From contig JAJYWG010000352.1 in NCBI GenBank assembly GCA_021791615.1, positions 330 through 64,329 of the forward strand: 64,000 nt of DNA. The letters are read 5' to 3'. The notes under the pieces were generated by a model. The model was not told the origin of the DNA. It saw nothing but the letters and a program-made list of their open reading frames with translations, and searched no databases. A program made the position numbers and the translations under genes. The stretch is from Actinomycetes bacterium. Lineage in GTDB: Bacteria > Actinomycetota > Acidimicrobiia > Acidimicrobiales > RAAP-2. Shown piece after piece: positions 1 through 64,000 of this stretch. Within the stretch, counting starts at the first letter, position 1, and each line of letters begins with the position of its first letter.

Positions 1-272
1 CGAAGCGCACGGGGGAAGCATCTCGGTGGAGCAGCCCCAAGGGGGTGGAACCAGCATGACCGTCCGACTTCCGGCACTGGATGAGGGTCCATCCAGCGGT
101 TCGCCGGATGATGATCGATGAACGAGTCCTTGGGTCCTCATTCGTTAGCCCGAACTCACGTGTCCGGATTCCGGCGATAGCCCATCCCATCAGGCACGAT
201 GGACTGTGTTGGTCCAATAATGTAGACACTAAGAGTCTTGATAGATGATCAGGGGAATGGTAGAATCCCCTT
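1..272. other. Left edge, no gene seen
   Basis: No open frame here looks coding. The stretch immediately precedes the first transposase and probably contains that element's left end, but I could not find an inverted repeat shared convincingly with the sequence after the transposase. Confidence 0.4.
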
Positions 273-293
273 GTGCCTAGGCGTGGGGGTGCG

Positions 294-2036
294 ATGCATG
301 TGGCGACGACCCGTCGGCACTACGTTGGCAAGGACGGCATCGAGCGGCACTACGAAACCCACCTGCTGCGACGCTCGGTGCGCGTGGGCACCAAGGTCCG
401 CAACGAGACCCTGGCCAACCTCTCGCACCTCCCCGATGAGCTGATCTGCGCCATCCGTGCCGGACTGGCCGGCAAGACCCTCGTGGTGGCCGGTGAAGGC
501 TTCGAGCTCACCCGTGCGCTTCCCCACGGACACCTGGCCGCAGTGGCAACCATGGCCAAGACGCTCGGATTCGTTGACCTGCTCGGCCCAGCGTGCAAAG
601 AACGTGACATCGCCTACGCGCTCGTCTTGGCCCGAGTGCTCCACCCGCGCCCCAAGTTGGCCATAACCAAGTGGTGGGGTGACACGACCCTTGCGAGCGA
701 CCTGGGATTGGAAGACGTCGGCACCGACGAGGTCTACGCGGCCATGGACTGGCTGGCAGAGCGTCAGGGGGCGATCGAGACCTCCCTCGCCCGTAGGCAC
801 CTGGGGAAGGAGCCGAACCCCTCTCACCTCGCCTACTTCGACCTGTCGTCGTCGTGGGTGGAAGGGACCCACAACGAGCTGGCGGCCCGGGGGTACTCAC
901 GGGACAAGAAGCGAGGTGTGGCCCAGATCGAGTACGGCCTTTTGACCGACAAGGACGGTCGCCCGGTTGCCATCCAAGTCTTCCCCGGCAACACCGCAGA
1001 CCCCGCAGCCTTCGTCTCGATCGTCGAGGCCATCCGCACCCGCTTCGGTCTCGACCACCTCACCATGGTGGGCGACCGGGGCATGATCACCTCTGCTCGG
1101 ATCAGAGCACTCAGTCAGGCAGGTGACCTCGGGTGGCTGACGTGCCTGCGTGCCCCACAGATCGCAGCCCTGGTGAAAGACGACGGTCCACTCCAGCTCT
1201 CACTGTTCGATGAGGCGGACCTGGCGGAGTTCACCCATCCCGACTACCCAGGTGAGCGCCTCATTGCGTGTCGCAATCCTCTCTTGGCCGAAGAGCGCAA
1301 GCGCAAGCGAGGAGAGCTCCTGGCTGCCACCGAAGCGGCACTCGCCCCGATCATCGCCGCAGTCGCCGACGGACGCCTGGTCGGTGCCGACAAGATCGGA
1401 CTGCGCCTGGGCAAGGTGATCAACAAACGGAAGATGGCCAAGCACTTCGAGGTCAGCATCACCGACACCACCCTCGCCGTCACGAGGAGACAGGCGTCCA
1501 TCGACCAAGAGGCCGCACTCGATGGGATCTACGTGCTGCGCACCACGCTGACCCATGACCGGCTCGATGCCCCGGGTGTGGTGAGCGCCTACAAGGACCT
1601 CAGTCACGTCGAGCGGGACTTCCGCCATATCAAGGTCGACGACATCGACCTGCGTCCCATCCACCACCGCTTCGAAGCCCCGGTGCGCGCCCACGTGTTC
1701 ATCTGCATGCTGGCCGCCTACCTCGTCTGGCACCTGCGCGAAGCGCTTGCCCCCCTCACCTTTGCCGACGAAACCCCGCCGGGGCGCGACAACCCGGTGG
1801 CCCCGGCCGTCGTGTCGCCCGGGGCGAGGACCAAGGCCGCCAGAAAGCGCAACACCAATGGCGACCAAGTGCGCGGGTTCCGTGAGCTGTTGGACCATCT
1901 CGGCACCCTCACCCGCAACACCATGAAGGTGACGACCGGGACCACGAGTGAGTTCGAGATGCTCGCCACTCCCACCCCGATCCAGCGCCAGGTGTTCGAG
2001 CTGCTCGGTGCCCAGGTGCCTCTCCGGATCACGTAG
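294..2036 (+). CDS. IS1634-type DDE transposase
   Basis: Full-length transposase of the IS1634 group (IS4 superfamily), a DDE enzyme that cuts and joins element ends. Counted from an upstream in-frame GTG at 273, the likely catalytic residues are D190 (YFDLSSS), D268 (VGDRGM) and E447 (SHVERDFRHIK), in the order and spacing expected for this fold. I prefer the ATG at 294, preceded by a G-rich stretch, over the GTG at 273, which lacks a ribosome site. No frameshift or stop is visible, so it may be active. The element's inverted ends were not identified. It lies next to two further insertion sequences. Confidence 0.9.
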   Translation: MHVATTRRHYVGKDGIERHYETHLLRRSVRVGTKVRNETLANLSHLPDELICAIRAGLAGKTLVVAGEGFELTRALPHGHLAAVATMAKTLGFVDLLGPACKERDIAYALVLARVLHPRPKLAITKWWGDTTLASDLGLEDVGTDEVYAAMDWLAERQGAIETSLARRHLGKEPNPSHLAYFDLSSSWVEGTHNELAARGYSRDKKRGVAQIEYGLLTDKDGRPVAIQVFPGNTADPAAFVSIVEAIRTRFGLDHLTMVGDRGMITSARIRALSQAGDLGWLTCLRAPQIAALVKDDGPLQLSLFDEADLAEFTHPDYPGERLIACRNPLLAEERKRKRGELLAATEAALAPIIAAVADGRLVGADKIGLRLGKVINKRKMAKHFEVSITDTTLAVTRRQASIDQEAALDGIYVLRTTLTHDRLDAPGVVSAYKDLSHVERDFRHIKVDDIDLRPIHHRFEAPVRAHVFICMLAAYLVWHLREALAPLTFADETPPGRDNPVAPAVVSPGARTKAARKRNTNGDQVRGFRELLDHLGTLTRNTMKVTTGTTSEFEMLATPTPIQRQVFELLGAQVPLRIT

Positions 2037-2149
2037 CCAGAACAATCGGAAGACTTCGATCGTTTCTCCTGGTGGGGGCGGGATCAGCTACCCGCGTGGG
2101 CGTAAGTTCGGGTTAGCGCGACTTCCGCACAACTGCTTCGGGGCAAGGT

Positions 2150-3853
2150 TCAGCTGATCACGTAGTGCAGGGTCCGGTTGCCCCACCACGGGACCTTGGT
2201 GTCGGGCGGGAGGTCGGCCTGGCGGAGCATCGGTGAGTAGGCCCGCCGTTGCAAGCGGACAGTGATGGTGTCGCCGATCGTGATGATCTCGCCGGGCGTG
2301 TCGAGGAACCGGCGCTGGATGGTGTCGGGCGAGGCGTTGGCGTGGCCGGGGAGGGCCCGTACCGCGGCCACGAGTGCTTGGGCGAGGACGCACAGCATGA
2401 TGTCCAGGTCGACGTTGAGATTCACCGCCGACGACAGCGTGTCAGCCTTGAAGGCTCGGATGATCTCGGCGAGGCGGACTTCGATGCTCATCCTCCGGGC
2501 GCACTGCTCGATCAGCGCCTTGACGCTGAGGTCGTGGTCGTTGGTGATGATCACCGTCGGCGCCGGGCGACCGAGGCCGGTGACGACGAGCTGGCGGACG
2601 GTGCCGGGGTAGCGAGTGAGTTTCACGCCGGCCGATTCGTTGACCCGGGGACGGTTGTGAGGCCCGGGCCGATCGAGGCGAACCGCCTTGTAGTCGCCGG
2701 CGGTGAGGCGCTCGATGTAGCTCAGGAGCGAAGGGGAGCGCATCCGCAAGGTGATGAACTTGACGCCGCGGGCGTCCAGCTCGCCCAGCATCTGGTGGGT
2801 GGTGACCTTCTGGTCCATGACCAGCATGTGCGGGTCGTGCCCGGTGACCGCTCGCCAGTGGTCGCAGAACCCAATCGCCTCACGGGCCTGGGTCGCTTTG
2901 GCGACGTCCGCGTTGGCATAGATGAGGTTGTGAGTGTCGGAGTCCTGGGCGAAGAACGTGAGCACGCTGCGGGCTCGCTGCGATCGGGTGGGAACGTAGT
3001 GGCGTTCCAAAGCGGGGTCGGTGCCCCAGTGCATCACGGCATGGAAGTCCAGGTCGAACACCGCCTGGTCCGCGGTGGCCAGCCCCGCATCGATCATCTT
3101 CGCGTCGAACCCGGCCAGGAAGCCGAGCTGGGAGTTGTGGCTGGTGCGATAGGAGTAGTCGGTCAGCGCGGTCTTCTTGGGCAGCGTGGCGAGCCCGGCG
3201 AACAGCGCGGCCGCCGGGTCGACCAGCAAGAGGTCGTCGACGTGGGAGACCCGCCGGGTGCCGATCAGCTTCAGCGCCAGCAGCGAGAGCAGCCAACTGC
3301 TGGCGGGGACAACCCGCGTGCTCGGGTACCCGGCTCGGCCGACCAGGTCTGGAAGGCCCAAGCTCACCAGGTCGGGGATGCACAACAGCAACCCGGCCAT
3401 CTTGGTGTGCACGTGCTCGGGCCACGTGGCGAAGTCGATGACCGAAGTCCGGGAGAGCTGGGTGTCGCGCCCGAAGGTGCCCGGTGAGCGAGACGCCTCT
3501 GGCGCAGGGTGGCGAAGGAGGCGGCCGAACCCTTCTTCGGTGAGGATCTTTCCGACGCTGGTGCGGTTGAGCGGCATCCCTTCGTTCCCGAGCTGCACCG
3601 AGATCTCGTAGGCCGACAGTCCGGCGCGGCGGAGCTCGATCACCCGGCCGCGGGCCCGGTCCTTGGCGGGGGCAACGCCGGGCGGCGGGCCGGGCTTGGC
3701 CGGTGGCGCGAACAGCTTCAGCTTGCCGGCGCGATAGTCGCGGACCAGGTTCACCACCGACCAGCGGCTGTAGCCGAACCGGGCGCCGGCCGCCTCGGCA
3801 GTGAGCCCGTCGACGAAGACCGCCCGCAGCGCCTCGTAGCGGCGGTGGTTCAC
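2150..3853 (-). CDS. DDE transposase with N-terminal HTH
   Basis: A 567-residue transposase-like protein. Residues about 1-110 read as two helix-turn-helix units (TAEAAGARFGYSRWSVVNLV, then a second one with LSAYEISVQLG). A DDE core follows, with aspartates in FDLDFHAVMHWG (D267/D269) and VMDQK (D347) and a late glutamate region in IEVRLAEIIRAF. It belongs to the broad IS4/IS1380-like transposases; I cannot name the IS family with certainty. The frame is intact. Possible ends are a TGGGGG...ATCAGC stretch near 2075 and a similar inverted stretch near 3970-3992, but the match is loose. It points toward the IS1634-type gene on its left. Confidence 0.8.
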   Translation of the reverse strand: MNHRRYEALRAVFVDGLTAEAAGARFGYSRWSVVNLVRDYRAGKLKLFAPPAKPGPPPGVAPAKDRARGRVIELRRAGLSAYEISVQLGNEGMPLNRTSVGKILTEEGFGRLLRHPAPEASRSPGTFGRDTQLSRTSVIDFATWPEHVHTKMAGLLLCIPDLVSLGLPDLVGRAGYPSTRVVPASSWLLSLLALKLIGTRRVSHVDDLLLVDPAAALFAGLATLPKKTALTDYSYRTSHNSQLGFLAGFDAKMIDAGLATADQAVFDLDFHAVMHWGTDPALERHYVPTRSQRARSVLTFFAQDSDTHNLIYANADVAKATQAREAIGFCDHWRAVTGHDPHMLVMDQKVTTHQMLGELDARGVKFITLRMRSPSLLSYIERLTAGDYKAVRLDRPGPHNRPRVNESAGVKLTRYPGTVRQLVVTGLGRPAPTVIITNDHDLSVKALIEQCARRMSIEVRLAEIIRAFKADTLSSAVNLNVDLDIMLCVLAQALVAAVRALPGHANASPDTIQRRFLDTPGEIITIGDTITVRLQRRAYSPMLRQADLPPDTKVPWWGNRTLHYVIS

Positions 3854-4107
3854 CTCCGTCGGCGAGGTGAATCACTCGCTCGAGCCTTGTTGTCTCGATC
3901 TGGCTGCTATTTGCCATGTCTCTCAGGTCAACTGCCGCCATCGGTGGACCCTCCGACGGTGGTCGCCCGAGCGGCTGATTCACAATTCCCCCAGTTCAGA
4001 GCAGGTATGCCGGTCACCGAGGGCGGTCTGACCCTGACGACAGACGAATCACATTCTTGTCATTCGCCAGTCAGATCCCGACAACTTCTCAAGGGAAGCC
4101 GCTCATC
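3854..4107. other. Inter-element region
   Basis: No gene is visible. It lies between the HTH-DDE transposase start and the left end of the IS21 element and probably contains the former element's promoter and end. The last six bases are one copy of the IS21 target duplication. Confidence 0.4.
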
Positions 4108-4135
4108 TGGGAGTGATGGGGTGAATTGGCCCCAC
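4108..4135. repeat. IS21 left terminal inverted repeat
   Basis: Outer 28-bp terminal repeat, inverted relative to 6991-7018 with four mismatches. A second partial copy in inverse sense (GGCCAGTTCTGGCCCCACC) follows at about 4142-4160. Confidence 0.88.
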
Positions 4136-4224
4136 CGTGATGGCCAGTTCTGGCCCCACCCCCGGACACGTTTGTAGTGCTCCTCGGGACCCGTCGGCAA
4201 GTGACCGGGGCAGGAGCCGATCAG

Positions 4225-4575
4225 TCAGTCCGGGTTGTCCAAGAGCTCCCCCGTCCTCTTGTGGGCGACCGATGCCCGGTGGGCAAACCGCTGCCAGGCC
4301 GCCGCCCGAGTGGTCCCGAGCATGTCGCCGATCTCGGCCCACGAGTAGTCCTGATCCCGGGCACGAGCCACGGCACCGGGGAGCCGACGCTCGGCTTCAG
4401 CGATCAAGCTGACCAAGAGCTGGACCTCGGCTCCGCCGTCACCGAGCCAGCCGCTCGGGATGCGGATCGTGCCGAGCAAGACGAGCGCTTCGTCGAGGAC
4501 TCTCGCAGTGTCGGCATTGAGGGTCGGGTGCTCGTAGTAGTCGCGTCCGAGTGGCGTCATTGGTGTATCGGTCAT
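4225..4575 (-). CDS. Small HTH protein, IS21 passenger
   Basis: A 116-residue protein whose ATG overlaps the istB stop (ATGA), so it is cotranslated with istA-istB. Residues about 70-105 (DYSWAEIGDMLGTTRAAAWQ) form a helix-turn-helix like sigma region 4 or MarR/LuxR-type units, so DNA binding is likely. The middle part is acidic and helical. I do not recognise a specific family; small genes of this kind do accompany some actinobacterial IS21 elements. It might repress the element or assist target choice, but nothing in the sequence decides this. Confidence 0.75.
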   Translation of the reverse strand: MTDTPMTPLGRDYYEHPTLNADTARVLDEALVLLGTIRIPSGWLGDGGAEVQLLVSLIAEAERRLPGAVARARDQDYSWAEIGDMLGTTRAAAWQRFAHRASVAHKRTGELLDNPD

Positions 4576-5363
4576 GATACACCATTGCTGCGCGTGGATC
4601 GTGCCCGCTTGGTCTTGGTCGCCGTGTGGAGACGGTAGGAGTTTGACCCGGTCTCGATGATGAGCGAACGGAACGTGAGCCGGTCGACGACCGCTCCGGC
4701 CAGCCGGGCGTCGCTGAACGTGCGACCCCACTCACTGAACGGTGCATTCGAGGCCGCGGCCACCGAGCGCTTCTCCTCCCGTTCGGTCAGAACCTGGAAC
4801 AACAGCTCCGCACCTCGTACGTCGAGGCTCAGGTAACCGAGCTCGTCCAAGCAGAGCAAGTCGATCCGGCCGTAGCGAGCGATGACCCTCGACAAGGTCC
4901 GATCGTCCGCGGCCTCGACGAGCTCGTTCACCAGAGCTGCAGTGGTCGTGTAGCGGACCCTCTTGCCCGCTTCGGCTGCCGCCATCCCGGTGCCGATCAG
5001 CAGATGGGACTTGCCCGTACCCGAGTCGCCCAAGAACACGACCGGGTCGCCGTGTTCGATGAATGCTCCGGCTGCCAACGCCGCCACGGTGGCCTGGGCC
5101 ACCGTGGAGCAGGAGCAGTCGAACTCGCTCAGGCGCTTGCTCCGCGGGAACTTGGCGTCGGCGACGCGACGCCCTCTGCGCCGTTCTGCACGGTCGTCGA
5201 TCTCGGCAGCCAGCACGTCGGCCAGATAGGCACGGTGGGTGAGTCCCTGGGCCAGCGCGCTGTTGGCAATGGCCGATGCCTCGGTGCGCACAGTCGGGAG
5301 TTTGAGCTCCCGACATGCCGCGTCGATCGCGGCCTCAGCCGCCTCCTCGGTGCGCACGGTCAT
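4572..5363 (-). CDS. istB: IS21 helper ATPase IstB
   Basis: AAA+ ATPase that, in IS21, chooses target DNA and stimulates the IstA transposase. It is 263 residues, normal for the family. Walker A is GDSGTGKS (residues 112-119), Walker B LLCLDELGYL (169-178), with an arginine-rich C-terminal part. The start ATG overlaps the istA stop and the stop overlaps the next gene, so the three genes are translationally coupled. The frame is intact, so this helper should be functional if expressed. Confidence 0.95.
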   Translation of the reverse strand: MTVRTEEAAEAAIDAACRELKLPTVRTEASAIANSALAQGLTHRAYLADVLAAEIDDRAERRRGRRVADAKFPRSKRLSEFDCSCSTVAQATVAALAAGAFIEHGDPVVFLGDSGTGKSHLLIGTGMAAAEAGKRVRYTTTAALVNELVEAADDRTLSRVIARYGRIDLLCLDELGYLSLDVRGAELLFQVLTEREEKRSVAAASNAPFSEWGRTFSDARLAGAVVDRLTFRSLIIETGSNSYRLHTATKTKRARSTRSNGVS

Positions 5364-6896
5364 CGTCCCTCCTCGGTGTGTCCGAGCAGTCCGTCGTAGG
5401 CGGAGAGGTCCGGTGCGGGCCGTTCGTCACAGGGGGGAGCCTCGATCGGGATCACCTGGGCCAGGTGCTCACCGGCTGCCCGGCGGGCCTCGATGGCGAC
5501 GACCTCGGGCGCCACCGTGCAGAGTGCAAGTGCCACCGACATGCCCGTGACCACGGCTTCTTTGGGCAGCGTGCGGGCGAGCAGCAAGGCCTCGATGAGT
5601 GCTGCAGTCCCCCGCCGGTCGCCGAGCTGACGGCGGGCCTCGTCCCAGTAGGCGTCGTGGACGGGGCCGAACACCCCGGCCGAGCGCGCCTGGGCCAAGG
5701 GGACCGACGAGGCGAGTGCACCGGGCTTTCTCACCAGCACCTCCAAGTAGTGATCGAGGCAAAGGGACTCGGATCCCCGCCCGACCAGGCGCTCGTGGGT
5801 GGCCACCACCTTCCCCTTGTTCGAGATGACGATGTCACTCGCACCGATCGCGACCTCAAGGCGCCGGCCGACGAGCGAAACCGGTACCGAGTAGCGGCAC
5901 TGACGCACACAGACCCGGGCCTTGGCGTCGACGCGAGCAGTCGCGTGCTTGGCCACGTCGAAGCGCTCGGCCGGCAGGTCCTGGAGCGTCGCTGCTTCAA
6001 GCGCGAACTCGGTGCCGATCGTGGACCGGTGTCCTTCGATCACCCGTGTGAGGTCTTGGTGGTCGTAGGCGGTGATCATCTCGTTCAGCTCGGCGACGCT
6101 CGCCGCTTCGGGAACCGGGACGAGGTGGTTGCGGCGAAACCACCCGATGTCGCCTTCGACGCCACCCTTTTCGTGCGCGCCCTCGATGCCCGGACGACAG
6201 TAGAAAGGGTCGAACCCGAAGTGACTGCGCATGAGCACGAACGCCTCGGACTCGATGCGGTCACGGCCGAGCAGGACCCGGGCAACCGCTGGCTTCAAAT
6301 TGTCGTAGCGAATGCGCAAGTGCACCCCACCAAGCCGGTCGAAGGCGTCGACGTGGCCGTCGAAGAACGCTTCTTGGGCCTGGGTGGCAAACACCTTGTG
6401 GCATGCCCGTCCCGACGCCGACAGGCGCATCGAGAACAGCCAGAGCTTCGTCATGACCCCGGCGATCACCGCCCACAGTTCGCCGAAGTCGATCTCGGCC
6501 TCGTGGCCGAGCTCGTGGACCTGGGGCACCATCGCCTCGGCCGGGCGATTGGCGATCTCGGCGCGGATCCGGCGCACCGCCTCGCGCACGGTCGACTCGG
6601 CAACCGTCGCACCCTCTTCAACAACGAGGCGCATCCACACCCGTCGGGCGGTGTGGCGCTGCTTTCTCGGCGCATCCTTGTCGGCGATCAACCACGCCCG
6701 GACGGTGGCCTCGTAGGGGCCCATGACCGGAGCCGCCTTGGGGGCGGATCCCCTGCGCTCAGGGGGGGGTGGCAGAGGCCAGCGCCTGGCGCACCACACG
6801 CCGGTGGACCTTGTGCCTTCTCGCCAGCTCCCGGATCGACAACTGCTCCAGGCGGTGGTCGCGTCGGATACTTTCGAACTGCTTCACCCTCGTCAT
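5360..6896 (-). CDS. istA: IS21 transposase IstA, frameshifted at poly-C
   Basis: DDE integrase of IS21. The N-terminal part starts at the ATG at 6896 behind AGGGAGAAGGAG and encodes the typical HTH (SIRELARRHKVHRRVVRQAL). It runs into a TGA directly after a run of eight C (6762-6769 on the plus strand, as G8). The remaining ~460 residues, with the rve core (AEIDFGE, RYDNLK, GAHEKGGVEG), lie in another frame; seven C would join them. Alternatives are a real mutation, a sequencing error in the homopolymer, or translational slippage at C8, which the sequence alone cannot separate. Read as two open frames: 5360-about 6770, and about 6762-6896. Confidence 0.85.
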
Positions 6897-6990
6897 CTCC
6901 TTCTCCCTCGCTCGTGGTCTGCTCGACCTTCGAACGTAGGGGCTGGGGTTGCGGGGGTGGGGCCAATTCAGGCCATCACTACGGCTCCAA

Positions 6991-7018
6991 GTGGGGCCAG
7001 TTCAGGCCATCATTCCCA
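6991..7018. repeat. IS21 right terminal inverted repeat
   Basis: Right 28-bp terminal repeat. An inner copy in the same orientation lies at 6957-6980 (GTGGGGCCAATTCAGGCC...). Immediately outside is the second target-duplication copy CTCATC at 7019-7024. Confidence 0.88.
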
Positions 7019-7240
7019 CTCATCCGCCAGAAGTCCTCACCGCAGGTCACCTGGCCTCTCGCTCTAGACGCTCCGCTCGTCCAGGCACCATGGTTGTGCC
7101 GAACCAGTGGTGCCGAAGTCGGCGTTAGCAGCAGACCAACCACTGCGAATGGGCTCGAATTGTCGATGTGATGGCGAGGCCTTCGTGGGTACACGTTCCC
7201 CGACGAGTCGGGGAGTCAGAGCCGCACGGTGTGAATGTGA

Positions 7241-7579
7241 CTACCAGCCCAGCTCTCGCAGGCGCCGGTCGTCGATGCCGAAGTGGTGGCCCACCTCGTG
7301 GACCACCGTCCGTCGGACCTGCTCGGCGACCTCCTCCTCGGTATCGCTCATGGCGCAGATCGGCGCCTGGTAGATGGTGATCCGGTCGGGGAGGGCGCCG
7401 GCGTAGCCCCAACGTCGAGTCAGGGGGACCCCCTGGTAGAGACCCAGGAGCGGGCGCCCTTCGGCGTGGTCCTCCACCGTGACTGCGACGTTGTCCATCT
7501 TCGCGGCCAGCTCGGGCGGGAGTGAGTCCAGGGCGTCGGCCACGTACTGCTCGAACTGGGCTCGGTCGACTTCGATCAT
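7241..7579 (-). CDS. Minimal metallopeptidase (zincin family)
   Basis: A 112-residue protein of the small zincin_1 metallopeptidase family (formerly DUF1025), common in Actinobacteria. The zinc motif HEVGHHFGIDD lies near residues 93-103: two histidines and a glutamate as in HExxH, with the downstream Asp of the extended HExxHxxGxxD form. There is no signal peptide, so it is probably cytosolic; its substrates are unknown in general. It follows the SRPBCC gene by 25 bases and is likely the last gene of the accD-accE leftward group. Confidence 0.9.
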   Translation of the reverse strand: MIEVDRAQFEQYVADALDSLPPELAAKMDNVAVTVEDHAEGRPLLGLYQGVPLTRRWGYAGALPDRITIYQAPICAMSDTEEEVAEQVRRTVVHEVGHHFGIDDRRLRELGW

Positions 7580-7604
7580 CGACCCGCCGGCCTCTGGTGC
7601 TCAG

Positions 7605-8102
7605 TCACCCTTCGGTTGCGGCGGCCAGCGCCGCCAACGTCGCTTCCATCCCGATCCGGTTGTGCTCGCCCCGATCGGCCGTACCGGACAAGAGCTTGCC
7701 GAAGGCGCGCACCAGCTTCCCGCGACGGTCAACGAACGTCTCGGTCACCACGCACCCCCCGTCCGTGGGCCCGACGCTGTAGCTCCAGCGCGCCACCGCG
7801 AACCCGGCGGCCGTCACGTCGAACCCGAACTCTGCGACCGGCTCCCACGTGCTCACCGTGACCAACGTCGACCACCGCCGCCGCCCGGCGTGATTGGTCC
7901 CGCGGAACCGCGCACCGAGCGCCGGACCGCTCGCACCTCCCAGCCACCGGCCCCCGGTGTTCTCAGGTGACCACTCCCCCATGCGGGTGAGGTCGGTGAT
8001 CAACCCCCAGACCCTCCCAGGGGGAGCGGCGATGGTCCTGGTGACCGAGATGGGGTCGTCGGCTCTCGAATCGGGTGGGGCGACGGCTGGCTCGTCGGTC
8101 AC
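7605..8102 (-). CDS. SRPBCC/START-like protein
   Basis: A 165-residue helix-grip protein of the SRPBCC (polyketide cyclase/Coq10-like) superfamily. The first strand and helix (ISVTRTIAAPPGRVWGLITDLTRMGEWSPE cut here to its key features: PPGRVW, GEWSPE) are characteristic, as are the central GARFRG and C-terminal VTETF segments. Such proteins bind hydrophobic ligands; the ligand here is unknown. It starts at GTG 8102, seven bases after the accE stop, suggesting cotranscription. It resembles another SRPBCC protein encoded at 56572-57042, which shares the WSPE/YSPE and GARFRG features. Confidence 0.85.
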   Translation of the reverse strand: MTDEPAVAPPDSRADDPISVTRTIAAPPGRVWGLITDLTRMGEWSPENTGGRWLGGASGPALGARFRGTNHAGRRRWSTLVTVSTWEPVAEFGFDVTAAGFAVARWSYSVGPTDGGCVVTETFVDRRGKLVRAFGKLLSGTADRGEHNRIGMEATLAALAAATEG

Positions 8103-8109
8103 TGCTGGG

Positions 8110-8307
8110 TCATGCCGTCCACGGTCGCGCCCGGCGGATCAGCGCCGGGCGGCTCCACCAGCGCCCGCTGAACCTCCACGCCAGGTGAGCCGCGTCGGGT
8201 TTGTCGGGCGGCGACGCCACTGGTCGGGGCCACACCTGGTCCAGCGCCGCGGCGACCATCGCCACCACCAGCGGGTCGGGAGCGTTGGTCCCGCTCGGTG
8301 CGCTCAT
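8110..8307 (-). CDS. accE: Acyl-CoA carboxylase epsilon subunit
   Basis: A 65-residue protein. Its ATG overlaps the stop of the carboxyltransferase gene (ATGA). The N-terminal helix ([14 protein letters not shown]) and C-terminal [11 protein letters not shown] segment fit the short epsilon subunits that stabilise actinobacterial propionyl/acetyl-CoA carboxylase holoenzymes. The family is small and variable, so the call leans on position directly behind the beta subunit as well as on the motif. Confidence 0.8.
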
Positions 8308-9848
8308 AAGGGTACGTTCCCGTGCTTGCGCCGGGGGAGCTCCTCCTGCTTGGAGGCCAGCACGTCGAGCGAGCGGGCAAGCACGCGACGGGTGTCCGCC
8401 GGCGAGATGACGTCGTCGACGTACCCGCGCTCGGCGGCGATATACGGGTTGGCGTAGCGCTCCGTGTACTCCTCGACCAGCTCGGCCCGGCGCGCTTCAC
8501 GGTCCTCGGCCTCCGCGAGCTCTCGACGGAAGACGATCTCCACCGCACCGTTGGGTCCCATCACCGCCAGCTCGGCCGACGGCCAGGCGTAGGCCAGATC
8601 GGCCCCGATGGACTTGGAGTTCATGACCACATAGGCGCCGCCATAGGCCTTTCGAGTGATCACTTGGATCCGCGGCACCGTCGCCTCGCAGTAGGCATAG
8701 AGCAGTTTCGCCCCGTGGCGGATGATCCCGCCATACTCCTGATCGGTGCCGGGCATGAAGCCGGGCACGTCCACGAAAGTGACCAAGGGGATGTTGAACG
8801 CGTCGCAGGTTCGCACGAAGCGAGCTGCCTTCTCCGAGGAGTCGATGTCGAGGACGCCGGCCAGCACGGCGGGCTGGTTCCCGACGATCCCCACCACCCG
8901 CCCGCCGATACGGGCGAACCCGCAGGTGATCGACATGGCCCAGTGTGAATGGATCTCCATGAACTCGCCGTCGTCCACCACTGCGGTGATGACCTTCTTC
9001 ATGTCGTAGGGCTGGTTGGGAGAGGACGGCATGAGGTCGATCAGCTCGGGGGTCTCGCGCTCGGGATCGTCTCCCGAGACGACGGGTGGGGGCTCCTCCA
9101 GGTTGTTCGAGGGAAGGAACGAGAGCAGGTAGCGGACGTCGTCGAGGCATGCCTTCTCGTCGGGCGACACGAACGTCGCGACCCCGGACTTGGTGGCGTG
9201 GCTCATGGCCCCACCCAGCTCTTCGAGCGTGACGTCCTCGCCGGTCACGGTCTTCACCACGTCGGGACCGGTGATGAACATGTGCGAGGTCCCTTGCACC
9301 ATGAAGATGAAATCGGTCATGGCAGGCGAGTAGACCGCTCCCCCGGCGCACGGCCCCATGATGACGCTGATCTGGGGGATGACCCCTGACGCGGTCACGT
9401 TGCGATGGAAGATCCCGCCGTAGGAGTGCAAGGACACGACACCCTCTTGGATGCGGGCACCAGCGCCGTCGTTCAATCCGATCATCGGGACCCCGATCGA
9501 CGCAGCCAGGTCCATCACCTTGTGGATCTTCTCGGCGAATACCTCACCCAGTGCTCCGCCGAACACCGTGAAGTCCTGCGAGAACACGCACACCCGGCGG
9601 CCGTCGATCGTGCCGAAACCGGTCACCACCCCGTCGGTGTACGGGCGCTGGTCTTCCAAGCCCATGCCGTGGGCCCGGTGGCGAGCGAGCATGTCCAGCT
9701 CCTGGAAGGAGCCGTCGTCGAGGAGATAGTCCAGCCGTTCGCGCGCGGTCATCTTGCCTTTGACGTGCTGGCGCTCGATCGAAGACGGGCTCCCGGCATG
9801 TCGCGCCTCTTCCTTGCGAGCTTCGAGGTCGGCGAGTCGTTGCTCCAT
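8304..9848 (-). CDS. Acyl-CoA carboxylase beta (carboxyltransferase) subunit
   Basis: Carboxyltransferase beta subunit of a biotin-dependent acetyl/propionyl-CoA carboxylase, which moves CO2 from carboxybiotin to acyl-CoA giving malonyl- or methylmalonyl-CoA. It is about 514 residues, normal for PccB/AccD5. Both crotonase-like halves are visible, with oxyanion-hole glycines in [12 protein letters not shown] and [12 protein letters not shown] chose the ATG at 9848 because GGAG lies six bases upstream; an ATG at 9860 also fits. Substrate (acetyl or propionyl) cannot be settled here. The biotin-carrying alpha subunit is not in the window. It is divergent from the transporter operon. Confidence 0.95.
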
Positions 9849-10013
9849 GGAGTGCTCCATCGCGGAGAGGCTATCCGGGCCTGGGCGGGCTCCGCATACG
9901 CCCGGCCCGTGCGATCGAACCGAAAGGTCCGGCCACCTGACCCGTTCCAAAGGAGAACGGCAACGACCTCGCGGCCGGAGTGGCGACGGGGTCCGTGAGA
10001 GGGGGAGGGTCCA

Positions 10014-10769
10014 GTGGCACTGCTCGAGGCGATCGGTGTCGACGTGCGGTTCGGCGGGATCCACGCGCTGCACGACGCCCATCTCCAGGTCGAGCGAGGC
10101 CAGGTCACCGGCCTCATCGGGCCCAACGGCGCCGGCAAGACCACCATGTTCAACGTCGTGTGCGGCCTGCAGCCCGTCCATGCCGGCCGCATCGTCTTCG
10201 ACGGCCGAGACCTCGGCCGATTGCGCCCCCACCGGCGGGCGCGGCTCGGGATCGCCCGTACCTTCCAGCGCCTCGAGGTCTTCGGGTCGCTCACGGTACG
10301 AGAGAACGTCCTGGCGGCTGCCGAAGTCCGGCGACGGTGGGCACGCGACCGCTCGGACCCGGTCGCGACGAGCGAAGCCATCTTGGGTCTCGTCGGACTA
10401 TCCGCGCTCGCCGAACGCAGGGCAGAGACGCTCCCCACCGGACAGGCCCGCCTGCTCGAGCTCGGCAGAGCCCTCGCCACTCGTCCCTCGCTGCTCCTCC
10501 TCGACGAGCCGTCCTCGGGCTTGGACGAGAACGAGTCCGACGAGCTGGGCGACCTGCTGTGCCGGCTGGCATCGGCAGGCATGGCCATCCTCTTGGTCGA
10601 GCACGACATGGAGCTGGTCATGCGGGTGTGCTCAGTGGTCAACGTGCTCGACTTCGGAGCGATCCTGGCCAGCGGGCCACCCGAGCAGGTACGGGCCGAC
10701 CCGAGAGTCCGGGCAGCGTATCTGGGGAGCGAAGACGCGCCATCGGAGACGGCTGATGCCCTCGTCTGA
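10014..10769 (+). CDS. livG: Branched-chain amino-acid type ABC ATPase LivG
   Basis: First gene of the transporter operon, starting at GTG behind GGGGGAGG. A 251-residue ABC ATPase of the LivG subtype: Walker [10 protein letters not shown]-loop region [10 protein letters not shown], a degenerate signature LPTGQ instead of LSGGQ, Walker [13 protein letters not shown], and H-loop VEHD. It energises uptake through the permease encoded downstream. The substrate class (branched-chain amino acids, amides, urea or other) cannot be read from the ATPase. It overlaps the next gene by 14 bases. Confidence 0.92.
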
Positions 10770-11568
10770 GCGGCGTGCGCTGCCGCCGATCGTCGAGCTT
10801 CGTGGGGTTCGCGCCGCCTACGGGCGAATCGAAGTGCTCCACGGCATCGACCTGGCAGTCGGGCCTGGAGAGGTCGTGGCTCTCCTCGGACCCAACGGCG
10901 CCGGCAAGTCCACCACGCTCAAGGTCGCGAGTGGCCAGCTCCCACCAGTGGCTGGCTGCTACCACGTCCTCGGCCGACATGCCAACGGCATCCGCCCCGA
11001 CGCGCTTGCTCGAGCTGGACTGTGCACCATCCCCGAGGGCCGAGGGATCTTCCCCAACCTCTCAGTCTCCGAGAACCTCACGGTCATGACCTACAGCGGG
11101 CTCTCGCGACGAGAGGTCCAGGAACGCGCGTTCGCGCGCTTTCCTCGATTGGCCGAGCGGCGACGCCAAGTCGCCGGCACGATGTCCGGCGGCGAGCAGC
11201 AGATGCTGGCCATGGCACGAGCGCTCAGCGCCGAACCGGCGGCATTGCTGCTCGACGAGATCTCGATGGGCCTGGCGCCGCTGATCGTCGACGAGCTCTA
11301 CGAACTGGTCGCCCAGATCGCCGCCGAACGGGTCGCGGTGCTGCTCACCGAGCAGTTCGCCAGGGCAGCGCTGCGAGTCGCCTCGCGGGTGGTGCTCATG
11401 GCCCAAGGACGGATCGTGGCCTCGGGACAACCGGACGACCTGCCGTCCGATCTGGCCGACGCCTACCTGGGAGGTGCTGGGCGGAACGATGGCGGTGCTC
11501 CGGTGGGCGGCGCTCCGGTGGGCGGCGCTCCGGTGGGCGGCGCTCCGAACGAAGGGAGGGCGGCATGA
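10756..11568 (+). CDS. livF: Branched-chain amino-acid type ABC ATPase LivF
   Basis: Second ATPase of the pair, 270 residues, with Walker A GPNGAGKS, signature MSGGEQQ, Walker B LLLDEISMGL and a LivF-type C-terminal half ending in YLGG. It starts at ATG 10756 inside the end of livG. The last ~25 residues are a GGAPV repeat encoded by 15-bp tandem units; ordinary LivF proteins end near YLGG, so this tail is an add-on. The stop overlaps the start of the next gene (ATGA). Confidence 0.92.
   Translation: MPSSERRALPPIVELRGVRAAYGRIEVLHGIDLAVGPGEVVALLGPNGAGKSTTLKVASGQLPPVAGCYHVLGRHANGIRPDALARAGLCTIPEGRGIFPNLSVSENLTVMTYSGLSRREVQERAFARFPRLAERRRQVAGTMSGGEQQMLAMARALSAEPAALLLDEISMGLAPLIVDELYELVAQIAAERVAVLLTEQFARAALRVASRVVLMAQGRIVASGQPDDLPSDLADAYLGGAGRNDGGAPVGGAPVGGAPVGGAPNEGRAA
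11491..11547 (+). repeat. 15-bp in-frame tandem repeat in livF
   Basis: About 3.8 copies of GGCGGCGCTCCGGTG, encoding repeated GGAPV at the LivF C-terminus. The unit is a multiple of three, so copy-number change would keep the frame. Confidence 0.95.
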
Positions 11569-13280
11569 GCAAGCCCCGTACGTTGACGGCTGTCGGCACG
11601 GTGATTGGTGCCGTCGTTCTCGGTCTGGGCCTGGGTCTCGGTCCGGCGCTGGGAACGGCGATCGCCGGCGCAGCCGCACCGGCGACAGATCTCGGAGGGT
11701 TCACCGTGAACGCGCTCGCCGAGGCCTCGACGGCGAGCTACGAGCAGCCGAACGCCCCGATCCCGGCGACACCCACGGCCGAGCTCGACGAGGGCTACGC
11801 CACAACGAGCGACAACTTTGGTCCGACCGGCAGCGCGACCGCGTCGAGCCTCTACCCGGGCCAGGTCATCGCCAACGCCGGGCCCGAGCTCGGCTCGTTT
11901 GCCCCGGGGGTGCCCCTGCCGGCGGCTCCGGTCTGGCCGATCCAAGCCCAGTCCACCTACCCCCAATCCCCGGCCAGCACGTCTCGCGATCAGCCCGGCG
12001 TCACCATGCAGGCGACCTCGGGCGCCGGGGGGAGCACCGCGACGGCCCAGCTCGGCAACACGACCTCGACGACCTCGAGTGCATGCGCCACATACGCGAA
12101 CACCCAGCCAGCCAGCCCGACGTTGCCCGACCTGACAGTGCTCGGCACGCTGGCAGGGTCGTCGGGGTCCGGCGGGTCGTCGGGGTCCGGCGGGTCGTCG
12201 AGCCTGGCGGCCACCTCGGCGCTTGGCCATGTCCGTTCCAGCTCGGGGACGTCGTCCAGCAAGACGGCCACAGGCGTCGCGACGGCGACGGCGACGGCCA
12301 CCGACTCGTGCGTCTCGATCCTCGGCGGTCTCATCAGCATCGGCTCGGTGACGTCCTCGGCCACGGCCACATCGAACGGCACTGCTGCCCGGCTCAGCGG
12401 CTCGACCACGGTCCAGGGGGCGAGCATCGGCGGCGAGCCTGTGACGATCACAGGCTCGGGGATCCACGCCGCCGGACAGTCGTCGCCTGGGGCGACAGGA
12501 CTCTCGGCACTGCAACAGGCGCTGGGCCAGCTCGGCATCACGATCTCCGTGACCAGCCCAACGGACTCGGTCCACGGATCGCAGGCGAGCCGGCGCCTGG
12601 ACGGGTTGCGGATCACGGTGGATCTGAGCACGTTGGACGCTGAGGCCGACGCCTACAGCAAGCTCCTCCCAAACAGCGTCACGGCCGAGCTACCGCTCCC
12701 GGTTCCCAACAAGCAGGTGCTCGTGTGGGACCTGGCCACTGTCGACGTCCAAGTCGCAGCGTCACCGGCCTACGCCGGTACAGCGACGGGATCGTCCACC
12801 GGACAGGGGGGAGCCCAGACGGACCTGGCAGCGGTCCCGCCCAGCACATCGGTCGGTGGCGGGACACCCTCCCCCACCACCTCGACAGCGAGCACCGGAT
12901 CGACCGGGAGCACAGGCGCCACAGATGCGCCGGCCGCCACCACTGGGACGGCGAACCCGTCGCGCAGCGGAACGGGCTCCGGGGGCACTCACCCCGTACC
13001 GGCCACGGACACCGCGTCAAGCGTGCCTCTGGCATTCCGCGGGATCGGCGCCGGCCTCGTCATCCTCGGCCTCCTGGCAGCCGGTGGGCTCGCCTTCACC
13101 GCCATGCGGGCCAACGCCGCGAGCGAGCTGGGCGGTGGTGCAGGCGGTGGCGCGGGCGGTGGTGCGGGCGGTGGTGCGGGTGGTGGTGCGGGCGGTGGTG
13201 CGGGCGGTGGTGCGGGCGGGAACCCACCCGATGCCACCCAGATCGCCACCGAGGAGGTGTGGTCAGATGCGCTTTCGTAA
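11565..13280 (+). CDS. Large secreted Ser/Thr/Gly-rich surface protein
   Basis: A 571-residue protein with a signal peptide (basic start, hydrophobic VGTVIGAVVLGLGLGL, then AGAAAPA), a long Ser/Thr/Ala/Gly-rich extracellular part with SGSGGSS repeats and a few cysteines, and a single C-terminal membrane span (GAGLVILGLLAAGGLAF). A cytoplasmic tail follows with seven GGGA units and an acidic end. I do not recognise a domain family; it looks like a membrane-anchored surface protein. It sits between livF and the binding-protein gene, overlapping both neighbours, so it is almost certainly expressed with the transporter. A structural role at the envelope is inference. Confidence 0.8.
   Translation: MSKPRTLTAVGTVIGAVVLGLGLGLGPALGTAIAGAAAPATDLGGFTVNALAEASTASYEQPNAPIPATPTAELDEGYATTSDNFGPTGSATASSLYPGQVIANAGPELGSFAPGVPLPAAPVWPIQAQSTYPQSPASTSRDQPGVTMQATSGAGGSTATAQLGNTTSTTSSACATYANTQPASPTLPDLTVLGTLAGSSGSGGSSGSGGSSSLAATSALGHVRSSSGTSSSKTATGVATATATATDSCVSILGGLISIGSVTSSATATSNGTAARLSGSTTVQGASIGGEPVTITGSGIHAAGQSSPGATGLSALQQALGQLGITISVTSPTDSVHGSQASRRLDGLRITVDLSTLDAEADAYSKLLPNSVTAELPLPVPNKQVLVWDLATVDVQVAASPAYAGTATGSSTGQGGAQTDLAAVPPSTSVGGGTPSPTTSTASTGSTGSTGATDAPAATTGTANPSRSGTGSGGTHPVPATDTASSVPLAFRGIGAGLVILGLLAAGGLAFTAMRANAASELGGGAGGGAGGGAGGGAGGGAGGGAGGGAGGNPPDATQIATEEVWSDALS
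13131..13220 (+). repeat. 12-bp in-frame GGGA-coding tandem repeat
   Basis: Seven copies of a 12-bp unit close to GGCGGTGGTGCG, encoding (GGGA)7 in the tail of the surface protein after its membrane span. Confidence 0.93.
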
Positions 13281-13959
13281 GACTCCAGCCGGCCGGGGGC
13301 CGGGGAGCCAGCTCGACACGACACAGGCAGGGACGGTCAGGATGGCCGCGGGCTCCTCGGGCCTCGACGCGCTCCTCCGGCTTCCCGGCAACGTGCCCAG
13401 CGGGGGTGAGCCCAGTGCGGCCATCCCTGGCGGGGGCGTATCGAATGGGGTCGGGCTGGGTGCGGGCTCGACCGACCGCGGCACGCCAGACGTCCCACGA
13501 ACGGCGATCCGCCAGCGTCTGGCCCGCCTGGCTGCCGGAGTGGACCGCTCCCGTCCGCGCCGGGCAGGCGCGCGCGACGTCCAGAAGATCCTGAACACCT
13601 CGGGCGTTCTCGTCATCGGGTTCGGGATCGCAGCCGTCGTGCTGGGCTGGTACGGCGCGGCCCACAGCCCGTACCTCTTCGAGGAGGTGCCCTACCTCAT
13701 CTCCGGCGGGCTCCTCGGCGTGGCGCTGGTCGTCGCCGGTGCTGCGGCCTACGCCGCGAGCTGGTCGCTCCGCCAAGTCCAAGAGCACCGCCGCGACACC
13801 GAGACCCTCGTGGCCGCGATCGAACGCCTCGAGCGCGCCACCCGGTCAGCTGCAGCCTTCCCGCCGGTCCTCTCGCCGCCGGCGCCCACCGAACGGCCCC
13901 AGCCGGCTCCACAATCAGCGCCTCAGCCGGCTCCACTGCCCGAAGCGATGGTCCGATGA
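13267..13959 (+). CDS. Two-span membrane protein of the liv operon
   Basis: A 230-residue protein starting at ATG 13267 behind GAGGAGGTG and overlapping the surface-protein gene by 14 bases. About 115 polar residues precede two hydrophobic spans (SGVLVIGFGIAAVVLGWYGAA and LISGGLLGVALVVAGAAAYA). A short coiled-coil-like stretch (RQVQEHRRDTETLVAAIERL) and a proline-rich tail follow. No family recognised. The stop overlaps the next start (ATGA). Its fixed place in the operon suggests it works with the surface protein or the transporter, but this is inference only. Confidence 0.8.
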   Translation: MRFRKTPAGRGPGSQLDTTQAGTVRMAAGSSGLDALLRLPGNVPSGGEPSAAIPGGGVSNGVGLGAGSTDRGTPDVPRTAIRQRLARLAAGVDRSRPRRAGARDVQKILNTSGVLVIGFGIAAVVLGWYGAAHSPYLFEEVPYLISGGLLGVALVVAGAAAYAASWSLRQVQEHRRDTETLVAAIERLERATRSAAAFPPVLSPPAPTERPQPAPQSAPQPAPLPEAMVR

Positions 13960-15500
13960 ACGCTTTCCGCGGTCGCCGGGGCCTTGCCCACCGTCGCTCT
14001 GCCGTCGTGGCGGTGGCGGCGATGGCCCTCCTTTTGTCGGCGTGCGGCTCACGCTTGGCCGCCAACCAGATCCCGTTGGCCGAGGGCGCCCCAGGTGCGG
14101 TAGGCGCGGCGAGCGGGACGGGAGCCGTCGGATCGGCTGGCGCAGCCGCCGGTACAAGTGCCTATGGGGCGGCGACCACAGCGGGAGGAGCATCGAGCTC
14201 GCCAGGCGCGGCAAGCACGAACAACGGGGCGGCGACGGTCGGCAGCAAGAGCGTCGCCGGCGCCGCGGGTGGGAAGGTGTCGAACGCACGGACCACCTCG
14301 GCCGGCGCCCAGCCTTCGGGTACCGGCTCGGGAGGAGGCGCGCCAGCGCCCGCAGGCGGCAACGGCGGCGCGACCACAGTCGGCGTCACCGGCACCCAGA
14401 TCACCATCGCCAACATCGCCAGCATCAGCGGTGTGGCGCCAGGGCTCACCCAGAGCGCGCAGCAGGCTACCGAGGCGTTCGCCGCCTACGTGAACAGTCA
14501 GGGAGGCATCTACGGCCGCACGCTGAAAGTCGAACCCTTCGACGACCAGAACACTTCGGGACAGAACTATGCCGACGCGGAGCAGGCATGCACGAACGCG
14601 TTCGCGATGGTCGGCAACGCGTCGGGCTTCGACACAGGAAGTGCCCAGGCGGTCAGCCAGTGCGGTATCCCCGACGTCGCGGCCGAGAACTCCACCACCC
14701 AGGCGGGCGAGACGGCGGACATCTACGCGGCGAGCCCCGGCAACGCCCACTACTGGCCACTCGGCGCGGCTGAGTACCTCAAGTCCAAGTACCCCAACGC
14801 GGTCACCCACGCCGCCATGATCTACCTGAATGTCCCGGCCACCGAAGAGCAGGCCCAGCACGAGATGGCGGCTTACAAATCGGTCGGCTTTGACTACATC
14901 TACACAGCATCGGTCACCCCCACCGAACCGAACTACGCGCCCTACGTGCTCCAGATGCAGCAGAAGGGCGTCCAGTACGTGACCGAGTACTCCACAATGA
15001 GCTCGGCAGCTCGCCTGCTCGAAGCCATGCAGCAGCAGAACTTCCAGCCCCAGGTGGTGGACTGGTTCTCCGAGGAGTACACACCCCAGTTCATCGAGCA
15101 GACCCAAGGCGAGTCCAACGGCGACCTGGTCCTGATGGCCACTGCCGCCTACGAGGAGGCGGGCAGCATCCCCGAGATGCAGACGTACCTCTCCTGGCTC
15201 AACCGGGTGGCCCCAGGGGCCAAGCACGACATCTTCGGGATCTTCGCCTGGTCGGCTGGGCTGGCGTTCCTCCAGGCGGCAAAAGCCGTCGGTCCGCATC
15301 TCACCCGGGCCGCGTTGCTCGCGCAACTGGCGAAGATCCACACATGGACCGGCGACGGCCTCCAGCCTCCGGAGAACTTCGGCACAAAGATACCGAGCAA
15401 GTGCTTCGACTACTTCCACATCGAGGGCAGCAGCTTCCAGCGGCTGTACCCGTCGACGCCGAACACCTATGACTGCAGCGGCGGGCTCTACCAGTACTGA
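13956..15500 (+). CDS. ABC transporter substrate-binding lipoprotein (LivK-like)
   Basis: A 514-residue extracellular binding protein of the Peripla_BP_6/LivK type. The signal peptide ends in the lipobox LLLSACG, so it is predicted to be a lipoprotein. About 120 residues of Gly/Ala/Ser-rich linker follow before the binding domain begins at GVTGTQITIANIASISG. Family features include QGGIYGRTLKVEPFDDQ and the two-lobe layout through GIFAWSAGLAFLQA. It delivers ligand to the permease encoded next; ligand identity is unknown. The linker is longer than usual for LivK. Confidence 0.9.
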   Translation: MNAFRGRRGLAHRRSAVVAVAAMALLLSACGSRLAANQIPLAEGAPGAVGAASGTGAVGSAGAAAGTSAYGAATTAGGASSSPGAASTNNGAATVGSKSVAGAAGGKVSNARTTSAGAQPSGTGSGGGAPAPAGGNGGATTVGVTGTQITIANIASISGVAPGLTQSAQQATEAFAAYVNSQGGIYGRTLKVEPFDDQNTSGQNYADAEQACTNAFAMVGNASGFDTGSAQAVSQCGIPDVAAENSTTQAGETADIYAASPGNAHYWPLGAAEYLKSKYPNAVTHAAMIYLNVPATEEQAQHEMAAYKSVGFDYIYTASVTPTEPNYAPYVLQMQQKGVQYVTEYSTMSSAARLLEAMQQQNFQPQVVDWFSEEYTPQFIEQTQGESNGDLVLMATAAYEEAGSIPEMQTYLSWLNRVAPGAKHDIFGIFAWSAGLAFLQAAKAVGPHLTRAALLAQLAKIHTWTGDGLQPPENFGTKIPSKCFDYFHIEGSSFQRLYPSTPNTYDCSGGLYQY

Positions 15501-15533
15501 GCCACCCGCGAACTCGAGAGCGACGGAGGGCTC

Positions 15534-17480
15534 GTGCACGAACTGTTCGCCTTCACCATCGTAGGAGTCGTCACCGGAGCGGCCTACGCCGTCGCCGCCA
15601 GTGGCCTCGTGGTGACGTACTCGACCTCGGGCATCTTCAACATCGCCCACGGCGCGGTCGGAATGCTGATGGCGTTCGTCTTCTGGCAGTTCGAGATGGC
15701 TTGGCACTGGCCCACGCTCTTGTCCCTTGTCGTCACCGTGCTCGTCATCGCGCCACTGTTCGGTGCCGCGGTCGAACGCTTCCTCATCCGACGCGTCGCC
15801 GACGCGTCGGTGGCGACCACGCTCGTCGTGACCATCGGGCTCATGGTCGGGCTGATCGGGTTGGTCGATACGGTCTGGCCTCCCGAAGCACGGGTGCTGC
15901 TCCCCTTCTTCGGTCACTCAGGGTTTCAGCTCGCCGGGGTGTTCGTCACCTGGGAGGACGTCATCACCGTCGGCGCGGCACTGGGAATCGCCGCCGGTCT
16001 GCGCCTGTTCTTGTACCGCACCCGGACCGGCGTCACCATGCGGGCGGTGGTGGACAACCGGGGCCTGGCCGGGCTCAACGGCGCGCGACCGGCCCGGATC
16101 GGCACGCTCAGCTGGGCATTGGGAGCGATGCTGGCCTCGATCGCCGGCATCCTCATCGCCCCTGAGCTCCAGCTCTCGGTCCTGCCGCTCACCTTGCTCG
16201 TCGTCGATGCCTACGCCGCCGCGATGATCGGTCGGCTGAGGAACCTTCCGCTCACCTTTGCCGGCGCCCTGTTGATCGGGCTCCTCCAGTCCTACGCCGT
16301 GGGCTACATGCCCAGCACCGGCATCTGGGACTCGGTCCCCCTCCAAGGCATGCGCCTCGCCATCCCTTCGATCCTGCTCTTCGTCACCCTCTTGGTGCTC
16401 CCGCAGGACACCATCCGCGGTGCGATCTTCCAGGTCAAGCGAGTCGTCCGGCCCACGGCATCGCTCGTCCGCTCGCTCCAGGGCGCGGTCTTCCTCGTCG
16501 TGGCCGTCGCGCTGGCCACCTCGTTCCTCGGCACCGGCGACACCGTGGACTTGGGCACCGGTCTGGCGCTCGGGCTCATCATGCTCTCGCTGGTGCCACT
16601 GTCGGGATGGGGCGGCCAGGTCTCCTTGTGCCAGATGACCTTCGCCGGGCTCGGCGCATTCGCCATGGCTCGCGCCGGGGGAGGCGGGTCTCCCCTGGGC
16701 CTGCTGGCAGCCGCCGGGCTGGCGGGTGCGGTCGGCGCGCTTGTGGCGCTCCCGGCACTCCGACTGAAAGGCCTGTACCTCGCGCTGGCCACCATGGCGT
16801 TCGCGGCCGCGATGGACGACATGTTCTTCCCGACCTCGACGGCGTTCACCTTCAACGGGTCGGTGCCGATCCCTAGGCCGAGCATCTTCGGCCTTCACTT
16901 CGTCGGGCAGCGATCGTTCGTCGTCTTTCTGGCCGTCGTCTTCGCCGTTCTGTCGGTGGCGATCCTGGCCCTGCGCCGGGGGCCGTTCGGCCGGGTCCTC
17001 TCGGCGATGAAAGACAGCGAGGCCGCGTGCGCCACCCTCGGTCTGAACCTCACGCTGACCAAGCTCGTCGTCTTCTCCCTCTCCGCTGCGATGGCCGGGT
17101 TCGCGGGGGCCCTCTACGGCGGCATGGAGTCGGTGGCCGGCGCCACCCAGTTCGAGATGCTCCAGAGCCTTCCCATCCTCTTGTTGTGCGTGGTGGGGGG
17201 CGTGGCGACGTGCAGCGGCGCGCTCTTCGGAGGGATCGTTCTCGGGCTCGGCCCGGTCCTGCAGTCAGCGCTCCCGCAAGTCGGGAGCGTCTCGCTGCTC
17301 GGCACCGGTCTGGCCGGGGTCACCCTCGGGGCGAACCCCGACGGCCTGATGCCGGCCTTCTACGAACGGGCAGCATCGTGGTGGTCGGGACTCCTCGCGC
17401 GCGGTGCCTGGCTGCTCAGTCGCCGGCTCTCCGGGACCCTCGCGGCGCCGGCCGGCGAGACGACCACAGTGCCGGCATGA
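15534..17480 (+). CDS. Fused LivH-LivM ABC permease
   Basis: A 648-residue polytopic membrane protein beginning at GTG behind ACGGAGGG. Residues about 1-300 match LivH (GLNGARPARIGTLSWALGAM region) and about 320-610 match LivM (GQVSLCQMTFAGLGAF, RLKGLYLALATMAFA, AMKDSEAACATLGLN). In most bacteria these are two genes; here they form one chain, which would make the channel from a single polypeptide. It uses the ATPases and lipoprotein of the same operon. The stop overlaps the next start. Confidence 0.92.
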   Translation: MHELFAFTIVGVVTGAAYAVAASGLVVTYSTSGIFNIAHGAVGMLMAFVFWQFEMAWHWPTLLSLVVTVLVIAPLFGAAVERFLIRRVADASVATTLVVTIGLMVGLIGLVDTVWPPEARVLLPFFGHSGFQLAGVFVTWEDVITVGAALGIAAGLRLFLYRTRTGVTMRAVVDNRGLAGLNGARPARIGTLSWALGAMLASIAGILIAPELQLSVLPLTLLVVDAYAAAMIGRLRNLPLTFAGALLIGLLQSYAVGYMPSTGIWDSVPLQGMRLAIPSILLFVTLLVLPQDTIRGAIFQVKRVVRPTASLVRSLQGAVFLVVAVALATSFLGTGDTVDLGTGLALGLIMLSLVPLSGWGGQVSLCQMTFAGLGAFAMARAGGGGSPLGLLAAAGLAGAVGALVALPALRLKGLYLALATMAFAAAMDDMFFPTSTAFTFNGSVPIPRPSIFGLHFVGQRSFVVFLAVVFAVLSVAILALRRGPFGRVLSAMKDSEAACATLGLNLTLTKLVVFSLSAAMAGFAGALYGGMESVAGATQFEMLQSLPILLLCVVGGVATCSGALFGGIVLGLGPVLQSALPQVGSVSLLGTGLAGVTLGANPDGLMPAFYERAASWWSGLLARGAWLLSRRLSGTLAAPAGETTTVPA

Positions 17481-18586
17481 CCGCGCCCACGAGCACGCGC
17501 GAGCGCTCGCCCAGCCACGCTCCCTCACGCACCGCCGAACGCCGCTCCCGACAGCGCCTCTCCACCGAGCGGCACCGCCTCGAGGCATCACGGCGACGCC
17601 ATCGCACTCGACTGGCCCGTCGTGCCCGTCGCGCGGCCGGGGCGGGCGCAGCCCTCCTCATTCTCCTCGCAGTCCTCGCGTTGGTGCTCACCCAGGAGCT
17701 CGCCCCCGCTGCACCGTCTCCGGCCACTCTCACCGTGCTCACCCACCAACCGGCGGTCTCCTCGGTCGCCGTAGGCGAGGGGTCGGGCTGGCTCACCGAC
17801 GATCGCACCGACACGCTGGTGCGCTTCGACCCGTCCACCGGCCGCAGGCTCGGCCCGAGCCTCTCGGTGCCCGGGCGCCCCGTCGACGTCGTGACGGCGG
17901 CCGGCCATGTCTGGGTGGCGAGCATGCTCACCAACACGGTCGAGGAGATCGCCCCGGATCATCTCCGTCTCGTCCGCACGCTGCCAGTCCCGTCCGGACC
18001 TGTCGGGATGGCGTGGGACGGCGGGCTGCTCTGGGTGGCCAGCGTCCTCGCCGGTGACGTGACGGCGATCGACCCCTACGACGGCCGTATCGTGGCGACT
18101 TCGCACATCGCGTCCGGCGCCGTGCGGATCGCCGCCGGAGGTAGCAGCGTCTGGGTGACGGGCAGCACGGACACGGTCGCCGAGGTGAGCCCACGTCCGG
18201 CCGGCGGCCGCTTGCACTGGCGCACCATCGTCGTGGGTCGGAGTCCCCTCGGGGTGGCCGCAGGGCCGCGGGCCGTGTGGGTCGCCGACGCCGGCGCCGG
18301 AACGGTGACCGAGATCGACCCGGCGACCGGACGTGTCGTGGGCACCTACCGGACCGGACCGGACCCCGTAGCCGTGGCGCCGATGCCCGGGACCGAGGGA
18401 GCGACCGCCTGGGTGGCCGACGGGCAAGCCGACGACGTGCGCGCCGTGGGAGCAGGGGCAGGCAGCGGCGGCGTGGGGCCCGTGGCGCACCTTGGAGGCA
18501 CGCCTCGCCAGATGGTCGTCGCCGGAGCGGCGGTCTGGACCGCAATTGGCAACCCCGGCACGGTGGTCTCCGTCCAAGGCGGCTGA
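17477..18586 (+). CDS. Membrane-anchored beta-propeller protein
   Basis: A 369-residue protein starting at ATG 17477 overlapping the permease stop. A strongly basic N-terminus (many RR/RH) leads into one span (AGAALLILLAVLALVLTQEL). The rest is repeats of the form WVA....V..IDP..GR, the pattern of YVTN/NHL/SMP-30-like beta-propellers, with at least six blades. The propeller should face outside. Propellers of this type bind ligands or proteins; a catalytic role is not evident. Last gene of the operon. Confidence 0.85.
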   Translation: MTAPTSTRERSPSHAPSRTAERRSRQRLSTERHRLEASRRRHRTRLARRARRAAGAGAALLILLAVLALVLTQELAPAAPSPATLTVLTHQPAVSSVAVGEGSGWLTDDRTDTLVRFDPSTGRRLGPSLSVPGRPVDVVTAAGHVWVASMLTNTVEEIAPDHLRLVRTLPVPSGPVGMAWDGGLLWVASVLAGDVTAIDPYDGRIVATSHIASGAVRIAAGGSSVWVTGSTDTVAEVSPRPAGGRLHWRTIVVGRSPLGVAAGPRAVWVADAGAGTVTEIDPATGRVVGTYRTGPDPVAVAPMPGTEGATAWVADGQADDVRAVGAGAGSGGVGPVAHLGGTPRQMVVAGAAVWTAIGNPGTVVSVQGG

Positions 18587-18631
18587 GCGTCGCGCAGCGG
18601 GGCGTCCTGGCGCCGCGCAAACAGGACCGGA

Positions 18632-18658
18632 ACCGGGGCCCGCGATCGCGACCCCGGT
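18632..18658. terminator. GC-rich hairpin between convergent genes
   Basis: A 7-bp stem ACCGGGG/CCCCGGT encloses the palindrome CGCGATCGCG, in the gap between the propeller gene and the leftward lipoprotein gene. It lacks a T tract, so it is only a candidate bidirectional terminator. Confidence 0.35.
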
Positions 18659-18665
18659 CGCGATC

Positions 18666-19499
18666 TCAACCGGTCGGTGATGTTGTTGTGTCCTTCTTCA
18701 CGTTCGTCGGCACCGGGATCTTGGCAACGCCGCCGATCGAGTCGATCGTGAACGAGTAGGTGACGTGGTGGTTCGAGGTGCCCACTCCCGAACCTTGGGC
18801 CCCGAGCGCGTACGAGAGCAGCGCGCCGCTGCTGTTGGAGATGCACGCGTTGGCCAGCTCGTTCAGCACCTTGGAGTTCAGCTCTTTGGACTCGATGGTG
18901 AACGTGGTGCCGGCCTGTCCGGCTTCGCTGCACGACGCGCCCTTTGTCACCGTCGCCCCGGCCACCTTCAAGTACCCGAGGAACCCCTTGACCGCTTCCG
19001 GGTACGGACTTGTCGAGTAGTGCTGGACGTTCGCCGGCTGTACTGTCTCGTACCAGGTTGTGCCCAGCTTCGAATAGGTGGCTGTCGCGGTGTGGAGCTG
19101 AACGTTGGGCTGTGTCGTCTGGTAGTCCGTCTGCGAGTACACCTCGCCATGCATGGCGAGCGAACCGTTGTCTGTGAAGTTGAAGGTGTAGTTGGTGAGC
19201 GAGCCGAGCTTCGCCTTGGTCGGCAGGGCTGACGCGCCGGGCACCGAGGTCGAGTGCGGTGTCGGGGCGGGTGTCGAGTTGTGCGTGGCAGAGGACGGCG
19301 TCGTCGATCCGGTGGCCGCGGTGGGGCCCGAAGGGCTCGACGAGCCGCAGGCGGCCAGGGCCAGGGAGAATGCAGTCGTCGCGAGCAGCGCACCCACGCC
19401 TCGCCACGTCCGGGCCGAGTGCCTGCCGGGGAGGGCGGGGGGAAGTGTGGCGGCTTTGGGCCGATCGGTGGCTGTCGTCGCTCGGGCGGTCGTATTCAT
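18666..19499 (-). CDS. Putative lipoprotein
   Basis: A 277-residue protein starting at ATG 19499 behind GAGGAG. A long basic N-region precedes a hydrophobic core and the lipobox LALAACG, then a Ser/Thr/Pro spacer. The mature part has alternating strand-like segments (NYTFNFTDNGSLAMHGEV and similar), reminiscent of LppX/LprG-like cup-shaped lipoproteins, though I cannot confirm that fold. Two cysteines (ASCSEAG, NACISN) might form a disulfide. It is convergent with the liv-type operon; function unknown. Confidence 0.78.
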   Translation of the reverse strand: MNTTARATTATDRPKAATLPPALPGRHSARTWRGVGALLATTAFSLALAACGSSSPSGPTAATGSTTPSSATHNSTPAPTPHSTSVPGASALPTKAKLGSLTNYTFNFTDNGSLAMHGEVYSQTDYQTTQPNVQLHTATATYSKLGTTWYETVQPANVQHYSTSPYPEAVKGFLGYLKVAGATVTKGASCSEAGQAGTTFTIESKELNSKVLNELANACISNSSGALLSYALGAQGSGVGTSNHHVTYSFTIDSIGGVAKIPVPTNVKKDTTTSPTG

Positions 19500-19510
19500 C
19501 GTCTCCTCAC

Positions 19511-19554
19511 GGTGTCCAGTGGCCGGGGCGAAGGTGTCCAGTGGCCTGGGCGAA
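19511..19554. repeat. 22-bp tandem repeat, two copies
   Basis: Two adjacent 22-bp units (GGTGTCCAGTGGCC-G/T-GGGCGAA) differing at one base, 12 bases upstream of the lipoprotein gene start. They could lie in its promoter or leader. Confidence 0.9.
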
Positions 19555-19656
19555 GCGGCCATGACGTTCGCCGAAACTTCAAAACGGGAAAACGCTGCAA
19601 AGCCTGCAAGATACCACCGGCGAGAAGCCCGAACCACGCACGCGGCACTGGGGTGC

Positions 19657-19720
19657 GGCGGCGGGGGGGTGCGGCGGCGCGGCAGTACGGCGGCGGGGGG
19701 GTGCGGCGGCGCGGCAGTAC
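19657..19720. repeat. Perfect 32-bp tandem duplication
   Basis: Two identical 32-bp units containing G7 and ending CGGCAGTAC, in the intergenic stretch between the epimerase gene end and the lipoprotein gene. No coding frame uses it. Confidence 0.93.
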
Positions 19721-19766
19721 GGCGACGCACGCGGTGCACACGGGATGGCGCCACTCACGCCGCCTC

Positions 19767-20282
19767 CTACTCCTGGACGAGCTCGATGAGGGTCCCGAAC
19801 GCGGTCTTGGGGTGCACGAAAGCCACCGTGGTCCCTCGCGAGCCTGGCCGCGGGGCGGCGTCGATGGCCCGGCCTCCGTGATCGACGATCGACGCGAGCG
19901 CTTGAGCGCAGTCGGTAACGCGGTACCCCACGTGGTGGAGACCTTCACCTTTGGCTGCCAAGAACTTCGCCACCGGGGAGTCCTCCCGGATCGGCGTGAG
20001 GAGCTGGATGTAGGAGTCGGCCACCTTGAGGAGGGCCTCTTCGACGCCGTCGGACTCGACGACCTCTCGGTGGGCAACGCTCGCCCCCAGGTTCTCGGCG
20101 TACCAGGCGGCCGCGGCGTCGAGGTCCGAGACGGCGATGGCGACGTGGTCGATCTCGGTCAGCAGGCCGCCCGTGTCCTGCCCGCGTCCGTCGCCTGCCC
20201 CAGCTCCGGCCGCAGTCCCGGCCCCAGCCCCAGCCCCGGCCGCAGCCGCAGTCCCGGCCCCTGCCCCTGCCGCGCCGCTCAT
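19767..20282 (-). CDS. mce: Methylmalonyl/ethylmalonyl-CoA epimerase
   Basis: Vicinal-oxygen-chelate fold enzyme that interconverts the 2R and 2S forms of methylmalonyl-CoA (and ethylmalonyl-CoA in some pathways). Recognisable features are EIDHVAIAVSDLDAAAAWY, GEGLHHVGYRV and GTLIELVQE, which supply metal-binding His and Glu residues. It carries an odd ~40-residue Ala/Gly/Thr N-terminal extension. The ATG overlaps the stop of the crotonyl-CoA carboxylase/reductase gene, so the two are coupled, which favours a role with that enzyme. Confidence 0.92.
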   Translation of the reverse strand: MSGAAGAGAGTAAAAGAGAGAGTAAGAGAGDGRGQDTGGLLTEIDHVAIAVSDLDAAAAWYAENLGASVAHREVVESDGVEEALLKVADSYIQLLTPIREDSPVAKFLAAKGEGLHHVGYRVTDCAQALASIVDHGGRAIDAAPRPGSRGTTVAFVHPKTAFGTLIELVQE

Positions 20283-21619
20283 GCCTCGTGCCGCCGGAAC
20301 AGCGTCAGCCGGTCCTCGCCGACGCGTTGGCGCATCTCGGGATCGTCGATGCCCAGTCCTTCAGACGGGGCGAGGCACAGCACACCGATCTTGCCCTCGT
20401 GGAGGTTGTGATGGACCTGCGCCGCCGCCTCCCCGACGTGCTCGAGCGGGAACACCGCCGAGAGCGGGGGGATGATCTTCCCCTCGCACACCAGACGGTT
20501 GGCGTCCCACGCCTCGCGGTAGTTGGCGAAGTGCGAGCCTTTGATGGTCTTGAGGCGCATCCACAGATGCCGGTTGTCGTACTCGATCATGTAGCCCGAG
20601 GTAGCCGCACACGTGACGATGGTCCCGGCCCGTTTGCAGGCGAACACCGAGGCTCCCATCGTCTGGCGACCCGGGTGCTCAAAGACGATGTCCGGATCCT
20701 CGCCCACCAGTGCCCTCACGTCCTTGCCGAACCGGCGCCACTCCGTCTCGTCCTGGGTGTGCTCGTCCTTCCAGAAGCGGTACGCGGCAGCCCGGCGGTC
20801 GATCACCGCCTCGACACCGAGGTCGTGCAGCAGCTCGACCTTCTCGGGAGACGAGACCACGCCCACCGGCGTCCCCCCGGCGTTGAGCACGTACTGAACG
20901 GCGAAGCTGCCGAGCCCGCCGCTCGCTCCCCACACCAGCACCCGGTCGCCCTGGGTCACCGGCGCACCGTTGTGCGAGACGAGCATCCGGTACGCCGTCG
21001 AGTTGCACAGCGCGTTCACCGCCGCCTCCTCCCAGCTCAAGTGGGCCGGTTTGGGCATGAGCTGGTTGGCCTTGACCACCGTGATGTCGGCCAGGCCCCC
21101 GAAGTTCGTCTCGAAGCCCCAGATGCGCTGGTTCGCCGCCAGCATCGAGTCGTCGTGGGCGGTGGGGTCCTGGTCGTCGACGTAGTTGCAGTGGATCGTG
21201 ACCTTGTCACCGGGCTTCCAGTTGCGCACCAGCGACCCGGTGCGCAGCACCACTCCCGAGGCGTCGGAGCCCACGACGTGGTAGTCCAGCGCATGGCGGG
21301 CGCCCCAGACCCCCTCGCGCCCGAGCCGGTCGAGGAACCCGAACGTCGGCAGCGGCTCGAAGATCGACGTCCACACCGTGTTGAAATTGATCGACGAGGC
21401 CATGACCGCGACGTACGCCTCGTCGGGGGCCAGCTCGGGCAGCTCGACGTCGCCCACATGGAGCGACTTGCGCGGGTCCTTGTCGATGGAGGGCACCCCG
21501 TCGAACATCCCGATCTCGTCACGGCTCACGAACGCGGCCCTGTAGGTTGCCGGGAGCGGCAGGGAGGCCAGTTCGGCACCCCCGGCCCCGGCCACGACGG
21601 CTTCGAGTATCTCGTTCAT
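20279..21619 (-). CDS. ccr: Crotonyl-CoA carboxylase/reductase
   Basis: A 446-residue enzyme of the MDR (medium-chain dehydrogenase/reductase) superfamily that reductively carboxylates crotonyl-CoA to ethylmalonyl-CoA with NADPH and CO2. Length and blocks match Ccr: SSINFNTVWTSIFEP, GREGVWGARHALDYHVVGSD, the Rossmann GASGGLGSFAVQYVL, and HPGRQTMGASVFACKRAG. I start it at ATG 21619, since the upstream in-frame extension is unlike the family. Key enzyme of the ethylmalonyl-CoA pathway, and also a source of extender units. It is divergent from a thiolase gene. Confidence 0.95.
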   Translation of the reverse strand: MNEILEAVVAGAGGAELASLPLPATYRAAFVSRDEIGMFDGVPSIDKDPRKSLHVGDVELPELAPDEAYVAVMASSINFNTVWTSIFEPLPTFGFLDRLGREGVWGARHALDYHVVGSDASGVVLRTGSLVRNWKPGDKVTIHCNYVDDQDPTAHDDSMLAANQRIWGFETNFGGLADITVVKANQLMPKPAHLSWEEAAVNALCNSTAYRMLVSHNGAPVTQGDRVLVWGASGGLGSFAVQYVLNAGGTPVGVVSSPEKVELLHDLGVEAVIDRRAAAYRFWKDEHTQDETEWRRFGKDVRALVGEDPDIVFEHPGRQTMGASVFACKRAGTIVTCAATSGYMIEYDNRHLWMRLKTIKGSHFANYREAWDANRLVCEGKIIPPLSAVFPLEHVGEAAAQVHHNLHEGKIGVLCLAPSEGLGIDDPEMRQRVGEDRLTLFRRHEA

Positions 21620-21653
21620 GGGCGCCGAGGATAGTGGACGCCGTAGTATGAGG

Positions 21654-21665
21654 TACCGGTCGGTA
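21654..21665. promoter_or_regulatory. Palindrome between ccr and thiolase genes
   Basis: TACCG-GT-CGGTA, a perfect 5-bp-arm palindrome in the 175-bp divergent gap. ACCG/CGGT arms are frequent in TetR-family operators of actinobacterial lipid genes. As the only clear dyad here, it is a candidate operator for both directions. Confidence 0.45.
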
Positions 21666-21794
21666 ACCGCCGTCCGGAGAACCCAGTGGCCGGTGACCCC
21701 GGCGGAGGCCCTTGCATCGACGCGGGGGCCGGCGTCGGCGGCCCGCCCGGGGCCTGCTGCGCCCCGGGCCCGAACGTGAACGTGGAGGTCAGGC

Positions 21795-22979
21795 ATGCCC
21801 GGATCGGTGATCGTCGCAGGGGCCAGGACGCCCATCGGCAAGCTCTCGGGAGCCCTCGCCGGGTTCTCGGCCATGGACCTCGGGGGGTTTGCCATCGCCG
21901 CCGCCCTGGAGCGGGCCGGCGTGCGGCCGGACGAGGTCGACTACGTGTTCATGGGCCACGTGATCCAGGCCGGTCAGGGCCAGATCACTGCCCGGCAGGC
22001 GGCGGCGAAGGCCGGTATCCCCATGTCGGTGCCGGCGACCACGGTGAACAAGGTCTGCCTCTCGGGCCTCAATGCGCTCTACCTGGCCGACCAGATGATC
22101 CAGGCCGGCGACGCCGACGTCGTGGTGGCGGGGGGCATGGAGTCGATGACCCGTGCCCCGCACCTCCTGGCAGGCGCCCGGGCCGGGTACCGGCTGGGGG
22201 ACGGCACGCTCGTGGACTCGATGATGTTCGACGGGCTCACCTGCGCGTTCGACGAATGCGCCATGGGGCTCGCCACCGAGCGCTTCAGCCGCCAGGCCGG
22301 CATCAGTCGTGAACGCCAGGATGCGTTCTCGGCCGCCTCCCATGACAAAGCCGCCACCGCGGCCAAAGAGGGTCGCCTGGCAGACGAGATCGTCCCGGTC
22401 ACCATCCCCCAGCGCAAGGGCGACCCCCTCGTCTTCGACACCGACGAGGGGGTCCGGCCCGGCACCACCGCCGAGTCGCTGGCCTCGCTCAAGCCGGCGT
22501 TCGACAAGGAGGGCACCATCACCGCGGGGAACGCGTCGCAGATCTCCGACGGGGGCGCGGCCCTCGTGGTGATGTCGCGTGCCCGCGCCGAGTCCGCCGG
22601 GGTCGCTCCTCTGGGCGAGCTGGTGAGCTACGGGCAGGTGGCGGGACCCGACACGTCGCTGCTGACCCAGCCGAGCCGGGCGATCGCCCGGGCGCTGGAG
22701 CGAGCGGGCAAGTCGGTCGCCGACGTGGACCTGTTCGAGATCAACGAGGCGTTCGCCGCCGTGGGCCTGGCGTCGGCAGACGAGCTGTCCGTCCCCGAGG
22801 ACCTCCTCAACGTGAACGGCGGGGCCATCGCCTTGGGGCACCCGGTCGGGATGTCCGGCACCCGCCTCGCGCTCACCGCGCTCACCGAGCTCCGCCGGCG
22901 CGGCGGTGGGATGGCGGCGGTCGCCCTGTGCGGTGGCGGCGGCCAGGGGGACGGGGCCCTGCTGCGCTCACTGGCCTGA
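21795..22979 (+). CDS. Acetyl-CoA C-acetyltransferase (thiolase)
   Basis: A 394-residue thiolase starting at ATG behind GGAGG. It has the nucleophilic Cys in NKVCLSGLNALY, the His in NGGAIALGHPVGMSGTR and the C-terminal Cys in ALCGGGGQGDG. It condenses two acetyl-CoA to acetoacetyl-CoA or runs in reverse. Its placement head-to-head with ccr suggests it feeds the four-carbon steps leading to crotonyl-CoA. Its 3' end overlaps the convergent mechanosensitive channel gene by 12 bases. Confidence 0.95.
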   Translation: MPGSVIVAGARTPIGKLSGALAGFSAMDLGGFAIAAALERAGVRPDEVDYVFMGHVIQAGQGQITARQAAAKAGIPMSVPATTVNKVCLSGLNALYLADQMIQAGDADVVVAGGMESMTRAPHLLAGARAGYRLGDGTLVDSMMFDGLTCAFDECAMGLATERFSRQAGISRERQDAFSAASHDKAATAAKEGRLADEIVPVTIPQRKGDPLVFDTDEGVRPGTTAESLASLKPAFDKEGTITAGNASQISDGGAALVVMSRARAESAGVAPLGELVSYGQVAGPDTSLLTQPSRAIARALERAGKSVADVDLFEINEAFAAVGLASADELSVPEDLLNVNGGAIALGHPVGMSGTRLALTALTELRRRGGGMAAVALCGGGGQGDGALLRSLA

Positions 22980-24080
22980 CCGCACCTCGCGATCGGCGCC
23001 GGTCGGACCGGCACCGGTCGGACCGGTGCCGGCTGCCGCCGGCCCGGGTGCCCCGGATGCCGCAGCTCCGGGGCTGGTCCTCACGCCCGGGAGTGCTCCG
23101 GGGTGATGGTCCCGAAGATAGGCCACCAGCTTCTCACGCACGTCGCACTGCAGGATCCACCCCGCCGAGCTGTCGCGCGCGCTCATGACGGCTCGGAGCT
23201 GCATGCACGACGGCCCGGTGCCGGTCACCTGGAGGCTCCAGACCGCGCCGTCCCACTCCGGCGAAGCGCGCAGCACCTCGAGCAGATAGGCCCGGAGCTC
23301 CTCGACCGGTGCCGAGTGGTCCACGTCGATGTGGACGTACTCGAGGAGGTCGGCACTGGTCCGGGTCCAGTTCTCGAACGGATTCGTGATGAGGTACGAG
23401 ATGGGCAGGACCAGGCATCGGCGGTCCCAGATGCGGACCACCACGTAGGTCAGGTTGATCTCCTCGACCCGGCCCCAGTGGCCTTCGACCACCACCACGT
23501 CGTCCACACGGATCGGCTGGGAGATGGCGATCTGGATCCCGGCGAGGAAATTGGTGGTGACCGGCTTCGCCGCCAGGCCGATCACCACGCCCACCACGCC
23601 GGCCGAGGCCAGCAGGCTGGCCCCGGCGACACGCACCGCCCCGAAGCTGAGCAGCACGATCGCCGCGCCCACCACGACGATCACGGCACCGCTCAGGCGG
23701 CGGAACACCTGGATCTGGGTCTGGACCCGCCGAGCCCGGAGGTTGTCGGCCACGTCGATCCGCAGCCGGGCCAGCACCACGTCCTCGAAGACGTAGGTCC
23801 CGCGAAAGAGCAGCCAGGCGACGGCGGCAACCACCAGGATGAGCAGCACATGGGACACGGCGGCTCCCGGACGGCCTCTCACCGGCTCGACCGCCGCGCC
23901 GACGGCGACGCCCACCAGGCCCACGATGATCGCCAGCGGTCCTTTGAGGCGGGTGAGGAGCGACCGCTCGGCGATCGCCCCGGAGCGGGGCAAAGCCCGC
24001 CGCAGCAACATGACGGCGAACGCGGAGGCGGCGAGCCCGATGGCCCCGCCTCCGGCCAGCGCAGCGATCTGCCTCCACAT
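22968..24080 (-). CDS. MscS-family mechanosensitive channel
   Basis: A 370-residue membrane protein beginning at ATG 24080 behind GAGGTGG. About five hydrophobic spans precede the MscS pore helix and beta domain, seen in LLASAGVVGVVIGLAAKPVTT, NFLAGIQIAIS, then QPIRVDDVVVVEGHWGRVEEINLTYVVVRIWDRR and LPISYLITNPFENW. It probably opens on membrane tension to release osmolytes, or has a related transport role. The C-terminal ~40 residues are a Gly/Ala/Pro/Thr tail with GPTGA repeats. Confidence 0.9.
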   Translation of the reverse strand: MWRQIAALAGGGAIGLAASAFAVMLLRRALPRSGAIAERSLLTRLKGPLAIIVGLVGVAVGAAVEPVRGRPGAAVSHVLLILVVAAVAWLLFRGTYVFEDVVLARLRIDVADNLRARRVQTQIQVFRRLSGAVIVVVGAAIVLLSFGAVRVAGASLLASAGVVGVVIGLAAKPVTTNFLAGIQIAISQPIRVDDVVVVEGHWGRVEEINLTYVVVRIWDRRCLVLPISYLITNPFENWTRTSADLLEYVHIDVDHSAPVEELRAYLLEVLRASPEWDGAVWSLQVTGTGPSCMQLRAVMSARDSSAGWILQCDVREKLVAYLRDHHPGALPGVRTSPGAAASGAPGPAAAGTGPTGAGPTGADREVRSGQ

Positions 24081-24178
24081 GTGCACCACCTCGGCGTGTG
24101 CGCCCGTCGTGTCGTCGGTCTTCTGGCGTCCCCGTCCGCCGGCGCACCACCGGGCGGGGCTCTCGGTCCTGCGGAGAT

Positions 24179-24718
24179 TCAGTACGGGGGCGCGAACCGC
24201 CCCAGCTCGCTCGCAGTGCCCTGGCCCACATCCTCCCATCGATCGAGCCCGAACCGGTAGACGGCCACGCCGGCGGTCGGGAACGGCGAATCGGCTCCGC
24301 CGGTCGCCAGGAGTGCGGCCAGGGCCATCATGGTCGGGTTGTGGCCGACGACCATCACCGACGCGGTCTCGTCTGGCATGCCCCGCACGACGTCGAGCAC
24401 CTGGTCGGGCGATGCCCCGTAGAGGTCCGGACGGGGGACCAGCGGCGGACGCTCGTCCTCCGGCCATGCCGCCAGCAGCCGCTCGGCCGTCTCGAGAGCG
24501 CGGGCCGCCGTGGAGCACAGCACCAGGCCCAAGCCCCCGCCTGCGTCGCTCGGCAGTCCGAGGTGGTCACCTCGGGGTCCGAGACGGCGGCCCAGCGCGT
24601 CGGCGTCCTGGCGACCCCGGGCCACCAGGCGACGGTCCCGATCGGCTCCGCCGGCCGGGGGGTCGGGCGCCGTCTTGGCGTGGCGCACGAGCCACAGGGC
24701 CCGGCCGGCTCCGCTCAC
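24179..24718 (-). CDS. SixA-like histidine phosphatase
   Basis: A histidine-phosphatase-superfamily protein with the catalytic LVRHAKT motif and a second GHNPT motif near the middle. This is the layout of SixA, which removes phosphate from phosphohistidine proteins. I start it at GTG 24718, seven bases after the recR stop; an upstream ATG at 24799 would add 27 residues antisense-like to no known domain and overlap recR. It is 179 residues, the usual size. It is co-oriented with recR and dnaX. Confidence 0.85.
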   Translation of the reverse strand: MSGAGRALWLVRHAKTAPDPPAGGADRDRRLVARGRQDADALGRRLGPRGDHLGLPSDAGGGLGLVLCSTAARALETAERLLAAWPEDERPPLVPRPDLYGASPDQVLDVVRGMPDETASVMVVGHNPTMMALAALLATGGADSPFPTAGVAVYRFGLDRWEDVGQGTASELGRFAPPY

Positions 24719-24725
24719 GGCGCGT

Positions 24726-25328
24726 TCAGTCCCCGACGTCCCGCCGGCCTTCGAGGGCCCGGCCGAGGGTGAGCTCGTCGGCGTACTCGAGGTCGCCACC
24801 GACCGGCAGCCCGCTGGCGAGCCGGGTCACCCGCACGCCGAGGGGTTGGACCAGCCGGGCGACGTACATCGCCGTCGTCTCGCCCTCCAAGTTCGGATTG
24901 GTGCACAAGATCACCTCGGTGATCCCTTCGGCGCCGATCCGTTCCACCAGCTCGCCGACCCGGAGCTGCTCGGGCCCCACGCCTTCCAAGGGGTTGAGCG
25001 CGCCTTGGAGGACGTGGTAGCGGCCGCGGAACTGGCGCGTGCGCTCCACGGCCACGATGTCGCGAGGGTCTTCGACCACGCACACCGTCGTGGCGTCCCT
25101 CCGGTCGTCGGCACAGTAGGTGCACAGCGACCCGCCTTCGGCCACGTTGAAGCATCGCTCGCACAGCGTCGTGCGCTGCTTGACCGCGTCGATGGCAGCC
25201 GAGAGCCGCAACGCGTCCTCGGCCGGTGCCTTGAGGATGTAGAAGGCGATGCGCTGCGCCGACTTCGGTCCGATCCCCGGCAGCCGGCCCAGCTCGTCGA
25301 TGAGCGAGCGAAGTGACCCGGTGTACAC
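24726..25328 (-). CDS. recR: Recombination protein RecR
   Basis: A 200-residue RecR that works with RecF and RecO to load RecA at gaps. Visible parts are the N-terminal helix-hairpin-helix ([15 protein letters not shown]), the four-cysteine zinc site (CERCFN...CTYC), the Toprim segment ([14 protein letters not shown]) and a Walker-like [18 protein letters not shown] stretch. It begins at GTG directly after the dnaX stop, the classic dnaX-recR arrangement. Confidence 0.97.
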
Positions 25329-27239
25329 CTAGCCGGAGACCTCCTCGGCACCGGGGAACGCGTCGAGCAGGCGAGCTTCGGCGACCGATTCGACGTCTTG
25401 CGCCGCTCCTTGGCCCATCTCGTCAGGGTCGTCGATCTCCTCGTCGTCCGGGCGGACGCCCCGAGCCTCGCCGGGAGGTCCGCCGGGAGGTCCGCCGGCG
25501 ACGCCGTCGCGGGGTCCCCCAGGAGGTCCGGTCGGGTCGGGCCCGCTGCGAACCCCCCGTGACGGCGCATCCTTGGATCTTGTCGGACCGCCGGGAGCCT
25601 CGCCGGGCCCTGGAGCACGCACGCCACGTCCCCTGGCACCCGAGCTCGGAGCACTTCGCCCGCTCGCCGCGCCGTCCACCACCAGCTCGAGGCGGACCGG
25701 CGCACCGAAGTAGCCGGCCAGCGCCTGCTCGACCACTGCGCGCACCTCCTCGCAACGCTCGAGATGGGGAGCGTTGGGGAGAGCGAAGACGGCGGTTTCG
25801 GCGGTGACCGAGACGTACCGCCCGCCCGTGTAGAGCGCCCGGGCCCGGGCCGGCAGCGCTCGCAGGATGTGGTCGCCCCAGGCTTGCACCAGGTGGTCCC
25901 GGTCGAGCTCGCCCGCCGGGCCAGGCGCGATGTCCTCGGCCGCGGGCGCGATGTCCTGCGGGGGCGCGATGACCTCGGCCGCGGGTGCGATGTCCTGCGC
26001 GGGCGCGGCGGCCGGCGTGCTCGAGGACGCGGGCGTTCCTGCCTTCGGCGCACCGAGTCCCGGGGCACCCCGGGTATGGCCAGGCGTGGACGCGGGGGCG
26101 TGGGGCTGCTCGGGGCGGCCGGCCGGCATGCCGGCCACAGCCCGTTCCACGCGGGCCAGGCGTTCGAGGAGTGCGGCCGGCGAGTCGTCCAGATCGGCTC
26201 GGGCGAGGCGGACCAGCGCCACCTCGAGGACGACCCGGGGGTCGGGCGCATCGCGCATGTCCACCATGGCCCGGCCCAAGACCTCCATGCACCGCACGAG
26301 GAGGGAGAGACCGAGCCGATCGGCCTGCGCAACCAACCGCGGCCGCTCGGCATCCCCGACGCCGGCCAGCTCCGGCGCGAGCGCCACGAGAAAGGTCTGC
26401 CGCAGCTCGTCCACCAGCCCGGCCGCGAGCTGCTGGGGCCCGGTGCCGGCCTCGTGGAGAGCGCCGACTGCCACCAGGACCCGTCCGGGATCCTCCTCCG
26501 CCAGGGCGTCGATCACCTCCCCCAGCTCCGGCTCGTCCTCGTCGAGCGTCCCCGACGCGGCGGCGCGGTCCAGTGCCGAGAGCGCATCCCGGGCCGAGCC
26601 GCGGCCTTCGTGGACCACCCGCGCCAAGGTCCGTTCGTCGAGCGACAGCCCGGCGGCAGTGTTCACGTCGCTCACCAACTCGGACAGGGTCTCGGCGCCC
26701 AGGAGCCGGAATTCGAGATGCTGGGTCCGGCTCCTGATGGTGGCGAGCACCCTGTGCGGCTCAGTGGTGGCCAGGACGAAGATGACGTGGCCCGGAGGCT
26801 CTTCCAGCGTCTTCAAGAGAGCGCCGGCAGCGGCGTTGGAGAGGGCATGCACCTCGTCGATGATGTAGACCTTCCACCGGCCGGGCGTGGCCAGCGCAGC
26901 GTGCGAGATGAGGTCCCGGATGGCATCGACGCCGTTGTTGGAGGCAGCGTCGAGCTCGAAGACGTTCACCGACCGACCGCCGCTGATCTCCTCGCACGAG
27001 CGGCAGGTCCCGCAAGGCTCTCCGTCCACCGGATCGGCGCAGTTGAGGGCCTTGGCCAGGATGCGCGCCGTGGAGGTCTTGCCGGTCCCCCTCTCCCCGC
27101 TGAACAGGTACGCGTGGGCGACGTGCCCGCTCTGGACCGCGCTCTGCAACGCCCGCACCACGTGGGGCTGGCCTCGCAGCTCCGAGAAGCGCCCGGGCCG
27201 GAACCGCGTGTAGAGCATGGAGTGCGGATCGTCGGCCAT
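25329..27239 (-). CDS. dnaX: DNA polymerase III gamma/tau subunit
   Basis: Clamp-loader ATPase of the replisome, 636 residues. Walker A GERGTGKT, the four-cysteine zinc module (CADP...CGTCRSC), Walker B YIIDEVHAL and the SRTQ sensor region are all present in the first 220 residues. The C-terminal half is a variable Pro/Ala-rich region with repeated AQDIAPAAE and PPGGP elements and a conserved domain around HLVQAWGDHILRALPARARALY. I see no obvious A-rich slippery site, so a separate gamma form is not predicted. The longer upstream open frame is antisense to other features; ATG 27239 is the family start. Confidence 0.96.
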   Translation of the reverse strand: MADDPHSMLYTRFRPGRFSELRGQPHVVRALQSAVQSGHVAHAYLFSGERGTGKTSTARILAKALNCADPVDGEPCGTCRSCEEISGGRSVNVFELDAASNNGVDAIRDLISHAALATPGRWKVYIIDEVHALSNAAAGALLKTLEEPPGHVIFVLATTEPHRVLATIRSRTQHLEFRLLGAETLSELVSDVNTAAGLSLDERTLARVVHEGRGSARDALSALDRAAASGTLDEDEPELGEVIDALAEEDPGRVLVAVGALHEAGTGPQQLAAGLVDELRQTFLVALAPELAGVGDAERPRLVAQADRLGLSLLVRCMEVLGRAMVDMRDAPDPRVVLEVALVRLARADLDDSPAALLERLARVERAVAGMPAGRPEQPHAPASTPGHTRGAPGLGAPKAGTPASSSTPAAAPAQDIAPAAEVIAPPQDIAPAAEDIAPGPAGELDRDHLVQAWGDHILRALPARARALYTGGRYVSVTAETAVFALPNAPHLERCEEVRAVVEQALAGYFGAPVRLELVVDGAASGRSAPSSGARGRGVRAPGPGEAPGGPTRSKDAPSRGVRSGPDPTGPPGGPRDGVAGGPPGGPPGEARGVRPDDEEIDDPDEMGQGAAQDVESVAEARLLDAFPGAEEVSG

Positions 27240-27299
27240 GACCGGGCAGCCTACCGGCGTCGTGGTTCGCTGCTCCCGGTGACGAGCATCAGCGGTACG

Positions 27300-27429
27300 C
27301 CGGCGCCCGGTGCGGTGGCCAGGCTGACTACGGCACACGTCCTGACCCGCTGAGAGCTGCTGCCTTCCGACCCTGACTCGGTTCACGAGGGGCCGTTGCG
27401 CAGGGCCCGGCCACCGCACGGAGCGCCGG
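27300..27429 (-). ncRNA. ffs: Signal recognition particle RNA (4.5S-type)
   Basis: The leftward strand contains the universally conserved domain IV hairpin (GTCAGGGTCGGAAGGCAGCA) with its GGAAG tetraloop-like apex, and the downstream GGGTCAGGACGTGTGCC strand typical of actinobacterial SRP RNAs. The ends pair over about 20 bases (CCGGCGCTCCGTGCGGTGGC with GCCACCGCACCGGGCGCCGG). It lies just upstream of dnaX on the same strand. Confidence 0.93.
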
Positions 27430-27442
27430 TGTCTCGTCGAGA

Positions 27443-29032
27443 CTAGCCGCTGGGGCCCGCGTCGCTTGCCGCGGGAGGGTCGGGTCCGGGTGGGACGGGT
27501 CCGGGTGGGTCGGTTGGGCCCGGTGGGTCGGTTCGGCCCGGTGGGTCGGGAAGATCGGTGCCGGCGGGCAAGCGGAACCAGAAGCGTGCGCCACCCGAGC
27601 TGGCCGAGCCGACACCCACCGTCCCGCCGTGCTGGCTCACGATGGCGGCGACGATCGCCAGGCCGAGGCCCGCCCCGCCGGTCGAACGGGCGCGTGACGA
27701 GTCGGTCCGGTAGAACGGCTCGAAGATCCGCCCTGCGTCGGCGGGCGGCACCCCGGGTCCATGGTCTGCGACCTCGACCACCGCTGTGCGCTCCCCGACT
27801 GCCACCCGCACCTCGATCGGGGCTCCCGGCGGCGAATGGCGCCGCGCGTTGGCCAGGAGGTTGTCGATCACCTGGCGAACCCGGTGGCGGTCGGCCACGA
27901 CCCAGGCGCTGTCGGGCGAGCTCACGTCCACCGGGTGGTCGGGCGCGGCGGCGGTGGCGGCCGCGGCAGCGGTGGCGGCCAGCGCGGCCAGGTCGACTGC
28001 TTCGAGCTGGAGCGGGCGCTCGCGATCGAGGCGGGCCAGCAGGAGCAGGTCGTCGACCAGCACGCTCATCCGGTCCGCTTCGTGGCGAATCTGATGCATG
28101 GCGGTGGCCAGGTCCTCGGGACGATCGCGCGCGCCCAGGTCGAAGATCTCTGCGTAGCCGCGTATGGAGGTGAGCGGGGTTCGCAGCTCGTGCGACGCAT
28201 CGGCGAGGAACCTCCGCAGGCGCTCTTCCGACGCGGCGCGGGCCACCAGCGCAGTCTCGATCTCGTTCAGCATCGTGTTGAGGGCCGATCCCAGGCGGCC
28301 CACCTCGGTCCGTGGGTCCGACGCGACCACCCTGCGTCCGAGATCCCCGCCGGCGATGGCCCCGGCCGTCGACGCCATCTCCTCGAGCGGGCGGAGCCCC
28401 CGGCGGACGATCCACCACGACAGGGCTCCGAGCCCGAGCAGGACTGCCGCGGTGACCAGGACCATGATGACCAGCAGGTGCCCGAGCGTCTGGTTGACGC
28501 CCGTGAGGGGGATGGCCACCACCACCGACAGGCCCGGCCGGTGGAGCGGCCGGACCAGGACTCGGTACGTGATCGGCGCCGGCCCGGCCGAGCGGGCGGT
28601 AAAGACGACGACCCCTCCGGCGTTCGCTGCCGGGAGCGGGCGGGGCAGCACCGGCGGCGCCGGGGCCTTGCCCGAGTAGAAGAACGTCACGACACTGCCC
28701 CGGACCCGCTCGCCGGGACCGAGGAGCTCGCCGACGGTCCCCGCCGGGAACAGGCCACCGTGGTCCTTGGCCGAGCCGGGGGTCTGCGAGTGCGCCGGCA
28801 GGCGCCCACCGGCCGCAGATCGATGGGACGGCGGGACGTACGGGATAGGAGTGGTGAGGCCGTTGCGCGAGAGCACCGCTTCTTGCACCGGGAAGGAGGC
28901 CGCCTGGAGCTGCGGGTCCGATTGGGCAATCAGGTAGGAGCGCAACTGGGTGTAGACGGCCAGGTCGGACACCACCAGGCCGACTGCCACGACGCCCACC
29001 AGCGCCAGCAGCAGCCGGGCCCGCAGCGTCAC
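27443..29032 (-). CDS. Two-component sensor histidine kinase
   Basis: A 529-residue membrane kinase: span 1 near residues 6-27, a ~150-residue extracytoplasmic sensor region, span 2 near VIMVLVTAAVLLGLGALSWW, then HAMP, HisKA with the phosphorylated His in DASHELRTPLTS, and HATPase boxes NLLANARRH, DHGPGVP and GAGLGLAIV. It resembles MprB/TcrY-type actinobacterial kinases. The last ~30 residues are a PPGPTD-like repeat. Its start overlaps the response-regulator stop (ATGA). Confidence 0.93.
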   Translation of the reverse strand: MTLRARLLLALVGVVAVGLVVSDLAVYTQLRSYLIAQSDPQLQAASFPVQEAVLSRNGLTTPIPYVPPSHRSAAGGRLPAHSQTPGSAKDHGGLFPAGTVGELLGPGERVRGSVVTFFYSGKAPAPPVLPRPLPAANAGGVVVFTARSAGPAPITYRVLVRPLHRPGLSVVVAIPLTGVNQTLGHLLVIMVLVTAAVLLGLGALSWWIVRRGLRPLEEMASTAGAIAGGDLGRRVVASDPRTEVGRLGSALNTMLNEIETALVARAASEERLRRFLADASHELRTPLTSIRGYAEIFDLGARDRPEDLATAMHQIRHEADRMSVLVDDLLLLARLDRERPLQLEAVDLAALAATAAAAATAAAPDHPVDVSSPDSAWVVADRHRVRQVIDNLLANARRHSPPGAPIEVRVAVGERTAVVEVADHGPGVPPADAGRIFEPFYRTDSSRARSTGGAGLGLAIVAAIVSQHGGTVGVGSASSGGARFWFRLPAGTDLPDPPGRTDPPGPTDPPGPVPPGPDPPAASDAGPSG

Positions 29033-29745
29033 GGCTGCAGCATGCCGGGCTCGGGCTCCGTCGCTGGCCGCAACCGGTAGCCCACGCCGCGCACGGTATG
29101 GATCTGGCGGGGGCCGAACGCTTCGAGCTTCTTGCGGAGCGAGCTGACGAAGATCTCGACCACGTTGCCGCCCCCGGTGAAGTCGTACCGCCAGACCCGG
29201 TCGAGGATCTGCGCCTTGGAGACGACTCGGTCCCGGTTCGTCATGAGGTAGTGGAGGAGCTTGAACTCCGTCGGGGTGAGCGTGACGACGTGGCCGGCTC
29301 GCCGCACCTCGTGCTGGTCCTCGTCCAGCACCAGGTCGCCGCAGCTCAGCACTGCGGTCTCGGCGTGGATGTCGTGGACGCGCCGCAGGATCGCTCGCAC
29401 CCGCACGACCAGCTCCTCGACGCTGAACGGCTTGGTCACGTAGTCGTCACCGCCCAGCGTGAAGCCACGCAGCTTGTCGTCGAGCCCGTCGAGCGCGCTG
29501 AGGAACACGACCGGGGGACGGGGACGCTCGTCGGAAAGCCGGCGCAAGACCTCGAACCCGTCGAGGTCCGGGAGAAGGACGTCGAGCACGATCACGTGCG
29601 GGCGTACCAGCGCCGCGGCACGCAGCGCATCACGTCCGCTACGGGCAATCTCCACGGCGAAGCCCTCGTAGCGCAGCGCCATGGAGACGAGATCGGTGAT
29701 CGCCGGCTCGTCGTCGACGACGAGCACTCTCGGTGCCTGTTCCAT
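29029..29745 (-). CDS. OmpR/PhoB-family response regulator
   Basis: A 238-residue regulator: receiver domain with acidic pocket VVDDE, phospho-accepting Asp in VLDVLLPDLDG, and the Lys in VTKPFS. The C-terminal winged helix carries LTPTEFKLLHYLMTN and IHTVRGVGYRL. It is the partner of the downstream kinase. I prefer the ATG at 29745, seven bases after GGGAGG; ATGs at 29751 and 29778 are alternatives. Target genes are unknown. Confidence 0.94.
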   Translation of the reverse strand: MEQAPRVLVVDDEPAITDLVSMALRYEGFAVEIARSGRDALRAAALVRPHVIVLDVLLPDLDGFEVLRRLSDERPRPPVVFLSALDGLDDKLRGFTLGGDDYVTKPFSVEELVVRVRAILRRVHDIHAETAVLSCGDLVLDEDQHEVRRAGHVVTLTPTEFKLLHYLMTNRDRVVSKAQILDRVWRYDFTGGGNVVEIFVSSLRKKLEAFGPRQIHTVRGVGYRLRPATEPEPGMLQP

Positions 29746-29878
29746 GACCATGCCTCCCGCATAGATACTCGCCGCCAATCCTGTGGACTGGCTGTCGATC
29801 CGCGCGCTGCCGGCTCGCCGGGCGCGCCACCGTGCCTCCCAGGTACAATTGCGCCACTATCAGGGGAGGAAGCGAGAG

Positions 29879-30994
29879 GTGATCCTGCATCGCGACACCG
29901 CCGGCCGTGGCGCCGGACCCGGTGCCATGCCCACGACCCCAGACGAGCTCGCCCGTTCGCTGCGACGGGTCCGGACCCGTCAGGGGCTCCGCCTGGAGGA
30001 CGTGAGCGCTCGGACCGGTCTACCCCTGCACCAGCTCCAGGCCATCGAGGCCGGGCGCTACGAGGCGGTCGCGGACCGCGTTGCCGTGCTGAGGACCTTG
30101 CGCCACTACGCCGACCACCTGGGCCTGCCCGGCGACCGCTACGTGCTGATCCTCGTGGACCACTGGCCGGCGCCGCCCTCCCCCCAACCCCAGATCGTGG
30201 CCCTCCACACCGGCCAGGTCCCCGCCGGTGCCCCGGCGACGGCCACCTTCCAGGCCGCGCCCCCGACTGGCTTCTCCACTGCGGGGATCCCGGGTCTCGC
30301 CGACACCGGCGCTGCCACCGCAATGGTGCCCGCGTGGGGCCCGCCGGTCGGCGGCATGCACGACACCGGGGTGACCGATGCCGTCCCGAGCGCCGCCTTC
30401 GTCCCGGACTCTCGGACGAGAGAGCCTCGACCCCGGCCGGCCGACCGCTCCCCCCTCGCCCTGCGCCTGGGGGTGGCGCTGGTCGCCCTCGCCATCGTGG
30501 CCGGCGTGGCCGGTCTTGTCATCCACCGCTACGAGCCCAAGTGGCTCAGCTCGATCGGCATCACGACCGCCAGGACAACGCCCGGGGGTGGGGGGACCAC
30601 GTCGCCGTCCCGGCCCGCGTCGCCGAGCACGTCCGCTCCGCGCGACACCAAGCCCAAGACGACCGCGGCCAAGATGACGGTCGACAAAACGTCACCCAGC
30701 ACGGCCACCCTCGATGTCAGCGCGCCGAGCTTCGTCGTGAAAGTCGCGGTCGCCAGCAGCGACTCGTGGGTGCAGGTGACCGGGCCGGCCACCGCCGGGG
30801 CGACGCCCGGCGTGCTGTTCAGCGGGCTGCTCAGCGCCGGGCAGTCCAAGACCTTCACGGTGGACAGCAGTCTCACCGTCGAGATCGGGTCCGTCGCCGC
30901 GCAGACGGCCGTCACTGTGGGGTCCACCCTCATCGGGACGTACGATCCGGCGGTCGCCCCGTACACGATGACCTTCCAGACCGCCACGAGCTGA
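29879..30994 (+). CDS. RodZ-like HTH membrane protein
   Basis: A 371-residue protein starting at GTG behind GGGGAGGAAG, with TACAAT (29844-29849) as a possible -10 box. Residues about 20-80 are an XRE-type HTH (SLRRVRTRQGLRLEDVSART and LHQLQAIEAGRYEAV), as in RodZ. A proline-rich linker, one span (LGVALVALAIVAGVAGLVIH), a Thr/Ser/Pro linker and an extracytoplasmic DUF4115-like beta domain follow. RodZ-like proteins link cytoskeleton or DNA binding to the cell envelope. Convergent with gyrA. Confidence 0.82.
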   Translation: MILHRDTAGRGAGPGAMPTTPDELARSLRRVRTRQGLRLEDVSARTGLPLHQLQAIEAGRYEAVADRVAVLRTLRHYADHLGLPGDRYVLILVDHWPAPPSPQPQIVALHTGQVPAGAPATATFQAAPPTGFSTAGIPGLADTGAATAMVPAWGPPVGGMHDTGVTDAVPSAAFVPDSRTREPRPRPADRSPLALRLGVALVALAIVAGVAGLVIHRYEPKWLSSIGITTARTTPGGGGTTSPSRPASPSTSAPRDTKPKTTAAKMTVDKTSPSTATLDVSAPSFVVKVAVASSDSWVQVTGPATAGATPGVLFSGLLSAGQSKTFTVDSSLTVEIGSVAAQTAVTVGSTLIGTYDPAVAPYTMTFQTATS

Positions 30995-31016
30995 GCCGGC
31001 CGGTCCACCCGGCGGT

Positions 31017-33509
31017 CTACTCGGAGCCCGAGACCGGGGCGACGGCCGCCACAGACTGACCCTCGTCGAGGTTCATGACCCGGACACCGGTGGCGTCGCG
31101 TCCTTGGGACGCGATCTCACGCACCGCGGTACGGATCACTACCCCACCGGTGGAGACGAGGAGGATCTCGTCGTCGAACGCCACCATGAACGCGGCCACG
31201 ACCCTGCCGCGCTTTGCCGTGAGCCGGATGCCCCGGACTCCCTGACCACCGCGCGCCTGGCGATTGAAACGTTCCAGCTTCGTCCTCTTGCCGTAGCCGG
31301 CATCGGTCACGAGCAGGATATCGGTGTCGTCGCGGGCCACGTCCAACGACACGACGGCGTCCTCGGCGCGCAGCCGGATCCCTCTGACCCCGGCCGTGCT
31401 CCGCCCCATCGGCCGCACATCGTGCTCCGAGAACCGGATCGTCATCCCCGCCCGCGTGACGACGAAGAGGTCGTCGGCACCGGCGGTGACCACCACTCGC
31501 ACCAGCTCGTCTCCAGGCCGCAACGCGATGGCGATGAAGCCCTCTCGCCGTGACTTGTCGTACTCGCTGAACGGCGTCTTCTTCACCTGGCCCTGCGCGG
31601 TAGCGAACACGAGGTACTGGTCGGTCGGGAAGTCACGGGTCCCGACGATGGCCTGGACGGTCTCGCCGGACTCGAGCGGCAGGAGGTTGACCAGGGCCGT
31701 GCCCTTCGCGGTGCGTTCTTTCATCGGGATCTCGTGGCCCCGCAGCCGGTAGACGCGTCCCCGGTTGGAGAACAGCAGGAGGTACGAGAGGGTGGTCGTG
31801 TGCACAACGTGGGTGACCAGGTCCTCTTCCTTCAGGCGCGCGCCCTGCACGCCGCGCCCGCCGCGGCCTTGGGTGCGGAACGCGTCGGCGGCTACCGACT
31901 TCACGTAGCCAGCCGCCGTCATGGTCACCACGACCTCCTCGTCGTCGACGAGGTCCTCGACGCCCAGCTCGCCGGGGTCGTGGGTGATCACCGAGCGCCG
32001 ATCGTTGGCGAAGGTCTGGCGGACCAGGGTCAGCTCGGTCGAGATCACCGATCGCAGGCGAGCCGGGTCGGCCAGGATCGCCTCCAGCTCGGCGATCGTG
32101 GCGCGCAGCTGGGTCATCTCGTCTTCGAGCTCGCTGCGTCCCAAGCGGGTGAGCCGCCCGAGGGTCATGTCCAAGATGTGGTTCGCCTGCTCCTCGCTGA
32201 ACGAGAAGGGCTCGCCCATGAGAGCGGCGCGCGCGGCTGCCCGGTCGTCAGAGGCGCGGATGGCGGCGATGACGGCATCGAGCATGTCGATGGCCCGGAG
32301 CAGGCCTTCGACGATGTGCGCCCGGGCCCGGGCCTTGCGGAGCCGGTACTCGCTGCGCCGGGTGACCACCTCGACCTGGTGGGCGACGTAGTGCCCGAGG
32401 AGCTGGGCCAGGTTGAGGGTCCGCGGCACACCGTCCACCAGCGCGAGAGCGTTCACCCCGAAGCTCGTCTGGAGCGGGGTGTGCTTGTAGAGCTTGTTCA
32501 GCACGACATTGGCGTTGGCGTCGCGCTTCAGACGGACCACGAGCCGGGTCTGCTTGCCGGCCGAGGAGTCCAGCACCTCGGCGATCCCGTCCAGCTCGCC
32601 CGACTTGACCAGGTCGTCGATCTTCTGGGCGATCACCCCGACCGAGGTCTGGTACGGCAGCTCGGTGACGACGATCCGGGTGGCGTCACGGCCCTCGTCG
32701 ATCTCGGCGACGGCGCGCATCTTGATCGATCCCCGGCCGGTCCGGTAGGCGTCGAGGATCCCCTGGCGTCCGAGGATCTGGGCCCCGGTCGGGAAGTCCG
32801 GCCCCTTCACGAACGCCATGAGGTCGTCGGAAGAGGCGTCGGGGTGCTCGAGGAGGTGGATGGTGGCGTCCACCACCTCACCGAGGTTGTGGGGAGGGAT
32901 GTTCGTTGCCATGCCGACGGCGATGCCTTGGGAGCCGTTCACGAGCAGGTTGGGAAACCGGGCGGGGAGCACGGTGGGCTCCTCGGCGCTGTTCGAGTAG
33001 TTCGGCACGAAGTCGACGGTCTCCTCGTCGATGCCGGCCATCAGGTCCAGGGTCAGGGATTGGAGGCGGCACTCGGTGTAGCGCATTGCCGCCGGACCCT
33101 CGTCGGGACCTGGCCCACCAAAGCTCCCGTGCCCGTCCACCAGGGGGTGGCGCATCGAGAACTCCTGGACCATGCGGACCAACGCGTCGTAGATCGCGCT
33201 GTCGCCGTGGGGGTGGTACGTCCCCATGACCTCCCCCACCACCGCCGCGCATTTGACATGGGGGCGGTCCGGACGGAGGTTCTGGTCGAACATCGAGTAG
33301 AGGATCCGGCGGTGGACCGGCTTCAGCCCGTCCCGCACATCTGGGAGCGCCCGGGAGACGATGACCGACATCGAGTACTCGAGGAAGGAACGCTCCATCT
33401 CCTCTTGGATCTCGATCGGCTCGATGAAGCCGAGCACCGCGGTGTCAGCGCCCGAGCCGTTGCCGGACGCGTCGGCCGCTGCGCCCCTTGGCCTGTCGCT
33501 GCTGCTCAT
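31017..33509 (-). CDS. gyrA: DNA gyrase subunit A
   Basis: An 830-residue breakage-reunion subunit of gyrase. The active-site Tyr144 lies in AMRYTECRL. The quinolone-pocket segment is [15 protein letters not shown] with Ser104 and Asp108, the residues usually found in susceptible enzymes. The C-terminal beta-pinwheel shows several blades, with a gyrA box-like QGRGGRGV and repeated RGV/RGI motifs. It follows gyrB by 41 bases in the same direction. Confidence 0.98.
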
Positions 33510-33550
33510 GACGCCCTTTCGCCCCTGGTCAATGGATGGGTCCGCTCATC

Positions 33551-35476
<1,926 letters not shown>

Positions 35477-35626
35477 TCACCACCATCGTCTGCCGCACGG
35501 GCGCGTCCCTTCGCGATCTCTGTTCACAGTGCGCTCCGGGGTCCCGATCCAAGACCTGGCCATCTCTCCGGTGCGGACGGCTCATTCTACCCGACCGGGC
35601 CACTGCGATACGCCGACGCTGCGGCC

Positions 35627-36007
35627 TCACGAGGGCGGGCGTACGACCACGCGAACCTCGTCGACGACGACCTCCTCGCCCGCCTCGCCGGTCGCCTGTC
35701 TGAGACGTCCGATGAGCTCGGCGCCGAGGAGGCGTACCTGCGTGGCTCGGGCCGAGTGGTCGGCCGCCACGACGAGCGTGCTGCCTTCGAGCTTCAGTGG
35801 CCGCACGTGAGGGGCGAGCCCGGGTCCTGCGATCTCCTCCCAGTGCGACACCACCTCCGCCAGCGCGAGGACCCGCGGAGACCGCCCGCCGTGGTGGGGA
35901 CCCAGCCGTTCGACGGCTCCCTCGATCACCTCGCGCAGCGGTCGCGGCCCTGGATCGATTCCGGGCGGGCGGCGACGTCGCCTCGGGTTGGGCGGCGAGG
36001 GGTTCAC
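35627..36007 (-). CDS. DciA/DUF721 helicase-loading protein
   Basis: A 126-residue protein starting at GTG 36007 that overlaps the recF stop. The conserved DUF721 core is VVSHWEEIAGPGLAPHVRPLKLEGSTL cut to its features: WxEIxGxxxAxHxxP and a LVV strand before RLLGAELIGRL. DciA proteins are the bacterial helicase operators in lineages lacking DnaC. An Arg/Pro-rich N-terminus precedes the domain. A longer upstream frame (to 36604) is only the antisense shadow of recF. Confidence 0.85.
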   Translation of the reverse strand: MNPSPPNPRRRRRPPGIDPGPRPLREVIEGAVERLGPHHGGRSPRVLALAEVVSHWEEIAGPGLAPHVRPLKLEGSTLVVAADHSARATQVRLLGAELIGRLRQATGEAGEEVVVDEVRVVVRPPS

Positions 36008-37152
36008 CGCGCTGTCTCGATCCGGCCGGGCAGCTCGTGAGCTGCGGCGCAGCTCACGGACGCCCCTGCCAGCTTCCCGATGTCGACTACCTCGGCCACC
36101 TCGAGCCCGCTCGGGAGCTCGGCCGCCGTCGTGAGCAGCGCCTGACCCGCCGGCAGAGCGCGGACCAGGGCCCTGGCTCGATCGGGGTCGAGCTCGGAGA
36201 ACACGTCGTCGAGCAGGAGGATCGGCGCGGTGCCCGCGATCTCGGTCACCAGGTGGTGCCCCGCCAGGCGCAGCGCGAGCGCGAGGCATCGCTGCTCTCC
36301 TTGCGAACCCTGGTACCGAGCGTCGCGGTGGTCGAGGACGATAGCCAGGTCGTCGTGGTGTGGGCCGACGGTGGTCGCCGCCCGACGCGCGTCCTCGGAT
36401 CTCGACGTAGCGAGGGCGTCGAGGAGGTCCTCGGACCACGACCGGCGGTAGGAGATCTCGACGCCCACCGCACTCGGCGACTGGGAGGAGCCGCGACCCG
36501 CCAGGGCTGCGTACGTCTCGGCGACCAGGGGGCGGAGCATGCCGGTGGCCGCCTCCCGTGCGTTGGCCAGCGCGGTGCCTGCCTCGGCGAGACGGCTGTC
36601 CCATACCTCCAACGTCGTCACCACCTCGGCCGTGAGGTGCCCGCCGGCCTGACGGAGGAGCGCGGCGCGCTGGCGCAGAGCCCTCTCGGTGTCTTCGATC
36701 GCCCGCGCTCCTTGCGGGTCGATCAGGTGGAGCAGGTCGTCGAGGAGCTCTCGCCGGCCTGCGGGGGGACCCTGTACGATCCCGACATCGTCAGGGGTGA
36801 ACGCGGTGAAGGGGACTGCTGCGGCCAGCTCCCGCCGGGTGCGGGCTACCTGCCGGTTCACTTGGGTCTTCGGTCGACCGGTGATCGGGAGGAGCGCTTC
36901 GACCAGGGTGGTCGACCCTTCCCGCTCCAGCTCGGCCCGTAGGAGGGCTTGGGCGGTGCCCGTGCGCACGAGGTGCTCGCGTGCGGCGTTGCGAAACGAC
37001 CGCTGGGCTCCCAGGTAGGCGACTGCTTCGAGCAGCGTGGTCTTGCCGGTGCCGTTGGCACCGGTGATGGCCGTGACCCCTTCTGGGCTGGGGCGCAACT
37101 CGGCGCTGGAGAAAGAGCGAAAGTCGGCGAGAGTGATCCAGACCAGGTTCAC
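36004..37152 (-). CDS. recF: Recombination/repair protein RecF
   Basis: SMC-like ATPase that binds gapped DNA and helps RecR and RecO load RecA. It is 382 residues, slightly longer than typical because of the C-terminus. Walker A GANGTGKT follows the LADFRSFSSAEL start. The signature region is GSQGEQRCLALALRLA and Walker B ILLLDDVFSELD. It lies 44 bases after dnaN. Confidence 0.97.
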   Translation of the reverse strand: MNLVWITLADFRSFSSAELRPSPEGVTAITGANGTGKTTLLEAVAYLGAQRSFRNAAREHLVRTGTAQALLRAELEREGSTTLVEALLPITGRPKTQVNRQVARTRRELAAAVPFTAFTPDDVGIVQGPPAGRRELLDDLLHLIDPQGARAIEDTERALRQRAALLRQAGGHLTAEVVTTLEVWDSRLAEAGTALANAREAATGMLRPLVAETYAALAGRGSSQSPSAVGVEISYRRSWSEDLLDALATSRSEDARRAATTVGPHHDDLAIVLDHRDARYQGSQGEQRCLALALRLAGHHLVTEIAGTAPILLLDDVFSELDPDRARALVRALPAGQALLTTAAELPSGLEVAEVVDIGKLAGASVSCAAAHELPGRIETAR

Positions 37153-37196
37153 GGTGCTGCGCTGAGGTGGATGCCGGCCGGGTCACGCACGCCGGG

Positions 37197-38330
37197 TCAT
37201 GACACCCGGACTGGCATCAGCAGGTAGCGAAAGTCGTCCTCTTCGGCCGAGCGCACGGTCGCCGGTTTGGACGCATCGGCGGTCTCGATGATCACCTCGT
37301 CTCCCACGACCGCGTCCACGCCGTCGATCAGGTACGCGGGGTTGAACGCGATCTCCAGATCCTCGCCGGTGAAGTCGCCGTCGACAGTCTCGCTCGCGTC
37401 GCCGACCTCTTGGGAGACCACGGTCATGTCCACGCCACCCGACCGCATCGAGAGCCGCACGGGGGTCGTGTTGTCTCGGACGAGGAGCCGAACACGGCGC
37501 AGCGCCGCGAGAAATGACTCTTTTCCCAGATGGAGACGGTTGGGATAGTGATCGGGGATGAGCTGGCGGTAGTCGGGGTACTGGCCGTCGAGCAGGCGGC
37601 TGCTGATCTTGACCGGTCCTCGGATGAACGTGATGTCATTCTGTCCGGGTACGACGCCGATGTCGTGCCCGCCGGGCTGCTCGTTGCCGCTGGCACCCGT
37701 CGACCCCGTGGACGCCAAGCGCTGGAGCTCGGCCAACGCACGCGCGGGCACCAGGACGTCCTGGTCGTCACCAAGGCCCTTCACTTCGGGCATGTCCCGG
37801 AGTGCCAACCGGTAGGAGTCGGTCGCCACCATGCGGATCGCACCTTGGTGGTGAGTGAACAACACCCCGGTGAGCAGTGGCCGAGCGTCGTCACTTGACG
37901 CGGCGCGTACAACTTGGCGCAAACCTTCTGCAATGAGCTTCCCGGGGAGGACGAATGACACGTCGTCGGCCATCGAGATCACCGGGTACTCCACGACTTG
38001 GTAGGCGCGAAGGCTGAACTGCGACCTCGCCGCGGAGATCTCGATCTTCTCGTCGTCTCCTTCCAGGGTCACTGCACCTGGCTCCAAGCTGCGAGAGATG
38101 TCCGCGGTGAGCCGAGCTGGAACGACACATCTCCCGTCCTCCACTCCGATCACCTCGTGCTCCACGCGGATGGTCAGGTCGAGGTCGGTCCCGGTGACGA
38201 CGAGTTGGTTGCCTTGGCATTCGAGGAGCAAGCCCGAGAGGACCGCCGCCGACAACCCCCGGCCCCCTACCGCTCGAGCCGCCGACGAGAGCACCTCTAC
38301 GAACGAGTCCCGTTCGGCACGGAATTTCAC
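37197..38330 (-). CDS. dnaN: DNA polymerase III sliding clamp
   Basis: A 377-residue beta clamp made of three similar domains; it tethers polymerase III to DNA. Starts at GTG with AAAGGA nine bases upstream. Typical blocks are PVLTGVLF-like ARPLLTGVLFTHHQGAIRMV split over the middle, DSYRLAL, PDYRQLIP and the C-terminal YLLMPVRVS. It is the first gene downstream of the putative origin, co-oriented with dnaA. Confidence 0.98.
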   Translation of the reverse strand: MKFRAERDSFVEVLSSAARAVGGRGLSAAVLSGLLLECQGNQLVVTGTDLDLTIRVEHEVIGVEDGRCVVPARLTADISRSLEPGAVTLEGDDEKIEISAARSQFSLRAYQVVEYPVISMADDVSFVLPGKLIAEGLRQVVRAASSDDARPLLTGVLFTHHQGAIRMVATDSYRLALRDMPEVKGLGDDQDVLVPARALAELQRLASTGSTGASGNEQPGGHDIGVVPGQNDITFIRGPVKISSRLLDGQYPDYRQLIPDHYPNRLHLGKESFLAALRRVRLLVRDNTTPVRLSMRSGGVDMTVVSQEVGDASETVDGDFTGEDLEIAFNPAYLIDGVDAVVGDEVIIETADASKPATVRSAEEDDFRYLLMPVRVS

Positions 38331-38637
38331 GGGTACAGATCCTTTCGCTCAGTTCGCACAGACTGGAGATAGAGAAGGGGAATTGAATTCTCTTCTATCG
38401 GTAGTAGTGGTGTGGATTGTGGAGAAGACTTCTTTCCGGCAGGTCAGACGACGTCATCTCGTCCACAGTCGTCATCGGCGTGGTGGAAGGTAACGAGCCC
38501 GGTAGCTCTGCTGCGGTTGGCACTGTGGAGAACTGCACACATGTCCACAGAATACGCAGACCTTCGTCCCCAAAGGGAGAACCGAGGTCGATCGGGGTGC
38601 CTGGGCGTGGACGAAGCGGCTTGAGTGGCCATCCTTG
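38331..38637. other. Candidate oriC: dnaA-dnaN intergenic region
   Basis: This 307-bp gap carries several near-consensus DnaA boxes (TTRTCCACA or reverse) at 38418-38426, 38459-38467, 38524-38532 and 38541-38549 (each 8 of 9), a weaker one at 38411-38419, and TTGTCAACA at 38635-38643. An A/T-rich imperfect dyad at 38368-38399 (GATAGAGAAG...CTTCTATC) could be the unwinding element. Position between dnaA and dnaN is where actinobacterial origins usually lie. Confidence 0.7.
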
Positions 38638-40212
38638 TCAACAGCCGCTCTTTATGTGCACCGTGAGATCAGTCACCTGCTGGTAGATCTGCGGCCGTTC
38701 CTTCATCTGTTTGGAGATCTTGTCGACGGCATGGATCACGGTGGTGTGGTCCCTTCCGCCGAACACACGGGCGATTGCCGGGTAGCTGTAGTCGGTCAGG
38801 TTCCTGACCAGGTACATCGCCACTTGGCGGGCGGTGACCAACGGCCTGGTGCGACTCGGGCCGCAGATGGCGTCGATGGTGAAACCGTAGCTGGTGGCCG
38901 TGGCTTCGAGAATCATCTGCGGCGTGATCCGCCGAGGTTCACCTGCGTCGACGATGTCAGACAGGACTCGTTCGGCAAGCTCGAGCGTGATCGGTTCGTG
39001 CGTAAGGCTGGCGAACGCGGTGACCCGGATCAGTGCTCCTTCGAGCTCCCGGATGTTGCTCGTGACGTGGGTGGCGATGAACTCGAGGACGTCGTCTCCA
39101 ATCACCTCATGATCTGCCTCGGCTTTGGAGTGGAGGATGGCCAAGCGGGTCTCGATGTCGGGAGGGTCGACTTCGGTGATGAGGCCGGAGAGGAACCGGC
39201 TCCGCAAGCGCTCTTCGAGAGTCTCGATGGATTTGGGGGGTCGGTCCGAGGTCAGGACGATCTGCTTGCCGGCACCGTGGAGATCGTTGTACGTGTGGAA
39301 GAACTCTTCCTGGAGGCCCTCTTTGTTCTCCATGAACTGCACGTCGTCGATCAGGAGGACGTCGCACACCCGGTAGCGGCGTTTGAAGGCGATCGTGGTC
39401 GACATCCGGAGCGAGTCGACGAAGTCGTTCATGAAGGTCTCGGTGGTTACGTAGAGAACGTGCTGACCTGGGAAATTGTCGTGGACGTAGTTGCCGATGG
39501 CGTGGAGCAAATGGGTCTTGCCGAGACCCGAGTCACCGTAGATGAATAGAGGGTTGTAGGAGCGTCCCGGGGTCTCCGCCACAGCCTGGGCCGCAGCGTG
39601 AGCGAGGCGGTTCGACGACGCCGTGACGAACGTCTCGAACGTGAAACGGCGATCGAGCGCCACCGTCGGGGTCTCCGAGGAAGGGGTGGTCCCTGACGAT
39701 GCGCGCGTCCCCTTCCCCTTGTCTGTTCGTGTCCCCGTTCGTGCTCGTGTGGCGGCCAGGTGGGGAGAGGAGGTCGACGCGTGAAGAGATGCGGCTCCGC
39801 CGGCAGCGTGGGAGTTGGCGCCGGCGCCGTGGGAGTTGCCGGCGGCGGTGGAGTTGTTGGAGCCGGTGGAGCCGACATTGGTGGTACCGGCGGCGGGCTC
39901 GTCGTTGGCGAGGAGGTCGCGGTCGCGGTCGCGGGCTGTCGGACGGTCTCTGAGGACATCTGCAGGATCGGCGAGGCGGAGCTGCGCGGTGATGGGACGT
40001 CCTGCCGCGGTGGTCAGCGTCTCTTGGATCAAGGGGAGGAAACGGCTCTCGACCCGCTTGTGGACAACCGAATTGGGCACTCCCAGGACCATCACGTCGG
40101 CAGTCAGCGAAACGGGACGCAGGCCTGCCAACCACACCTGCCAGGTCGCCTCGGACACCTGTTCTCGGAGGGATGCTGTGCAACGCTTCCACAGCTCACT
40201 GACGTCGTTCAC
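38638..40212 (-). CDS. dnaA: Chromosomal replication initiator DnaA
   Basis: A 524-residue initiator. Domain I (ELWKRCTASLREQVS...TWQVWL) is followed by a ~130-residue Asn/Ser/Thr/Ala-rich linker. The AAA+ domain then has Walker A GDSGLGKT, Walker B LLIDDVQF and sensor segments. Domain IV has the DNA-binding signature GRDHTTVIHAVDKI. GTG 40212 is chosen because GGAGG lies five bases upstream; longer frames upstream have no ribosome site. DnaA boxes lie just upstream, suggesting autoregulation. Confidence 0.97.
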   Translation of the reverse strand: MNDVSELWKRCTASLREQVSEATWQVWLAGLRPVSLTADVMVLGVPNSVVHKRVESRFLPLIQETLTTAAGRPITAQLRLADPADVLRDRPTARDRDRDLLANDEPAAGTTNVGSTGSNNSTAAGNSHGAGANSHAAGGAASLHASTSSPHLAATRARTGTRTDKGKGTRASSGTTPSSETPTVALDRRFTFETFVTASSNRLAHAAAQAVAETPGRSYNPLFIYGDSGLGKTHLLHAIGNYVHDNFPGQHVLYVTTETFMNDFVDSLRMSTTIAFKRRYRVCDVLLIDDVQFMENKEGLQEEFFHTYNDLHGAGKQIVLTSDRPPKSIETLEERLRSRFLSGLITEVDPPDIETRLAILHSKAEADHEVIGDDVLEFIATHVTSNIRELEGALIRVTAFASLTHEPITLELAERVLSDIVDAGEPRRITPQMILEATATSYGFTIDAICGPSRTRPLVTARQVAMYLVRNLTDYSYPAIARVFGGRDHTTVIHAVDKISKQMKERPQIYQQVTDLTVHIKSGC

Positions 40213-40239
40213 CAGGACCTCCACCCCACGCAACCGTCG

Positions 40240-40269
40240 TTGTCCACAACTTGATCCACAGGTGTGGAA
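40240..40269. promoter_or_regulatory. DnaA-box cluster upstream of dnaA
   Basis: TTGTCCACA (perfect, 40240-40248), TGATCCACA (8 of 9, 40252-40260) and an inverted TGTGGAACA (7 of 9) within 30 bases, 28 bases before the dnaA start. They fit autoregulation of dnaA or a second part of the origin. Confidence 0.75.
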
Positions 40270-40777
40270 CACCTTGGATCCACCACCACCGCTCCCGTCC
40301 TCACGCACCCTCGACCCCTTGGCGGGTCCCAGACCCACCCGCGTAGCGGGCCCGTCCCGCCGATCAGACCCATACGCCGACCGGGCCCATGCGCCGACCG
40401 GACCCGTCCCGCTTTCGATCACCCCCGCCTGCCTCGATAGGGGTGTCTGGGATCGCGACGGTACACCCCGGTCCCGCCAGAGACGAACGGAATTCATCCT
40501 TCCTGCTCGCGGCGACAGGATGCCTGTGAGGGGTGATGCGAGAGTGAGCCGTGCCACCGGCGGGGCTCGACTAGTGGCCGGAGCGAATCTCGCCTAGCAT
40601 CGGATGTACCGCCGTGGCGGCCACGAGAGCACACCCGAGGAGACACGATCTCTCGGGGGAATCTTGACGGTGTGACCCGCACAGGGGTTCGAGCGCTCTC
40701 GGGCGACGAAGCCCTCTGGGAAAGATCCCAGCCAGGGCGCCACGAACAGGAAGCGATGACAAGGAAGGCCTATCCAG
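40270..40777. other. dnaA-rpmH divergent intergenic region
   Basis: About 500 bp without a gene I trust. It should hold the divergent promoters for dnaA and for the rpmH operon. It contains GACCGG/CGCCGACCGG repeats around 40370-40410 (ACGCCGACCGGGCCCATGCG then CGCCGACCGGACCC). No clear -10/-35 pair can be defended. Confidence 0.5.
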
Positions 40778-40912
40778 GTGAAGCGAACGTACCAGCCGAA
40801 TACGCGTAAGCGGGCAAAAACCCACGGCTTCAGGCGCCGGATGTCCACTCGGGCGGGGCGGGCGATCTTGCGGTCGCGGCGGCTGAAGGGCCGCCGCCGC
40901 CTGACGGTCTGA
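40778..40912 (+). CDS. rpmH: 50S ribosomal protein L34
   Basis: A 44-residue, very basic protein starting at GTG 40778 with AAGGAAGG upstream: [18 protein letters not shown], then [20 protein letters not shown]. This is the canonical L34 sequence pattern. It heads the rpmH-rnpA-yidD-yidC-jag-rsmG series. Confidence 0.98.
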
Positions 40913-40919
40913 GCGTGCC

Positions 40920-41282
40920 ATGTCCGGACCGCGGGCAGTGGGAAGGATCCGTGACCGGAAGACCTTCGACCAGCTCAAAAGACCTGAGGGCCGGGGGCGC
41001 CAAGGGCCGCTCAGCGCGAGCTACGTCCGAAGCGTCCATGGGCGTGATGGACCCGACCTGTGCGTCGCGTACGCCGTCGGTCGTCGGTGTGGCAACGCCG
41101 TGCAGCGCAACCGAGTCCGCCGGAGGCTCAGGGCGGCGGTGGGCGCGGTCGCTCCGGTGACCCGCCCAGGGTGCTACCTGTTGCACTGGCGGGAAGAAGG
41201 CTCTGAACAGGAATTTTCTGTGCTGAAAGACAGCGTCGCCTACGTGATGGGCCGGGCTTCTGACCCGGACCGCATCCGGTGA
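40920..41282 (+). CDS. rnpA: Ribonuclease P protein component
   Basis: A 120-residue basic subunit of RNase P, which matures tRNA 5' ends with its RNA partner. It begins seven bases after the rpmH stop. The conserved RNR helix is [14 protein letters not shown], preceded by [14 protein letters not shown]. The N-terminal start ([13 protein letters not shown]) matches the family. Confidence 0.96.
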
Positions 41283-41680
41283 GCGCCACGGCGTCACAGA
41301 GGCGGCAGATCGCCGGAGAGGACGTAGCCGGTGGGTTGACCGCCGCCACCTCATCGGAAGCCATCGGGCGCTCCCCTCACGTCCGAGGCCCGTCAGCGGC
41401 AGATGCCGGTGAGGCATCGGCGCGACGCAGCGGCGCGCAACGGGCGGCCCTCGGGATGATCCGCGCGTACCAGGCACTGAGATCGGGCTCGCCTTCCCCC
41501 TGCCGCTTCATCCCGTCGTGCTCGGCGTACACCGCCGAAGCAATCGAGCGCTTCGGCCTGTGGCGCGGCATGGGGCTTGGACTCCGCCGGATCGGCCGAT
41601 GCAGGCCGTTCGGCGGCCGAGGTGTCGACCTCGTGCCCGACGAGCTCCCCCGACCCTCTTCGAGGAAGGGGCACCGATGA
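41279..41680 (+). CDS. yidD: Membrane insertion efficiency factor YidD
   Basis: A 133-residue protein; GTG start overlaps the rnpA stop. The YidD core occupies the C-terminal ~75 residues: [22 protein letters not shown], then [12 protein letters not shown] and a Cys in [12 protein letters not shown]. The first ~55 residues are an unusual polar extension; an internal ATG at 41457 would give a near-minimal YidD. It assists YidC-dependent insertion at the membrane. Confidence 0.92.
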
Positions 41681-43113
41681 CCGTACTGGTGGGACTGGTG
41701 CCCATGCTCGCCGAGAACTCCCTGTTCAAGCTGATCGGAGAGATCTTTCACCCGCTCTTCGTGATCATCGCCACGGTGCTGGCGTACATCTACGCGGTCA
41801 TCCCCAACTACGCCGTGTCGATCATCGTGCTGACCATCCTCATCATGGCCGTGCTCACCCCCCTCACGATCAAGAGCACGCGATCCATGATGGCCATGCA
41901 GGCGCTCCAACCCGAGCTGCAAAAGTTGCGGCAGAAGTACAAGGGTCCGGAGAACCGAGAGCAATTGAACAAAGAGATGATGCGTCTCTACCGGGAGCAA
42001 GGCGTGAGTCCGACCGGTGGCTGTCTCCCGATGCTGATCCAAATGCCCGCGCTGCTTGTCCTTTACGACATCATTCGAGGATTGACGAACACGGTATCAA
42101 AAGGGCAGGTGATCTCGTACACTGGGAAGAAGTGCTTGGCTAAGGTATGTGCTGATCCCAGGTATATACCATCGACTTCGAAAATGCATGCCGACCTGGT
42201 AGCGACCCCTGGGATAATGAAGTCGTTTGGCTTGAACTTGGCGATCAAGCCACTGACACATCAAGCGCATTGGTTCGGCTACATACCTTACATGGTGCTG
42301 GTTGCTCTTGCAGTTGGGCTGCAATATTTCCAAATGTCTCAGATGACGAAACGGAACAAGGCTGCAGCGCAAATGAACCAGCAGATGCAGACGATGCAGA
42401 AGGTTATGCCGCTCATAATGGCATATATCTATTTCCTCGTTCCTGTCGGAGCAATGCTGTACATGATCGTGTCGTCGGCGATTCGGATCTTGACCCAAGA
42501 CCTCATGTTCCGCACGGGTATGGTCCAGCAGGTCGGAGCGAGGGAGATCTCCGGGGGGAAGAGCGCGGACCAGGCGGGTTCGTCCAAGTCGGGACAGGGC
42601 AAGCCCGCGAAGGGGATTGTGGGGCAGGGCAATGCAAGGGCCAATGCAGGACAGGGCAAGCCCGCCTCGACGCGGCCCGGGGCGCGCAATGCAGGGACTG
42701 CCGCAACGGGCGGTGGTTCGGCCGAAGGAAAGGCAGGCGGAAGACCCGACGCCTCGGCCGCCGGCTCGGCCGCCGCTGGGGGGGACGGCGAAGACGACAA
42801 GATCGCGCAGCCCGCTGGTGACGGCACAAGCGGAGACGCCGGGCGTGCCGGTGGTGATTCTGGATCGGAAAACAGCGCAGGGTCGAAAGCACCGAGAGCG
42901 AAGACCAACGGGCAGGCGCCAAAAGTCCCCGGTGCTCGACAGGCGGCAAGCAACGGAAGGCGTCGTGGCGGCTCTGGGGTGAGAAGCCCGAGTGCCGGCA
43001 AAAGCAATGGCAGCGGGGCGGGCAATGCAGCGGGCAATGCAGCGGGGCAGCAAGATCAACCGACCAAGGCCCATCCCCGGTCGAAATCCAAGCGCACGAG
43101 AAAGGCTCGTTGA
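41677..43113 (+). CDS. yidC: Membrane protein insertase YidC
   Basis: A 478-residue YidC/Oxa1 insertase: hydrophobic spans at [55 protein letters not shown] and the late [21 protein letters not shown] region, plus the conserved R-rich cytosolic loop [14 protein letters not shown] overlaps the yidD stop. The last ~170 residues are a hydrophilic Gly/Ala/Ser/Lys tail, longer than usual. Bases about 42050-42480 are noticeably A/T-richer than the surroundings. Confidence 0.96.
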
Positions 43114-43116
43114 GAG

Positions 43117-44244
43117 GTGGAGTGGGTAGAGCTCACCGGGATATCCGTGGCCGCAGCGAAAGAGGCTGCGCTCGAACAGTTGGGAGTCGCGGAGAGCGAC
43201 GCCGAGATCGTGGTAGTGACTGAGCCGCGGAGCGGTCTCTTTGGCCGGGTTCGGGGTGAGGCGAGGGTTCGGGCCCGGGTGAGACCTGTCGGGCCTCGGC
43301 CGAAGCGAGGAGGACGCCCATCGCGTGACACCAGGCGAACAGGGCAGGATCGAGGAAGCGGTGGCCAAGGGCGCGATCGTCAGCGCCGCGAGAGTCAGGG
43401 GCGTAGTCAGAACGGACGCAACCGCCGTGGCAACGGGAATGGCGAAGGAGCACGGTCGGGCGGTCAGAGCGCCTCGGACACGTCAAACAATGGTGGCGCG
43501 CGCGCTGCTCAACGGAACAAAGCCCAAGGAAGGACGGAGCGGGGCACCGGCGACGCCGAGAGCGCTGGCAACGGTCGCCAACCGGCGGACGCGCAAGGAT
43601 CTCGGCAGAACGGCGAACGAGGTGCCAGTTCAGCCTCAACGATCTCACCGTCTACCAAGGCCGGGAGGGGAAGGGGTCGCAAGAGAGGGAGCAGAAGCGA
43701 TGGGGCTGTTCGCTCTCCCGCTGGACGTTCGATGGAGCAACAATTCGATGGGAAGGGAGAGGATCAGATGGCAGAGGCAATGACCCTGGACGAGCAGGCA
43801 GCGGTAGGGGCAGAATTCCTGCGAGGACTCGTTGAGGCCTATGGGCTGGATGCGACGATCGAAACGAGGATTCGAGATGCCGAGACGGTGGAGCTGGCAG
43901 TAGACGGTGAAGGACTGGGCGTACTGGTGGGGCCGAAGGGCGCCACCCTGGCAGCACTTCAGGACGTGACCCGCTCAGCCGTCCAGCACAGGTTTGCCAC
44001 CCGCACCGACCGGATACTGGTGGATGTTGCCCGATATCGAGAGCGGAGAACCGACGCCCTGCGCCGCTTCACCGAACAGGTTTCCCGTGAAGTGGTCGAG
44101 TCGGGGGAGGAGCGCTTGCTCGAGCCCATGTCAGCAGCCGATCGGAAGGTCGTGCACGACATGGTGAACGAGCTGGACGGAGTCAGCACCCGCTCGGAGG
44201 GTGAAGATCCGTACCGCTACGTGGTGATTGCTCCGGCACCCTGA
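43117..44244 (+). CDS. jag: Jag/KhpB RNA-binding protein
   Basis: A 375-residue protein beginning at GTG three bases after yidC. The N-terminal Jag_N domain (residues 1-50, GISVAAAKEAALEQLGVAES) is followed by a ~165-residue Arg/Gly/Asn/Gln-rich disordered linker. A KH domain (GVLVGPKGATLAALQDVTRS) and a C-terminal R3H domain (ERRTDALRRFTEQVSREVVESG, HDMVNELDGVSTRSEGEDPYR in two parts) follow. KhpB binds RNA and affects cell division and elongation in Firmicutes. The linker is unusually long. Confidence 0.93.
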   Translation: MEWVELTGISVAAAKEAALEQLGVAESDAEIVVVTEPRSGLFGRVRGEARVRARVRPVGPRPKRGGRPSRDTRRTGQDRGSGGQGRDRQRRESQGRSQNGRNRRGNGNGEGARSGGQSASDTSNNGGARAAQRNKAQGRTERGTGDAESAGNGRQPADAQGSRQNGERGASSASTISPSTKAGRGRGRKRGSRSDGAVRSPAGRSMEQQFDGKGEDQMAEAMTLDEQAAVGAEFLRGLVEAYGLDATIETRIRDAETVELAVDGEGLGVLVGPKGATLAALQDVTRSAVQHRFATRTDRILVDVARYRERRTDALRRFTEQVSREVVESGEERLLEPMSAADRKVVHDMVNELDGVSTRSEGEDPYRYVVIAPAP

Positions 44245-44271
44245 ACCGAGCCGGCGAGTATTCGGCCGGAC

Positions 44272-45246
44272 GTGAACGAGGGCAGTCCTCACACGATGCC
44301 GCCCGCTGTAGGTGGACAATTCTGGTTCACAGAGACGACTTCCACACGCTGCCTTGTCGACGTGCTCGCTCGTGCACGGACCCTTGGTTTTCTTGGACCT
44401 GGTCCGAGCGAAGTCCACATTGCCCATAGCCTCGGCTATCTGGCCGCTCTCGTCGGGTCTGGAAGCGTCGAGGGTTCGAGACTCGGGCAGGGGCAAAGAC
44501 CTTACCGTGCTCTTGACCTGGGTTCGGGTGGAGGTGTCCCGGGTCTGGTGATGGCAAGTGCATCCGACCAACTCTTCATGGTGCTCTTGGAGAGCTCGCG
44601 CCGACGCGCCGACTTTTTGCACTGGGCGCTGGAGGAGCTGGGTCTGTCGTCCAGAGTTGAGGTTGTCAGGGGACGGGCTGAAGAGATCGGCCGGGCGAGT
44701 ACCCACCGTGGAGCTTACGATGCCGTCGTGGCGCGAGGGTTTGGGCGCCCTGCCGTGACGGTCGAGTGCGCAGCACCGTTCTTGAAAGTCGGAGGATGCC
44801 TGGTGGTCTCGGAACCGCCCCGCTCCCCTCAGGCTGGCACTCCCGGCGGGTCTGGCACTCCCGGCGGGTCTGGCACTCCCGGCGGGTCTGGCACTCCCAC
44901 ACAGGCTGGCACTCCCGGCGGGTCAGGTTCTGGCACCAGCCACCGCCCGCCTGCCAGCCATTGGCCGGAAGTGCCGGAAATGGCAGGTGACGGTAGTGAT
45001 GACTGGAGCGATGACCCGGGAAGCGACGGAAACGCCAGGGATAGCAGCGAGGAACCGAGCAAAGCCGCGCACGACGACCCGACCTCTCCGGACCGCTGGC
45101 CGGCGGACAAATTGGCGGAGCTTGGTCTCGAAAGGGCCGAACGGCTGGAAGCCGCGTTCACCTACCAGGTGCTGAGGCAGCGGTCGCTGTGCCCGAGCTC
45201 ATATCCCCGCCGGACCGGTGTTCCAGCGAAGCGACCACTCTACTGA
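44272..45246 (+). CDS. rsmG: 16S rRNA m7G527 methyltransferase RsmG
   Basis: A 324-residue methyltransferase that modifies G527 of 16S rRNA. The SAM site is ALDLGSGGGVPGLV, with LLESSRRRADFLHWALEELGL and VVARGFGRP downstream. An insertion of about 95 residues lies before the final KLAELGLERAERLEAAFTYQV region; it starts with TPGGSG repeats encoded by an 18-bp tandem repeat and continues acidic. Ordinary RsmG is ~210-240 residues. Starts at GTG 44272. Confidence 0.92.
   Translation: MNEGSPHTMPPAVGGQFWFTETTSTRCLVDVLARARTLGFLGPGPSEVHIAHSLGYLAALVGSGSVEGSRLGQGQRPYRALDLGSGGGVPGLVMASASDQLFMVLLESSRRRADFLHWALEELGLSSRVEVVRGRAEEIGRASTHRGAYDAVVARGFGRPAVTVECAAPFLKVGGCLVVSEPPRSPQAGTPGGSGTPGGSGTPGGSGTPTQAGTPGGSGSGTSHRPPASHWPEVPEMAGDGSDDWSDDPGSDGNARDSSEEPSKAAHDDPTSPDRWPADKLAELGLERAERLEAAFTYQVLRQRSLCPSSYPRRTGVPAKRPLY
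44836..44925 (+). repeat. 18-bp in-frame tandem repeat in rsmG
   Basis: Five 18-bp units based on GGCACTCCCGGCGGGTCT; copy four (44890-44907) has diverged. Each encodes GTPGGS. Being a multiple of three, it can change length without breaking the gene. Confidence 0.95.
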
Positions 45247-45584
45247 CCGTTTCACTGCTTGGCCGATCAGGTGACCCACGACCGTTCGGGGCCACTCGAC
45301 AGGCGGGACGCAGTTCGGATGAGCGCTAGGGAATGCTACGAGATGGTAGAAGGCTTACCGCTCTCCTACACCTGGTCCCGAGTCACCTCCCGTGGGCGAC
45401 ACTCGAGATCTCGGAAAGCTGTCTTTCGCGGCGCATTCACGGCGCTACGATCATCGCTGGAGACAGGCAGGTACCGCGGATGACTCATGATCTCCAGAGC
45501 TACAGGTGACCACCCGGCTGGCATTCGCTGGGCTCCTTCCGCGGGAGCGCCCACCTGGCAGGAGCGCGTTGGTGTCGGAAGAAC

Positions 45585-45598
45585 GTTTCACGTGAAAC
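45585..45598. promoter_or_regulatory. parS centromere site 1
   Basis: GTTTCACGTGAAAC, the 14-bp core of the bacterial parS palindrome bound by ParB, matching the consensus except at the outermost T/A pair. Confidence 0.93.
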
Positions 45599-45646
45599 CT
45601 TCGTAGGCAAGGAAGGGCGAAGGGCTGATGAGCGGACCCTCCGCCA

Positions 45647-45662
45647 TGTTCCACGTGAAACA
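45647..45662. promoter_or_regulatory. parS centromere site 2
   Basis: TGTTCCACGTGAAACA, a full 16-bp match to the parS consensus, 48 bases from site 1 and about 140 bases before parA. Confidence 0.97.
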
Positions 45663-45801
45663 CCTGGTCATCCAAGGGGGGCAAGGTGCCGATGTACCGA
45701 GCAACAATCGAAATATTGTCCAATTGAGAGCGGATACTTGACCAGAGCTACTGGGGAGGCAAGGATATGGGGGTGCCGAACCGCGCTCGCAGGCTTTCTT
45801 G

Positions 45802-47100
45802 ATGCGAATTCGGAGGAAAGATCGGGAGGAGCCGGTAGCGGCTGGTCAGAGCAGCGGACCCGTAGAGGTTGCTCATGAGGAGCCTTCGAGCTCCGTCCTC
45901 GAATCGCCAGACCGCGCAGCTGCACCTCAGGTTCCTCCTGGATCTCTCGATGCCCCTGCACCTCCAGGCTTCTCGCAAGGGGAACGAGGCCCAGAGGGTC
46001 GAACGGTACCCCGCGACGAGCCTGGAGAGCCGCCTGGAGAGCTGCCCGGAGAGCCGCCTGGACAGCTGACAGAACAATCGGCGAGTGGTTCCGTGACGGA
46101 CATTTCTGCTGGAACGAGTGTTCCCGTGCAGGACGAGGCGCCGCCGCAGGAGCCGCTTCAGTCGGAGGATGCTCAGCCAAAGGCAGTTGAAGCTCCGTCG
46201 CAAGAAAACGAGGGAAAGAGGGTTGGGCCTCCACCCAGCGAGCCTCATCGCAAATCGCCGGACATGCAGTCCGGCGAGGCCGCAGGCAACGTACTCGGGA
46301 CTCCGAGTGCCAAACTTCCGCGAGTCTTGGCAATTGCCAATCAAAAAGGGGGAGTTGGCAAGACGACGACCACGGTGAACCTCGGCGCAGCTCTTGCCGA
46401 GTTGGACTACAGAGTGCTGGTAGTGGATCTTGACCCCCAGGGAAACGCGACCACTGGTCTTGGTATCGACGCTCGGAGTTTCGAGATCTCGATGTACGAC
46501 GTCATCATGCGAGAAGCAGCCCTGGAGGACGCGGTCGAACCAACCAGCCTCAAGAACCTCTTCGTCGCTCCGGCTACGATCGACTTGGCGGGTGTCGAGA
46601 TCGAGCTTGTGCCGGCCTTCAGTCGCGAGCTGAAGCTCAAAAGGGCGGTCGACAGTGTTCTCGAGGACTTCGACTTCATCCTCGTCGACTGCCCGCCTTC
46701 GCTTGGGCTCTTGACGGTCAACGGGCTCGCGGCCGCGTCAGAGGTACTTGTACCAATCCAGTGCGAATACTACGCATTGGAGGGTCTAGGACAACTGCTT
46801 CGCAACGTGCATCTGGTCTCGGCCAATTTGAACAGTGCACTGAAAGTGACGACGATCGTGCTCACCATGTATGACGCACGGACCCGCTTGGCCGTGGATG
46901 TCGCGGCGGAGGTGCGACAACATTTTCCTCAGCAGGTCTGCCGAAACGTGATCCCGCGTACCGTTCGGTTGTCCGAAGCGCCGTCGTTTGGCCAGCCGAT
47001 CACCGTTTTCGATCCGACTTCACGTGGGGCAATCGCCTATCGTGAATTGGCCAAGGAGGTGAGCAATGGCGCGACGAAGCGGACTGGGCAAGGGACTTAG
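45802..47100 (+). CDS. parA: Chromosome partitioning ATPase ParA (Soj)
   Basis: A deviant-Walker ATPase that, with ParB, segregates origins. The core begins at LPRVLAIANQKGGVGKTTTT and contains VVDLDPQGNATTG, DFILVDCPPSLG and a C-terminal VIPRTVRLSEAPSFGQP. The first ~170 residues are a Pro/Glu/Ser-rich extension with EPPGELPGEPPGQ repeats, not found in most Soj proteins. The start is uncertain: TTG 45799 and ATG 45802 are adjacent and lack a clear ribosome site; ATG 46264 region could give a short form. Confidence 0.95.
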   Translation: MRIRRKDREEPVAAGQSSGPVEVAHEEPSSSVLESPDRAAAPQVPPGSLDAPAPPGFSQGERGPEGRTVPRDEPGEPPGELPGEPPGQLTEQSASGSVTDISAGTSVPVQDEAPPQEPLQSEDAQPKAVEAPSQENEGKRVGPPPSEPHRKSPDMQSGEAAGNVLGTPSAKLPRVLAIANQKGGVGKTTTTVNLGAALAELDYRVLVVDLDPQGNATTGLGIDARSFEISMYDVIMREAALEDAVEPTSLKNLFVAPATIDLAGVEIELVPAFSRELKLKRAVDSVLEDFDFILVDCPPSLGLLTVNGLAAASEVLVPIQCEYYALEGLGQLLRNVHLVSANLNSALKVTTIVLTMYDARTRLAVDVAAEVRQHFPQQVCRNVIPRTVRLSEAPSFGQPITVFDPTSRGAIAYRELAKEVSNGATKRTGQGT

Positions 47101-48022
47101 CGCACTTATCCCGACCGAGGTCGCAGGTGACCGACTCTCGATGCTTCGAGAGGTTCCGCTGTCCAGCATTCGTCCGAACCCTCTCCAACCCCGGGCGCAC
47201 TTCGACGAAGAGGCGATGGCGTCCTTGGCAGCGTCGGTGAAAGAGCTCGGCGTGCTCCAACCACTCCTCGTGCGCGAGGTGGACGCTGGCAACGAGAGCT
47301 ACGAGATCATTGCCGGCGAGCGCCGATGGCGTGCCGCCCGCCGGGCGGGTTTGCAGACGATCCCAGTATTGGTCAAGCCCTCGACCAGTGATGTGCACAG
47401 TCTCGAGCAGGCCCTCGTCGAGAATTTGCATCGGGCCGATCTCAACGCACTCGAAGAAGCAGCCGCGTACCAGCAGCTCATCGACGAATTCGGTCTGACC
47501 CATGAGCAGGTCGCCACCCGAGTTGGAAAGAGCCGAGCAGCGATCACGAACACCCTGCGGCTGCTTCAGCTTCCCGCAGGTGCCCAACGGGCTCTCGCCG
47601 ACGGTGCAATATCGGCTGGACATGCGCGTGCGCTCTTGGCCACTCCGGATCGCGCACTCCAAGAATCACTGGTGCAGCGCATCGTGGCCGAGAATTTGAG
47701 TGTTCGAGCGGTTGAAGATGCCGTCCGCGGTGAACCAGACCCAAGCCTCGATACGGCGGCTTCGCAGCTTCGGGATGATGGTAATACCCTAGGTACTACC
47801 GATCGCAAGAGGCCGATACGCGGTCTTCCCGAACCTGGTGTGCTGGAGTTGGAGGAGCTGTTGTCCAGCCACCTGAACACGAGAGTGAAGGTCGAGCTTC
47901 GCAATCGGCGAGGTCGCCTGGTCGTGGAGTTCGCCACCCTGGAAGACCTCGAGCGTATCTACAGGGTGATGGTAGGGGAGGGCAGGATGGGTGCCTCCCC
48001 TGGAGCAGAGGTCGAAGGCTAA
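47066..48022 (+). CDS. parB: Chromosome partitioning protein ParB (Spo0J)
   Basis: A 318-residue ParB CTP-dependent clamp that loads at parS. Begins with ARRSGLGKGLSALIP, then IRPNPLQPRAHFDEE, the CTP-site motif AGERRWRAARRAG, ENLHRADLNALEEA and the HTH (LTHEQVATRVGKSRAAITNT). The C-terminal dimer region ends near RIYRVMVG. ATG 47066 has AAGGAGGTG upstream and overlaps parA by 35 bases. Confidence 0.97.
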   Translation: MARRSGLGKGLSALIPTEVAGDRLSMLREVPLSSIRPNPLQPRAHFDEEAMASLAASVKELGVLQPLLVREVDAGNESYEIIAGERRWRAARRAGLQTIPVLVKPSTSDVHSLEQALVENLHRADLNALEEAAAYQQLIDEFGLTHEQVATRVGKSRAAITNTLRLLQLPAGAQRALADGAISAGHARALLATPDRALQESLVQRIVAENLSVRAVEDAVRGEPDPSLDTAASQLRDDGNTLGTTDRKRPIRGLPEPGVLELEELLSSHLNTRVKVELRNRRGRLVVEFATLEDLERIYRVMVGEGRMGASPGAEVEG

Positions 48023-48114
48023 CCAGAAAGGACGCTGCGTCGCTTCTCCGAGGGAAGTGAGTATTCCCTGGTCAATGGGCTATTGCGCCACAGGGATCAA
48101 GCACTGGTTTATCG

Positions 48115-48147
48115 TTATCCACAACCTGTGCATGACGTTGTGGATTG
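48115..48147. promoter_or_regulatory. DnaA-box pair downstream of parB
   Basis: A perfect TTATCCACA (48115-48123) and an inverted TGTGGATTG (48139-48147, 7 of 9), in a locally A/T-rich stretch (about 48085-48185) inside otherwise high-GC DNA. It could titrate DnaA or belong to an extended origin. Confidence 0.6.
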
Positions 48148-48211
48148 TCGATTTCTTCTTCAAGTCGAGGAATTTTTCACCTTTGCGTCACCGAGTCCGT
48201 CGCGCAAAGTC

Positions 48212-48275
48212 GTGCGGTGTCGCCGTCGCCGTCGTGCCGTGCGGTGCAGTGCGGTGTCGCCGTCGCCGTCGTGCC
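48212..48275. repeat. 27-bp direct repeat, two copies
   Basis: Two perfect copies of a 27-bp unit starting GTGCGGTGTCGCCGTCGCC at 48212-48238 and 48249-48275, in the gap between parB and the cwlM-like gene. Confidence 0.9.
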
Positions 48276-48340
48276 ATCGCCGACGGTGTCGAGTGCTCAC
48301 TGCAGCCTCTCAAGCCCCTCGGCCCGAGAGAGAGGATGCC

Positions 48341-49492
48341 TCAGCTCCAATCGGCGCTCGCCCATCTCGAGAGCGCGGCCACCAACGCGTCTGCGAGAGC
48401 CGCGCCGTGCTCGACGACTGCGAGAGCCGGTCCCAATTCGACCAAGACGGCGGGCATCCGCGTTTCACGCAGGACCGGTACCGTCATCGCCCGGATACCG
48501 CCGTCAGGCAGCCCGAGCGCTCGCGGGACTTCGCGTTGGACGAGCTCGGCCAGAGACCTCCCACCCGGAGACTCGTAGCGGTCGTTCCCATAGAACCAGG
48601 TAGTGCACCCGGAGCGTGTCGCGTTGAGTTGGAGACCCACGTAGGCGTTGACGTCCGCTGTATTGGCTTGTGCGGCCCGGACCGAGTCGTCCGGGTGGTG
48701 GAGCGGAGTCACACGGGCACCGGCCAGTACGAGGCGGCGACGCAGTGCCCGGACCGCGGTCGCCAGGCCGCCGGCTTCGCCGACGGCGATGTGGCGCCCG
48801 GCGAGGGTGGGTGGCGCCCGGCGGAGCTGCTCTCGTGCCATGACCGCCGACACCACCTCGCTCCCTCGTTCACGGGCCCGGACCCTCGCGAGCTCGAAGA
48901 GGGTGGTCGAACCGACGATCCCGTCTTCGGGCAGCCCCGTATTGCGTTGGAAGTCCGAGACGGCGGTCGCCGTCGCATCCCCAAAGATCCCGTCGACCCT
49001 GCCGGCATCGAACCCGAGGGCGCCCAGGTTCTGCTGGAGCTCGGCGACGTCGTCGCCCCTCATCATGGGTGTACGCCGGTACAAGAGGCGATCGCCTAGA
49101 CAAAAACCGGCCTCTAACAGGGTGTTCCAGGTCTGACGTCCGCAGACGCCGTCGACCCGCAGCCCTCGTCGGTGCTGGAAGCCCTCAACCGCCGTTCGCG
49201 TCGCAACCCCGAAGTGACCCGACGGATCGGCGCTCGAGTCGAACCCAAGCCCAGCGAGCCGATCGCGTAGTTCTGTCACAGCGGGTCCGTGGTCTCCTTG
49301 CCGAAGGGGGAGAGGGTCGGTCGTGACCGGTGAGGCCGGGACTGCCTCGACCGCTTCCCCACCCGAGCGCGCATCCGGCGATCCCCCGGGCGGCCCGCCT
49401 GGTGTCTCAGACAGTCGCTGGCCACGGACTTCGGAATCAGGATCGGCGAGAACCGAATCTGACGCATCGCGGCGGAGATGCGGCTGGGTCAG
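48341..49492 (-). CDS. CwlM-like peptidoglycan-binding/amidase-fold protein
   Basis: Two peptidoglycan-binding repeats (GPAVTELRDRLAGLGFDSSA and DVAELQQNLGALGFDAGRVD) precede an amidase_3-type domain. The amidase zinc positions look degraded: the usual IHAN-like segment reads LQLNATRSG, with Gln in place of His, and no PGHGG is seen; VLVELG near the end is kept. The order parA-parB-cwlM-trxA-trxB matches Mycobacterium, where CwlM is a non-hydrolytic regulator of MurA. No ATG/GTG start gives a whole first domain; a CTG overlapping the trxA stop is the least bad start, so 49492 is tentative. Confidence 0.8.
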   Translation of the reverse strand: MTQPHLRRDASDSVLADPDSEVRGQRLSETPGGPPGGSPDARSGGEAVEAVPASPVTTDPLPLRQGDHGPAVTELRDRLAGLGFDSSADPSGHFGVATRTAVEGFQHRRGLRVDGVCGRQTWNTLLEAGFCLGDRLLYRRTPMMRGDDVAELQQNLGALGFDAGRVDGIFGDATATAVSDFQRNTGLPEDGIVGSTTLFELARVRARERGSEVVSAVMAREQLRRAPPTLAGRHIAVGEAGGLATAVRALRRRLVLAGARVTPLHHPDDSVRAAQANTADVNAYVGLQLNATRSGCTTWFYGNDRYESPGGRSLAELVQREVPRALGLPDGGIRAMTVPVLRETRMPAVLVELGPALAVVEHGAALADALVAALSRWASADWS

Positions 49493-49830
49493 CCTCCCGT
49501 GGGAAGGTAGGTCGCCAGCTCCTGAAGGAGTTGACCCTTGGGTTTCGCCCCGACCAAGCGCACCTTCGGTTCGCCCTCGTGAAAGAGGATCAGGGTGGGG
49601 ATGCTCATCACGTCGAAGCGCCGGGTGACGTCGAGGTTCTCCTCGATGTTGAGCTTGCCGATCTCCAGCTTCCCGGCCTGCTCCTCGGCGATCTCCTCCA
49701 GGATCGGGGCGATCATTTTGCACGGCCCGCACCATTCTGCCCAGAAGTCGACCAAGACGGGAACATCCGAGCGCCTGACATGCTCGTCAAACGTAGCGTC
49801 GTCCAGCGTCACAATCTTCCCGTTCGCCAT
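49489..49830 (-). CDS. trxA: Thioredoxin
   Basis: A 113-residue thioredoxin, the dithiol donor for cytosolic proteins. Active site WCGPC at residues 33-37, cis-Pro in SIPTLILF, and preceding VLVDFWAEW. Starts at ATG behind GGAGGGATA; the longer upstream frame is not family-like. It is reduced by the trxB product encoded next upstream, with a 174-base gap. Confidence 0.97.
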   Translation of the reverse strand: MANGKIVTLDDATFDEHVRRSDVPVLVDFWAEWCGPCKMIAPILEEIAEEQAGKLEIGKLNIEENLDVTRRFDVMSIPTLILFHEGEPKVRLVGAKPKGQLLQELATYLPTGG

Positions 49831-50004
49831 TATCCCTCCTGGTCCCCCCGTGTGATGCACCAGGGCTGCTCCCCTGGGTGCTGTGGTTCGCTGGTTCCAA
49901 CACGAGAATCCTCGCACCTGTTCCCGCCTGGCGATATCCGGCCCCCCGAGGGGCCTGGACCGGCCAGTTGGAGCAACGGCAAGCCGTCACGAGGCTCGGC
50001 GTGA

Positions 50005-50964
50005 TCAGGTAGCTCGGGCTTCCAGCCATCGCTCGGCGTCGATGGCCGCCATGCAGCCCGAGCCGGCCGCGGTGATCGCCTGGCGGTAGATGTGGTCTTG
50101 GACGTCCCCGCAGGCAAATACGCCTTCCACGCTCGTGCGCGAGCCGCCGGTCGTCTTGACGTAGCCGTTGTCCAGCAATTCGAGCTGCCCAGCAAGGAGC
50201 TCGGTGTTGGGTCGATGTCCGATCGCCACGAACACACCGTCCAATGCCAGCTCCGACTCTTCCCCCGAGACGGTGTCTCGGAGGCGCACCCCACGCACCT
50301 GGTCGTCTCCCACGACTTCGGTCACCTGGGTATTCCACCGAAAGGAAATGACGGGGTTGTCCAGCGCGCGCTCCTGCATGATGCGCGATGCACGTAACTG
50401 GTCTCGCCGATGGATCACCGTCACCCTGGAAGCGAATCGAGTGAGGAAGAGCGCTTCCTCCAGGGCAGAATCCCCACCGCCGACAACCGCGATCTCCCGT
50501 GACCGAAAGAAGAACCCGTCGCAGGTCGCACACGTCGACACCCCATGGCCGAGAAGACGATCTTCCCCGGGCACACCCAGCATGAGGGATTGCGCTCCGG
50601 TCGCGACGATCAGGGCATCGGCGGTGTACGTCGGCTCGCTCGCGCCGGACCCGCCTACCCAGACTCCGAATGGCGAGGTGGTCAGATCGAATCCGGTCAC
50701 TTTCGCCGTGACGAGCTCCGCGCCGAAACGCGCTGCTTGAGCCCTGATGGAGGTCATCAGCTCCGGCCCCATGATCCCCTCGGGAAACCCGGGGAAGTTC
50801 TCGACTTCGGTAGTGAGCATGAGCTGTCCACCCGGCTGATCGCTGGTCGACGAGGGCTCACCTTCGATCACGACCGGAGCCAGCTGCGCTCGCGCCGTGT
50901 AGACGGCAGCCGTCAGACCCGCGGGACCCGAGCCTGCGATCAGCAGCGAGCGATGTTCGGTCAT
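50005..50964 (-). CDS. trxB: Thioredoxin reductase
   Basis: A 319-residue flavoprotein that reduces thioredoxin using NADPH. FAD-binding [12 protein letters not shown] near the start, redox Cys145 and Cys148 in [13 protein letters not shown]-binding [13 protein letters not shown], and the C-terminal [21 protein letters not shown] cut to its core (GDVQD, RQA). All expected elements are present. Confidence 0.97.
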
Positions 50965-50979
50965 CTGCTCGACACAGCC

Positions 50980-51393
50980 TTACCCGTGGACCGACTTCGA
51001 GCGGGTCGAACGTCGTGACCAGGCCGCGAGGCCCGCCAAGGTGAACACCGCTCCGAGCACGGCGTCGGAGATCCAGACCCTGCCACCGAAGGCGTACACG
51101 TCCAGAATCCTGACGAGCCCGATCGAGACAAGAACCAGGACCACCAGCGAGAGAACGGCCACGATCAGTCCGAAGACGACGACGCGAGCAGCGAGGAGAA
51201 GAGGCCGGATCGCCCGGTCGTGAACGACGTCGGCGACCAGGTCCACCAAGTCGGCGGCTTTGGACGGCCAGTCTGCGCCCAACCCGCTTCCCGTGGGGCC
51301 GGACTGCGCCGTCTCAGCCGTGGGCTCGGGCGACGACGCGTGGGAGGCAAGGCGGTACCCTGCGTCCGAGTGCCGATCAGCGTCCGTCGTCAT
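50980..51393 (-). CDS. Small membrane protein
   Basis: A 137-residue protein with a ~55-residue polar N-terminus, an amphipathic stretch (SKAADLVDLVADVVHDRAIR), then two hydrophobic spans (VVVFGLIVAVLSLVVLVLVSIGL and ISDAVLGAVFTLAGLAAW) and a short basic end. Reminiscent of small actinobacterial phage-holin-superfamily proteins, but no family can be named. It lies 15 bases before trxB, so they may be cotranscribed. Confidence 0.7.
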   Translation of the reverse strand: MTTDADRHSDAGYRLASHASSPEPTAETAQSGPTGSGLGADWPSKAADLVDLVADVVHDRAIRPLLLAARVVVFGLIVAVLSLVVLVLVSIGLVRILDVYAFGGRVWISDAVLGAVFTLAGLAAWSRRSTRSKSVHG

Positions 51394-51433
51394 GGCCGAG
51401 AGGATAGTGGGACACGGCACCGATGCCGGCGCT

Positions 51434-51485
51434 GCCGGCAATCCGGCGCCACCGGCGCCGCCGGCAATCCGGCGCCACCTGCGCC
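51434..51485. repeat. 26-bp tandem repeat, two copies
   Basis: Two adjacent 26-bp units (GCCGGCAATCCGGCGCCACC-G/T-GCGCC) differing at one base, between the degV stop and the small membrane protein start. Confidence 0.92.
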
Positions 51486-51573
51486 GCCGTCGGGAGCGAG
51501 CAGGAGCCCGGTACGCGGCCAGTACGAGCCCGGTACGCATGTCGCCGCGCCAGACGTTCTGACCAGTGTGTCT

Positions 51574-52419
51574 TCAGCTCGGCGGCAACTGGTAGCAGAT
51601 CCCGATCGTCTCAGGCCCGGTGTGCGTGCCCACCACCGGACCGAGGTTCACCACGACGAGCTGATGAGCCACCGTGATATCGCTGAGCGTCGACACCACG
51701 GCGTCGATGTCTGAAGCCGCGCCGTTGCAGACGGCCAGACGCTCGAGAGGGGCATCTGCCCTGGGCTTGGCCGCCAGGTACGACAGAGCACGGGCACGGG
51801 TCCGCTGCTTGGACTCCTCCTCGACCATGCCATCTCGCACTTGGATGACGGGCTTGATCGACAAGAGGGAACCGAGCATGGCTGCAGCCCCACCGATCCT
51901 TCCTCCCCTCTGGAGATGGTCAAGGGTGCCGACGACGCCATAGACCTTCGTTCGACCGATGAGGTCTCGCACAGTCCTGACGACCGCGTCGGTGTCGGCG
52001 CCTGCGGCCGCTGCCTCGGCCGCAGCGATGCAGAGCAGTCCCTGGCCCATGGTCACCGACTCCGTGTCGACGACCTCGACGGGGATCCGCCCCGCCATCG
52101 AGGCGGCACCGGCCAGCGCAGACTGGTACGTGGCCGAGACACGAGACGAGATCGTGAGGCACACAACGGCGTCAGCACCCTCGGTCGCCGCTCGTTCGTA
52201 CGCTTCCTGGAACGCTCCGGGAGACGGAGCTGCCGTTTGAGGGAGTGCCGCGGTGCTGTGGCAGCGCTTCCAGAAGTCGGCAGGGGTGAGATCGCGGCGG
52301 TCGAGAAACTCTTCGTCGCCAAATCGAATCGTGAGTGGTACGACGAGTATGGAGTTGACGTCCGCCAGCTCTTCGGTCAAGTCACATCCGCTGTCGGTCA
52401 CAATTCGGACACCGGACAT
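51574..52419 (-). CDS. DegV-family fatty-acid-binding protein
   Basis: A 281-residue DegV protein starting at ATG 52419 behind GGGAGGGAG. Typical start VRIVTDSGCDLTEEL, then VPLTIRFGDEEFLDR, a TAAPSPGAFQEAYE segment, and GTLDHLQRGGRIGGAAAMLG. The family binds a fatty acid; some members (FakB) present it to a kinase for phosphorylation. No FakA-like kinase is visible nearby. Confidence 0.94.
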   Translation of the reverse strand: MSGVRIVTDSGCDLTEELADVNSILVVPLTIRFGDEEFLDRRDLTPADFWKRCHSTAALPQTAAPSPGAFQEAYERAATEGADAVVCLTISSRVSATYQSALAGAASMAGRIPVEVVDTESVTMGQGLLCIAAAEAAAAGADTDAVVRTVRDLIGRTKVYGVVGTLDHLQRGGRIGGAAAMLGSLLSIKPVIQVRDGMVEEESKQRTRARALSYLAAKPRADAPLERLAVCNGAASDIDAVVSTLSDITVAHQLVVVNLGPVVGTHTGPETIGICYQLPPS

Positions 52420-52985
52420 CGTCAGTCTCCCTCCCTTGCGCCGCCTGCATCCCGCACGTCTTGTCCTTTCACTCCCAGTGCAACTCGGTGAGTGATCTCC
52501 CGAGTCGCGGCAACCCTGGGCTCGCGTCGGCACCATAGCCTGTCAGCGAGCAGATCTTGGTGGACGTTCGCACCTGCTCCTGGCGCAACGCGTCGGTTGA
52601 TCGTCGACCGCGACCCCGAGGTCTCGGCCGCCGCCGCGGACATCCACCCGCAGGGAGCGCATGACCGATCGCGCGCTGGTCCCGTCATCGGTAACGAAGG
52701 TGACACCGCGTGACCGGCAAAACCGGTGGTGACCGACTCGCATGTGCTCGAAATGCTCGAACGCCACCGAGTAGCGCCGGTGTGACACATCGACGTGCCG
52801 CGCCAAGAGATGCCCAAGTGCTTATCGACGCGCTCGCCGGCCAAGCCGTGGACCTCCGACCTGGGAGTGTTCGCCAGACGGCATCTGCCACCTCATGGCG
52901 CGGGACATCGCTCGAACTTCGCGAAGCCGATCCGCCCGGAGGGGCGGCTACCGGACCCGGACACCGTGATGAGGCGAGGTCGGTC
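52420..52985. other. Region without a confident gene
   Basis: Open frames of 60-140 residues exist on both strands, but none shows a recognisable domain or good ribosome site. Looks like degraded or non-coding accessory DNA. Confidence 0.45.
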
Positions 52986-53429
52986 TCAGGCGGGCCGAGC
53001 TACCAAGACCGGGATCTCCCGGGTCGTGGAGCGTTGGTACTCGGCGTAGGGGGGGTATGCGGTGACGGCCCGGTCCCACCACAGCGCCTTCTCCTCGCCG
53101 GTGACCTCACGGGCCTCGGCGTCGAAAGGCACTGAACCATCTTGGATCACGAGAGCTGTCGGGTCGGCCTTCAGGTTGGCGTACCAGGCGGGGTGGTCTG
53201 GTGCACCTCCCTTGGAGGCGACGAGTGCGTACTCACCGCCATGCTCGACCCGCATGAGACCGAATTTGCGGATCTTGCCGGTCTTCCTCCCGCGAGTGGT
53301 GACGATGATGATCGGCATCCCCGTGTCCCTCAAAGTGTTGGCTTCACGCCCGCCGGACTTCTCGTAGGCCTCCACTTGCTCGCGGACCCAGGCTTGCGGG
53401 CTCGGTTCGTACTCGCCTTCGAGCGCCAT
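52986..53429 (-). CDS. Deazaflavin-dependent nitroreductase-family protein
   Basis: A 147-residue protein of the Ddn/DUF385 family, split-barrel enzymes that use the deazaflavin F420 in Actinobacteria. Visible blocks: PIIIVTTRGRKTGKIRKFGL, EYALVASKGGAPDHPAWYAN and a C-terminal WWDRAVTAYPPYAEYQ. I chose the ATG at 53429; an in-frame start at 53453 is possible. Substrate unknown. Supports the actinobacterial assignment, since F420 use is common there. Confidence 0.92.
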   Translation of the reverse strand: MALEGEYEPSPQAWVREQVEAYEKSGGREANTLRDTGMPIIIVTTRGRKTGKIRKFGLMRVEHGGEYALVASKGGAPDHPAWYANLKADPTALVIQDGSVPFDAEAREVTGEEKALWWDRAVTAYPPYAEYQRSTTREIPVLVARPA

Positions 53430-54068
53430 GCAGCCGACTCTACCGGGAACCACTCGGATCCCCGCCGGTCACCACCGGGGTGTGTCGTGGGCAACGAATG
53501 GCTCCTGGTTCGAGCCTTGGCAGGGGCCCTGCGGGCCGCCCCCGAGCACCTTGCAGCTTCGGCGGCGGCGTGCATCGGCATGGTGCATCCACGAGCCGGA
53601 CGCAAACCCGCCTGGTTGTGACCATCCCCCCGCTGGCCGGACACCTCGAATAGGAAGTAGTCACGCCAGTAGTGACCGAAGACCAACCGGCGCCGGTCCG
53701 CCGGCGAGGGAGATACCCGAGAGGGTTCCGCCGTGACGCAGCGGCGTGACCATCGTCACGGTGACGGTCACGCCGCCAGTGATCGAGCCAAGAGGCAACG
53801 TCGAAATCCTGACGGGCTTCGAGCACCAGTGTGGCCGGCGACGGTGACCGGACAGTCGAGGCTCCCCGTGCCAAAGGCCTGGTGGCCTGCCGAGCCCAGC
53901 TCTCGCTCCTGAGGCCGGCCTGGCCCACCTGTCCGCCGCCCAGCGGCGGGCCAAATCCAACGTCGAGCACGGTCTCAACGGAGCTTTCGTTCTCGGCGGA
54001 TGTTCCAAATGGGGGCGCTTCCGGGTAGCTCGACTATAACTCGGGCAGGATACCTGTCCCCTCTGTCA
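53430..54068. other. Region without a confident gene
   Basis: About 640 bp with only unconvincing open frames on both strands. A nested dyad around 53745-53772 (CGTGACCATCGTCACG and GTGACGGTCAC) is the clearest structure. Confidence 0.4.
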
Positions 54069-54326
54069 TCAATCGTAGATGTCGCGCCGGTGGCCCATAC
54101 GAAGGACAAGCACGACGAGTTCACCATCGTTGATCTCGTAGATGATCCTGTAGTTGCCGGTTCGCACCCGCCACTCACCCGATCCGCCAACGAGTTGGGT
54201 GGCGGCCGGTGGTCGTGGATCAATAGCCAGCAACTCGATGGCCGCTTGAATCCTTCGCCGCACATCAGGATCGAATTTGCGGAGTTGGCGTGCCGCCGAA
54301 GGCACCAACGTGACGTTGTACGTCAC
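54069..54326 (-). CDS. RelE/ParE-type toxin
   Basis: An 85-residue toxin with the RelE/ParE fold: VPSAARQLRKFDPDVRRRI, then RPPAATQLVGGSGEWRVRTG, and NYRIIYEINDGELVVLVLRMGHRRDIY cut to key residues (YRIIYEI, GHRRDIY). RelE members cleave mRNA on the ribosome; conserved basic residues (R in EWRVR, R in GNYRI, GHR) are present. ATG overlaps the antitoxin stop (ATGA), the usual antitoxin-first order. Confidence 0.92.
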   Translation of the reverse strand: MTYNVTLVPSAARQLRKFDPDVRRRIQAAIELLAIDPRPPAATQLVGGSGEWRVRTGNYRIIYEINDGELVVLVLRMGHRRDIYD

Positions 54327-54598
54327 CGCAAACCGAGATCGGCCTTGACCTGCTCCCAGGGAATCGGCGCCTCACCGGTGGCCCGCATCTCGGCGCGGGC
54401 TTCTTCGGCGGCACGGACATCAGCCATGTCTTCAGCCAACTCCAAGACGGCATCAAGGTCATCGGCATCGATGACAGCAGCTATCCGCCTTCCTCGCCGA
54501 GCGAGGTAAACCGGAGTGTGCTCGGAACAGGCGAGATCGATGACCTCCGCCAAGTTCCGGCGTGCCTCGGTGACGGAGACTGGAACTGCTTTCGACAT
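54323..54598 (-). CDS. Phd/YefM-type antitoxin
   Basis: A 91-residue antitoxin: N-terminal Phd/YefM DNA-binding segment (PVSVTEARRNLAEVIDLAC, VYLARRGRRIAAVI) and an acidic/helical C-terminal part that should wrap the toxin. ATG 54598 (MSKAVPV) chosen; an ATG two codons upstream is possible. Such operons are usually autorepressed; the region upstream has an A/T-rich patch (TACATATTG). Confidence 0.9.
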   Translation of the reverse strand: MSKAVPVSVTEARRNLAEVIDLACSEHTPVYLARRGRRIAAVIDADDLDAVLELAEDMADVRAAEEARAEMRATGEAPIPWEQVKADLGLR

Positions 54599-54810
54599 GT
54601 ACATATTGTGCCACGAAACGTCGTGTTGTACAGGAGTCGGCACCGCCGCCCACCGTTCCTACACACTCAACGGAACGAAGTCCCGCCTTGTGGGTGACCC
54701 CGAACGGTCTTGGGCCTGTGGGTGCCGAGAACCCATCCCTCAGGTCACGGGACCAGTCAGTGCACCTGGCCGGACGCGACCGCTGGCGCCACCGGTAGTA
54801 CCATACGTTC

Positions 54811-55026
54811 GTGGAGAAGACGACGCTGTACCTGCCGGAGGACCTGAAGGTGGCAGTCAAGCGGGCTGCTGCAGAGCGCGGCGTATCCGAGGCAGAGATC
54901 ATCCGCGAGTCGATTCGAGTGTCGGTCGGCGGTGTTCGTCCTCGCCCTCGTGGTGGACTGTATGCGAGCGGGCAGCCGATCGCCCGCGATGCCGAAGAGA
55001 TGCTCGCCGGCTTCGGGGAGCGCTGA
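54811..55026 (+). CDS. vapB: VapB-like ribbon-helix-helix antitoxin
   Basis: A 71-residue protein starting at GTG: KTTLYLPEDLKVAVKRAAAE and RGVSEAEIIRESIR form a ribbon-helix-helix DNA-binding unit; the C-terminal RPRPRGGLYASGQPIARDAEE tail is the toxin-neutralising part. It lies three bases before the PIN-domain gene, so the pair is one module. Confidence 0.9.
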   Translation: MEKTTLYLPEDLKVAVKRAAAERGVSEAEIIRESIRVSVGGVRPRPRGGLYASGQPIARDAEEMLAGFGER

Positions 55027-55029
55027 ACG

Positions 55030-55452
55030 GTGCCGGCAGTCATCGTGGACACGAGCGCCCTGCTGGCGTTCTTCGATGCCTCGGAGCCTGACCACGACGC
55101 GGTATCGGAGGTACTTGGTGCGGCCGCTGTCCTGGTCGTCTCCCCGTACGTCGTGGCTGAGCTGGACTACCTCGTCGCAACCCGCCATGGGGTGGACAAC
55201 GAGCTGGCTGTGCTCGACGAACTCGCTGGCGGTGCGTGGAACCTGGCCGCTTTCGGCGAGGATGAGCATCGCCGCGCTCATGGGGTCATCGCCAGCTACC
55301 GAGACCAGCAGATCGGCGTGGCGGACGCATCGATCGTGGTCTTGGCTGAGCGGTATCGGACGCGGACGATCGTCAGTCTGGACCGCCGGCACTTCGGCGT
55401 CCTCCGGTCGCTCGACGGCGGCCACTTCGAGGTGCTCCCGCAAGTGGGTTGA
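55030..55452 (+). CDS. vapC: VapC-like PIN-domain toxin
   Basis: A 140-residue PIN ribonuclease. The acidic metal site is complete: D7 (VDTSALLAF), E44 (VVAELD), D99 (VADASIV) and D118 (SLDRRHF). VapC toxins cut tRNA or rRNA; the target here is unknown. GTG start, three bases after vapB. The module is in opposite orientation to the RelE module next to it. Confidence 0.93.
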   Translation: MPAVIVDTSALLAFFDASEPDHDAVSEVLGAAAVLVVSPYVVAELDYLVATRHGVDNELAVLDELAGGAWNLAAFGEDEHRRAHGVIASYRDQQIGVADASIVVLAERYRTRTIVSLDRRHFGVLRSLDGGHFEVLPQVG

Positions 55453-55486
55453 CGGGGCGCGAATACCTCGCGCCGTGGCGGGGTTT

Positions 55487-55726
55487 CTATGGAGGTTCGC
55501 TATCCCGGTCGCCGCGTTGAATAGGGCACGCGCCCAGGGTTTCATGACAGCGGACCTGCGCCTGGAAAGAGGTCTTCTCGTCAGAGGAGACGACGAAGGC
55601 GCCGTCCTCCAAGGGCTCACCCTCCCAGGCCCCGGCGTACAGCTCGAGCACACGAGACGCCTTCGCCTCGAAGTCGGGGTCTCTTGGAAAGATCCGGGAG
55701 CGGTGCTGCCAACAAGCCGCAAACAT
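55487..55726 (-). pseudogene. IS630-family transposase fragment
   Basis: About 60 residues matching the middle of IS630-type transposases: RIFPRDPDFEAKASRVLELY, GEPLEDGAFVVSSDEKTSFQ, then ARV/QVRCHETLG. It includes the first catalytic Asp (SSDEKTS). Both N- and C-terminal parts of the enzyme are missing, so this is a relic. Confidence 0.85.
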
Positions 55727-55776
55727 CGTGGCCTGGACTTGTTCTCCGTCGACAGGGTGTCGCTGCGTCGCCTCTA

Positions 55777-55992
55777 CGTCCCGTCTTCGTCCATCACGAC
55801 ACGCGACGGATATTCGTGGCCGGCATCATGACGAACCCCACCTGGGCGTGGGTCACCCAGGTGGCTCGCAACGTGACGGCGGAGCTCTGGGATGCCGGCA
55901 TCGACGTCACCTCCTTCTTGCGCGACCCGGACGCGAAGTTCGCCTTTGCCTTCGACGCGGTGTTGCAAGGCGAGCGTGCCCCGATCCGGCGA
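55777..55992 (+). pseudogene. Integrase-core transposase fragment (IS481/IS3-like)
   Basis: About 70 residues matching rve-type transposases common in Actinobacteria: RRIFVAGIMTNPTWAWVTQV, ARNVTAELWDAGI, then SFLRDPDAKFAFAFDAVL with the second catalytic Asp. No start or remainder is present. It lies in opposite orientation to the IS630 relic 50 bases away. Confidence 0.85.
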
Positions 55993-56322
55993 AGTCCTGT
56001 CCGGGCCCCCGACGCTGGGTGCGAACGGTCTGATCAGTGCACCGACCGTCTCTTCATCGTGAACGAACGTCACCTTTGAGGTGTGGCCGACCGCTACGTG
56101 CGCCACGGTGCCGAACACCGCCCCCTGCGGGGCCTTGTGGGATGCATGCGCCGTCGCCTCGTGGAAATGCGACCTCATCGACGCCAGCGAGGATCACACG
56201 TATCCGCCGCCACGAGGCCCTGAGCGGGCCGATCAACGAGTATCACGCCGCATGAGCTGTCCGGACGCGTTTTCGGACCTTATGAGCCGGTCGCCCATTC
56301 AGGCCTCTGAACTGGACTTATC

Positions 56323-56399
56323 TGGCGCGCTCGGAGGGATTCGAACCCCCAACCTTCTGATCCGTAGTCAGATGCTCTAGTCCGTTGAGCTACGAGCGC
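56323..56399 (-). tRNA. tRNA-Arg (ACG)
   Basis: Full cloverleaf on the leftward strand: acceptor GCGCTCG/CGAGCGC, D arm AGCTCAACGGACTAGAGCA, anticodon stem TCTGA/TCAGA with loop CTACGGA (anticodon ACG), T arm GGGGGTTCGAATCCC. Genomic CCA is encoded at 56323-56325. Confidence 0.97.
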
Positions 56400-56571
56400 T
56401 CGTATCACCGGCCGTCCGGTGGCAGTTCCAACCCACTGGTCAAGCCGGGCGTCCGCATGCCCTGCGTGCACCCGCTGCCGGTGTCCAGTGTACCCGGGCT
56501 GGACTCGCGCCCAAAAGCCCCCGGGCAACCCCGTCGCACCCGGAAGCAATCCAGAGCCCACAGTGACAGCG

Positions 56572-57042
56572 TCAGCCTGCGGTGCCCCCCATCCCTTCGA
56601 CCTCTGCCCGGATGCGCTCGAGCGTGGTGGTCATGCCGGCCCGGTTCGTCTTTCCGCGTGCCCACCCCAGCAGCGCCCAGTACACGCGCATCATCGGCGT
56701 GTCTGCGAGCTGGAACGATTCGGTCACGTCGGTTCCGTCTCCCTGAGCCTCCATCCTGTACGACCACACATTGAGCGGCCTGTCCTTGGGTCCCACGCCA
56801 AATGAGAAGACTCTGCCGGGCTCGCACTCGCGCACGGTGCACGTCGTCCAGTACGTGGGCCCCTTCCCATTGCGCTTTACGTGCCCTCGAAATCGGGCGC
56901 CGACCGCCGCAGCGGTGGCACCATCGAGCCACTCGGCCTCGAAGGTCTCGGGGCTATAGCTGCCGATACGAGTCACATCGCTCACGAGGCCCCAGATCCG
57001 GTCAGGAGGAGCCTTCATGTGAACGGTCACAGAGTCCTTCAT
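56572..57042 (-). CDS. SRPBCC/START-like protein
   Basis: A 156-residue helix-grip protein: VTVHMKAPPDRIWGLVSDVT, then IGSYSPETFEAEW, GARFRGHVKRNG, and the C-terminal VTESFQLADTP. It binds an unknown hydrophobic ligand. It is similar in plan and motifs to the protein at 7605-8102, suggesting a local paralogous pair. It stands alone, leftward, between the tRNA and the glucokinase gene. Confidence 0.88.
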   Translation of the reverse strand: MKDSVTVHMKAPPDRIWGLVSDVTRIGSYSPETFEAEWLDGATAAAVGARFRGHVKRNGKGPTYWTTCTVRECEPGRVFSFGVGPKDRPLNVWSYRMEAQGDGTDVTESFQLADTPMMRVYWALLGWARGKTNRAGMTTTLERIRAEVEGMGGTAG

Positions 57043-57189
57043 GTGCCCAGCCTACGAACAGAAGTGGCGGGTCACCCCTTTCAGTTCGGTTCGCGACGAA
57101 TTTCCCTTTGCCCTGCAGAGTCTCTCGTCGCCGGATCGCACCGAGGAGAGTCGGTGAGAAGGCGTGCGAAGGCCGGCATGACAAGGGCG

Positions 57190-58026
57190 TCACAGCCCGA
57201 GGTGGCGGTCCTCCCAGAGCTTGATGCCCCCGAGGATTCCAGCTGCGTTGTCCACGAGTGAGGTGCGTTTTGCCAGATCACCGAAGTCGTCCTTCTTGAT
57301 GCGGGTGGCATTGCCGCCGCCGACGTAGAGGTGATCGTAGAAGAAGAGTGCGTCAAGCGTGTGAAACGCCTTCATCGCTCGCCTTCGCCAACGCTGGTCG
57401 CCTGCGGCCTTCCGTGCTTGTTCGCCAAGCTGTTCGTTGTACGTCTGTCCTTTGCGGAAAGGCTGATGCGCGATCTCCAGGTGTGGGAGCAACTGACCAT
57501 CCAAGAAGAGCGCGGTGCCGAAACCCGTGCCAAGGGTGATCACGAGCTCGAGCCCGCTTCCCGCCACCACGGCGAGCCCTTGCACGTCGGCATCGTTGGC
57601 GACTCGGGTTGGGAGGCCGATCGCATCGGTCAAGCCGCGGGCCAAGTCGAAGTGGTCCCAGGCCTTCGCCAGCTCGTCGTCGGTCGGACTACCCGGACCC
57701 TTTTCGGTCACGAAGTGGGGAGCGCTGAGGACAAGCCCTTTGCGGACCATGCCGGGGAAGCCGGCAGAGATCCGGTCGGCACGCGGAAGGTTGCGGACCA
57801 GCTTGGCCAAGGTCGGCACCATGCCGCTCTCACCGTCGGGAGGCATCGGGTAAGTCGTGGCCTTGCGTACCCGATCGGCCACCATGGTCCCGGAGGCGTC
57901 GAGCACTGACGCTTTGAGGCCGGTCCCCCCGATGTCGATGGCAAGGGTGTACGGCCGAGCAGCAGGCGAGTGCTCCTCACCCCGAGATCCCAGCAGTGCT
58001 TCTGGGTCTTCGCCCGAGCCCGCCAT
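57190..58026 (-). CDS. ppgK: ROK-family glucokinase, polyphosphate-type
   Basis: A ~278-residue ROK kinase phosphorylating glucose. The phosphate-binding loop IDIGGTGLKASVLDASG, the catalytic-like NDADVQGLAV and the LGTGFGTALFLDG phosphate motif are present. The layout resembles actinobacterial polyphosphate glucokinases, which use polyP as well as ATP; that preference is inference from similarity. ATG 58026 chosen with GGAG eight bases upstream; ATG 58032 is an alternative. Confidence 0.87.
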   Translation of the reverse strand: MAGSGEDPEALLGSRGEEHSPAARPYTLAIDIGGTGLKASVLDASGTMVADRVRKATTYPMPPDGESGMVPTLAKLVRNLPRADRISAGFPGMVRKGLVLSAPHFVTEKGPGSPTDDELAKAWDHFDLARGLTDAIGLPTRVANDADVQGLAVVAGSGLELVITLGTGFGTALFLDGQLLPHLEIAHQPFRKGQTYNEQLGEQARKAAGDQRWRRRAMKAFHTLDALFFYDHLYVGGGNATRIKKDDFGDLAKRTSLVDNAAGILGGIKLWEDRHLGL

Positions 58027-58232
58027 GTCCATTTCTCCACTCTGCTTCACGGATGGAGCGTACTCCCACCCCTCGCCCATCCTTGGCCGGGCATTCCCGA
58101 ACGTCCGGTCTCGCACCCGACTCCACAGCACCTCGTAGCGTGCGAGGCCCCGTGCTGCGCTCAAGCGCGCAGTGTGCACGGGATCGCGCGACGCAGTCGT
58201 CCTCCCTCTACCCTCCTGATGGCGCGCATTGC

Positions 58233-59669
58233 ATGACCCCGGTATCGTCGTCGCCCGTGACCGACGAACCCTGGCTACTGGACGCATGCTCACTGGTCGA
58301 CGCATTCCGGGCCGGGACGATCACCCCGACCGAAGCGCTCGAACTCTCGCTCGCCGCAATTGAACGGTCGGATCTCAACGCGGTGGTCAACGTCGACGAG
58401 GAGGGAGCTCGTGCTGCCGCAGCGTCGGCGGACATCGACCTTCCCTTCGGTGGGGTGCCCATCGGGATCAAAGAGCTCGATCCGGTGAAAGGGTGGCCAC
58501 GAACCGAGGCATCGCTCGTGTTCCAGGACAGGGTGAGCGACTTCGACGGGACGATGATCGCCCGCCTGCGAGCCGCAGGGGTGGTTCCGGTCGGCCAGAC
58601 CACCGCAAGCGAGTTCGGCGGCATCAATCTCACCTACACCCGCCTTCACGGCGCCACCCACAACCCGTGGCAGCACGGCCGCACGCCGGGCGGTTCGTCG
58701 GGTGGGTCGGCGGCCGCTGTGGCCGGAGGTCTCCTGCCCATCGCCACCGGCGGGGACGGAGGAGGGTCGATCCGGATCCCGGCGGGCTTTACCGGTCTCT
58801 TCGGCCTCAAGTCAACTTTTGGCCGCATCCCCAAAGGTCCCCACACCGAGATCGAGCCCCTCACCGCGGTCCTTGGCTGCTTGAGCAGGTCTGTGCGGGA
58901 CGTGGCTCGGTGGTTCGACGTGTGCAATGGCGCCGACGAGTACGACCCCTTCAGCCTTCCACGCGTCGAAGGATGGGAAGCGGGATTGGGTACTCACGAC
59001 CTCTCCGGGATGCGGGTCGTGGTGTCCCCCGACCTGGGATCTGCGTTCGTCTCGAACGCGGTGAGAGCCAAGGTGGAGGAAGCCGCGTCGGCCCTCATCG
59101 CTGACGCCGGACTGCGCCGGGTCGAGGTGTCGGTGCGCGTCCCGAGAGGCGGGCTCGAATGGGCAATGGCCGGGACCTCCAGCCTGCTGGTCGGCCTGGG
59201 GGACCGCTATCCGGCCTGCGAACAGGAGCTCACTCCCGAGATCATGTTCGCCTGCAACATTGCCACCCGTCACTTCGACATCGACATCGCCAAGGGGGTG
59301 GAGCAGTATCGCAGGGACTGCATCCAGGCGATGGGCGAGCTTTTCGATCAGGTCGACTTCGTCATCGCCGCGACCAATCCCGACGTCGCCTTCGATGCGC
59401 AGGGTCCCTTGCCGACCGTTCTCGACGGCGTCGACCTAGCCAAGGAGCATGGATTCGACGTCGCGCTCGGGAACCAGGGAGCGCTCACTATCCCGGCCAA
59501 CACCACGGGGAACCCCGCCGTCGCCATCCCGGCCGGAACCGTCGATGGCTTGCCGGTGAGCATGCAGGTGATCGGTCGCCACCACGCCGAGCAGCTCCTC
59601 TTGGAGTTGGGGCACGTGGTCGAGCGTGAGCGCCCCTGGCCCCTGCTGGCTCCGACAGCTCCGCGCTGA
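58233..59669 (+). CDS. Amidase-signature hydrolase
   Basis: A 478-residue amidase-signature enzyme. Ser-Ser-Lys triad: Lys in PIGIKELDPVKG, serines in GGSSGGSAAAVAGG and GGDGGGSIRIPA. It hydrolyses an amide or aryl-amide; the substrate is unknown. The C-terminal AIPAGTVDGLPVSMQVIGRH stretch is typical. Start is unclear: ATG 58233 and GTG 58257 both lack a good ribosome site. It is divergent from the glucokinase gene. Confidence 0.93.
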   Translation: MTPVSSSPVTDEPWLLDACSLVDAFRAGTITPTEALELSLAAIERSDLNAVVNVDEEGARAAAASADIDLPFGGVPIGIKELDPVKGWPRTEASLVFQDRVSDFDGTMIARLRAAGVVPVGQTTASEFGGINLTYTRLHGATHNPWQHGRTPGGSSGGSAAAVAGGLLPIATGGDGGGSIRIPAGFTGLFGLKSTFGRIPKGPHTEIEPLTAVLGCLSRSVRDVARWFDVCNGADEYDPFSLPRVEGWEAGLGTHDLSGMRVVVSPDLGSAFVSNAVRAKVEEAASALIADAGLRRVEVSVRVPRGGLEWAMAGTSSLLVGLGDRYPACEQELTPEIMFACNIATRHFDIDIAKGVEQYRRDCIQAMGELFDQVDFVIAATNPDVAFDAQGPLPTVLDGVDLAKEHGFDVALGNQGALTIPANTTGNPAVAIPAGTVDGLPVSMQVIGRHHAEQLLLELGHVVERERPWPLLAPTAPR

Positions 59670-59748
59670 CGGGCCACCGAAGCTCACCGCGACCACCGAC
59701 GTCACTGCTTTGGTCCGGCACGGCTTCTCCCCTATCGGCCCGAGGTGC

Positions 59749-59832
59749 GGGCCGGCCCTGCCGCCCTCAGACAGGAGCTGCTGCCCTCAGACTCGGGCCG
59801 GCCCTGCCACCCTCAGACTCAGCCCGGCCCTG
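59749..59832. repeat. 24-bp imperfect repeats
   Basis: GGGCCGGCCCTGCCGCCCTC plus AGAC at 59749-59772 and 59795-59818 (23 of 24 identical), with a shorter CTGCCCTCAGACTC copy between. They lie between the convergent amidase and P450 genes. Confidence 0.88.
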
Positions 59833-59849
59833 TCGGCGTGAGAACAGGC

Positions 59850-61088
59850 TCAGGCCGGTACCAGCCGCACCGGCAGCTCGGCCAAGCCTCGCAACACGAC
59901 GTTGCTCCGGTACTCGACCTCCCCAGTCGCGAGCTCCACTTTCGCCGCCCGGCGCAGCAGCTCGGTCAGTGCCACATGGGTCTCGAGACGAGCGAGGGGC
60001 GCTCCGAGGCAGTGGTGGATCCCGAACCCGAACCCGAGGTGTCGATTGTCCGAGCGCGACAGGACGAGTGTGCCGGCTGTCTCGAACGCCTCGGGATCTC
60101 GGTTGGCGGACGCGATGAGCAGGACGGCGAACTCGCCGCGACCCAGGACTTCGCCGCCGACGCGGATGTCGTCGGTCATCGTCCTGCCCGTGAGCTGCAC
60201 CGGCGACACGTAGCGCAGGAGCTCTTCGACCCCGCTGCGCGCCAGCGTGGGATCGTCCCGCAACGCCGACATCTGGTCGGGATGGTCGATGAGCGCGAGC
60301 ACGGACCCGCCGATGAGGTTGACCGTCGTCTCGTGCCCGGCGACCAGGAGCAGGATGGCCGTGGAGAGCAGCTCCCCTTCGCTCAAGGTATCGCCCCCGT
60401 CCTCTGCCAGAGCGAGTTGGCTGAGGAGGTCGGGACCGGGATGAAGCCTCCGGTCGGCCAGGAGCTCGAAGAAGTACTCCGCGAATGCCACCAATGCGTC
60501 CATCCGGGCCTGCCGGACGTCGTCGGTGAGCAGGAACTCGGGGTCGAGCCCCCGGGCGAGCGCCGCGGACCAGGCCGGGAACCGAGCCTGGTCAGCCGCC
60601 GGGACACCCAGCATGTCGCAGATGATCCGTACCGGTAGCGGGTACGCGAAGTCGGCCACCGCGTCGATCTCGCCGCGCTCGAGCCCTTGGTCGAGCAGCT
60701 CGGTCACGATCTCCTCGGTCCGCCCCCGCAGGCCTTCGACCATGCGCGGCGTGAATGCCTTGGAGACGAGGCCCCGCAGCCGGGTGTGGTCGGGAGGGTC
60801 ACGGAAGAGGAAGGGGCGATTGTCCCTCTCGGCCTGGTCCACCATGTCGCTGATGACCGACGCCCGCTCCCGGCTTACGGCGAAGCCATCGGGCAGGCGT
60901 TCGGGGTCCAGGTGCGAGCTGTCGGCGGACGCCCGCCGGTCGCGCAGGACGCTCAGGCAGTCGGCGTGCCGGGACAGCACCCAGAACCCCCGCGGGCTGC
61001 GGTGGATCGGGGCCTCCGATCGAAGCCGGTCGTAGAGCGGCCACGGGTCGAGCGCGTACTGCACATCGATCGGGTCGTAGGCCGGCAT
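59850..61088 (-). CDS. Cytochrome P450
   Basis: A ~412-residue soluble P450 monooxygenase. Heme-binding Cys in FGFGIHHCLGAPLARLE, oxygen-activation helix LLLVAGHETTVNL, ExxR helix GVEELLRYVSPVQ, and FRDPPDHTRLRGLVSKAF near the start. Resembles bacterial CYP families acting on small or lipid-like substrates; the class cannot be set by eye. ATG 61088 chosen (MPAYDP); ATG 61115 with GAGG upstream is possible. Confidence 0.96.
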   Translation of the reverse strand: MPAYDPIDVQYALDPWPLYDRLRSEAPIHRSPRGFWVLSRHADCLSVLRDRRASADSSHLDPERLPDGFAVSRERASVISDMVDQAERDNRPFLFRDPPDHTRLRGLVSKAFTPRMVEGLRGRTEEIVTELLDQGLERGEIDAVADFAYPLPVRIICDMLGVPAADQARFPAWSAALARGLDPEFLLTDDVRQARMDALVAFAEYFFELLADRRLHPGPDLLSQLALAEDGGDTLSEGELLSTAILLLVAGHETTVNLIGGSVLALIDHPDQMSALRDDPTLARSGVEELLRYVSPVQLTGRTMTDDIRVGGEVLGRGEFAVLLIASANRDPEAFETAGTLVLSRSDNRHLGFGFGIHHCLGAPLARLETHVALTELLRRAAKVELATGEVEYRSNVVLRGLAELPVRLVPA

Positions 61089-61250
61089 CCCTTGGAGCGT
61101 ACCGCCGCGGAGCATGCAGCCTCGGAGCGGCGGCTGGCGTCGGTGCGACCCGCCCCGGGGGCCATCGCGGCGAGCGTGGCGCCGATCTGCTTGCGACGGA
61201 GTGCGATCTCAGTCAGAATTCCCACGAGCGCAAGCAAAGGGGGCTGGTTC

Positions 61251-61706
61251 GTGGACGACGACGAGGGTGCTCCGGCGTCCCACACCGGCCTGGACTACCG
61301 AGCCGCGGAGCTGCGGGCCGAAGCGCAGTCGGTCGATGCCATGGTGCATGCGCTGGTCGAGCGCCTGTCGGGGATCCCCGGACTGGTGATGAACGTCGCC
61401 TACCGTCACGCCCGCTGGCGCCGGTTGGTCGGGGATGTCCCGTTCGTCAACGACCTTCACCGCCGCGCCGACCCGATACGGAATGTCGCGGTCACCGTCG
61501 GCGCGATCGAGTACTGGCTTCGCGTGACAGGCGGAGCAATTCGATGCGGTACCGACACGGTCGTGGCTGGCTCTGGCCGGACCACCCAGGAGGTCCCGTT
61601 CAGCCGATGGGCCCAGGCGCTCTTCGAGTCGCTCACGCAAGAGACGCGCGCTCACCGCGACGCGCTGACCGCACTGCGAGAGCTCATCGAGCAGAACAGA
61701 TTCTGA
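61251..61706 (+). CDS. Hypothetical protein upstream of the SPFH gene
   Basis: A 151-residue protein starting at GTG 61251 with AAAGGGGG about nine bases upstream. No signal peptide or clear membrane span; helical (TGLDYRAAELRAEAQSVDAM, ESLTQETRAHRDALTALREL) with a hydrophobic middle. No family recognised. It ends 41 bases before the SPFH gene, so it probably belongs to that operon. Confidence 0.65.
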   Translation: MDDDEGAPASHTGLDYRAAELRAEAQSVDAMVHALVERLSGIPGLVMNVAYRHARWRRLVGDVPFVNDLHRRADPIRNVAVTVGAIEYWLRVTGGAIRCGTDTVVAGSGRTTQEVPFSRWAQALFESLTQETRAHRDALTALRELIEQNRF

Positions 61707-61747
61707 TCTTCCAAACGACCACTCAAACCAGTCAAGGAGCAACGAGC

Positions 61748-62899
61748 GTGCCGATTTTCGATGGTCACAAGGACAAGGGCGTCCAACGCCTCTTCGTCGA
61801 GATGCCCGACTCCGAGAAGAACAAGATCGCCTGGAAGTGGCCCGACCATCAGATCCCGCAGCACTCCCAAGTGAACGTGGACTTTGACTACCAAGCGGTC
61901 TTCACCAACCTGGGTCGGGTGATCGGTGTCCTGGGGCCGGGCCGGCACATGCTGGGCGAAGGTGCTTCGCTCGCCCTCGGGTGGCTGGTGGACCGCCTGA
62001 CCGGAGGTGACTACTACGACGCCGAGCTCTACTTTGTCACCACCCGGGACATCGCCGACCTCAAGTTCGGCGGTCCGGTCGACAACCTGGTGGACGGTCC
62101 GACCGGCCTCGTCGTCACGGTCCGGGTCTTCGGCGAGCTGGCCTTCCACGTCACCGATCCCACGACGTTGCTCGCCAAGCTCATCGGAACGGATGGGGTC
62201 GAGGACTTCAACGGGGAGATCTCCCAGTGGGTGTCCGACCAGACCCTCGCCGCCATCCGGGTGGTGCTCCCGGACCTCGTTGCAGCGCACGGGGTCCTGG
62301 CCATGGGCCAGCTCCAAGAGGACACCGCCCGGGCCGCTGTCGGAAAGGCCAACGAGAAGCTCACTCCCTACGGCCTGGCGATCACGACCTTCGGTGAGCT
62401 CAACGTCAACCTGCCCGACGCAGACGTCCAGCAGATCAAGCAGCTGGTGGCCACGCGGGCCTACACGTCGATGGCCGGGTCGTTCGACAGCGCGGTGCGA
62501 GGGGAAGCGGCCCTCGAGATCGCCCAGGGGGTGGCCGCAGGGAACGTCGGAGCTCAGCCCGCGATCATGGCTGGGATGATGATGGGAGCTCCGATCGCTC
62601 CCGCAGTAGGTCCGGTGGCTGCGGCCGCGGGTCCGGCAGTTGCCGCGGTTCCGGCTCCTTCAGCATCGTCGGTGCCCCCGGGGCAGTACTGTTCGCAGTG
62701 CGGGACCACCTTGGCGCCGAGTGCGCGGTTCTGTTCAGGCTGCGGAGTCCCCGTCGCCGCACCGGCCGTGCCTCCTGAGCCGGGAGCGCCTCCTGAGCCG
62801 GCAGCGCCGCCCGTCGCAGGTGGCCAACCTCCCGGCCCGGGCTATTGGATGGCCTCGGACGGGAATTGGTACCCACCCGAGTCGCTGCCCCGACGGTGA
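61748..62899 (+). CDS. SPFH-domain protein with zinc ribbon and WYPPE tail
   Basis: A 383-residue protein starting at GTG with AAGGAG nine bases upstream. Residues about 10-250 are an SPFH/Band-7 domain of the YdjI (virion-core-like) type. A hydrophobic Gly/Ala/Pro zone (MMMGAPIAPAVGPVAAAAGP) precedes a zinc ribbon (CSQCGTTLAPSARFCSGCG). The end is a DUF2510-like motif (GYWMASDGNWYPPESLP), common in Acidimicrobiia. SPFH proteins scaffold membrane microdomains. The stop overlaps the next start (GTGA). Confidence 0.88.
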   Translation: MPIFDGHKDKGVQRLFVEMPDSEKNKIAWKWPDHQIPQHSQVNVDFDYQAVFTNLGRVIGVLGPGRHMLGEGASLALGWLVDRLTGGDYYDAELYFVTTRDIADLKFGGPVDNLVDGPTGLVVTVRVFGELAFHVTDPTTLLAKLIGTDGVEDFNGEISQWVSDQTLAAIRVVLPDLVAAHGVLAMGQLQEDTARAAVGKANEKLTPYGLAITTFGELNVNLPDADVQQIKQLVATRAYTSMAGSFDSAVRGEAALEIAQGVAAGNVGAQPAIMAGMMMGAPIAPAVGPVAAAAGPAVAAVPAPSASSVPPGQYCSQCGTTLAPSARFCSGCGVPVAAPAVPPEPGAPPEPAAPPVAGGQPPGPGYWMASDGNWYPPESLPRR

Positions 62900-63447
62900 A
62901 CGCGGGTACCGGGCGGCTTGCCCCGATCCCGGTCACGGTGGACAACGCCTCCGACTGGGGGGAGCTCTCCGCGCAGCTTTCTGCCGCGGAGGGCATGCCT
63001 ACCGGGCTCAACCTCGAAACGCTGTGCAGGTTCGTCGGCAGCGCGGTCCCGCTGCAATTCGCGGCCGAAGTCTCGGGTTCCACCGACGTGCTGCGCGGGA
63101 TGTTCTCCGACCAGATGGTCGTCCAGGCCCAGCGCAACATCGGCCGCTTGCAGGCAGCGCAGCCGGTATCGGCCGCGGTCCGCCTGGTGGGGGCGCCGAT
63201 CCGTGACGGCCGGCCGGAGCTTCGCATCCACGTCAACGTGGCCGCCGTTGCCCCCGACGGGAACCGGCTGGCCTTCGGGGAATTCTGGGACCTCATCTCA
63301 AACACCCATGCCACGGTGAGCGCGGGCCGGTGCCCCTCGTGTGGCGCGCCACTCGAGACAGGCCAGCTCATCTGCGAGCACTGCCACGCCGACGCGCGGA
63401 CCGTGCAGAGCGTCCCACTCCTCGTGACCCGGATGGAGCTCTACTGA
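62896..63447 (+). CDS. Tim44-like zinc-ribbon protein
   Basis: A 183-residue protein whose GTG overlaps the SPFH stop. The middle (MVVQAQRNIGRLQAAQPVSA, then HVNVAAVAPDGNRLAFGEFWDL) looks like a Tim44/NTF2-fold module, and the end has a zinc ribbon (CPSCGAPLETGQLICEHC). Such modules occur next to SPFH/YdjI genes. It could recruit the SPFH protein to a membrane partner (inference). Its 3' end overlaps the convergent coupling-ATPase gene by 80 bases. Confidence 0.75.
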   Translation: MNAGTGRLAPIPVTVDNASDWGELSAQLSAAEGMPTGLNLETLCRFVGSAVPLQFAAEVSGSTDVLRGMFSDQMVVQAQRNIGRLQAAQPVSAAVRLVGAPIRDGRPELRIHVNVAAVAPDGNRLAFGEFWDLISNTHATVSAGRCPSCGAPLETGQLICEHCHADARTVQSVPLLVTRMELY

Positions 63448-64000
63448 CCCGAGTGGATCCGGTCAAAGTGGATCCGGCGTCCGAGAGATGTCGCCCTCCA
63501 CGACGTGAGAGCTCTGGGTCGCGAAACCAGGGGCGCAGCGCGACGAGCACCGGGGGGAGCGCGCCGTAGACGAGCACGCCGGTGCCGGGCTGCATCTGGC
63601 GGAGCGCATCGGGAGGGAGCAGGGGACGTCGGGTGGCCGAGGTCGTCACCGTACGCCTTCCCGCGTGGTCGCGGGAGACCGAGGGGACCTGACGTACTTC
63701 GTCTCCCACCAGGTGGCTGACATGATCCAACGTCCGAGGGTCGGACGTTCCCGACAGGTACAGCGTCGCCCGGTGGTTGTTCACGACCGTGCCCGATCGC
63801 TCGCCGTAGCGGGCAGCGATCTGTGCCAAGTCCTGCCAGACGCTCATGAGCTGGACTCCGTGTCCGGCACACGTCGCCGCGAGTCCGTCGAGGTCGGGGA
63901 GTGGCGCGATGTTCGCCGCCTCGTCGAGCACCACGAGGAGCGGTGGTGTCAGCGGAGCACCGCGAACCGAAGAACGGGTGAACGCGGTTTCGACGACTTG
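63368..64000 (-). CDS. TraG/TraD-like coupling ATPase, partial
   Basis: The C-terminal ~210 residues of a type IV coupling/VirD4-like ATPase; the frame is open to the window edge, so the start and Walker A lie outside. Walker B LLVVLDEAANIAPLPDLDGL and the glutamine motif LMSVWQDLAQIAARYG with RATLYLSGTSD are typical of TraM-recognition/TraG proteins. A basic C-terminal tail follows. It suggests a conjugation or secretion locus begins beyond 64 kb. Confidence 0.9.
   Translation of the reverse strand, partial: QVVETAFTRSSVRGAPLTPPLLVVLDEAANIAPLPDLDGLAATCAGHGVQLMSVWQDLAQIAARYGERSGTVVNNHRATLYLSGTSDPRTLDHVSHLVGDEVRQVPSVSRDHAGRRTVTTSATRRPLLPPDALRQMQPGTGVLVYGALPPVLVALRPWFRDPELSRRGGRHLSDAGSTLTGSTRVSRAPSGSRGVGRSARSARRRGSARR

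Follow-up and report, generated by a model that had tools for sequence, protein, structure and literature searches.

ABC importers of the LIV type (HAAT family), such as LivKHMGF and the urea importer UrtABCDE, have their ATPases, permease domains and binding-protein family in common with an operon in the window analysed here, a stretch of DNA of 64 000 nucleotides. Anchored repeat-type ABC transporters (TIGR03771 and related families) are encoded in actinobacterial operons that also specify an anchored surface protein. To our knowledge, how poorly diffusing nutrients cross a thick wall to reach a membrane importer has been little explored in one-membrane bacteria. In the GlnPQ and OpuA importers the binding domains sit on linkers and are joined to their own translocator, as described in passages of PMC8025302 and PMC11065425.

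Operon architecture and transporter core

Seven plus-strand open reading frames in the window's ORF list occupy positions 10014–18586. Their coordinates bear out the preliminary description of seven genes that overlap or nearly touch: adjacent genes overlap by 4–14 bases, the sole exception being livK/livHM, with 33 bases between. No sigma-70-like promoter was found in 9000–20500, and the overlaps suggest that the seven genes are read from a single transcript. One relative (L001; JAJYWF010000013.1, FK2.bin96) has the identical seven genes in identical order, with identities to the window of 91% for LivHM, 82% for LivK, 65% for surf and 53% for the propeller (the last two are described below).

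The transporter core comprises a LivG-type ATPase (251 residues; 10014–10769; ABC_tran 101.1 bits and BCA_ABC_TP_C 46.2 bits, cut-off 25.5), a LivF-type ATPase (270 residues; 10756–11568; ABC_tran 87.9 bits), a LivK-like substrate-binding lipoprotein with the lipobox LLSACGSR (514 residues; 13956–15500; Peripla_BP_6 123.7 bits, cut-off 31.7) and a fused LivH–LivM permease (648 residues; 15534–17480; BPD_transp_2 151 bits in two stretches). All four families scored above their Pfam cut-offs, and the operon has the Peripla_BP_6-type binding protein, the BPD_transp_2 permease pair and the two ATPases, one with BCA_ABC_TP_C, of LIV/HAAT importers. By family, as judged from sequence profiles, the operon is a LIV-type (HAAT) ABC importer, although the gene neighbourhood and the closest PDB entry (see below) point away from branched-chain amino acids as its substrate. 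The ATPases score below the NCBIfam equivalogs of both Escherichia coli LivG and LivF (199.5 against a cut-off of 362 and 165 against 441) and urea UrtD and UrtE (201.3 against 304.1 and 183.6 against 285.8).

Surf, mem2 and the propeller

The surface protein, surf (571 residues; 11565–13280), is a type I membrane protein that passes narrowly into the choice-of-anchor P family (28.6 bits against the NCBIfam NF040603 cut-off of 27). Hydropathy shows a signal-like stretch at its N terminus and a single span towards its C terminus (residues 493–511; 13041–13097), followed by a 60-residue tail that is taken as cytosolic. This single span and tail conform to the C-terminal anchor of the family, and the AlphaFold2 model has a helix at 496–523. 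The ectodomain (residues 42–402; 11688–12770) is modelled as long antiparallel β-strands with a low-confidence insert at about 178–217, and a low-complexity linker of about 90 residues with pLDDT mostly below 50 (12771–13040) leads from it to the span. A structure search with the model gave no meaningful PDB match. The family name denotes the anchor only, without a function; 62 of the 72 proteins of set A6 match NF040603 at an E value of 0.001 or better, and no link between choice-of-anchor P and LIV importers was found in the literature among the matches listed.

The two-span membrane protein, mem2 (230 residues; 13267–13959; spans at 108–126 and 143–161 by hydropathy), contains a GWYGAAH...PYLISGG hairpin. 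A profile of mem2 gave 978 matches among 7,991 scored candidates, and the 120 matches listed are named 'hypothetical protein' throughout. Of 19 aligned proteins, one of which (L035) is truncated at the end of its contig, 12 carry a C-terminal finger (H-x3-C...C-x2-C), as do all 19 ORFs of a phylum sample. The finger is missing in the window, L001, L033, L034, L038 and L039, and was not treated as defining for the LIV cassette with surf and mem2. The last gene encodes a β-propeller (369 residues; 17477–18586) with one N-terminal span (53–71) as its predicted membrane anchor.

The three extra proteins had been called unfamiliar and a profile search had been proposed for them. The description suits mem2, for which no credible Pfam family was found in the window protein, and the propeller, which has only sub-threshold Pfam repeat-family matches (YNCE/SGL); it suits surf only in part, since surf belongs to a named but functionless family.

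Recurrence beside LIV cassettes

In ten genomes, chosen for having surf matches and seven of which supplied rows of alignments A1/A2, 16 of 17 surf matches have a LIV permease within 5 kb (about 0.6 expected), as do all 26 mem2 matches (about 1.0 expected). The association persists through at least eight gene orders, and paralogous copies of the cassette occur within one genome (three in G372). Mem2 is also found in LIV loci where no surface protein was detected. On the evidence of gene neighbourhoods, surf and mem2 are not incidental: they recur as dedicated partners with a subset of LIV cassettes. The window, where surf and mem2 cluster with the LIV genes, falls within the cassette definition that we propose.

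These counts depend on how loci were gathered. One set consisted of 20 stretches from 33 match rows, the loci of two further sets were hand-chosen, mostly from stronger matches, and the loci with surf and mem2 were picked by surf matches, so that their share in the sample is no estimate of frequency. Some genome surveys scored the best 10 or 5 candidates per genome and give lower bounds. The count of surf by locus (16/95) is low, as additional surf genes next to mem2 turned up in local profile searches (L080, L083 and L084). Loci termed 'none' are those whose fetched stretch gave no surf or mem2 match; L073, L076 and L077 are short contigs.

The propeller gave a tblastn match in two of 21 loci (L001 and L034) and no phmmer match in two sets of 20 loci each, some of them short contigs. 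Because it was found in only two relatives, the propeller is placed, by this comparison of loci, outside the conserved unit as an extra of the close lineage of the window. The proposal of a conserved system with three extra proteins therefore survives for surf and mem2 and finds no support for the propeller. Absence of the extra genes from the operon in all relatives had been named as the contrary outcome; surf and mem2 instead recur beside LIV genes. As recurrent, dedicated LIV partners, these two also make the proposed 'envelope-spanning uptake or sensing system' a fair reading for uptake, although with the propeller left out. No description of a module of importer, surf and mem2 was found in the literature searched.

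Length of the LivK tether and its covariation with the surf linker

In the window, about 113 residues separate the lipidated Cys of LivK from its binding domain (14046–14378). This tether consists to 86% of G/S/T/A/P/N/Q, and residues 5–127 have pLDDT below 50. Disordered tethers of 84–136 residues were found in 27 LivK proteins from cassettes with surf and mem2, compared with 15–51 residues in 11 proteins from LIV cassettes with neither. This gap does not hold strictly across all samples: one surf and mem2 locus (L130) has 67 residues, and L078, where mem2 was found but no surface protein, has 68. The 33 LivK proteins measured from surf and mem2 cassettes span 67–136 residues, and the window lies above the threshold of about 67. 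Within genomes, LivK tethers of surf and mem2 cassettes are longer than those of other LivK proteins in six of six genomes; five independent pairs give p = 0.0625, p = 0.05 being unreachable with five.

The 11 proteins with neither partner come from nine loci, and the eight mem2-only proteins from five. No tether value was assigned where the lipobox or domain start was not found (L036, L049, L065, L075, L076, L085, L088 and L099). Visual inspection of L085 shows a lipobox and a short tether, as would be expected of the short group. Two rows were labelled as surf without mem2, L051 (103 residues) and L081_13466 (15 residues). The latter was relabelled as 'none' because the surf gene there is part of the adjacent cassette; under the original label the five-pair comparison has one exception (28, 14, 1) and an unchanged p value. 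L078 was excluded from the within-genome comparison in G220.

The length of the LivK tether correlates with that of the surf linker (ρ = 0.82, n = 26), also under phylogenetic contrasts (r = 0.66, p = 0.0003). The length of the surf ectodomain correlates weakly (ρ = 0.41, p = 0.06) and the tail behind the span shows no covariation. The set is limited to loci for which both lengths were obtained (at first 21, later 26) and includes the near-duplicates L048/L052 and window/L001. Linker values are missing where the domain end was unaligned (L041, L063, L080, L081, L083, L084 and L130) or the span was not found (L049 and L051); L065 gave a value of 559 residues but none for the LivK tether, and L035, L062 and L131 have a linker value but none for the LivK tether. 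A second, unrelated type I surface-protein family occupies the slot of surf beside a long-tether LivK, and its own covariation is only suggestive (n = 5, ρ = 0.7, p = 0.19). The co-varying tethers suggest that LivK and surf meet outside the membrane and pass the nutrient on; the covariation could also stem from lineage-wide wall thickness or linker growth.

Ligand and metabolic setting

Structure comparison gives LivK the LivJ/LivK fold. Its best profile match is 4n03, placed first by VIA-align and second by Foldseek and tied within 1 Z with a pyroglutamate binder and a valine binder. The first Foldseek match is 3hut, a putative branched-chain amino acid protein. 4n03, known here by its entry title as a fatty acid ABC transporter binding protein of Thermomonospora curvata, has only 16% identity to LivK; it shares the LivK family consensus GGVCGR, which in the window reads GGIYGR.

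The neighbours in the window belong to the ethylmalonyl-CoA pathway, a setting that, like the long LivK tether and its covariation with the surf linker, was absent from the preliminary description; outside the transporter, a divergent acyl-CoA carboxyltransferase subunit lies on the minus strand (8304–9878; TIGR01117 807.2 bits, below the cut-off of 998.8). CoA-ester catabolic neighbourhoods were found, and the neighbours of six other cassettes are mixed (46 proteins). Flanking genes were called by a home-made caller on third-position GC, with some false frames; in the resulting clusters from 22 loci no other gene is common to more than seven, those being CoA-ester enzymes, and no kinase or regulator is among the most-shared genes. 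We consider a small or lipid-like carboxylic acid that feeds acyl-CoA metabolism the most likely substrate, in preference to Leu/Ile/Val, the neighbours having been scanned for surf cassettes.

Discussion

We put at about one half the probability that the operon specifies a LIV-type (HAAT) importer together with an envelope module of two dedicated proteins, in which surf would dock or capture at a height matched to LivK. Surf would be anchored in the cytoplasmic membrane with its folded β domain held in or beyond the cell wall, and the LivK tether would be long enough to bring the binding domain to the same height, so that the two would meet. Surf would capture, concentrate or dock the substrate or LivK, and LivK would swing back to the fused LivHM permease, powered by LivG/LivF. 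In the least certain step, the mem2 hairpin, usually with its finger, would most likely fix the surf span at the permease or tune the ATPases; the window mem2 is without the finger although its lineage has kept surf and the tether. We infer the handover, as we do the role of mem2 and the substrate.

The covariation might instead reflect wall thickness or repeat slippage in each lineage, with surf and LivK never touching. Both linkers are of low complexity in GC-rich DNA and ectodomain length, too, follows a weak trend, but we consider this rather unlikely: in the same genomes the LivK tethers of the remaining LIV cassettes stay short, the surf tail does not follow, the correlation persists under phylogenetic contrasts and the wall-thickness version would still require both proteins to reach the same height. 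Surf could also be a structural or adhesive wall protein that only shares the transcript, with mem2 as its anchor and neither in transport, as might be thought from a family named for its anchor alone, a model without a meaningful PDB match and an ectodomain on a long linker. Such hitch-hiking predicts neither long LivK tethers nor their covariation with the linker, and with the LIV association surviving so many gene orders and paralogous copies it appears unlikely.

A sensor module, in which surf and LivK would detect an outside substrate, mem2 would relay through its finger and the transporter would act as co-sensor, accords with the wide occurrence of the finger and with mem2 in loci without a detected surface protein. 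The shared neighbours are nevertheless CoA-ester enzymes in place of a kinase or regulator, and the finger is missing in the lineage of the window while surf and the tether persist, so we regard a sensor as equally improbable. A plain branched-chain amino acid importer whose neighbours are peculiar to the lineage would explain why each of the five transporter parts falls in a LIV family and why LivK has its fold; given the recurrence of surf with mem2 and the catabolic neighbourhoods, this is very unlikely.

The matched-height reading offers a first functional hypothesis for two function-less families, mem2 and choice-of-anchor P, and a directly testable geometric rule, namely that the tether of the binding protein and the linker of the surface protein vary together. 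Compared with described LIV/HAAT importers, the operon adds the fused LivHM, the long LivK tether, surf and mem2. The anchored repeat-type transporters belong to another transporter family (the window LivG scores 116.7 against the TIGR03771 cut-off of 268.8). GlnPQ and OpuA resemble it in their linker-borne binding domains; theirs are attached to the transporter itself, and the passages listed for them mention no length-matched surface partner on a separate tether. More tentatively, the cassettes may represent a class of receptor-assisted ABC importers in actinobacteria, in which a long-stalked type I protein (from at least two unrelated families) and a lipoprotein binding protein, kept at one height by tethers co-evolving in length and with mem2 coupling both at the membrane, would pass a substrate caught outside the wall to LivK and on to the permease. 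If the handover is true, it would give the one-membrane wall a counterpart of what outer-membrane receptors give diderms.

The operon and its surroundings

The preliminary description had placed a seven-gene operon at 10014–18586, and seven plus-strand genes with the claimed products were confirmed there. Neighbouring genes overlap by 4–14 bases, the sole exception being a 33-base gap 5' of livHM. The transporter parts exceed the Pfam cut-offs for Peripla_BP_6, ABC_tran, BCA_ABC_TP_C and BPD_transp_2 (the last twice within the one fused permease, LivHM). For the ATPases, family-profile scoring ruled out the E. coli LivG/LivF equivalogs and the Urt equivalogs. The 571-residue surface protein, here Surf (11565–13280), narrowly passes NF040603, 'choice-of-anchor P' (28.6 bits; cut-off 27). 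The two-span membrane protein, here Mem2 (13267–13959), has no credible family in the Pfam search; some relatives match DUF3040 weakly (seven of 19 at E values up to 1, best 1.8e-4). The beta-propeller (17477–18586) gave no more than sub-threshold repeat matches in the Pfam search. All seven genes recur in the same order in L001 (contig JAJYWF010000013.1 of the metagenome-assembled genome FK2.bin96), and several of the Surf homologues carrying an organism name belong to the Acidimicrobiales.

About 3 kb before the operon (4575–6799) lies an IS21-type pair, an IstB ATPase together with the C-terminal domain of a Mu-like transposase; a weak, sub-threshold transposase match lies at 2153–3853. Long open frames on the minus strand opposite the operon (10291–18620) were not counted as genes, such frames being usual in GC-rich coding DNA. 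A lipoprotein-like gene converges with the operon both in the window (18669–19754) and in L001 (11805–12689); the window copy matches nothing in Pfam or NCBIfam, and the gene could encode a lipid-carrying lipoprotein. In the divergent region upstream of livG, L033 carries the palindrome GAAC-AA-GTTC (within 10561–10900) and L034 the near-palindrome GAACAAGTTA (within 12661–13020), which may resemble the TetR-type KstR sites of steroid catabolism; none of this type was seen in the window or the L001 stretch.

Association of Surf and Mem2 with LIV genes

Surf matches were found in 19 of 120 genomes, namely that of L001 and its relatives. Of the 20 stretches fetched around such matches, 19 have adjoining liv genes and 17 of these also mem2; in L049 and L051, which lack mem2, the contig ends at surf, and the match in L047 was judged spurious. 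Among 296 genomes drawn evenly from the class, surf occurs in at least 11 and mem2 in at least 56; among 296 of the phylum, surf occurs in at least 16 and mem2 (E 1e-8) in at least 30. These counts are lower bounds because only the best candidates were scored. In hand-chosen rather than random loci of the class sample, liv genes accompany 11 of 13 picked by surf (L059 and L061, on contigs of 5.5–5.7 kb, have none; a weak LivK match is all that places L060 among the 11; mem2 is absent from L065) and 7/7 picked by mem2. In similarly chosen phylum loci they accompany 7/7 with both genes and 11/12 picked by mem2 (the exception, L120, is near a contig end); L132, with one weak surf match, has no liv genes. 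A conserved neighbourhood was recovered for surf and mem2. The propeller turned up in no locus searched other than the window, L001 and L034, and does not belong to the conserved unit.

Permease, Mem2 and Surf were also searched separately in ten genomes holding 95 permease loci, with a 5 kb limit and the share of genome covered as expectation. All 26 mem2 matches (1.04 expected) and 16 of 17 surf matches (0.58 expected) lie near a permease, in genomes that were chosen for holding surf and of which seven supplied rows to the search profiles; the three others (G372, G220 and G272) gave 11/11 and 6/6. Mem2 accompanies 25 of the 95 permease loci and Surf 16. The two genes are 27–534 bases apart in 16 paired matches, and are separated in L041 (by livF) and L084 (one each side of the permease). 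G291, G305, G314 and G372 have 10, 10, 5 and 5 mem2 matches (at most 10 candidates scored) and 5, 5, 2 and 3 surf matches (at most five scored), which would fit a diversification of the cassette in certain lineages.

The cassette is found in at least eight gene orders. With G, F, S, M, K and HM for livG, livF, surf, mem2, livK and livHM, these are G-F-S-M-K-HM (window), K-HM-G-F-S-M (such as L042 and L055), K-HM-F-S-M-G (L038, L039, L058), K-HM-G-S-F-M (L041), G-K-HM-F-S-M (L050), K-HM-S-M plus divergent G and F (L043, L053), S-M-HM-G-F plus a convergent K (L057) and K-S-M-HM-G-F (L130). The genes have been reshuffled but kept together, an indication that the set is under selection. A LivHM tree was built from 73 rows (30 with surf and mem2, six with mem2 only, four with surf only, 33 with neither); on it the surf-plus-mem2 label requires nine changes, against a shuffled mean of 23.4 (0/500 shuffles as low). 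Of the 30 such rows, 27 fall in one 40-row group (support 87), in which rows of the other kinds are nested.

Protein anatomy

Surf comprises a signal-like stretch, an ectodomain, a roughly 90-residue disordered linker, a single span and a tail. The ectodomain is modelled as long antiparallel strands (mean pLDDT 68.4; most of residues 43–405 above 70), with no meaningful fold match in the PDB. Mem2 has a charged N-terminal region and two spans joined by a short, highly conserved loop, GWYGAAH...PYLISGG; from the positive charges, both ends are probably cytosolic. A C-terminal H-x3-C...C-x2-C finger, whose spacing we take to resemble the Ada zinc site, is present in 12 of 19 aligned proteins (that of L035 is truncated at the contig end) and in 19/19 phylum-sample ORFs. 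It is missing from the window, L001, L033, L034, L038 and L039 (the window's lineage and two other loci), all of which retain Surf and a long LivK tether. Of 7,991 candidates scored with the Mem2 profile, 978 match with an E value no higher than 0.001, and all names shown among the 120 listed read 'hypothetical protein'.

Tether and linker lengths

In the window LivK, the binding domain begins about 113 residues past the lipidated cysteine. Measured with a domain-only profile, this tether spans 84–136 residues (median 95, n = 27 proteins) in cassettes with Surf and Mem2, 32–68 (n = 8) with Mem2 alone and 15–51 (median 31, n = 11) with neither (both versus neither, Mann–Whitney p = 1.9e-6). Six further LivKs from phylum-sample cassettes with both have tethers of 67–122. 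The split holds inside 6/6 genomes where both kinds were measured, and the five independent contrasts available on the tree all agree in direction (p = 0.0625).

The tether also covaries with the Surf linker (rho = 0.73, p = 1.6e-4, n = 21; rho = 0.82, p = 2.9e-7, n = 26, mean difference 26, s.d. 8 residues); the five added pairs by themselves give a Pearson coefficient of 0.95 (p = 0.012) and rho = 0.7 (p = 0.19). Phylogenetic contrasts on the LivHM tree give r = 0.51 (p = 0.019, same sign in 17/20) for 21 loci and r = 0.66 (p = 2.6e-4, 20/25) for 26. As controls at 21 loci, the Surf tail behind the span does not covary with the tether (rho = -0.20, p = 0.39), and ectodomain length does so weakly, a control that is not clean (rho = 0.41, p = 0.06).

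In seven mem2 loci (L116–L119, L121, L123, L124) the LivK tether is 85–129 residues long although surf is absent. In L116–L119 and L121 a type I membrane protein sits between mem2 and livK; it is unrelated to Surf (profile-comparison probability 0.2%) and has no Pfam family. Its profile matches L120 (91.6 bits), L123 (28.7), L124 (85.7) and the mem2 locus L110 (44.2), as well as 12 of 198 phylum genomes; L122 has a similar ORF before livK, by eye. The linkers of this second family (83–113 residues) and the accompanying tethers (85–123) are only suggestive of covariation (n = 5, rho = 0.7, p = 0.19). L113–L115 carry mem2 and LIV genes, match neither surface family and have tethers of 18–21 residues; by eye, another exported-looking ORF adjoins livK in L113 and L115. 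These three come from genomes of about 9–10 Mb, and their LivK start, CGSRL, is kept despite the short tether.

Proposed mechanism and comparison with known systems

We consider Surf and Mem2 to be partners of the LIV transporter (probability about 0.95). The LivK tether and Surf linker would span the wall, holding both proteins at one height; Surf would capture or dock, LivK would shuttle to LivHM, and Mem2 would couple Surf to the permease or ATPases. There is an even chance that LivK and Surf meet; the proposed substrate class is tentative, and the role proposed for Mem2 is doubtful. In the literature searched, which excluded subscription papers and preprints, we found no description of a LIV importer with such partners and no mention of 'choice-of-anchor P'. 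Sequence comparison shows the dedicated association of Surf and Mem2 with LIV genes, the long LivK tethers, their covariation with the Surf linkers, and the replaceability of the surface protein.
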